Shown here: piece by piece, positions 1 through 24,734 of the stretch | Layout of the letters: every line of letters starts with the position of its first letter | Numbering within the stretch: the stretch's first letter is position 1 | From: a virus | Direction: 5' to 3' (one strand) | DNA length: 24,734 nucleotides | IMG/VR virus record: IMGVR_UViG_3300043399_001520 | Location: 1-24,734 of that record | Notes under the pieces: model-generated | What the model was told of the DNA's origin: nothing | The model's input: only the letters and a program-made list of their open reading frames with translations | Database searches by the model: none | Position numbers and translations under genes: made by a program

Positions 1-1
1 G

Positions 2-211
2 TTTGAGGCTGCTGTGGAAGAGACGCAGGGCTGGGGTTCGGAGATCGAATCAGAGCTGACTACTCTGTTGGACCCTGAATGCTACGCCGTTGAAGAATCC
101 CGTCTCAGCACTATCGAGTCAATAGAGACGAGCGTGAAGGCGCTGCGGACGTACGTCCGCATTCTCAAGCGTGTGTCTGCAAAAATCGTGGATCTCAAAA
201 AAGCCAAGTAG
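2..211 (+). CDS. Hypothetical protein, 5'-partial
   Basis: The frame is open from the first bases of the window to the TAG at 209-211, so this is probably the C-terminal end of a gene that starts upstream. An internal GTG at 14 would give 65 residues but has no convincing SD in view. The visible part is charged and helical (EIESELTTLL, then a Lys/Arg-rich end ILKRVSAKIVDLKKAK), which could form a coiled coil. No family was recognised. The next gene starts 39 nt downstream with its own SD, so the two are probably co-transcribed. Confidence 0.55.
   Translation, partial: FEAAVEETQGWGSEIESELTTLLDPECYAVEESRLSTIESIETSVKALRTYVRILKRVSAKIVDLKKAK
144..161. repeat. 18-bp perfect palindrome
   Basis: TGCGGACGTACGTCCGCA reads the same on both strands with no spacer. 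It lies inside the 5'-partial gene and encodes part of LRTYVRI. Nine-bp arms with no loop are expected about 0.1 times in this length. It could be a dimeric protein site or only a coding coincidence. Confidence 0.6.
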
Positions 212-218
212 CTTTTTT
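197..218 (+). terminator. Possible weak terminator hairpin
   Basis: AAAAAAGC (197-204) pairs perfectly with GCTTTTTT (211-218) around a 6-nt loop, overlaps the TAG at 209-211, and is followed by another T-rich stretch (226-230). The stem is AT-rich and therefore weak. It could act as an inefficient or two-way terminator, but the next gene looks like part of the same run. Confidence 0.3.
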
Positions 219-250
219 GCTACTATTTTTCTTAGTCTCGGAGACTATCG

Positions 251-997
251 ATGGCAGGATATTTGTTCTATGACGGGCCGTCTATGCTGGACGGAGCCCC
301 GATCATTGGCGTAGCAACCACTGGCAGCGAAAACCCAAAGACCGGGCCGCTGCTGCAGACGTGGATTCTTCTGAGGGACCAACACCCGTTTGTCGGATCA
401 CACACCGGAGAGGATGCTTCTGTCTGCGGTGACTGCCCACTGCGTGGTCTTGTCGTCAACAGCCGCAACAAGCACCGATCGTGTTATGTGCAGATCCACA
501 GGGCCCCTGCAGCGGTGTGGAAGGCACATCGTCGCAGCCCCTACCCGCCACTGCCCAAACAGAGTGCGCTGTTGAAAGCGTACTCTGTGCGAATTGGTAG
601 CTACGGAGACCCCGTGGCGATCCCAATCCATTATTGGGAGAGGCTTTGGTCTCTCTGTGCAAACGAAGTGAGACCGGGATATACTCACCAGTGGCGAGAC
701 AGTCGTTTCCGGCACTGGTCTCGGCATCTCATGGCCTCAGTGGAATCTGAGGCAGACGCTATCGCAGCTCGCATCGCTGGATGGCGAACATTCCGGCTGA
801 TTCCATCGGTCGATCAGATATCCTCGGAGGAGATCCTGTGTCCCGCATCGCCGGAAGCCGGCAACAAAGCCACGTGCTCCACCTGTGGAGCGTGTGACGG
901 TAAAAAGTCAGAGTCAGACGGGCGCCGCGGCGTAGCGATCGTCCTGCATGGCTCACCCAACCGTGTGAAATCCGCAAAGGCGGCGCACATCATCTAG
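251..997 (+). CDS. Cys-rich conserved phage-type protein of unknown function
   Basis: A 248-residue protein from the ATG at 251, with GGAG at 240-243 and a 7-nt spacer. The N-terminal pattern (YDGPSMLDGAPIIGVAT, then NPKTG, QTWIL and TGEDASVCGDCPLRG) resembles a protein I know from other phages as an uncharacterised conserved protein; I cannot name the family precisely. Two Cys clusters suggest metal binding: CGDC near residues 59-62 with C78 nearby, and a C-terminal CPAS...CSTCGAC arrangement near residues 197-215 that looks like a zinc ribbon. There is no signal peptide or membrane segment, so it is probably cytoplasmic. It heads the run of small + strand genes. The second Cys cluster is encoded inside a strong hairpin at 871-896. 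Confidence 0.8.
   Translation: MAGYLFYDGPSMLDGAPIIGVATTGSENPKTGPLLQTWILLRDQHPFVGSHTGEDASVCGDCPLRGLVVNSRNKHRSCYVQIHRAPAAVWKAHRRSPYPPLPKQSALLKAYSVRIGSYGDPVAIPIHYWERLWSLCANEVRPGYTHQWRDSRFRHWSRHLMASVESEADAIAARIAGWRTFRLIPSVDQISSEEILCPASPEAGNKATCSTCGACDGKKSESDGRRGVAIVLHGSPNRVKSAKAAHII
559..588 (+). repeat. 12-bp hairpin in coding RNA
   Basis: ACAGAGTGCGCT (559-570) pairs with AGCGTACTCTGT (577-588) around the loop gttgaa. One of the twelve pairs is a G-U wobble that works in the coding-sense RNA but would be A-C on the other strand. Confidence 0.55.
871..896 (+). repeat. 12-bp hairpin over a zinc-ribbon coding segment
   Basis: CACGTGCTCCAC (871-882) pairs with GTGGAGCGTGTG (885-896) through ten Watson-Crick and two G-U pairs, leaving a 2-nt spacer (in practice a 4-nt loop with one pair fewer). 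The wobbles are compatible only with the coding-sense RNA. The segment encodes the CSTCGAC cluster. Confidence 0.5.
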
Positions 998-1007
998 GAG
1001 ATTGGTC

Positions 1008-1421
1008 TTGTACCGAGTTCTTTTGCATTTTGCTGACGGGTATATGTACACAATGAATGTCGACAGCGAATGGGCGGAGGTGCTTGAAAGGCTGATGTTG
1101 GTTGACATCATCTGCCCCGACGAGGTCGAGCGCAGAGTCACTCGCATCTCTCAGCACCTCACGGACAACGAGGTGTGTTCGCACCTGTTGAACGCACAGT
1201 CCTGCATCAGCAAGCATTTTGCGACATATCCAGCAGTGACTTGGAGCGTCGACCTGAGAAACCGCATCGCTGTCTCATCTGTCGGGTGTACGCTGACCGT
1301 GTCCGTACCGGATACAGATGAGCCGAACGTCACCTGCTTACGTGTCGCGATTGGCTGTCTTCGCGACTCGGAAGCTCACCGGATTCTGCATGCTGCTGGA
1401 GTGCCGGCGTGCCTTACCTGA
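1008..1421 (+). CDS. Hypothetical protein
   Basis: A 137-residue protein. The TTG at 1008 is chosen because AGGAG (996-1000) lies 7 nt upstream; the TTG at 1002 would sit almost on the SD. The SD overlaps the TAG of the preceding gene (995-997), which suggests coupled translation. The protein begins LYRVLLHFADGYMYTMNVDSEW, mixes beta and alpha segments and contains six Cys, with no recognisable motif, signal peptide or membrane segment. Its end overlaps the next gene by 13 nt. No family was recognised. Confidence 0.7.
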   Translation: MYRVLLHFADGYMYTMNVDSEWAEVLERLMLVDIICPDEVERRVTRISQHLTDNEVCSHLLNAQSCISKHFATYPAVTWSVDLRNRIAVSSVGCTLTVSVPDTDEPNVTCLRVAIGCLRDSEAHRILHAAGVPACLT

Positions 1422-1747
1422 TTGAGATAGCCAACGACCCCCCACTCGTTGTGCTCAGGCACGGCGAGTGGGATTCTTTCGACGCGATCAGGGCACAAGA
1501 CCTGTCTATCAATTGGCCAGCTGCAAGAAGCTGCACCACTTGGAACAGGCTGGTAGATGTGCCTGTGCCGCTGCAGAAATGGTATCGCCTGCTTGTTGAA
1601 GAATTCAGCAACAGGCTGTACCTCTGTGAAAACGGCTCTGTGTGGACCACCGCTGTCTCCCCCGACGGGGTGCGGTGGGCCACGAAACCTGTCAGGTTCC
1701 ACGCGAACATGACATACCTGTATGACTTTGCCATTCGAGAGGTGTGA
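1409..1747 (+). CDS. Hypothetical protein
   Basis: A 112-residue protein from the GTG at 1409, with GGAG (1398-1401) 7 nt upstream. It overlaps the upstream gene by 13 nt, so its translation probably depends on that gene. It is rich in Trp and aromatic residues (HGEWDSFDAI, SINWPAA, TTWNRLVDVPVPLQKWYRLL), suggesting a compact alpha/beta fold. No family was recognised. A 14-bp hairpin (1441-1472) begins 32 nt after the start codon and could slow early elongation or affect mRNA stability. Confidence 0.7.
   Translation: MPYLIEIANDPPLVVLRHGEWDSFDAIRAQDLSINWPAARSCTTWNRLVDVPVPLQKWYRLLVEEFSNRLYLCENGSVWTTAVSPDGVRWATKPVRFHANMTYLYDFAIREV
1441..1472 (+). repeat. 14-bp tetraloop hairpin just inside a gene start
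   Basis: CCCACTCGTTGTGC (1441-1454) pairs with GCACGGCGAGTGGG (1459-1472) around the loop TCAG. Twelve pairs are Watson-Crick and two are U-G wobbles that are valid only in the coding-sense RNA. There is no following T run, so it is not an ordinary terminator. Confidence 0.65.
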
Positions 1748-1748
1748 C

Positions 1749-1943
1749 TTGTCAGAAAAAGGATTAGTGCTGACTGTACCTGTTGGCCGTCATGCTGTCA
1801 TCAACCCAGGCCCTAACCAGCTGAGGGTGGAGGTAGCACGCGTTTCGGGTGATAAGGTACGACTGAGATTCCTTGGTGACCGAGAGTGTTACAAGGTCAT
1901 TCGTGATTCACTCGTACACGAAGAGGATGTTGACATTGTCTGA
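1749..1943 (+). CDS. CsrA-family RNA-binding regulator (divergent)
   Basis: A 64-residue protein. The TTG at 1749 is chosen because GAGAGG (1737-1742) lies 6 nt upstream; the in-frame ATG at 1722 has no comparable SD and lies inside the preceding gene. The sequence fits the CsrA/RsmA pattern: LVLT at the N-terminus, a VG pair, alternating beta strands, GDKVRL in the middle and VIRDSL where CsrA has VHREEI. CsrA dimers bind GGA motifs in mRNA hairpin loops, often at ribosome-binding sites, and alter translation or stability. The Arg of the VHREEI region is retained, but the Arg after LT (R6 in E. coli CsrA) is Val here, and there is a short insertion (NPGPN) in the first turn. RNA specificity may therefore differ. 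The ATG-extended form would have 73 residues. Confidence 0.65.
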   Translation: MSEKGLVLTVPVGRHAVINPGPNQLRVEVARVSGDKVRLRFLGDRECYKVIRDSLVHEEDVDIV

Positions 1944-2082
1944 GATCATCGCTGGATACGCAGTCCCCACGGCGATGCTGGTACTCGTTGCCGGTGTCGT
2001 TGTGAAGGCCTGCGTGACGTTGTGGGGTGTGCATCAAACCGAAAAAACTCAAGGATACCGGAGGGTCAAATGGCGAAAATGA
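1936..2082 (+). CDS. Small one-pass membrane peptide
   Basis: A 48-residue peptide from the TTG at 1936, with AAGAGG (1921-1926) 9 nt upstream; an ATG at 1927 would add three residues but touches the SD. It overlaps the end of the CsrA-like gene by 8 nt. Nearly half is one hydrophobic helix (IIAGYAVPTAMLVLVAGVVVKA), followed by a basic tail ending GYRRVKWRK, which by the positive-inside rule places the C-terminus in the cytoplasm. Its size and layout fit a small phage membrane effector or a regulator of a host membrane protein. No specific function can be assigned. Confidence 0.6.
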   Translation: MSEIIAGYAVPTAMLVLVAGVVVKACVTLWGVHQTEKTQGYRRVKWRK

Positions 2083-2642
2083 GCGACCGTCCACGGGACT
2101 GCCGAGACTGGCAGCCTTGGTGGCGGCATGTTGTGATGGTTGACGTTGAAAAGAACACATGTGAAGCTGTCGTGTGGGAGATCTGCCGCTCCCGTGCCAA
2201 CCGTTGCTGGATGATACGCAGCGTCACCGTGCATTTGCAGGGACACCAGGAGCAACGATCACCCGGCGCGAGTCGGTGTGTGCCTGTCGAGGTGGGCCAC
2301 CAGTGCTACGGGTTGGCACTGGCATATGACTCGCAAGCGAACCAGGCAGCGACTCCCGACCTGTTCAAGACAGGGATCCCCTTTGCTATAGAGCCAGAGC
2401 CCCAAGTGGTCCTGCAAGACTCTTGGTTCGATGGCCGACCACACAAGATTGTTTGGCCTCCCGGTGTGTTCGCGCTGCACATGGCGTTGCGTAGGGCCTG
2501 CCGAACGCGGCGTGTGCGGTGCAACATCAGCGTCACCAAACCGCCCAGTGGGTGGATCGTGAAAAACATCGTCCCCGAAACACCAGCAGAGCTGCTGTTC
2601 TGCACAACAGGAGCGGCATGTGCCACACGTCATCCCCGATGA
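2070..2642 (+). CDS. Hypothetical protein, Trp/Cys-rich
   Basis: A 190-residue protein. The ATG at 2070 is chosen because GGAGG (2060-2064) lies 5 nt upstream; the ATG at 2079 is further away. It overlaps the preceding membrane peptide by 13 nt. The protein has a Trp-rich start (DWQPWWRHVVMVDV), a basic middle segment and several scattered Cys, with no membrane segment or signal peptide. No family was recognised. Its end overlaps the next start by 23 nt, so it belongs to the same tightly coupled run. Confidence 0.7.
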   Translation: MAKMSDRPRDCRDWQPWWRHVVMVDVEKNTCEAVVWEICRSRANRCWMIRSVTVHLQGHQEQRSPGASRCVPVEVGHQCYGLALAYDSQANQAATPDLFKTGIPFAIEPEPQVVLQDSWFDGRPHKIVWPPGVFALHMALRRACRTRRVRCNISVTKPPSGWIVKNIVPETPAELLFCTTGAACATRHPR

Positions 2643-3357
2643 GCCTTGGCCAGACCGCCCACAACCGTCGGACTCTAAACCTGAGTCGCAGTACGACCAA
2701 TACGGTGATGGGCAAACGTGGGAGTTTAGTCAGCCCCAAGACTGTAAGAACGTCGGCCACCTGCAGATCACGCTTTTGCGTCATGCAAAAATCCGCGGGT
2801 GGAACGTGCGCAGTAGCGTGAGCGGGGGCCGGCTGCGGTTTCAACGGCTACCGCTGCTGCCTGTTGTGATCGAGATGTGGGTGCCTTTTGAGCTCTACCT
2901 ACTGCTCAGCAGGGCAGACCGGCTGGACCTCGAAACAGATTGGGGGTATGTCCAGCACCTCTCCGCACTGGCTGCTGCCTTTGCGGCCGGAGACTGCAGT
3001 GCGGTCTTCCCCGAGTCAAACAGGAAGACTGCCCTGCGCCACCTGCACGAGGTGCAAGCTCATCTGATGCGAGGCTCGGACAAGCATTTGTATGCGACTC
3101 CGATCACCAGTGCGGTCAGCTGCCTGTGTTCCTCTGCAAAACACGATCAGAGGCGGGACTTGGCAATGGCAACGCACGTTCTTGATTCGTTGGAGTTTTC
3201 ATTGACGTACTGGCTTGTTGACGCGTGTCGCGAGTGTTTTGCGGCAGCCCCGAATCCGGTTGTATTCGTACCACCAACTGACCGGGTGCTGAGAGGTCCT
3301 GACTTAGGCCCTCAAGGCATGCTCGTGTCGTGGTATGGAGCCAGCCGCACATTGTAG
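2620..3357 (+). CDS. Hypothetical protein
   Basis: A 245-residue protein from the GTG at 2620, with AGGAG (2609-2613) 6 nt upstream and inside the previous gene. The first 45 residues are polar and Pro/Gln/Asp-rich (PDEPWPDRPQPSDSKPESQ) and are probably disordered. The rest is mainly helical (FELYLLLSRADRLDL, YVQHLSALAAAFAAGD, HLHEVQAHLM). No catalytic motif was recognised. A 10-bp hairpin with one coding-sense G-U pair lies at 3001-3032. Confidence 0.7.
   Translation: MPHVIPDEPWPDRPQPSDSKPESQYDQYGDGQTWEFSQPQDCKNVGHLQITLLRHAKIRGWNVRSSVSGGRLRFQRLPLLPVVIEMWVPFELYLLLSRADRLDLETDWGYVQHLSALAAAFAAGDCSAVFPESNRKTALRHLHEVQAHLMRGSDKHLYATPITSAVSCLCSSAKHDQRRDLAMATHVLDSLEFSLTYWLVDACRECFAAAPNPVVFVPPTDRVLRGPDLGPQGMLVSWYGASRTL
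3001..3032 (+). repeat. 10-bp hairpin in coding RNA
   Basis: GCGGTCTTCC (3001-3010) pairs with GGAAGACTGC (3023-3032), with nine Watson-Crick pairs and one G-U that is valid in the coding-sense RNA, around a 12-nt loop. Confidence 0.45.
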
Positions 3358-3371
3358 GAGAGGAGTAGTCC

Positions 3372-3725
3372 GTGTCCCAAGACACACCCATTTCAATCAG
3401 AATGCGTGGCTTTGCGCGGTTGAGCAGGAATTATCGACAGCGGCTGATCCGAGAAGCTAAGGACGCACAGCGGCTTTTTAGAAATCTACCAGAGCGACAA
3501 TGCTGCTGGGGCGGCCTGACTATCGCAGAGATGGAGAAAGCACACATTATGTCGCAAGACTGGGAATCCCGTCGGCAGCAGGCCGTGTCTGAACTGCTGA
3601 GCCGCGGGTACACTCTCGGCCGGAAGAAAGACCCAAGCGGTACGTTCCGCACCGGGTGGTGGTGTGATAGCCGCTGGATCGCAGAGACAGCGGAAGAGGC
3701 CCTTCGTTTCGTCAACGGTAACTGA
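3372..3725 (+). CDS. Small basic hypothetical protein
   Basis: A 117-residue protein from the GTG at 3372, with AGGAG (3361-3365) 6 nt upstream. The N-terminal half is strongly basic and helical (RMRGFARLSRNYRQRLIREAKDAQRLFRN), which fits nucleic-acid binding. The C-terminal half contains LLSRGYTLGRKKDPSGTF and a short Trp-rich segment (TGWWCDSRW). No family was recognised. The start codon lies in a short hairpin in which GTGTC pairs with GACAC (3372-3385). Confidence 0.65.
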   Translation: MSQDTPISIRMRGFARLSRNYRQRLIREAKDAQRLFRNLPERQCCWGGLTIAEMEKAHIMSQDWESRRQQAVSELLSRGYTLGRKKDPSGTFRTGWWCDSRWIAETAEEALRFVNGN

Positions 3726-3740
3726 AGAAAGGTTTGTTGC

Positions 3741-4046
3741 ATGCCAATTCCAAAGAGCATCGTAGATCAGTCCGTATCAATCCTCAACGAGTCGTTTGAT
3801 AAATACAAGACTGCCTGCTACGGAGACAGAGAACTACCGGCGGATCAGCTGCACGAGGTAAGGCGTGCTTACCTGAGTGGGATGATCTGGTATGTATCGA
3901 AGATGGAGCATACGTCACTGATGTTGCCAATCCTCTGCGAAGCGGTCGCAAAGATACTGGAACTCGACTCCAGCATCATCGAAGCCACCGCCTCCATCGA
4001 TCTCGTCACCGCAGTGATTGGTAAATCGCCTGTAAAAGACGGCTGA
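3741..4046 (+). CDS. Hypothetical helical protein
   Basis: A 101-residue, mostly helical acidic protein from the ATG at 3741, with GAAAGG (3727-3732) 8 nt upstream. It is the last gene before the terminator at 4073-4104. It has no signal peptide, and the hydrophobic stretch LMLPILCEAVAKIL is amphipathic rather than clearly membrane-spanning. No family was recognised. A 7-bp hairpin (AGGTAAG with CTTACCT, 3856-3874) lies inside it. Confidence 0.65.
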   Translation: MPIPKSIVDQSVSILNESFDKYKTACYGDRELPADQLHEVRRAYLSGMIWYVSKMEHTSLMLPILCEAVAKILELDSSIIEATASIDLVTAVIGKSPVKDG

Positions 4047-4072
4047 CACTGTCTTGGCTTGTGCCGCGGTTC

Positions 4073-4104
4073 ACGCCCCGGAGGTCGGCCGGGGCGTTTC
4101 TTTG
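4073..4104 (+). terminator. Intrinsic terminator of the left-arm run
   Basis: ACGCCCCGG (4073-4081) pairs perfectly with CCGGGGCGT (4089-4097) around a 7-nt loop and runs directly into TTCTTT. The T-rich side is on the + strand, so it ends + strand transcription 27 nt after the 101-aa gene. No T run serves the opposite direction. Confidence 0.85.
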
Positions 4105-4137
4105 AGACAACCAGCAAGGAGAGGCGGGAGGTATCAG

Positions 4138-4245
4138 ATGCAAAACCACAAGGTTGATATCGCAATGGTGTTCATGGTGTTGGCAGTAGTTGCCAACACA
4201 GCTGCAGTCGCGATGATCGTATGGGAGCTTATTCGCCTGTGGTGA
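4138..4245 (+). CDS. 35-residue one-pass membrane peptide
   Basis: The ATG at 4138 follows GGGAGG (4126-4131) with a 6-nt spacer, one of the best SDs in the window, which argues that this very short ORF is translated. The product has a polar start (MQNHKVDI), one long hydrophobic helix (VFMVLAVVANTAAVAMIVWEL) and the end IRLW. It lies after the terminator, so it would be expressed by read-through or from its own promoter, and it ends 8 nt before the convergent helicase gene. Phage peptides of this type can be holin-like, toxins or modulators of host membrane proteins; nothing here decides between these. Confidence 0.5.
   Translation: MQNHKVDIAMVFMVLAVVANTAAVAMIVWELIRLW
4177..4199. repeat. 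9-bp inverted repeat inside the 35-aa gene
   Basis: GTGTTGGCA (4177-4185) pairs with TGCCAACAC (4191-4199) around GTAGT. It lies between the convergent transcription units. Without a T run it is not a standard terminator, though it could help end transcription from the right. Confidence 0.5.
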
Positions 4246-4253
4246 CTCAGCGG

Positions 4254-5690
4254 TCACCTCGCGGCCGGTGCATACCCCTTTAATCGAGCGTAGTCCCGAA
4301 GGTGCAGCAGCAAGTCGTCCTGCATCTCGACCTTGTCTGAAATCCGCTGCCAAATGAGCTCGTGGACCGTTCCTTTGGCGCACAGTTTATGGATCCGGAC
4401 GGTCGAACCAACGCCCATGCGCCACACACGAGCGTTGAATTGCTGGTAGTACTCGCTGCTGTCCGTCGGTCCAAACCAAACGATGTCCCGGCAGCTGCCC
4501 TTCTGCATGTTCACCCCATGAGCCATCGACATGGGGTGAACAGCCAGCACGTTCGGGCGGAGCGTGTCACTGTTCCACCGTTCGACAATGTCCGCAGTTT
4601 CACGGGCCGACACCCCACCGGCAACCCACCGCATCTCGGGGAACGCGCGGCGAAGGCTCTGCAACTCGTGTGTGAAGTGGAAGGCCACCAGCAGTGGCTT
4701 GTGATTCAGCTCTTCGTGCAGATCCACCACCGCGTCTACCATCTCGCTGTGCACCTGATGGGCCTGTTTCTGCTCGTCGTAGATATGCCCGCTGGCGATC
4801 TGCCGACAACACATGTATTTTGCTGCGGCGTTACTCGCCTCGCGAGGGTCGCCACTCTGCAGCGTAACAAACATTCGTTTTTCCATATCCTCGTACGCAG
4901 CGCGTGCGCTTGGTGGCAGGTCGACGTACACCAGCTTTTCGATCTTTTGCGGCATGCTGAGATAGTCCTGTATGTCCAGCCGCAGGCACATGGGTGCTAC
5001 TTCCTGATCGAACCGCCCCTCGTATGCAGGGTGAATGGTCCATCGGTTGTGGTCGCGGTCCCCCTCCGCTGCACAGAACCTCCGGCGAAAAGTTGTCACA
5101 TCTTTTCCAAGAGGACATTGTTCCCCGTTGAGTAGCCACAGCTGAGGGAACAGGTCCGCTTTGTTGTTCGGTGTCGGTGTGCCGTTCATGATCACCTTGA
5201 ACGGGATGCTCTGTGCCAGCTTTCGCATCGCGATTGATCGCTGGGCACTCCACGTACGAAAGCTGCCGCTCTCGTCAACCACCAGCAAATCCCACGGAAG
5301 CCTTTCGCGACCAGCAACACTCTTAGCCAGCCAATCCATCGCATCCCTGTTAATTATGTGAATGTTTGCCTGCGTGGCGAGCGCTTTGCGACGGTCGAAC
5401 ACATTCCCCACAGCCACGGCGTGCGTCATATGCCGGAAGTTGCTCCAGGTTGCAACCTCGGTTGGCCAGACGTGCCTGCACACGGTTTTCGGCGCCACGA
5501 TCAGGGTGCGTGACGGGAACCCAAACTCTCGCATCTGCCGGATCCACTCCAACACGATGGCCGTCTTGCCCATGCCGGGGTCCAGGAACAGCGCACCGCC
5601 GCCACTACTGTTACCGGAAAGCAGCGTGCGATTGTGCAGGAATTTTATGGCGCTTTGTTGGTACCGGAGAGGCGTCCACTCTTTCATCAT
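4254..5690 (-). CDS. SNF2-type DEAD-like helicase/ATPase
   Basis: A 478-residue superfamily 2 ATPase of the compact phage SNF2 type. Visible motifs in order: Q-like start LRYQQSAI (8-15); Walker A DPGMGKT (37-43); Ia TLIVAPKT; motif II VVDESGS (138-143, where many relatives have DEAH); motif III NGTPTPN (169-175); then the second RecA domain with a motif V-like HGVNMQKG and motif VI QQFNARVWRMG. It should couple ATP hydrolysis to movement on DNA during phage replication or repair. The start is placed at the ATG at 5690 (GGAG at 5696-5699, 5 nt spacing); the ATG at 5687 is equally possible, while the upstream GTG overlaps the SD. It overlaps the VRR-NUC gene by about 80 nt. It is last in the replication cassette, as in related phages. 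Confidence 0.93.
   Translation of the reverse strand: MMKEWTPLRYQQSAIKFLHNRTLLSGNSSGGGALFLDPGMGKTAIVLEWIRQMREFGFPSRTLIVAPKTVCRHVWPTEVATWSNFRHMTHAVAVGNVFDRRKALATQANIHIINRDAMDWLAKSVAGRERLPWDLLVVDESGSFRTWSAQRSIAMRKLAQSIPFKVIMNGTPTPNNKADLFPQLWLLNGEQCPLGKDVTTFRRRFCAAEGDRDHNRWTIHPAYEGRFDQEVAPMCLRLDIQDYLSMPQKIEKLVYVDLPPSARAAYEDMEKRMFVTLQSGDPREASNAAAKYMCCRQIASGHIYDEQKQAHQVHSEMVDAVVDLHEELNHKPLLVAFHFTHELQSLRRAFPEMRWVAGGVSARETADIVERWNSDTLRPNVLAVHPMSMAHGVNMQKGSCRDIVWFGPTDSSEYYQQFNARVWRMGVGSTVRIHKLCAKGTVHELIWQRISDKVEMQDDLLLHLRDYARLKGYAPAAR
4508..4542. repeat. 13-bp perfect inverted repeat in helicase gene
   Basis: TGTTCACCCCATG (4508-4520) and CATGGGGTGAACA (4530-4542) form a perfect 13-bp stem around a 9-nt loop. 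The repeat encodes the motif V region (VHPMSMAHGVN). A match this long with a short loop is very unlikely by chance in this length. Confidence 0.75.
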
Positions 5691-5982
5691 TATCACTCCA
5701 GAATAGTCTTACAAAAGCAACGGCCTCTTTGCCTGTGTGGCACACGGCGGCACAGTACCCGTTCGCAACCAACCAGTTTATCTTCCGCTGCTGGCAGCTG
5801 GCGACGACGCTGCCTTCTTTCTTTGGCCGTTTCATTTCGATGTACAGCGGGTAGCCAAGACCCGGAATGAGCACCATTCGATCTGGCCACCCCTTGTCCG
5901 CCTTCACCACAAATTTTACGCACTGGATGCCGCGAACCTTACACCACCGACGGAGGTACCTTTCGTGCGCACTTTCTCTCAC
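5611..5982 (-). CDS. VRR-NUC domain nuclease
   Basis: A 123-residue stand-alone VRR-NUC protein of the PD-(D/E)XK fold. The catalytic pattern is visible as GWPDR (D34), YIEMKRP (E49, K51) and the downstream Gln helix (Q64/Q65 before the Lys-Ile helix). Members cut branched or structured DNA, and phage versions usually sit between a polymerase and a SNF2 helicase, as here. The start is the GTG at 5982, overlapping the polymerase TGA as GTGA, with GGAGG at 5991-5995 (minus reading) 8 nt upstream. That SD can pair with a complementary segment inside codons 8-11 (5951-5996), which may restrict translation. The last 26 codons overlap the helicase start. Confidence 0.92.
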   Translation of the reverse strand: MRESAHERYLRRWCKVRGIQCVKFVVKADKGWPDRMVLIPGLGYPLYIEMKRPKKEGSVVASCQQRKINWLVANGYCAAVCHTGKEAVAFVRLFWSDNDERVDASPVPTKRHKIPAQSHAAFR

Positions 5983-5996
5983 TTCCCGTACCTCCG
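5951..5996 (-). promoter_or_regulatory. SD:anti-SD hairpin at the VRR-NUC start
   Basis: In the minus-strand RNA CGGAGGTAC (5996-5988), which contains the SD, is perfectly complementary over 9 bp to GTACCTCCG (5959-5951) inside the gene. The start codon (5982) lies in the 28-nt loop. If the stem forms, the ribosome-binding site is masked. Upstream translation of the polymerase gene would open it, giving coupled expression. Confidence 0.5.
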
Positions 5997-8105
5997 CATC
6001 GCCTTCGTCTCACAGGCCACCTGCAGGCCTGCCGCCCAGCCTGGCGTCTCGCACATCAGCTGATCAAACCTGTCGACAGGCAGTGACGAGTCGGACACCA
6101 CCTCATCGTGGACGCTGAGGACGACAGGGTACCCCGCGTTTTCAACTCGCTGGATCGCCTGTCTCAACAGGTCACAGGCCACAGCCTGCGTGATGTTTTC
6201 CGCAATCGTGCCGCCCCATGTCGACTGGACAGACCACCTGCGAGTAACAGAGTCTTCGGCCCAGTAGTAGCACTCATGCCCCGTCCACCGCCCTCCCCTC
6301 CTCGGCACCTCTTCGACACCAGCACGTTGGTACCACAGTAGCCGACCGCTGGGCAGCTGGATGACAAGGGCTTGCCTCTGTTCGTCGTAGAAGAATACAC
6401 ACTTCCCGGCGTGTACTGCTGTCTTCTTGACCACAGCGCGAACCCATGCCGCTTCGTACACTTTCCACAGTGCTGGAATCTCTTTGTATGTCGTGCGGTA
6501 CAGGTCGACGATAGATTTGCTTCTCTCGTCTGTCAGTGCCCAGTTGTATGGCGGTAGTGCTGCTGTTGCCTGGAACTTACTCGGCTGGCCATTCCGGGCA
6601 GTGCCGCCCATCCCGTACTGGAGTGCCAGCACGGCAACTTTACCTAGTTGTCGCTCAGGGGCCGACTTCGCAATTGAGTCTTCGGCGACCCCAAAAATCC
6701 TAGCCGCAAACTGCCGGTACGGACAACGTTTCTCCATGAACGCGCGCTGCATCATCTCGCAATCCGCAAGCCAAGCGACAGCCCTTGCCTCAATAGCATT
6801 AAAGTCGCTGACGAGCAGCATGTTGCCGGGTGACGGAAGCAGCAGTGTCCGGATCGCATTGCTGATTCGCTGCAGCGGTTTTCCAGACAAACGCTCCCCC
6901 CGTCGCAGAGTCTCGTGCAGCTTCTCTGCTTCCTCCTCTTTTGGCACGTCCCTGGGCAGGTTGTGCGGCTGCCACCCTCGGCCAGTCCATCGACCTGTGC
7001 TGGCGCCGTGCCATAGCATAGAGTGCCGCAGCCTCTCATCGTCGTCCAGTAGAGAGATCATCATCGGGACCTTGGCCAAACTGGTCAGACCGGCATCTTT
7101 CTTGATCTCCAGCAGCTCTCTGACGTGCGTCATGTGCGCAGGTACACCTGATTCGCTCAGCAGCTGCTGCACACTGGCTTTGTCGAGACTGGCTGTGGAG
7201 ACCCCCTGCATGTACAGCCACTCAACCATCCGATCTCGACTGGTAACCTTAGGGACGAAGCCGTGGGGGTATGCTGGGCTTGCGGTGATCTGACTGAGTC
7301 GCACGTTAGCGGCCGCCATCTCTCGCTCAACAGTTTCGTTGAACAGCAGCAACTCTGCGATGTCCACACGCAACCCTCTTTCGTTGATCTTGAAATCCAG
7401 CTCAAAGTCGGCCTGCATGTCGGCTGGCAAAGGACCCGCTTTGAGCAGGAATTCGGTCTGCGTAGCCACGTCCTGCCTGCAGTACTCCCACACCCGGCTC
7501 AGCCGAGGATAGTCTTCCCACCACTGAAGCGGCATCGGCGTGTTCCCGTGCTCCGCGGCCCAAGCGGCCTGTGCTTTCGCACTGGGCTTCCTCGGTTGTG
7601 CGCACTGGTGCATCACGTGATTACCTGCCATGTCTTTTTCGTTTTTCAGACCAGCAGCAACCGCCAGTTTCTCCAAGCTGCGAGGCCAGTTCTGCCAGCA
7701 CGCGATTGCCATCGTGCATCGCCACAGGTGGTCTGGGATCTCAGGCCAACCCAACCGCCGCACGCAATGCCACTTCCAGACATTGCGGTCAAACACTGCG
7801 TTATGTGCGTACACAGGAAGGCCCTGCTGCAGGGCCCACACGACTGGTGGGGGACACTCGTCTCCTGGCATGAACACAGCCGAGGGTGTCTCCAGCATGC
7901 CGCCCTGTCGCGGAGGGATCGTGCCTCCGCCAGGGATGTATGTGATGGCTTCCCCAACACTACCGGGATGGTCCGTGAGCACCATCTGCAGCCCGACGCA
8001 GAGCACCCCCGTGCTCTGCGATTGTGCATACCTGCGGTATGAGCTTTCTTTCAGGGTATGTGCCGACCTAGTCTCCAAGTCGAGCATCAGAAATCCGCGG
8101 GTCAT
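5979..8105 (-). CDS. Family A DNA polymerase with 3'-5' exonuclease domain
   Basis: A 708-residue phage replicative polymerase. Exonuclease motifs: DLE (D9, E11), HNAVFD (N102, D106) and YCRQD (Y208, D212). Polymerase motifs: A SDFNAIEAR (434-441); B RQLGKVAVLALQYG (485-498); C HDE (666-668). The SDFxxIEAR form of motif A is typical of phage polymerases found with DUF2800/DUF2815. The start is the ATG at 8105, with GAGG (8112-8115) 6 nt upstream; longer in-frame versions would run through the HTH gene and lack an SD. It overlaps the HTH gene by 38 nt and the nuclease gene by 4 nt. Perfect hairpins lie at 7820-7836 and 7997-8020. All catalytic residues are present, so it should be active. Confidence 0.96.
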   Translation of the reverse strand: MTRGFLMLDLETRSAHTLKESSYRRYAQSQSTGVLCVGLQMVLTDHPGSVGEAITYIPGGGTIPPRQGGMLETPSAVFMPGDECPPPVVWALQQGLPVYAHNAVFDRNVWKWHCVRRLGWPEIPDHLWRCTMAIACWQNWPRSLEKLAVAAGLKNEKDMAGNHVMHQCAQPRKPSAKAQAAWAAEHGNTPMPLQWWEDYPRLSRVWEYCRQDVATQTEFLLKAGPLPADMQADFELDFKINERGLRVDIAELLLFNETVEREMAAANVRLSQITASPAYPHGFVPKVTSRDRMVEWLYMQGVSTASLDKASVQQLLSESGVPAHMTHVRELLEIKKDAGLTSLAKVPMMISLLDDDERLRHSMLWHGASTGRWTGRGWQPHNLPRDVPKEEEAEKLHETLRRGERLSGKPLQRISNAIRTLLLPSPGNMLLVSDFNAIEARAVAWLADCEMMQRAFMEKRCPYRQFAARIFGVAEDSIAKSAPERQLGKVAVLALQYGMGGTARNGQPSKFQATAALPPYNWALTDERSKSIVDLYRTTYKEIPALWKVYEAAWVRAVVKKTAVHAGKCVFFYDEQRQALVIQLPSGRLLWYQRAGVEEVPRRGGRWTGHECYYWAEDSVTRRWSVQSTWGGTIAENITQAVACDLLRQAIQRVENAGYPVVLSVHDEVVSDSSLPVDRFDQLMCETPGWAAGLQVACETKAMRRYGK
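7997..8020. repeat. 10-bp perfect tetraloop inverted repeat in polymerase gene
   Basis: CGCAGAGCAC (7997-8006) and GTGCTCTGCG (8011-8020) flank a 4-nt C run (G run in the mRNA). It lies 85-108 nt after the polymerase start and has no terminator T run. Confidence 0.65.
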
Positions 8106-8316
8106 GGGCTGCCTCAATTGCGCGTGCGAACAAAACATCCGTCCACGGTCGCACACCTCTCTCAAGCCGTGACAGGTACGACACTGACAGCCCAAGAGAA
8201 TCCGCCAGATGCTTCAGCCGCACACCGTTTTTCAGTCGGGCTTCTCTCACGAGCCTCCCACACGCCACGTGGTCCAGCAACTGGACCACGTGGGTTGGGG
8301 CCACCGGGCTGGACAT
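8068..8316 (-). CDS. Xre/Cro-type helix-turn-helix protein
   Basis: An 82-residue protein with an HTH_3-type domain: LVREARLKNGVRLKHLADSLGLSVSYLSRLERGVRPWTDVLFARAIEA spans residues 22-69 (broken here only by description), with the recognition helix in SVSYLSRLERG. Such proteins bind operators as repressors or Cro-like regulators. The ATG at 8316 overlaps the TGA of the DUF2815 gene by one base, and no strong SD is visible, so translation is probably by re-initiation. It sits between the ssDNA-binding protein and polymerase genes, where this cassette often carries a small HTH gene. Codons 8-18 contain a 13-bp perfect inverted repeat that could be its own operator. Confidence 0.85.
   Translation of the reverse strand: MSSPVAPTHVVQLLDHVACGRLVREARLKNGVRLKHLADSLGLSVSYLSRLERGVRPWTDVLFARAIEAAHDPRISDARLGD
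8265..8293. repeat. 13-bp perfect inverted repeat in HTH gene; possible operator
   Basis: CCACGTGGTCCAG (8265-8277) and its exact complement CTGGACCACGTGG (8281-8293) are separated by only 3 nt. Dyad symmetry over 29 bp close to an HTH gene start suits a dimeric regulator binding its own gene. The same sequence would give a very stable hairpin in the mRNA 23 nt after the start codon. There is no T run. Confidence 0.7.
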
Positions 8317-9329
8317 CAGAACACCGGCATGGACTGGCCGGCAAACACCTGTGCGTCGAGGTATTGTTCCGGCGTAGCCAAGTTAAACTCTGACGCTGGG
8401 ATGTTTTGGAAATCCTCAACACCCGTGCCACTGCCACCCAGCCGAACGCTGTCTGCAACCTTCAACACACCGTTCAGGGCCCAGTAGATGCCTTTGCCGC
8501 CCGTTTGGTTGTCGTACGGAAGAGCTGTAACACTGACGTACACGATCGCCCCGGCGTACATGTCGTCAGCATTGGCCTCGATCCTGTTTTGCCCTACATA
8601 GCACTTCGGGCGGCTGTCGCTCTTTGTGCGGAGGAACCACCCGTCGTTGCCTGTCTCTGCAACAAACGCTCCGTTTCGCACGCTGCTGAGTGGCATTATT
8701 GGCGGGTTCTTGCCGTTGGGCCAATTGACTCGCCAAACAGCTTGTGAAACCCGGCCAATCACCTCCTGTACTTTTTGCGTGATTTCTGCATACTTCGGAT
8801 TGCTCTTGTACACATACAAATCACACGAGTACTTCGGCTTGTTCTGGGTCCCCGGTGCAGCCGCTGGCTCGTGCAAATGCGGGTAGCTGAGTACGACAGG
8901 GCCGATCAGCACTCGCAAGCCTTTGGATGGATCTTCCTGCGTCGCGACGGGTTTAACCGCTTGGACCGGCATCTGAGGACTCAGCGTTGCTGCCGGTGTC
9001 CAGATCTGGGGCTGCTGCGGAGCACCGGGTTGTGCCTGAGGCATGCCGGGGAACTGCTGCGGAGCACCAGGGAACTGCTGCGGAGCACCGGGTTGTGCCT
9101 GAGGCATGCCGGGGAACTGCTGCGGAGCACCAGGGAACTGCTGCGGAGCACCAGGGAACTGCTGCGGAGCACCGGGTTGTGCCTGAGGCATGCCGGGGAA
9201 CTGCTGCGGAGCACCAGGGAACTGCTGCGGAGCACCGGGTTGTGCCTGAGGCATGCCGGGGAACTGCTGCGGAGCACCAGGGAACTGCTGCGGAGCACCG
9301 GGCGTAGCCGGGATTTGGTACGGCTGCAT
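8316..9329 (-). CDS. DUF2815 protein, probable ssDNA-binding protein with Pro/Gln repeat tail
   Basis: A 337-residue protein. The C-terminal two thirds (about 130-320) match the DUF2815 pattern: VLSYPHLHEP, KYSCDLYVYKSN, NGKNPPIMPLSSV, MYAGAIVYVSVTALPYDN, KGIYWALNGVLKV and GVEDFQNI. DUF2815 proteins are phage proteins encoded beside DUF2800 and family A polymerases and are thought to coat ssDNA in replication or recombination; that role is inferred. Residues 10-106 are a low-complexity run of PGAPQQF and PGMPQAQ heptads, not expected in DUF2815 and probably disordered. The start ATG at 9329 overlaps the TAA of the DUF2800 gene by one base. The tail could mediate self-association or bind partner enzymes, as SSB tails do, but here it is N-terminal. 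Confidence 0.88.
   Translation of the reverse strand: MQPYQIPATPGAPQQFPGAPQQFPGMPQAQPGAPQQFPGAPQQFPGMPQAQPGAPQQFPGAPQQFPGAPQQFPGMPQAQPGAPQQFPGAPQQFPGMPQAQPGAPQQPQIWTPAATLSPQMPVQAVKPVATQEDPSKGLRVLIGPVVLSYPHLHEPAAAPGTQNKPKYSCDLYVYKSNPKYAEITQKVQEVIGRVSQAVWRVNWPNGKNPPIMPLSSVRNGAFVAETGNDGWFLRTKSDSRPKCYVGQNRIEANADDMYAGAIVYVSVTALPYDNQTGGKGIYWALNGVLKVADSVRLGGSGTGVEDFQNIPASEFNLATPEQYLDAQVFAGQSMPVF
9012..9302. repeat. Tandem 21-nt/63-nt coding repeat
   Basis: Thirteen 21-nt heptad units plus a partial one, arranged as a 63-nt super-unit (two PGAPQQF then one PGMPQAQ) present four times. One copy carries an extra PGAPQQF unit. Copies are nearly identical in DNA, pointing to recent expansion by slippage or recombination. 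Copy number may vary between isolates, and the region is prone to assembly error. Confidence 0.95.
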
Positions 9330-10708
9330 TACTCATCCTCTCCTTCGTTATCAATCAACCACGTCTGTGCCGCCTCGGGCAACACCTGCTGCCCTTTGGC
9401 ATCCTCTCGAACCAGCGCCAACCCTCGTATAGGTTGGTGCACGATGGCGTCTTGGACCAAGCTCCAATCTTGACGCCGCGACTTGATTATTTTTTCCGCC
9501 TGAGCGGGAGAGACCGGCTCTCGCCGCTCATAATCACCATCCCCGTACAGCACAGTGAGCACCGCCACGACGTTTGCACCTGCGGCCCACGCACGGTGCC
9601 CGTACTTGGCGATCAGTTTGCGACCGGGGATGTTCACACCGGCCACCGCTCTCTCGTACAAAGCCCGCTCGACACGGGACAGAAAGTCTCGCATCGCATC
9701 TGCTCTTTCCGAAAGCCACAGCAGCTGCTCAACGGTGAGATCTCTTGTCAGTGCGTACGAAGGCTGACCTGAAGCGTCATCGATGACACCGACACTGATC
9801 TCCTGCAGCACAGCATCCTGTTGCATCGGGCAAGTCATTGCACGAGGACAGTACTGGCAGTGCGGACCGGCTATCAGTAGCGATTCATCACCGGTTTGCA
9901 GTGGCAGCCGTAACCGGTGCCACCGTTCCAGCACAACATTCGCGGTGTGACCGATCTTCTCATATGCAAGGTGTATGTCTGTCTGACCGGGTACAAACTT
10001 CGACACCGAAGGGTTGCACCGAGGCTGCACCACGACCTGCACCACACGTCGAACACGAGTGTCCGGCGCCTGTTGGGCCATCCACTCCATCACGAGAAGG
10101 GCATACGCTGTTGTCTGCAGCCCCGAAGCGTGGACGGGTTTTCGCCCAAACTTCAAATCGAGTATGCACAACACTCCCGTTTCCGGGCAATACAGCACGC
10201 AGTCTGCGGTGCCCCCGAACAAGGGGGTGCCTTGCTCGATCTCCGTATCGCCTGAAGGTGCACTCCAGAGGCCGCTTGTTCGTTCAGCCTCGGTGCTGAC
10301 TCGCGGATCTGTCATGCTGTGTTCAGCAATCAGCTCACAAACGGTACTAAGAAACAGCTGGACAGCGTCGACCATCTCAACGGTCACCGGGACAGGGGCT
10401 GTTGCTTCGGGATCAAACTCCGTCCACAACCTATCGACGAAGGTGGACGCCCATGAAATTGCAGTCTCAACGGCAATTCCCAGCGTCGTCTTACCGCCCC
10501 ACGCATACCAAACGGGTATTGATTCTTTCTCCAAAGTAGGGTGAGACACACACACTCGTTTCAGTGTGAGGCAAAGAAGTGCGTGGCAACAAGACCCCTC
10601 TTCGCTGGCTGCGGAAGGTCGGGAAACAACAACCTGCCCGAACAAACTACCCGGGCAGGTTGTCCACCGATCAGCAGATGAGGGGCCAAGCAGGTAGTGC
10701 TTAGCCAA
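9329..10708 (-). CDS. DUF2800 family PD-(D/E)XK nuclease (RecB/Cas4-like)
   Basis: A 459-residue protein. Family signs: N-terminal HYLLGPSSADRWTTCPGS; SEEGSCCHALL (E37, H42); nuclease core GTADCVLY (D169) and ILDLKFGRKPV (D184, K186) with QTTAYAL (Q198); and a C-terminal CQYCPRAMTC cluster. The early Cys of TTCP plus these three Cys match the four-Cys iron-sulfur site of RecB/Cas4-like nucleases. It probably resects DNA ends in phage recombination with the DUF2815 protein. The TTG at 10708 is preferred because the G-rich stretch 10713-10718 acts as SD 5-6 nt upstream and the protein then begins like its family. An ATG at 10726 would add six residues. It overlaps the upstream gene by 8 nt. Confidence 0.88.
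   Translation of the reverse strand: MAKHYLLGPSSADRWTTCPGSLFGQVVVSRPSAASEEGSCCHALLCLTLKRVCVSHPTLEKESIPVWYAWGGKTTLGIAVETAISWASTFVDRLWTEFDPEATAPVPVTVEMVDAVQLFLSTVCELIAEHSMTDPRVSTEAERTSGLWSAPSGDTEIEQGTPLFGGTADCVLYCPETGVLCILDLKFGRKPVHASGLQTTAYALLVMEWMAQQAPDTRVRRVVQVVVQPRCNPSVSKFVPGQTDIHLAYEKIGHTANVVLERWHRLRLPLQTGDESLLIAGPHCQYCPRAMTCPMQQDAVLQEISVGVIDDASGQPSYALTRDLTVEQLLWLSERADAMRDFLSRVERALYERAVAGVNIPGRKLIAKYGHRAWAAGANVVAVLTVLYGDGDYERREPVSPAQAEKIIKSRRQDWSLVQDAIVHQPIRGLALVREDAKGQQVLPEAAQTWLIDNEGEDE
9501..9530. repeat. 12-bp hairpin with one bulge in DUF2800 gene
   Basis: TGAGCGGGAGAG (9501-9512) pairs with CTCTC-G-CCGCTCA (9518-9530) with one bulged G and a 5-nt loop. It lies in coding sequence for SPAQAE. 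Confidence 0.5.
10629..10663. repeat. 12-bp perfect inverted repeat early in DUF2800 gene
   Basis: ACAACCTGCCCG (10629-10640) and CGGGCAGGTTGT (10652-10663) flank an 11-nt loop. In the minus-strand mRNA it begins 45 nt after the TTG start, and the loop flanks could add G-U pairs. It is too close to the start to be a normal operon terminator. Confidence 0.7.
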
Positions 10709-11465
10709 GGCGCACCCCCCGTGCATGCAGCGAAGCCTGCAGTGCGTTGTAGAGGACGGGTGCGTTGGCGTCAGTGAGCTGCGACAAGTTGCTCATGCCT
10801 GCCATGGCAATTGCATCCTGCACAGACTCTCGAGCGCCTGTCGCCGGACTGTTCACCAGTTGGATCACAAACCCGCGCACGTTCGCGGCGTTAAACTGCG
10901 GAGCTGGCTGTTGGACAGGCACCGCCTGTGGCACGGGTTGTGGAACCGGAAAGGCCGCGGGTTGTGGCGCAAACGCAGCCGTAGGTGCACCCGCAGTGAA
11001 CGGGTTAAATTGCTGATTTTTGGTCAGATCCACGGCCACCGAGGTGGAGCTGACCGGATCGGGTGCTGGGGGAAACGTCCGCACGCCGGGCTGCCCGCCG
11101 GCTGGTGGCGTGTAGAGCGGCTGCTGCACAGGCAACACGGGGCCGGGGATGGCGTTTGGAAAACCCGGAGCCTGGAAAGCAGCCTGGGGTGGCTCCGCGG
11201 TGATTGGCGGAGCAGGGGCAGCCTCTCCTTTTTTTCGCCGCCCTCGTTTTGCAGGCGAGGGGTCGGCACCTGCTGGAGGCGTGGCAGGGGCCTCTGAATT
11301 CGTCACATCCCACTGCGACGTGGGTGGCAGCTGGCTGTGTTCGGCTTCCGGCAGGCCCAAGGCCGCCACACCGAAATTCACCCTCAGACCAGCCTTAAAC
11401 AGAGCATGAAACGCCGGATCAACATTCGCCAGATCATGATCATCAAACTGAATTGTAATCAACAT
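10701..11465 (-). CDS. Unknown protein with basic segment and Pro/Gln-rich linker
   Basis: A 254-residue protein from the ATG at 11465, with AAAGGAG 6 nt upstream; in-frame codons further upstream lack an SD. Three parts are visible: a short N-terminal domain (MLITIQFDDHDLANVDPAFHAL); a basic patch KRGRRKKG (73-80) like an AT-hook or DNA-backbone contact; a long Pro/Ala/Gln-rich linker (about 82-200); and a C-terminal helical segment (NVRGFVIQLVNSPATGARES to the end). It heads the DUF2800-DUF2815-polymerase cassette, so a role in DNA transactions is plausible but unproven. Its start codon and SD lie in a strong hairpin (11462-11504). The low-complexity linker resembles in composition the tail of the DUF2815 protein. 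Confidence 0.75.
   Translation of the reverse strand: MLITIQFDDHDLANVDPAFHALFKAGLRVNFGVAALGLPEAEHSQLPPTSQWDVTNSEAPATPPAGADPSPAKRGRRKKGEAAPAPPITAEPPQAAFQAPGFPNAIPGPVLPVQQPLYTPPAGGQPGVRTFPPAPDPVSSTSVAVDLTKNQQFNPFTAGAPTAAFAPQPAAFPVPQPVPQAVPVQQPAPQFNAANVRGFVIQLVNSPATGARESVQDAIAMAGMSNLSQLTDANAPVLYNALQASLHARGVRLG
11022..11055. repeat. 11-bp hairpin with one mismatch in the 254-aa gene
   Basis: GGTCAG-A-TCCAC (11022-11033) pairs with GTGGA-G-CTGACC (11044-11055): six and five pairs around a single mismatch, with a 10-nt loop. Confidence 0.45.
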
Positions 11466-11504
11466 TGCCCACTCCTTTCTGGTAAAAAAGGGCGTGGGCA
11501 ATGT
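11462..11504 (-). promoter_or_regulatory. Start-codon and SD-sequestering hairpin
   Basis: In minus-strand RNA ACATTGCCCAC (11504-11494) is perfectly complementary over 11 bp to GTGGGCAATGT (11472-11462), which contains the ATG (11465-11463). Inside it CCTTT (11491-11487) pairs with AAAGG (11478-11474) of the SD AAAGGAG. SD, spacer and start codon are thus all on the 3' side of a 16-bp stem. This is the layout of a translational switch or an RNA-binding-protein site for the 254-aa gene. Confidence 0.65.
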
Positions 11505-11528
11505 AGCCGACAGCATCAACCCGAACAA
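11500..11528 (-). promoter_or_regulatory. Possible weak promoter before the replication cassette
   Basis: Minus-strand TTGTTC (11528-11523) and TACATT (11505-11500) are 17 nt apart, matching sigma70-type boxes at three and four of six positions. A transcript from here would begin near 11493 and lack the 5' arm of the masking hairpin, while read-through RNA would carry it. A match this weak may be chance. Confidence 0.25.
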
Positions 11529-11533
11529 ATCAC

Positions 11534-11554
11534 ATTTGCCAGATTTTGGCAAAT
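11534..11554. repeat. 8-bp inverted repeat between genes
   Basis: ATTTGCCA (11534-11541) and TGGCAAAT (11547-11554) flank a 5-nt spacer in the 91-bp gap between the 288-aa and 254-aa genes. There is no clear T run in the minus direction. It may be an operator or a weak terminator. Confidence 0.45.
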
Positions 11555-11556
11555 TC

Positions 11557-12423
11557 TCAGAGTGGGCGAACTGCTGACGGGATGGCTTTGTTGAGTGCGT
11601 CGTTCACGGGTACACCCCGTGCCGTCTGCGCCGCCCCATCAGCTGCAGTGACGGGAAACCTCGCGAGTAGTGGGTACAGCACCGGCGCTTCAAGCCCCTC
11701 ATACAGCCTCTGCAAATTGGTTTCTGTGAAAAGGCCGTTGCTGCCCAGAGGGACAATCGACGCCTCAGCTCCTGGGTTCGATGGCGGAGCGTATGTCTGA
11801 CGCACTTTTGCGAGGTCGAAGAGAAACTCTTCTTTGGTCAGCTCTGCTGCGGACAGCCCAAGCCACCGCGTACCGATGAGCGTGACGCACTCGCCCAGGA
11901 AGCTCCAAACGAGCTGTGCAGCTTCTACAGTCATGGTCAGAGGCAGGTTGTTGTCTGAAGACTGGTAGATGTTCGCAAGAGCGAACATCACCAGCTCGTT
12001 CAGGTCTTTCAGATCCTGATTTCGTACGATGTTGTTGAAGTATGGGACGGGCGATATCACCCACGCGGCCGCGGCCGGCGAGACATGTCCACCCTCCAGC
12101 CGTGGCTGATTCGCAGGCACAGCCCGCTGCTTAAACGCGGTCTTGGCTTGGTTCAGCATGTCACACAGTCGCAACACAGTGTTAATTGACGGGTGGTGTT
12201 CCCGCCTCGCATCCACGTGCGTCATGACGTGAAACTGACATTGATTGATTCTTCGCGCAATGCTGAGCCACGCCTTGTTCTGCGTGTACAGTCGATCGGC
12301 AAAGTTCGGCACCCCGAACCCGAGTCGACTCCACGGTTCGACGTTAAACAGTAAAACGGAATCGCTGCCGAGAGTCTGGTCTTTGTCCCAGGTAGGGGTT
12401 GGGTCGACTGATGAAGCGGACAC
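11557..12423 (-). CDS. Hypothetical protein
   Basis: A 288-residue protein from the GTG at 12423 with only a weak purine stretch (AGAAAGAGA) upstream. It starts 12 nt after the stop of the thioredoxin-like gene. The N-terminus is polar (SASSVDPTPTWDKDQTLGSDS), followed by mixed and helical segments (YTQNKAWLSIARRINQCQFHVMTH, DLKDLNELVMFALANIYQS). There is no signal peptide, convincing membrane segment or recognised catalytic motif. It lies between export/envelope-type genes and replication genes. A 14-bp hairpin with one bulge (11962-11994) lies within it. Confidence 0.75.
   Translation of the reverse strand: MSASSVDPTPTWDKDQTLGSDSVLLFNVEPWSRLGFGVPNFADRLYTQNKAWLSIARRINQCQFHVMTHVDARREHHPSINTVLRLCDMLNQAKTAFKQRAVPANQPRLEGGHVSPAAAAWVISPVPYFNNIVRNQDLKDLNELVMFALANIYQSSDNNLPLTMTVEAAQLVWSFLGECVTLIGTRWLGLSAAELTKEEFLFDLAKVRQTYAPPSNPGAEASIVPLGSNGLFTETNLQRLYEGLEAPVLYPLLARFPVTAADGAAQTARGVPVNDALNKAIPSAVRPL
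11962..11994. repeat. 14-bp tetraloop hairpin with one bulge
   Basis: CTGGT-A-GATGTTCGC (11962-11976) pairs with GCGAACATCACCAG (11981-11994) around a 4-nt loop with a single bulged A. The inner 9 bp are perfect. No T run follows on either strand. Confidence 0.65.
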
Positions 12424-12435
12424 AGTGTTCTCTTT

Positions 12436-13476
12436 CTACTGAACGATGGGTGGTGGTGGTGACGGCCGTCGAATGGCCTCTTGACCGTCAATTATGGCCG
12501 CAGCTACGCCCTCGATTTGGCGAACAACTGCGAGTGTTTGGTCATCGCGGTTGGCGTTAGCCACACGCTGCAACGCCTCGACGAACGCTTCGCCTTTGTA
12601 GTCAACAATCGTCTCAACATACCGAATTTGCGGCGTTGCAGGAGGAGTACCAGCGGTCCGCTGAACGATTGGGTTATTTGGTGTGGAGCCAACGGCGTCA
12701 CGTTTTGCCTGCCGATAACGCCGTAATGCTTGGAACGCAACGCCGGCAACGCCAACCAAGCTGGTTGGAATGGCGACGTGCGGTGCGAGTACTGTGAGAG
12801 CAGCCGCGCCAAGAGCTTTGGCGACACCGCCCCACTGTGCGGAGAGCCCGCCAGCGTTTGCGCTGACGGGCTCTGGGGTGTCTGACGGCTGGGCCGCCTC
12901 AGCTGAAGCCTGCTGCTGCAACTTCAGGTTTTGCAGGTCGCGAGCAAGCTGCTCCAGCTGTTGCTGAACTGCCGCACTTACACTCGGCTGCGGTGCAGCA
13001 GCTGCATTTGGTTGTGGTGCAGCAGGAGGGCTTGGTGCTGCGTTCTGCTGCGGTCGTACAGGTCGAGGTACGGCACCGACGGATTCTTCGCTGTCGTCGT
13101 CGATCGCAAACGCTGCGGCCAAGGACCGCCACTCCCCGCGAGAGTACCCCACACGCCGAGCCTGTACCACGCCTCTGCGCACATAGCAGAATGTTGGTAG
13201 GCGTGTGACTCGCATCGCCGCTGCAAACCGAGACACTTTCGGGTCTGACTGCCCTTGCGAGTCGGCCACGCACATCGGTATGAAATTTATGCCGTTCTCC
13301 TTCGACAACAGCTGTCGCAGCTGCGGGTTCTGTTTGTAATCGTCGGAGAAGATTCGGCACGGCGGGCACTGGTGCGAATGGAAGTAGTACACCGTCGCCT
13401 GCTGGGGCAGCTCGTACTCCTCCAGAGAAGGGGCTGCTTGTGTCGTCAGGCACAGCAAAATCATCATCAACTGCAT
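12436..13476 (-). CDS. Exported thioredoxin-like protein (CPPC) with coiled coil and membrane segment
   Basis: A 346-residue protein from the ATG at 13476, with GGAGGTGA ending 4 nt upstream, a very strong SD. The N-terminus MQLMMILLCLTTQAAPS looks like a short signal peptide or membrane anchor. Residues about 25-120 resemble a thioredoxin fold: VYYFHSHQCPPCRIF with the CPPC redox pair (C37, C40) and a later RLPTF that supplies the cis-Pro. Then come an Ala/Pro linker, a Gln-rich coiled coil (VQQQLEQLARDLQNLKLQQQ, about 165-190) and a hydrophobic stretch (ALGAAALTVLAPHVAIPTSL, about 220-250). This suggests an envelope protein that makes or breaks disulfides, or a virion/lysis component. A second ORF in another frame overlaps its first half. 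Confidence 0.78.
   Translation of the reverse strand: MQLMMILLCLTTQAAPSLEEYELPQQATVYYFHSHQCPPCRIFSDDYKQNPQLRQLLSKENGINFIPMCVADSQGQSDPKVSRFAAAMRVTRLPTFCYVRRGVVQARRVGYSRGEWRSLAAAFAIDDDSEESVGAVPRPVRPQQNAAPSPPAAPQPNAAAAPQPSVSAAVQQQLEQLARDLQNLKLQQQASAEAAQPSDTPEPVSANAGGLSAQWGGVAKALGAAALTVLAPHVAIPTSLVGVAGVAFQALRRYRQAKRDAVGSTPNNPIVQRTAGTPPATPQIRYVETIVDYKGEAFVEALQRVANANRDDQTLAVVRQIEGVAAAIIDGQEAIRRPSPPPPIVQ
12843..12874 (-). repeat. 14-bp hairpin, complete only in the coding-sense RNA
   Basis: On the minus strand AGAGCCCGTCAGCG pairs with CGCTGGCGGGCTCT around CAAA: thirteen Watson-Crick pairs and one U-G. On the + strand that position is a C-A mismatch, so the full stem exists only in the mRNA of the thioredoxin-like gene. 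Confidence 0.6.
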
Positions 13477-13555
13477 AGGTCACCTCCGCAACCACCGGGG
13501 GACCAACCGCGACAATTGTCGCAGCAAGGACCCAGACAAAGAGAAAGAATCGCAT
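12899..13555 (-). CDS. Overlapping ORF with strong SD and signal peptide (uncertain)
   Basis: From the ATG at 13555 an open frame runs 218 codons, out of frame with both DUF1353 (which it starts inside) and the thioredoxin-like gene (which it overlaps for about 190 codons). The case for translation is a GGAGG 8 nt upstream (13564-13568) and a textbook signal peptide (MRFFLFVWVLAATIVAVG then PPVVA and an acidic segment). Against it, the second half is an Arg/Cys/Ser-rich composition typical of a shadow frame. It could be an Rz1-like nested gene, or supply a signal peptide to the thioredoxin domain if a +1 frameshift or a sequencing error joins the frames. Confidence 0.35.
   Translation of the reverse strand: MRFFLFVWVLAATIVAVGPPVVAEVTYAVDDDFAVPDDTSSPFSGGVRAAPAGDGVLLPFAPVPAVPNLLRRLQTEPAAATAVVEGERHKFHTDVRGRLARAVRPESVSVCSGDASHTPTNILLCAQRRGTGSACGVLSRGVAVLGRSVCDRRRQRRIRRCRTSTCTTAAERSTKPSCCTTTKCSCCTAAECKCGSSATAGAACSRPAKPEVAAAGFS
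13150..13207. repeat. Nested 18-bp three-part hairpin
   Basis: CACACGCC (13150-13157) pairs with GGCGTGTG (13200-13207); inside it TACCA pairs with TGGTA and TCTGC with GCAGA, each perfectly, around a 7-nt loop. It lies in the thioredoxin domain coding region. Confidence 0.4.
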
Positions 13556-13989
13556 TTCTTCGGCCTCCACACAAAACGACTGTGAAACCTGACGCCCAGC
13601 CACATGGCGCGACGTCGCCAACCGCTCACCTGCGAGCGGTACAAAAGGAACAGAAACAGAGAGTCATTGATTTCTCTGTCTTGATAGGTCGCACTGGCAT
13701 CACATAGTAAGTCGTGAACAAGTGATGCCCACTGAAACATCGGGTCTTTCGGTTTACCGATAATGAACTGGACAAACCACGGAATAGTGGCCCCGTCAAA
13801 CTCATACCCCTCCGGCACGCTCATGCGAATCTGATGAAGCCCGTTGGCGTCAACAGGGACAACGGCGACCCACCTGTCAATAAACTTGAACCCGCGGAGG
13901 GTGTCGACCACTGGCAGTTGTTCGGGAAACACTACTCGCGGGAGTGATACGTCAAACCGGAGAGAGTATCGTGTATGGGCTCCCAACAT
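13480..13989 (-). CDS. DUF1353 phage protein
   Basis: A 169-residue protein. The family pattern is visible as VPEGYEFDGATIPWFVQFIIGKPKDP followed by FQWASLVHDLLCD, with the conserved DGATIP and the VHD Asp. DUF1353 proteins are small phage proteins of unknown function often encoded near structural or lysis genes. The ATG at 13989 is chosen (GGGAGG ends 5-6 nt upstream); the adjacent ATG at 13992 is too close to the SD. The ATG overlaps the TGA of the preceding membrane protein gene as TGATG. The basic C-terminal tail (LLRQLSRLVPRWLRR) exceeds the usual domain and overlaps the possible signal-peptide ORF. Confidence 0.82.
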   Translation of the reverse strand: MLGAHTRYSLRFDVSLPRVVFPEQLPVVDTLRGFKFIDRWVAVVPVDANGLHQIRMSVPEGYEFDGATIPWFVQFIIGKPKDPMFQWASLVHDLLCDASATYQDREINDSLFLFLLYRSQVSGWRRRAMWLGVRFHSRFVWRPKKCDSFSLSGSLLRQLSRLVPRWLRR

Positions 13990-14261
13990 CATTGCCTCCC
14001 GTGCACTACCTGAGGTGACACCTGATGCTCATCGCGGGTCACGCGTGAGAGCAGGTTGAAAAACTGCATTCGCTCCTCGCGGTGGCTCGCCTCTATGCGC
14101 TCATACCCGGCCTGGATCTCGCGGATATGCTCCGGTATCGCTCCAATCGCTGCGTACCCCACCCAGCAGACAGCCGCAAGAATGAGCACTAGCAGCGCGT
14201 TGCTGAAGCTGAGTCCAGTAAACCACTGAACGACAAGTTGAACAGCCTTGTTGTCGGTCAT
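13989..14261 (-). CDS. One-pass membrane protein with coiled-coil tail
   Basis: A 90-residue protein from the ATG at 14261, with GAGG 5 nt upstream (14267-14270, minus reading). A single hydrophobic helix (ALLVLILAAVCWVGYAAIGAI, about 22-42) follows a short N-terminus, and the rest is a charged helix with heptad character (IREIQAGYERIEASHREERMQFFNLL). Placement between structural genes and DUF1353/thioredoxin-like genes fits a lysis-related membrane protein (holin- or spanin-like) or virion membrane component; sequence alone does not decide. The SD lies in a 5-bp hairpin (14263-14277). Confidence 0.72.
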   Translation of the reverse strand: MTDNKAVQLVVQWFTGLSFSNALLVLILAAVCWVGYAAIGAIPEHIREIQAGYERIEASHREERMQFFNLLSRVTRDEHQVSPQVVHGRQ

Positions 14262-14276
14262 GACACCCTCGTGGTG

Positions 14277-14750
14277 TTATGCAGGTTCCACTGTGATTGA
14301 AAGAAGGCCACTGCCCGTGGTCAGAGCCCCACTGAGCACCAGTGCCAGTCGGTCACCAGCAGCAAGCGTGAGGTTGGCTGCTGTGGCAGACAGAGCGATG
14401 GTTTGCACTGTGTGTGCGGTGCCGTTCAGGTTGATACCTGTGACTGAGCTCTGAGCTGGCGTGGTGCCTGTGGTTGGTGTAGCGGTGCCAGTCGCCTTGC
14501 AGACGCATGCCGTCAAGGCCGCACCCTGCGCAATGTCAGGGGTGTACTGGATCCCCGTGACTCGCATGGCCCTCGGGGCGACAAACACGGTGTGAACGGT
14601 CTTTGACGCGTGCAACTCGATCTTCTGCTGGACACTGAGAGACCCGTAGACCTCTACAAAGTTTCGATCGGCACGGCCGTACGCAGTGCGCACAGCAGCA
14701 GGACCCTGCGTTGCCTGAAACTGACCTTGCAACAGCGTCTCTCTGGCCAT
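14277..14750 (-). CDS. Beta-rich probable virion structural protein
   Basis: A 157-residue protein from the ATG at 14750, with GGGAG 6 nt upstream. It is Thr/Ala/Gly/Val-rich with alternating beta segments (KTVHTVFVAPRAMRVTGIQYTP, LTLAAGDRLALVLSGALTTGSG, LLSITVEPA), the composition of capsid decoration, head-fibre or tail-tip proteins. It directly follows the 1839-aa gene. No family was recognised with certainty, so the structural role rests on composition and position. An 83-bp gap upstream could hold a promoter: TTGCAC and TAGCAT, 17 nt apart on the minus strand, are weak matches. Confidence 0.65.
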   Translation of the reverse strand: MARETLLQGQFQATQGPAAVRTAYGRADRNFVEVYGSLSVQQKIELHASKTVHTVFVAPRAMRVTGIQYTPDIAQGAALTACVCKATGTATPTTGTTPAQSSVTGINLNGTAHTVQTIALSATAANLTLAAGDRLALVLSGALTTGSGLLSITVEPA

Positions 14751-14833
14751 GGAAGCTCCCTATCCAAGCTCATTGGTTGTAACGAAGACTGCCGATGGGC
14801 GTATGCTAAGAGGGCCCCGCGGAAAGTGCAAGC

Positions 14834-17800
14834 CTAACGCTGCATTAACTCACGCAGCCTGTCTATCCGAGTCGGGACAGCCCTCTGGGCCTTCTCAGCT
14901 TTTTCGGTCTCTCGCTGTTGCTTTCTGAGAGCAGCCAAGACCTTGCCAAGCTGTTCCAGTTTGGCGGCATCCTCAGCAGCCCCTGACTCCAACAGCCTCT
15001 TCTGCAGCTCGGCAGTCCCGCTGACCGTCGTAAGCGGACGAGCTCCATACTCGATCTGCAAAGCGTTGACTCTGTCTCTTATGTCTCGAATGATCTGCTC
15101 CTCGCTCACGGCTTCGACGCGTGTGCCGAGCAACAGCCGCATCACTTTTTCCGTCGCCGAGCTACGGGCCGAGGGGTTGCTGATAACCCTGGCAGTCGAC
15201 GCTGCTCGACTGAGCGGGGAAGCCGCGACCAAGCTCTCCAGCAACGGACCGCCGACCGGCTGTGGACGGCCAGATGGCGGCACGTCAACGACACCCGCAT
15301 TCGCCAGGATGCGGCCGAGTGTTGGGTCGAGATCGTCAAGCCGGCGGCCGCCCATCGGGCCTTGTGAGTACAGAGAGGTGTTCGTTGCGTATTCGATCCA
15401 CCACTTCATCGCTGGGTGCGCAGAGGAAGCAACCTGCTGCATCAACCCCCGAACGTCACCCTGAATCGCATTCCCCGCATACTTGACTGCATCTTCGTGC
15501 ATCAGCCCAAGGCTTGTGAGGTACCGCAGTGAACCGTCATTCGCGTTACCCAGTGGGATGGCAACCGTGTCTTGTAGCTGAAAAGGGACATACCCATCTT
15601 CGTCACCTTGACCCAGTCTCGCTGCTCTCACCGACATGCCGAGAGGGCCGCCGGGGTTCTGCACAAACTCCCGCAAAAACATCGGGATCGACTGGCGCAT
15701 GAACGAGTAGAAGGGGATCAGTGTCTTCAAGTACTGCGTCTCGAACCGTGAAAAATTTCGCGGGTCTGAGTTAGTCAAGATCCTGTCTGTCTCAGCAAAA
15801 GCCTCAGACAACGTCCGACCTTTAGCGAGCTGCTCCAGTACAACCGACATACGCACAGTGGTGTCAATGTTCGCTCGGAAGGAATTGACGACCTCGCTGA
15901 ACACGTTGCCCTCGCTGCGTTGCACGAGACGGTTTTCGGAGGAACCGAAGTCCCGAGGTGGTCCTGGGAACCTTTGGCCGGTTGATGCAGCTTCCGCAGC
16001 AACGCTTGCAGTAGGTCGAGCTGTTTCACGTGTCCAGGATCCAGCAACATTCAGTGGGCTGAACGCGAAATTGCCGCTGAATGGCGTCAGCGCCCCCGGC
16101 TTACTGAGCAGGTCTCTCATCATGGCTGCTGCATTTACCGCCCCGGTAGCAACCGCTGTGGTGACCGGTGCGGATGTGGCTGCCGCACCTCCCTGTGGTA
16201 TCCCTGAAAAGGGAATCCCGGACAGCACTGCCTCGGCCTGCCCGCTGTTCACGCGAGAGGCTTGGTCCGCAACTACGATGTTGGCGTGACGGGAGGGTGC
16301 CCGGTGGTGGGCCGCCCACAAAGCCTGCAGAGCACGGCCACGCTGCCTGTTAATCTCCGCGGCAGAAGCACCAGCAACACCTGTGGTCCGCAGCAACGCA
16401 TCGATCTCCGGGGGCACTGGGATGCCGAGAGCGTCAAAGTCTATCGGAGCGCCACGGGCAAAACTCAGTGCCGGTCGGCCGAACCGGCCAACGGCCGTCA
16501 GGGGGTTCACGTCGCCCATCACTGTGGCGTTGAACAGGCTGCTGACACCGTCACGGATAGCCGTGCTCAGAGACCACAACAGCCCGCTTTTCGTCGCCAG
16601 AGTCAGGTTGCTGATGAGCTTTAGCGGATCCGTCAACTCCGGCAGTGTCGGAGCGACAGCCAGCTCGCCGTAAGTCTTCAGCTGAGCTGCCACCTCGGCG
16701 GGTACGCCGAGGCCAAACACCTCTTGTCGCATCAGCTCGTCCGGAGACAGCGTGTTGACTCCTGTACCGACCTGAGCGGTGGGCCTCCGCAGCAAACCCT
16801 GACGCTCCCAGCGGGCTGCGATCTGGTCAGCAAAAGTGTTTCGCACGAGACGAGTACCAAACACGCTGTGCTCTGATCGAGGGTCTAATAGATCCCCGAG
16901 TGGGATGTTCGCTCGCGAGGTGTCGGAGGGTAGATAGCCACTCACAACAGCACCCGCTGGGCTTGCCGCCACTTGCCGGCGTAAGTTTGTCACAGCCTCG
17001 ATGAATCGATCTGCATACGAGTACAGCATTCTGTTCTTAGTGGTGTAGTCTGCCATGTCTACCAACGGGTTGTTGGTGAACATCTGCGTGAATCGCCGGT
17101 CACTGTGTTCTACCAGCTCGTCGGCGAGTGCTTCATACCGGTCACCCTGTGCAACGGTAACATCAGCCTCCAGCTCCGGTAGCGGGTTTTGTGTGAGCGG
17201 CGACACACCCGCCCGGTATTGATTCTCAAACTGCCGCATCGTGTCCAGCATCTGTCGCTGAGCGTCGTCGAAGCCAAGGGCCTGAAGGCTCTGGTCGTCC
17301 ATGCGCAACAGAGCGTGGACTGCTGAGTTGCCAAGATCAATACCCTGTGGCACTGCGTTTGCCTGTGCAGAGGTGGCAACGGCTCTGTTGTAAAGCGTCA
17401 GCAGCCTGTCATACGTGCGGTGCCACTCAGGGACTGACCGTGAGATGCCGCCACGATTTGCGTCTCGCAGAGACCCGTCCGCTGCAACAGCGAGAACACC
17501 AGAGCCGTCGTTGGCAGGCATTGCCATTGGCTGCGTGATAACCTCTCCGTAGTTGCGAGCGATGGCTTGGCGAATGTCTGCTGCTGCGGCCTCATGCTGC
17601 AGTAGCGGCATCTGTGCCTGCCCAGCCGCCCACCGAGCAGGGTCGACATCGAGCATGGCGGCGTACCGACCAAACCTCGCGTCCAGTTGCGATGTGATCG
17701 TTGGCTGCACAATTACAGGGACAACAGCAGCGCCCCTGGTGGGTTGGCGTAGGCCGAGGTATAAACGGTTTCCCGCCTGAATCGCTGCTTCAATTCTGTC

Positions 17801-20353
17801 GACTGCTTGTGTGTTCAGCAGAGGAGCGAGTGTCGGGTCTCGCTGCCAGGCTGGCCAGTTCTGTGCCGTCAGCTCCAGGTACGTCGCGTTGCCTTGCATC
17901 AGACCTGCAGCGATTCGTGCCGAGAACTGCGGGACGAAGGTGTTTGGTATCGTCGGGTGCGGTTGCACTCGAATACGCACGCCACTGTCATCGAGCAGGT
18001 TGGTGAACGTCCTCCAATTTCCTGTGCCTGCGTGGATGCCGGGGCCGGTCCCATTTGCTGCGGCCTGTACCGTCTGTGCGCGCACTCGGGCAAGAGCTGT
18101 CTGGGCATCTGCCAACGGAATGTACTGCGGGTACCGCATGTCAGCAGCGGCGCCCGGTCTGTTGGCGTGCAGCAAACGACTCCACTCCTCACGACCACCA
18201 GGCACCTGTCGAACCGGTTGAAACCCGTTGGCTCGCCAAAAATCAGCCTGCTGCGGGTTGATGAAAGCTCGCAAAGTATTCGCACCGAAGGCCTCTGCAA
18301 TCGGGCGCATCTCTGAGATCAGGTTTTCAACAACGCGGCGGCGGCGCGCCTGTACTCGCGTAACGGCCTCATCGATCGCAGGCCCGTTGATCTGCCGAAA
18401 GGTTTCGTATTGCGAAAACGCCGGGTCAGTGTCCATGGGCAACCGCCCCTCGACAACGTCTTCGGCAAAGGCTTCGACCGGGGTCCGATACCTGGGGTCC
18501 GTGTTTGGAAGTGGGTTGAGAAACCGACTGACAGGAGACACCTCGGACAGCACAGTGTCTTCGAGAAGCACACTGGCTTCTGAAAAAGGCCCCACGTCTA
18601 CCTGCAGATTCGGCATGCCGGGTATGCTGGGAACAGTGCCACCAGCCCCCGGGTCTGGGAATGAGACTCGAAGGTTGGCCGCAGCGTTGACCGGGGCTCC
18701 CGGGGTCACAAAGTCACGCAGCAACAGCTGCCCTGGCTGTGTCGGGTCGTCAACCAACCGCATCGGCATTTCCTGATGCGTAGAGGACAGTGAAGTCACC
18801 ATCTGCCGCCACAGATCCTCCGGCTCCAGACCAATAGCCTGTGCGATCGGTGCGACGTGGCGGACGCCTACGAAGTTCGGCAGGTAGGGCATCTGCAACG
18901 GCTCGCCAGGCACGGTCAGCAGCACAGGCGACACGTGCTGCTGAATGCGGTTGTACACCTCATCCCACATCTGATCGCCGTATAGACGGTTGATACCGGC
19001 ATCGCCTTCACGAAAGCCACCCAGCATCTGCTCTCGCTGACCTGGGTTGTACGTGGCTTCAACGACTCCGCGATATGTGCGCTTCCAGGCATTCCAAGAC
19101 CGCTGCAGCACAGCCTCTGCATACCGCGAGGTGTCGCCCTTTTGCCGCGGGAAAAACGCCTGAAACTGATCAAACCATTCTGGGATGTTGAAGCCCATCT
19201 GGGTCAACTCGGCTCGGCTCTGATCCATGGCCGTGCGAAACCGGTCGAGAGATGGTCTGAGTTCTTCTGGCACCGACACTTCGGTTTGCCGAAATACCGG
19301 AACGATATCCGACTCCAATCGCCAGTCCGCATCACCCACCAAGCGGATCCGCAGACCGTCCTGATATGTGTCCGCCACTTCGACTTCGCGCAGCCGTCCG
19401 GCAGGATCGCCTTCGAGACGCACCAAGTCTCCTTTGGTGAACGCCGGCAGGGTGGGTCGAACCGCGGGGTCGACGGTCGGATCAAGCTCGCCTAGATACC
19501 GCCGGATTGCGTCATTGTTGGCCGCTACTCGCAGCGGAGACCCCTCGGCAAACCAGTTCGCTGGGTCAGCCCTGTCTAACGTACCATCTAAATCAAGACG
19601 GAACCCAAGATCTCGCGACTCCAGCAACAGCATCGCGGCCTGGCTCTGCACGCGGTCCATCGCCGTACGCCAGTCCTGTCGTGCAGCCTGGACGATGGGT
19701 TGAACATCCGGATGTGTCACACCCCAGCCAAACCGATCAAACAACGCGGTCGCTTGCCTCTGAACCCCACCGAAAGCCCTGCGTATGGTCTGCATCCCGC
19801 CTTGTGAGAGAGGATCGAATGCTGCTTGCAGACCAGAACCGATTGCCCGCATGACGGGATGGGCTCTGCTGGGTGATTCCGCTGCTGCACGAGCGACGTC
19901 AAGCTGTTGCGTGCGAGACGCATTGGCTGCGTTTCGCACCGGCCGTGCGAAACGCGTCCCTCGGGCCAGCCAACCAGCGAGAGGGCCGAAAGGATCCAGA
20001 GCGAGTTCAGCGCCGAAGCCAGCCAGATCAGCGACCCCCTCCATGGGGTCGCTGAGCCAGCCAGACATACCTGTTTCTTTGTTCGCAGAAGTCAAACCCC
20101 ATCGTGTCAGCACATCTCGGCCGGAAAGCCGGTTTTCTGCAGAGAGAGGACTGGCCAGTTGGTCAAACCAATTTGACACGGGCTCCCCACCCGCGATGTC
20201 TCGAACGATCGAGCCGGGTAGGTCGAGAAAATTGCCGAGCGAGGCCACAGCCCCCAAGCCCGCCTCTCCGACTTGGCTGAGTAGAGAGGTAGGGCTTTGG
20301 CTTGTCGCGACCGGTGATGTTGTTTTCCGGAGAAGCTCTTCAAGCGTTGCCAC
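14834..20353 (-). CDS. Very large (1839 aa) probable virion-associated polyprotein-like protein
   Basis: A single uninterrupted frame of 1839 codons from the GTG at 20353, with GAGG 6 nt upstream and overlapping the TGA context of the 980-aa gene. The N-terminal 60 residues are mildly hydrophobic. Much of the rest is Ala/Pro/Gln/Arg-rich with regularly spaced helices. Near residues 1550-1580 is SRFETQYLKTLIPFYSFMRQ, a segment of a type I know from very large phage proteins of podovirus-like genomes (internal virion or large polyvalent proteins). The last 70 residues form a charged coiled coil (AAKLEQLGKVLAALRKQQRE). No catalytic motif was identified. It is probably injected with, or packed in, the virion. 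Perfect hairpins occur at 16693-16712, 18916-18944, 19929-19955 and 20028-20055. Confidence 0.8.
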   Translation of the reverse strand: MATLEELLRKTTSPVATSQSPTSLLSQVGEAGLGAVASLGNFLDLPGSIVRDIAGGEPVSNWFDQLASPLSAENRLSGRDVLTRWGLTSANKETGMSGWLSDPMEGVADLAGFGAELALDPFGPLAGWLARGTRFARPVRNAANASRTQQLDVARAAAESPSRAHPVMRAIGSGLQAAFDPLSQGGMQTIRRAFGGVQRQATALFDRFGWGVTHPDVQPIVQAARQDWRTAMDRVQSQAAMLLLESRDLGFRLDLDGTLDRADPANWFAEGSPLRVAANNDAIRRYLGELDPTVDPAVRPTLPAFTKGDLVRLEGDPAGRLREVEVADTYQDGLRIRLVGDADWRLESDIVPVFRQTEVSVPEELRPSLDRFRTAMDQSRAELTQMGFNIPEWFDQFQAFFPRQKGDTSRYAEAVLQRSWNAWKRTYRGVVEATYNPGQREQMLGGFREGDAGINRLYGDQMWDEVYNRIQQHVSPVLLTVPGEPLQMPYLPNFVGVRHVAPIAQAIGLEPEDLWRQMVTSLSSTHQEMPMRLVDDPTQPGQLLLRDFVTPGAPVNAAANLRVSFPDPGAGGTVPSIPGMPNLQVDVGPFSEASVLLEDTVLSEVSPVSRFLNPLPNTDPRYRTPVEAFAEDVVEGRLPMDTDPAFSQYETFRQINGPAIDEAVTRVQARRRRVVENLISEMRPIAEAFGANTLRAFINPQQADFWRANGFQPVRQVPGGREEWSRLLHANRPGAAADMRYPQYIPLADAQTALARVRAQTVQAAANGTGPGIHAGTGNWRTFTNLLDDSGVRIRVQPHPTIPNTFVPQFSARIAAGLMQGNATYLELTAQNWPAWQRDPTLAPLLNTQAVDRIEAAIQAGNRLYLGLRQPTRGAAVVPVIVQPTITSQLDARFGRYAAMLDVDPARWAAGQAQMPLLQHEAAAADIRQAIARNYGEVITQPMAMPANDGSGVLAVAADGSLRDANRGGISRSVPEWHRTYDRLLTLYNRAVATSAQANAVPQGIDLGNSAVHALLRMDDQSLQALGFDDAQRQMLDTMRQFENQYRAGVSPLTQNPLPELEADVTVAQGDRYEALADELVEHSDRRFTQMFTNNPLVDMADYTTKNRMLYSYADRFIEAVTNLRRQVAASPAGAVVSGYLPSDTSRANIPLGDLLDPRSEHSVFGTRLVRNTFADQIAARWERQGLLRRPTAQVGTGVNTLSPDELMRQEVFGLGVPAEVAAQLKTYGELAVAPTLPELTDPLKLISNLTLATKSGLLWSLSTAIRDGVSSLFNATVMGDVNPLTAVGRFGRPALSFARGAPIDFDALGIPVPPEIDALLRTTGVAGASAAEINRQRGRALQALWAAHHRAPSRHANIVVADQASRVNSGQAEAVLSGIPFSGIPQGGAAATSAPVTTAVATGAVNAAAMMRDLLSKPGALTPFSGNFAFSPLNVAGSWTRETARPTASVAAEAASTGQRFPGPPRDFGSSENRLVQRSEGNVFSEVVNSFRANIDTTVRMSVVLEQLAKGRTLSEAFAETDRILTNSDPRNFSRFETQYLKTLIPFYSFMRQSIPMFLREFVQNPGGPLGMSVRAARLGQGDEDGYVPFQLQDTVAIPLGNANDGSLRYLTSLGLMHEDAVKYAGNAIQGDVRGLMQQVASSAHPAMKWWIEYATNTSLYSQGPMGGRRLDDLDPTLGRILANAGVVDVPPSGRPQPVGGPLLESLVAASPLSRAASTARVISNPSARSSATEKVMRLLLGTRVEAVSEEQIIRDIRDRVNALQIEYGARPLTTVSGTAELQKRLLESGAAEDAAKLEQLGKVLAALRKQQRETEKAEKAQRAVPTRIDRLRELMQR
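16693..16712. repeat. 8-bp GC-rich tetraloop hairpin
   Basis: CCTCGGCG and CGCCGAGG flank GGTA inside the 1839-aa gene. It is perfect and very GC-rich, with no T run. Confidence 0.45.
18916..18944. repeat. 10-bp perfect inverted repeat
   Basis: TCAGCAGCAC (18916-18925) and GTGCTGCTGA (18935-18944) flank a 9-nt loop inside the 1839-aa gene. Confidence 0.6.
19273..19300 (-). repeat. 12-bp hairpin with three G-U pairs, coding-sense only
   Basis: On the minus strand CCGGTATTTCGG pairs with CCGAAGTGTCGG around CAAA: nine Watson-Crick and three G-U or U-G pairs. On the + strand those three positions are A-C mismatches, so the structure exists only in the mRNA. Confidence 0.55.
19929..19955. repeat. 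11-bp perfect inverted repeat
   Basis: GCGTTTCGCAC (19929-19939) and GTGCGAAACGC (19945-19955) flank a 5-nt loop inside the 1839-aa gene, encoding the TRFARPVRNA region. Confidence 0.65.
20028..20055 (-). repeat. 11-bp perfect hairpin with AUGGAG hexaloop
   Basis: TCAGCGACCCC and GGGGTCGCTGA flank six bases that read AUGGAG in the mRNA. An ANGGAN hexaloop on a stable stem is the classic CsrA/RsmE recognition element, and the same window encodes a CsrA-like protein. It lies about 300 nt inside the 1839-aa gene, not at an SD. Confidence 0.5.
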
Positions 20354-20361
20354 GGGCTGCC

Positions 20362-23304
20362 TCAGTTGAATGTTGGATACATGGGTGCGTCTTGGTATTG
20401 ATACCTGTTTCTTTCGATCTCTTGTTTGCTTTTGTCTCTCAGGCTGTTGATGCGTCTCGCAAAGACTGATTTCTGCTGCGAAGTGAGGTTGTCGGTCTGC
20501 CGCAAGTCTTGTAGCACTCTAAAAAACTCAGGGCCCCCTTGGTACTTCGCCGCTTCCGATTTGTATCTTTGGTCAAGCCAATATCCGCTGTCAGTTGCCG
20601 CTCTCATGTAAGTCCACAAATCCAACACATCGCTTTCGGCGACATCGGTTCCACTCTCCACCATGTACGAGTGTGCCGATGACAAAACGGACGTCGGATC
20701 TTCTGCGTCTACGTCTCGGTTCTGTGAAACGGCATGTAGGAATGGCGACAATGGCGTCCCGTCGTCGCGAACACCAGTCACCAAGTTGCTGCGGATAGCC
20801 GCTCGATCCTGCTGGTTTTGTGCGGTGTTTGGTGCCGCCATCGAAAGTGCGCTCGGCGAACTACCAGCACTGCTGCTGATCGGGTTTGCTGCCAGAGCAG
20901 TGGCAGGCAGCACACCGGCATTCACAGCCCGGACCAATGCTGCGCGGTTACGGCGCTCGAGGGTTTTGTTTTTCTTGGCGGCAGCACGCTCAGCTGCTGC
21001 TGCTTTTCGCGCAGGCAAGGAATCTCGTTTGGCCTGTGCCGACGCCTCAGCGGCACCCTCAAGACGGCGAAGCTCGTCCTGGAGGCCTGTGTTATACTCC
21101 AGACGTCCTGTCTGGTTGAGGGCGCGGAGCGCCCCTAGTCTGTTCGTGCCGTACATACCGGTACTATTGCCCGGGCCCACGAAACGCTCAGACTGCATGC
21201 CGTATGTCTTCCTGCGGCTCTGCATTGGGTCATCGGCATATCTCAGAGTACCCTTGTACTCCTCTGTCTCAGTCTCAGAGCCATCCAGCATGGCACGTGT
21301 CCGGTTCAGGTAAAACTCGTCATGACCGCCGGGGGCTTGCAGCCTCTCGTCGTTTGCGTCGAGTTGGGCAAGAGCTTGGCCTTGCTGGTATCTTTCATAC
21401 CAGCCGCTGGGTGTTGCGTCGATACTGCCGGGCAGCAACCCCGATGGGGTGTTCTGACCGCCCGTGACGTAGGGACTGTCCGGGGACAGGGCACCACCGG
21501 AAAGGTGTGCTCTGTTACGAATAGGGTTCATATCTGCGTTGGGGTTGCGACTGCGGTACTGTGCGATCTCTTCCTGGGAAGGAACAGGCCTTCTGTTCAG
21601 GATTGCGTCCCCGTGCGTACCTCGGCGCTGCGCATCTGCCATGAGCAGCTGCTTGTGTTCCGGTTTCAAACCGGCAAAATCTGGGTGTTCTTGCGCAAAA
21701 TAGCTTCGCTCGAATTCAGGCAAGCCCATCATGCTTTTGCGTATATCGGCGGCTTTTTCGTGCGAAAAGGCTCTTTCTGGGAACCCCAATCTAAACTCGT
21801 CCAGCTTCTGAGTGATTTCTGCCAGGCTCTGATCCCAATCTACTATTTGCTCCGAAGTCAGACCTTGACGCATGGCGTCATCCGTCATGCGATCCACAGG
21901 GTTTTGCCTGCGGTTTGTGGGTGCGGGCTGTGGACCTTCACCCTCAACACCAAGGAAGGCGTTTCTCCGGGCACGGTCAAAGTCTGTCACCAGAGGGATC
22001 TGCTGACTGCTGCTAAACGGGGACCCTTGCATTGCTAGCATTGCTGCTGGTCCGATCCCAGACCCCACTGCCATCAGAGAAGGCATGATGCTTCGCATAC
22101 CCGGCTCTAAGCTGTACTCGCTTTGTTGTAAAAACGAAGGAAGCTGGCCCCCTTCGTCCGACCCCCACGCCGGACGTTGCATCCGACTAAGTGCGTCGTG
22201 TCGCTGCTGCTCTTGCAAAAGGATGTCAGAAAAAGGTGGCGGTCCTGTCAAAGTAAAGGGACCTGGCATGCGCGACTGCAACCGTGATGCCGCCTGCGAG
22301 TCGGCTGCCTGTTGCTCCCGGAGTTGAAACCCACTCACCCGAGGAGGCATTCGCGGGATATCAACCGCAGCCTCGTTGACGCTGACGACAGGTCTTCGTA
22401 GAGTCAGTACGTCGAATCCGGGGGTATTTATATCCGCGAGGGTTGAAAGAGGGTGTTTTGTCATCATCTCATCGTGATACGGATCTAAAAACCTACCGGG
22501 CCGACCGGGTTGTGTGTATATCCTTTTTGGAGGGGCAGTCTCACGCGAGACAGCCGGGGCTCTGTCGGCGCGCAGCCCCAGAAGATCTTCGGCGTCTACT
22601 CGTGGCTTGCTCCCACCAACCTCTTCTCCGACAGCTGGTGGCTGCGGAAAAACAAACCCCGGCGGCTGCATCATACCTGTCATGATGTATGGCGACCGCA
22701 TCCGACGGCGTGCTGTGATCGGGTTCATGTCATCAACCTCTGGTCCTACGGGCGTGAACGGATGAAACATTTGCGACTGCGGGTGTGCGCTTCGTGTCGT
22801 CAGGCCGACAGGCCACTGAGCGTCCACCAAACCTTGTGCGACAGTACCGACAACGCTCCAAGGCGAATTGCGGCGGGGGTCTTGCGCAGAGGCAAACGGT
22901 CGTGTAAGGGGATTGACTACCGGCTGTGCTGGGTTGTACGGGTTGGGTGCCGGACGTTTAGATGCGGACAGCGCAGCAAGCCTGGCCGATCTCTTCGCCC
23001 AAACCCCGGGCCGCCACGAGGTGTCGAAATACTCCTCGGCGGCCTTGTCAAAACCGTAGTCTTGAAGGCTCCGCCCATATCTCTCACTGGTCTTGCCAAC
23101 ATGCCCCTCACCCTCCTCAACCATCCGAATGGCTACTGAGGGTGAGTACCTGTGCGGCCACGATCCGTCGGGGCTGGCCAGTGCCCGCACGACAGGATGG
23201 ACCGCCACCTTGTCTGTGTCGACGTAGCGGGCCGGTGGCCGTGGTTTCATTTTCGAGTAGTCGTAAACCGGACCCTTCGTGGGGTCGAAAAAAGCATCAG
23301 CCAT
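20362..23304 (-). CDS. Large (980 aa) disordered probable virion-associated protein
   Basis: A 980-residue protein from the ATG at 23304, with GGGAGG 6 nt upstream; the longer in-frame version lacks an SD. It is rich in Pro, Arg, Gln, Ser and Met with few long hydrophobic cores (many PPxx and SRMQ-type segments), so it is probably largely disordered. Ala/Lys/Arg-rich helices occur near residues 765-810 (AAEASAQAKRDSLPARKAAA and AAAKKNKTLERRNR), and a charged helical C-terminus precedes NRYQYQDAPMYP. No enzyme motif was recognised. Its neighbour is the 1839-aa protein, with start and stop almost touching, so the pair probably act together, for example as internal virion or ejection proteins. 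The SD can form a short CCTC/GAGG hairpin (23311-23322). Confidence 0.75.
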   Translation of the reverse strand: MADAFFDPTKGPVYDYSKMKPRPPARYVDTDKVAVHPVVRALASPDGSWPHRYSPSVAIRMVEEGEGHVGKTSERYGRSLQDYGFDKAAEEYFDTSWRPGVWAKRSARLAALSASKRPAPNPYNPAQPVVNPLTRPFASAQDPRRNSPWSVVGTVAQGLVDAQWPVGLTTRSAHPQSQMFHPFTPVGPEVDDMNPITARRRMRSPYIMTGMMQPPGFVFPQPPAVGEEVGGSKPRVDAEDLLGLRADRAPAVSRETAPPKRIYTQPGRPGRFLDPYHDEMMTKHPLSTLADINTPGFDVLTLRRPVVSVNEAAVDIPRMPPRVSGFQLREQQAADSQAASRLQSRMPGPFTLTGPPPFSDILLQEQQRHDALSRMQRPAWGSDEGGQLPSFLQQSEYSLEPGMRSIMPSLMAVGSGIGPAAMLAMQGSPFSSSQQIPLVTDFDRARRNAFLGVEGEGPQPAPTNRRQNPVDRMTDDAMRQGLTSEQIVDWDQSLAEITQKLDEFRLGFPERAFSHEKAADIRKSMMGLPEFERSYFAQEHPDFAGLKPEHKQLLMADAQRRGTHGDAILNRRPVPSQEEIAQYRSRNPNADMNPIRNRAHLSGGALSPDSPYVTGGQNTPSGLLPGSIDATPSGWYERYQQGQALAQLDANDERLQAPGGHDEFYLNRTRAMLDGSETETEEYKGTLRYADDPMQSRRKTYGMQSERFVGPGNSTGMYGTNRLGALRALNQTGRLEYNTGLQDELRRLEGAAEASAQAKRDSLPARKAAAAERAAAKKNKTLERRNRAALVRAVNAGVLPATALAANPISSSAGSSPSALSMAAPNTAQNQQDRAAIRSNLVTGVRDDGTPLSPFLHAVSQNRDVDAEDPTSVLSSAHSYMVESGTDVAESDVLDLWTYMRAATDSGYWLDQRYKSEAAKYQGGPEFFRVLQDLRQTDNLTSQQKSVFARRINSLRDKSKQEIERNRYQYQDAPMYPTFN
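23107..23146. repeat. 9-bp inverted repeat with inner hairpin
   Basis: CTCACCCTC (23107-23115) and GAGGGTGAG (23138-23146) enclose a 22-nt segment with its own 4-bp tetraloop stem (CCAT/ATGG). It lies near the 5' end of the 980-aa gene. Confidence 0.45.
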
Positions 23305-23353
23305 GGGTCGCCTCCCGAGAGGATCGTACCAGCCCCGGACCGTGCCGTCTATC

Positions 23354-24436
23354 TCAGACGACCTGCCAGACTCTTGCCTCACCTGGGCAGACCACGTACA
23401 CCCCGGTAAAACCAGCAAACGACCGAGTGTGGTCCCGGCCCAGTGCGACTGCGATTCTGTGCGACTGTTCCACACAGCTCTCCACAAAGATGGCGGGGAG
23501 ACCGGTGTTTATCTGGTTCGCAGCCCAAGCGGCAAACATCTCCGCCTTCCACTCGGGGGTGTACCTCGCCCGTCTCTCCTGCAGAGTTGGCTCCCCCCTC
23601 ATCTGCAAAACGTCAACATCAATTCTCTTCTCCCGCAGCCACTGACGTGTCTCTCCTGCGTACTTGCGGAGGCGAGCAGTCACCACAAGCGGGATGCGAC
23701 CGCGTCTGGGGGCGTATCGCAAAGGGGCGGTGCGCATCCAGGAAACGTACTGAGGTCCATCGTCATCGACAGCCGCGGGGCAGTCCTCGCACAACACTCC
23801 GTCAAAGTCGCACGCCATGCCTGGCAGAAAGACACTGTTGAACAGATTCCACTCCAAAAAGTGTGGGTATGGCAACGTCTCCGCCCACAGGTCAGGCATC
23901 CGCTTGCTGTCAGGCGCACAATACACCGTCGCCGTCGTCACCTGCGAGGCCGTCCCACGCACAATAGGAATCGTGTCCTGCAAACTGCGGCCTGTCATCG
24001 AAGTGTCGTCAACAACAAGCACATGCGCCGGACGATCTGTACCCTGCAGTCGAAACCCATGCCCCGCCGGAACAACATCCTTCTCGCTTTGCCGCACCAC
24101 CAGCAGAGGTAGGTGCATCGTCATGGCAAGAATGGATGCCGATGCCAGACCGCTGCGAGACACCCCCGCAATGGCGTCCACGTCTGCCGGGATTCGCGGC
24201 AAGAGCTTCAGCGTGTCAACAGCTAACTGCTGCGTCGTGACAAACCGCACCGGAGACTGCGACTCTACGATTCGTGGAGCCAACTCTGCCAGTGCTGAAA
24301 GTCTAAACGCTGCTGTGCTGTACACCCGGCGGCGGCCGAAGGAGTCACGGCTGCCCAACAGCACCTGAGGAAACCGACTTGCCACAGCAGTGGCACTGCT
24401 CTCAGGAAACACTCCGAGAAAGACTCGATCACCCAT
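23354..24436 (-). CDS. Phosphoribosyltransferase-HAD phosphatase fusion
   Basis: A 360-residue protein from the ATG at 24436, with GGGAG 6 nt upstream. Residues about 60-180 are a type I phosphoribosyltransferase: SRSGLASASILA and the PRPP loop VVDDTSMTG (141-149). Residues about 205-345 are a HAD-type domain: DFDGVLC (D210, D212 as nucleophile and acid/base), VVTAR (T253), the EWKAEM Lys (K297) and a final FVESCVEQS segment. PRTases join a base to PRPP or split it off; HAD enzymes usually remove phosphate. One chain carrying both suggests base salvage or nucleotide remodelling, perhaps for phage DNA synthesis or a modified base. The substrate cannot be told from sequence. It overlaps the upstream gene by 8 nt. 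Confidence 0.85.
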   Translation of the reverse strand: MGDRVFLGVFPESSATAVASRFPQVLLGSRDSFGRRRVYSTAAFRLSALAELAPRIVESQSPVRFVTTQQLAVDTLKLLPRIPADVDAIAGVSRSGLASASILAMTMHLPLLVVRQSEKDVVPAGHGFRLQGTDRPAHVLVVDDTSMTGRSLQDTIPIVRGTASQVTTATVYCAPDSKRMPDLWAETLPYPHFLEWNLFNSVFLPGMACDFDGVLCEDCPAAVDDDGPQYVSWMRTAPLRYAPRRGRIPLVVTARLRKYAGETRQWLREKRIDVDVLQMRGEPTLQERRARYTPEWKAEMFAAWAANQINTGLPAIFVESCVEQSHRIAVALGRDHTRSFAGFTGVYVVCPGEARVWQVV

Positions 24437-24734
24437 CGCCCACTCCCGCCCCTATCGCATGCTGAACAGCCCACCCAGCGCGGTTCAGCAGGCTCTTCCT
24501 CTCGTCACAACCGCACGGCCCCACCAACGCGGAGACTCTCTCCTCGGTGATGCCCACAGCAGACAACCCCCGTGATATTGCGTTGCCTATTGCAAAGCCA
24601 GAGGGCTCTCCTCCAGCCGCATGGATTGCGTCCTTGATTGCAGCCACGCGGGAGCAACACGTTTCATCGGGCACTAATAGCCGACGCATGCCGGCACCAG
24701 TGATGCTGCCGCTTATCAGCTCTGAAAACTGAAG
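24429..24734 (-). CDS. Hypothetical protein, 5'-partial
   Basis: The frame is open from the right edge of the window to the TGA at 24429-24431. An ATG at 24689 has no SD, so the gene most likely starts outside the window. The visible 101 residues include SGSITGAGMRRLLVPDETCC, a helical middle (VAAIKDAIHAAGG) and a Cys-rich end GPCGCDERKSLLNRAGW. A CGC-(D/E)RK-x-LN-x-(A/G) ending recurs in small phage proteins and may bind metal, but I cannot assign a family. It overlaps the start of the PRT-HAD gene by 8 nt, so the two are translationally linked. Confidence 0.6.
   Translation of the reverse strand, partial: LQFSELISGSITGAGMRRLLVPDETCCSRVAAIKDAIHAAGGEPSGFAIGNAISRGLSAVGITEERVSALVGPCGCDERKSLLNRAGWAVQHAIGAGVGDG

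Follow-up and report, generated by a model that had tools for sequence, protein, structure and literature searches.

The window analysed in this study was an entire IMG/VR virus record, 24,734 bases in length. On its minus strand, a series of genes sharing one orientation extends from about 24.4 kb down to 4.25 kb; below 11.5 kb the series is packed and comprises, in order, the gene at its head (hereafter the head gene), a DUF2800/Cas4-like exonuclease, an Enc34-type ssDNA-binding protein (SSB), a small HTH_3 protein, a family A DNA polymerase (PolA), a VRR-NUC-like nuclease and a SNF2 helicase. The head gene (10701..11465, minus strand) encodes a protein of 254 aa without known family or found homologue, and its predicted structure, which was of low confidence (pLDDT 55.6, with a helical C-terminus), was not used as evidence. 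Its original designation as the head of a replication cassette is fair by position, the gene itself having no detectable family. Upstream, in the same orientation, lies an orphan gene of 288 aa, also without known family (11557..12423, minus strand). The stop codon of this upstream gene is separated from the ATG of the head gene (11463..11465) by 91 nt, the larger of two sizeable gaps in the tightly packed minus-strand series. A terminator scan revealed no strong terminator between the upstream genes and the head gene; the sole candidate was a weak terminator-like palindrome. Downstream, the DUF2800 gene (9329..10726, minus strand) overlaps the end of the head gene by 26 nt. Its start is structured and has a weak Shine-Dalgarno (SD) sequence (-2.5), and its opening cost was the second-highest in the window. 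This overlap, together with the weak SD and the structured start, suggests that translation of DUF2800 is probably coupled to that of the head gene. The SSB gene has its own ribosome-binding site (RBS), which is strong and open; at its N-terminus (8980-9329 of the window) the SSB contains tandem PGAPQQF/PGMPQAQ units followed by the Enc34-type domain. Near the point where the two gene series converge, the plus strand carries at 4073-4110 (CGCCCCGG...CCGGGGCG) a strong GC hairpin and, after it, TTTCTTT, which together probably terminate the plus-strand genes.

The 91-nt gap, within a series that is continuous with the co-oriented upstream genes, contains a hairpin at 11462-11504 on the minus strand. 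The original prediction had placed there an 11-bp perfect stem containing the start codon, and both the coordinates and the stem proved exact: the 5' arm of the outer stem (ACATTGCCCAC; 11494..11504) is complementary at 11 of 11 positions to the 3' arm (GTGGGCAATGT; 11462..11472), the two being separated by 21 nt. The 3' arm holds the ATG together with the final base of the SD sequence AAGGAG (11472..11477), which lies 6 nt upstream of the ATG and forms an anti-SD duplex of about -8.2 kcal/mol. An inner 5-bp stem containing the SD had also been described. Five Watson-Crick pairs (CCUUU/AAAGG) were indeed present, and upon folding the inner stem reached seven pairs, including one G-U, between CCUUUUU (11485..11491) and AGAAAGG (11474..11480). 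The SD, however, was found to lie mostly rather than wholly within this stem, as its last base belongs to the outer stem and the mid-SD base A11473 is bulged, being the sole unpaired base on the 3' side of the hairpin. The 43-nt element folded at -24.7 kcal/mol, compared with -7.9 +/- 2.2 kcal/mol for shuffled sequences, giving a z-score of -7.5 for the element alone and of -3.5 in context. When folded in contexts of 221-601 nt, the pair probability of the outer stem averaged about 0.99 (0.986), and all SD and ATG bases other than the bulged A11473 were more than 99% paired.

Several other structural readings of the element were considered and rejected. The hairpin is too stable to be an RNA thermometer, as the fold, at -24.7 kcal/mol at 37 C, was unchanged and still reached -21.2 at 45 C. 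It has no following U-run and was absent from the terminator scan, so that it does not qualify as an intrinsic terminator. An alternative pairing between the end of the upstream gene (GCCCACTC, 11567-11560) and the SD region (GAGTGGGC) is an exact 8-bp match, but its predicted probability was about 0. Within the window, no Rfam family (riboswitches, thermometers, leaders) was matched at the gathering score.

The effect of the hairpin on the accessibility of the start site was assessed by calculating the cost of opening positions -20 to +13. At the head-gene start this cost was about 25 kcal/mol, the highest among the 15 start sites scored in the window, and among 409 strong-SD ATG starts in other phage loci only 4 reached the same value. 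In a general gene-caller set the proportion was 34 of 1,338, but that set includes false starts, and the 409-start subset is the better yardstick. These data, obtained from the sequence and its folding, strongly support the conclusion that the SD and start codon of the head gene are masked by the hairpin. Given that translation initiation depends on RBS accessibility, RNA containing both arms should, according to this model, be translated poorly. Gene callers would treat this start as an ordinary strong RBS, and even if translation does not depend on where the RNA begins, the locus illustrates clearly how strongly a start can be masked.

The likelihood of such a stem arising by chance was examined in two ways. 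When the ATG side was kept fixed and the 60 nt upstream were shuffled, an 11-bp stem over the ATG was obtained once in 20,000 shuffles. In real sequence, the ATG was covered by a perfect stem of 11 or more bp in 3 of 2,944 open frames having both ATG and SD (in the window and other phage loci, the head gene included), a rate that, scaled to the gene count of the window, amounts to about 1%. The latter is the fairer figure, because phage DNA contains more inverted repeats than shuffled sequence: perfect inverted repeats of at least 11 bp (loop 3-40) numbered six in the window, compared with about 2.4 per 24.7 kb in other phage loci and about 0.2 in shuffles. It is conceivable, though we regard it as unlikely, that the hairpin has no dedicated function: it would then be a perfect inverted repeat like the others in the window, placed over a start codon by coincidence and lowering translation slightly if at all. 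The excess of such repeats, five of the six lying within genes, is consistent with this reading, as is the weakness of the associated promoter. Against it stand the exact coverage of the ATG and SD, the presence of an extra inner stem and the low chance, about 1%, calculated above for the whole window. Because of that figure in real phage sequence, the element has probably been selected, albeit the case is not overwhelming. The five further perfect inverted repeats have arms of 11-13 bp (4508-4542, 8265-8293, 10629-10663, 19929-19955 and 20028-20055), and two of them sit no more than 100 nt after the starts of the DUF2800 and HTH genes. Similar segments of 13-17 nt at 11418-11434, 11458-11471 and 11529-11544 form weak direct repeats.

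Relatives of the locus were sought by several approaches. Neither protein scans of IMG/VR and GTDB genomes nor tblastn against 50,697 phage records yielded a homologue of the head gene, a result that is not proof of absence, as the searches may leave out close relatives of the record. Single-protein IMG/VR scans with the DUF2800, PolA and 1839-aa proteins recovered no relatives, and alignment of DUF2800 against GTDB genomes found nothing. Alignment-based scans (with PolA, DUF2800 and a 248-aa plus-strand protein) did recover distant relatives of 22-48% identity among the matches listed; also among the matches listed, PolA in the distant cassettes was up to 35% identical and DUF2800 22-34%, and no head-gene homologue was seen in these loci. 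No comparable hairpin covered a cassette gene start in the distant DUF2800/SSB/PolA cassettes checked. A pattern scan returned 27 contigs matching both arms, all unrelated; in nearly all of them the arms lay within TTGCCCACA/TGTGGGCAA-type repeat units, and none resembled the leader. Such repeat units recur in many IMG/VR contigs and are unrelated to the hairpin. The window also encodes two very large proteins, of 1839 aa (14834-20353) and about 1041 aa (20362-23487). The former had 0 matches in the 50,697 phage records, the latter belongs to no PHROG or Pfam family, and homologues of neither were present in the fetched loci. The phage lineage looks unsampled.

We propose, with confidence that stands about midway between doubt and conviction, that the hairpin is a cis-acting leader element that blocks translation and thereby insulates the first gene of the operon from read-through RNA, an effect that coupling would probably extend to the next gene. 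In any RNA transcribed into the operon from farther upstream, the 5' arm (11504-11494) would fold onto the RBS once the latter had been made, and the head gene would be poorly translated. We infer that such read-through RNA exists and that translation of the head gene from it is decreased in vivo. DUF2800 would probably be kept low as well, because its gene overlaps the end of the head gene and has a weak SD and a structured start. Efficient translation would be expected only from RNA lacking the 5' arm, which could begin inside or after the arm or be cleaved there. The predicted effect is that the first replication gene is insulated from read-through RNA of the long upstream operon. Direct gating by the hairpin would extend to at most the first two genes of the operon, because DUF2800 looks coupled to the head gene, whereas the SSB gene has a strong, open RBS of its own. 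Several findings count against the proposal: perfect inverted repeats are fairly frequent in phage DNA, the distant cassettes checked carried no equivalent hairpin, the searches recovered no relative in which compensatory changes could be sought, the promoter scans gave no convincing site between the arms, and truncated RNAs are predicted to keep moderate structure.

A more specific version of this proposal, put forward in the original prediction, is that the origin of the transcript decides translation: a promoter at 11500-11528 would start RNA inside the 5' arm, toward its inner end, and this short RNA would be translated whereas read-through RNA would not. The RNA side of this model is in keeping with our calculations. 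RNAs starting at 11496-11486 had a predicted opening cost (-20 to +13) of about 10-15 kcal/mol, compared with about 24-28 kcal/mol for longer RNAs, and were thus some 10-15 kcal/mol easier to open; truncation at the 5' arm removed about half of the opening cost and left moderate structure. The claim that RNA without the 5' arm could not form the full hairpin therefore agrees with the predicted energetics, but the promoter that would supply such RNA did not rise above background. The candidate (TTGTTC-17-TACATT; 11500..11528, minus strand) is present as a weak match (7/12) and is suitably placed, its expected start at about 11495-11491 lying at the inner boundary of the 5' arm or slightly past it. 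However, it fell below the threshold of the promoter scan and ranked only 56 on the minus strand with a sigma70 matrix, and no convincing promoter was found between the hairpin arms by the promoter scan and this matrix. Moreover, a better-scoring site (TTGCCA-17-TTTGTT; 11524..11552, minus-strand rank 9), the best sigma70-like match upstream of the head-gene start, would begin RNA at about 11517, upstream of the hairpin and thus including all of it. These scores refer to a sigma70 consensus and matrix that may differ from those of the host. The better-scoring site is overlapped by an 8-bp perfect palindrome (ATTTGCCA-N5-TGGCAAAT; 11534..11554, minus strand), the weak terminator-like candidate mentioned above; it is also operator-like, possibly serving the phage HTH_3 protein (8068-8316). 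Taken together, it is possible, on the basis of these models, that transcript origin decides translation, but a switch operated by the 11500-11528 promoter itself appears unlikely.

A second route by which the hairpin might be opened is translation of the leader. The frame of the head gene is open upstream over 11466..11552 (29 codons), and an in-frame start at ATG 11516, or at TTG 11552 by re-initiation, could open the hairpin, yielding an N-extended protein and exposing ATG 11465. We consider this doubtful. The frame is open from 11552 into the head gene, the TTG lies 4 nt past the stop codon of the upstream gene, and the codon score obtained for the leader (0.11) matches the median of the genes. 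Nevertheless, the leader contains no usable SD, the SD energies being +1.3 at 11552 and -1.1 at 11516 as against -8.2 at 11465; about 20% of shuffles produced an open frame as long; the codon score was higher in another frame of this segment; and GC was low at the first codon positions of the leader, unlike in genes.

Relief by cleavage was also considered. RNase III processing has precedents in phages lambda and T7, and a double-strand-specific nuclease of this type could cut the near-continuous 18-pair helix, remove the 5' arm and free the RBS. The length of the helix, its small internal loop and its position between co-oriented genes fit such a site, but an inverted-repeat search of the window found no similar hairpin at other gene junctions, and we regard processing as improbable. 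We hold to be equally improbable the broader idea of a temporal translational gate on the whole replication operon, in which late read-through RNA would yield neither the head protein nor, by coupling, the DUF2800 exonuclease, and RNA that begins within the 5' arm would still be translated. If true, this would be the logic of T4 gene e turned to shut replication genes off rather than to hold late genes back. Finally, a DNA-level element (an operator for a dimeric protein, or an origin) rather than an RNA structure is very improbable: the second palindrome adjoins the hairpin and the phage encodes an HTH_3 protein, but the arms are 32 bp apart centre to centre, which is unusual for a single operator, no marked GC-skew turn occurs at the site, and neither palindrome has a further copy in the window, a finding on which a phage-specific repeated promoter or operator was likewise rejected.

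The proposed insulating hairpin was then compared with known systems. In phage T4, RBS-sequestering hairpins of e, soc, 49 and I-TevI repress RNA from upstream promoters; this repression is about 100-fold for gene e. In all of these genes, transcripts made from a promoter within or beyond the 5' arm are translated (PMC3014915, PMC2988022). The hairpin described here resembles these in that the start codon and SD are paired with the upstream leader, such that RNA entering from upstream would carry both arms and RNA without the 5' arm would be free. The stable leader stem is evident in the 11-bp outer and 7-pair inner stems, the folding energy of -24.7 kcal/mol and pair probabilities near 1. The candidate for a promoter yielding RNA without the 5' arm is the weak 7/12 match, which does not stand out from background; its placement would correspond to that of the gene e and I-TevI promoters, which are situated within the 5' arm, although the better-scoring site starts upstream of the hairpin. 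Longer transcripts may run in from upstream, where the genes are co-oriented and only a weak terminator-like palindrome intervenes. Unlike the weak, putative promoter here, the late promoter that T4 has in the 5' arm has been mapped, as have the RNA ends, and the repression has been measured (PMC3014915, PMC2988022). Moreover, the T4 hairpins mask late genes in early RNA, whereas the gene here belongs to a replication operon behind a long upstream operon.

In B. subtilis, RNA that enters sigG from the upstream operon has been proposed to be kept from translation by a large hairpin, which transcripts made from the sigG promoter itself are unable to form (PMC5942855). The likeness lies in the proposed action against upstream read-through RNA; sigG, however, is a cellular gene with a known promoter of its own and a longer stem (20+ pairs), whereas the promoter here is a candidate. 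The T4 gene 43 and gene 32 translational operators, which are bound by their gene products, are likewise leader RNA structures at the start of replication genes; the gene 43 hairpin is upstream of the start (PMC3014915), whereas the present one covers the RBS. The hairpin is thus probably a new member of the known RBS-sequestering leader design. If translation does depend on RNA origin, the design of T4 gene e and sigG would be extended to a replication operon, in a phage that is unrelated and uncultured, and the locus would offer a simple case, testable with reporters, of the means by which phages prevent misexpression of early genes from read-through RNA.

Follow-up and report, generated by a model that had tools for sequence, protein, structure and literature searches.

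Organization of the locus

The window analyzed here is a complete virus record (IMG/VR IMGVR_UViG_3300043399_001520), a single contig of 24,734 bases from an unclassified phage. On the minus strand, genes for a 90-aa membrane protein, a DUF1353 protein, a thioredoxin-like protein, and a 288-aa protein follow one another in that order (Table 1). The DUF1353 gene and the thioredoxin-like ORF share a reading frame and are separated by TGA-CCT-ATG. A second frame, different from the one common to these two genes, is open on the same strand from a TTG start at 13621 to 12899 and contains an internal ATG at 13555; it overlaps the thioredoxin-like ORF out of frame from 13476 to 12899, ca. 190 codons. 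From its sequence, the 90-aa protein is a possible candidate for a holin or an inner-membrane spanin; it has no family in Pfam or NCBIfam, and its PHROG match (E 0.18) is not significant. The 288-aa protein has no PHROG match.

Table 1. Features of the two-frame junction and its neighbors (window coordinates).
Feature	Position	Strand	Description
Small membrane protein, 90 aa	13989..14261	-	A single hydrophobic segment followed by a charged helix, as read from the sequence
DUF1353 gene, 170 aa	13480..13992	-	PF07087, E 3.9e-15
Shine-Dalgarno GGAGG	13564..13568	-	8 nt before ATG 13555
Second-frame segment, MRFFLFVWVLAATIVAVGPPVVA / EVTYAVDDDFAVPDDTSSP	13430..13555	-	Strong signal peptide and short acidic stretch (slash, predicted cleavage site), coding-like
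Shine-Dalgarno GGAGGT	13482..13487	-	5 nt before ATG 13476; shares bases with the DUF1353 stop codon
Thioredoxin-like gene, 346 aa	12436..13476	-	Pfam Thioredoxin_2, E 9.7e-6, 26.3 bits; coding score +44.6 bits (13428-12900)
CCC-T	13429..13432	-	One candidate place for a +1 join between the frames; unconvincing as a programmed site
Second-frame remainder	12899..13429	-	Open to 12899; -51.9 bits, no coding signal; Cys/Arg-rich

Elsewhere in the record, the minus strand between 14834 and 23487 encodes two large proteins, of 1839 and 1041 aa, neither of which has a match among INPHARED phages; the 1041-aa protein has no PHROG or Pfam match, and the 1839-aa protein has a Pfam match at E 0.1 only. 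They are likely to be virion proteins from a phage group of which little is known. At 251-997 on the plus strand, a match to phrog_2554 (unknown function; E 2.7e-59) covers profile positions 286-518 of 529. What remains of the profile would map upstream of position 1 of the record, which may therefore be a fragment.

The DUF1353 neighbor

The DUF1353 domain (PF07087) scores 55.7 bits, above the gathering cut-off of 22.5, and ends at about ATG 13555, which overlaps residues 145/146. Among 60 viral relatives, 41 end at most 13 residues from the equivalent of window residue 141, four end 19-24 residues past it, and 15 end at least 29 residues past it, like the window protein; the DUF1353 proteins of four phage relatives also end near this position. 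These ends agree moderately with a coding start at ATG 13555.

A 2024 paper, according to the excerpted text, reports that one DUF1353 protein has phospholipase A2 activity, suggests the same for others, and describes an adjacent His-Asp pair as important for catalysis (PMC11525133). This pair is kept in the window protein (H93, D94) and in the four aligned phage relatives, and the DUF1353 protein of the window is possibly phospholipase A2-like. In Shigella phage Sf11, DUF1353 lies after holin and DUF2514 endopeptidase genes, and in Pseudomonas phage Cygsa01 it adjoins a putative endolysin; in two Vibrio phages (listed host Shewanella), there are no annotated lysis neighbors at DUF1353. The lysis-gene neighbors in two of these four phages hint at a membrane-acting late function.

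The thioredoxin-like protein

The thioredoxin-like protein consists of a weak signal-like N-terminus, a CPPC thioredoxin domain (residues 26-113), an Ala/Pro/Gln linker, and a helical C-terminal part. Its score against Thioredoxin_2 (PF13098), 26.3 bits, is below the gathering cut-off of 27, making it thioredoxin-like rather than a member of the family. The CxxC redox motif (VYYFHSHQCPPCR) is present in the ORF and also falls within a weak alignment to the solved thioredoxin 2lst (E 0.86). When the second frame is joined to the domain, the score is 26.1 bits, and no domain spans the junction. The idea of VTYAVDDDF as the first thioredoxin strand found no support, the Pfam match starting at the same place in the joined reading. 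Structure prediction without relatives gave mean pLDDT values of 44.0 for the plain and 43.9 for the joined protein, uninformative for either reading.

Relatives were sought in several collections. Scanning viral_contigs for peptide patterns of the thioredoxin-like, 1839-aa, exonuclease, DUF1353, and polymerase proteins gave no relative, and no thioredoxin-like match was present in any of the 80 loci collected by polymerase alignment or the 60 collected by DUF1353 alignment. Searches of genome_contigs with the thioredoxin-like and 1839-aa proteins, and of phages and plasmids with the thioredoxin-like (or joined), 1839-aa, and 1041-aa proteins, returned no relative; in phages and plasmids, the thioredoxin domain alone gave one match, at E 2. 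A scan for the CPPC motif identified four loci, none with a DUF1353 or thioredoxin-like match by tblastn. The second-frame peptide has no homolog in Pfam, PHROGs, or NCBIfam.

Two export-type starts in different frames

The preliminary description of this DNA placed GGAGG 8 nt before an ATG at 13555, in a frame other than that of the thioredoxin-like ORF, and judged the signal peptide there to be the stronger of the two. The sequence confirms the site and the frame, and the ranking of the signal peptides holds with a crude in-house scorer (uncharged core, Kyte-Doolittle sum; 41.1 vs 26.0). The product of 13555 would begin MRFFLFVWVLAATIVAVGPPVVA, with predicted cleavage before E, one Arg, a 15-residue uncharged core, and a V-x-A site, and the product of 13476 would begin MQLMMILLCLTTQA, with predicted cleavage before A, no positive charge, and an 8-residue core. 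The Shine-Dalgarno sequence (SD) of ATG 13476 is as good as that of ATG 13555. Among 957 starts followed by at least 60 open codons on both strands, 30 have an SD core of at least 5 nt, and the only ones that combine such a core with a signal-like core are 13476 and 13555, which are 79 nt apart. Outer-membrane spanins carry a lipobox cysteine at the N-terminus. There is no lipobox at either start: no Cys lies near the 13555 signal peptide, and ILLC at 13476 has Leu before Cys.

Each start was compared with chance by synonymous recoding. With the frame-0 residues fixed, a core of at least 41 arose at 13555 in one of 20,000 recodings, and one of at least 30 in 138. Conversely, when the second-frame residues were held constant, a core comparable to the one at 13476 appeared in 104 of 20,000, and in four the core came with both a start and an SD. 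In the other genes (one listed gene, 20362-23350, read out of frame), no core of at least 30 was found at any of 185 off-frame starts followed by 41 open codons. All of these figures are after the fact, and they are weakened somewhat by the choice of the place by a reader who had scanned the whole window. Because both cores are rare in synonymous recodings, neither start is likely to be a by-product of the opposite frame.

Coding signal by frame

Codon log-odds were trained on ten other genes of the record, with leave-one-out scoring for off-frame windows; TTG and GTG starts were trimmed in the training genes, and some listed starts may be too early. Between 13555 and 13478, the second frame scores +10.9 bits, compared with -6.7 for the DUF1353 tail (its last 25 codons), a gap of 17.6 bits that is larger than the maximum of 12.2 among 4,973 open off-frame 26-codon windows in the ten other genes. 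Over the 42 codons from 13555 to 13430, the second frame reaches 17.8 bits; in the other genes, 42-codon windows reached 17.0 bits in 534 of 5,373 cases in frame and in none of 10,746 off frame. From 13476 to 13429 the frames tie, at +6.5 and +6.8 bits, with three ATG codons supplying 4.5 of the bits of the thioredoxin frame, and both frames were so high together in 3 of 11,266 windows. From 13428 on, the thioredoxin frame scores +44.6 bits and the second frame -51.9.

A Viterbi path through the frames follows DUF1353 to 13572, the second frame from 13571 to 13443, and the thioredoxin frame from 13442. At a switch cost of 8, every other change between coding frames on the minus strand (24.4 to 4.3 kb) coincides with or adjoins a gene boundary; at a cost of 6, short, chance-like switches also appear within the 1839-aa gene and the helicase gene. 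In the exonuclease ORF (minus strand), the first ca. 60 codons, 10543-10726, are non-coding in the frame path, yet the family match starts at residue 9. Scored in this way, the second frame resembles genuine coding sequence only between 13555 and about 13440.

Interpretation of the junction

The reading that we favor, with a probability of about 0.38, is that 13555 was the original start of an exported thioredoxin-like gene and was displaced from frame by a single-base indel. The original gene would have followed DUF1353 and encoded, in order, a signal peptide with cleavage after VVA, a short acidic linker, and the CPPC domain. The one-base offset would lie somewhere between about 13480 and 13430 and could be a natural mutation or an assembly slip. 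The domain could still be produced from ATG 13476, which has its own SD and a weaker hydrophobic N-terminus, and export may persist in poorer form from this start. We infer a former single ORF comprising the N-terminal segment and the domain, and an indel as the cause of the offset; consistent with this, the second frame carries coding signal from 13555 to 13440, which then passes to the thioredoxin frame, and the second frame has none after 13428.

For orphan, unclustered frame transitions in prokaryotes, the GeneTack authors, in the excerpted part of their report, put the expected share of sequencing errors or indels at 67% and that of overlaps at 33%, and they do not expect indel cases to carry a ribosome-binding site at the downstream ORF (PMC3711429). 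The site before 13476 thus counts against the simplest form of the indel, and a purely accidental restart there is improbable, given the 104 recodings with a comparable core and the four with core, start, and SD. Several further observations tell against an indel: the frames tie over 13476-13429, an additional 176 codons of the second frame are open, a length that few recodings reach, and the Pfam score is no higher for the joined protein. The 15 DUF1353 relatives with equally long tails, and the lack of relatives in our searches, weigh on the same side.

Less probable, in our judgment, is an ordinary junction at which the DUF1353 stop at 13480 is followed by coupled translation of the thioredoxin-like gene from 13476, the signal peptide of the second frame being accidental and the frame unused. 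The strong SD at 5 nt suits such an arrangement, as does the 3-nt gap, which is similar to those at the closest flanking junctions (15, -4, and 12 nt); the missing homologs of the second-frame peptide and the loss of coding signal after 13428 also speak for it. It has to accommodate, however, a coding score and a signal core in 13555-13478 that exceed everything found off-frame in the other genes, the core being matched in a single one of 20,000 recodings, albeit at a place chosen by the reader. We think it rather unlikely that 13555-12899 encodes a separate exported 218-aa protein, nested out of frame as Rz1 is in Rz, with an SD and a signal peptide for each gene. No accident would then be required at either start, and the openness of 13428-12899 has P 0.00045 under recoding with genome usage and 0.007 under permutation within the region; none of 8,124 off-frame 175-codon windows in the other genes is open. 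Within the overlap, T-ending codons before would-be stops are under-used (1/25 vs 28/126; Fisher 0.024), and no such deficit is seen after it (7/21 vs 29/111). Across ten genes on the minus strand, 185 stops were seen in the +2 frame where 240.6 were expected, with the strongest depletion in the genes for the helicase, the 1839-aa protein, and the ssDNA-binding protein. Long off-frame ORFs are therefore commoner in this record than codon usage predicts, and a fair figure for the openness is, by our own estimate, roughly 0.01-0.05. The residues encoded after 13428 are also less protein-like than recoded by-products (-44.6 vs -25.4, sd 7.5; P 0.993) and match no family in Pfam, PHROGs, or NCBIfam. 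The preliminary suggestion of a gene nested in the style of Rz/Rz1 therefore finds weak support in a frame open beyond expectation, against which stand the unprotein-like residues after 13428 and the missing lipobox.

The same description proposed a +1 step joining the 13555 frame to the CPPC domain. The passage of the coding signal at about 13443 bears this out as far as the join is concerned; a programmed shift is another matter, for no stop or rare codon lies at a strong slip site and there is no unusual RNA structure, and we consider it improbable. Translation would start at 13555 and slip near 13459 (TTT) or 13432 (CCC-T), giving a 372-aa exported form beside the short form from 13476. 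The frames are indeed offset by +1 with no stop between them, and upstream the message contains an SD-like GGAGG. The PRFect rule, as given in the excerpted description, requires the codon after a run of three or four to be rarer than its +1 neighbor; TTT-GCT at 13459 passes as a 'three' motif with a commoner +1 codon, the only run of three to pass on abundance, and CCC-TTC at 13432 fails (PMC10885494). No stop or very rare codon occupies the A site, and the RNA around the junction folds in an ordinary way (z-scores -0.5 to +0.7). Since the second frame has no early stop, its long ORF would be the only alternative product; nor is there evidence of conservation.

We thus rank the indel above chance, chance above a nested gene, and a nested gene above a programmed frameshift; the order is not firm, and the probabilities are judgments. 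It is doubtful that the overlap is functional, whether as a nested, secreted, Cys-rich protein overprinted on the thioredoxin-like gene or as a +1 long form whose signal peptide is strong, made alongside a short form whose signal peptide is weak. If it were, the amount of exported redox protein would be set by the choice of start or frame. An overlap that is real and kept would offer a rare example of a phage gene at which signal peptides are stacked in two frames, and would give the phage a means of tuning redox-protein export near lysis-type genes. If the offset is an indel, the locus is a reminder that, for orphan viral genes, a single base can decide the start site and the predicted export.

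Comparison with known systems

Like exported Thioredoxin_2 proteins, the thioredoxin-like protein has CPPC after a hydrophobic beta strand (VYYFHSHQCPPC); unlike them, it scores just below the cut-off, carries a long linker and a helical C-terminal part, and has no close relative. The arrangement resembles Rz/Rz1 of lambda-like phages in its out-of-frame overlap, its two export-type N-termini, and the nearby DUF1353 gene (a lysis neighbor in Sf11), but lacks a lipobox, has a thioredoxin-like gene as host, and has a nested part without protein-like composition. It shares with the prfB frameshift a +1 step and an SD-like sequence upstream in the message; prfB, as far as the excerpted account goes, differs in its stop at the slip site, its close SD-to-slip spacing, and its conservation, none of which is found here (PMC10885494). 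As in the fs-genes of GeneTack, in the excerpted description, the coding signal changes frame without a stop, and the case is a singleton without relatives; unlike the indel cases described there, the downstream frame has a strong SD and a signal-like start of its own (PMC3711429).
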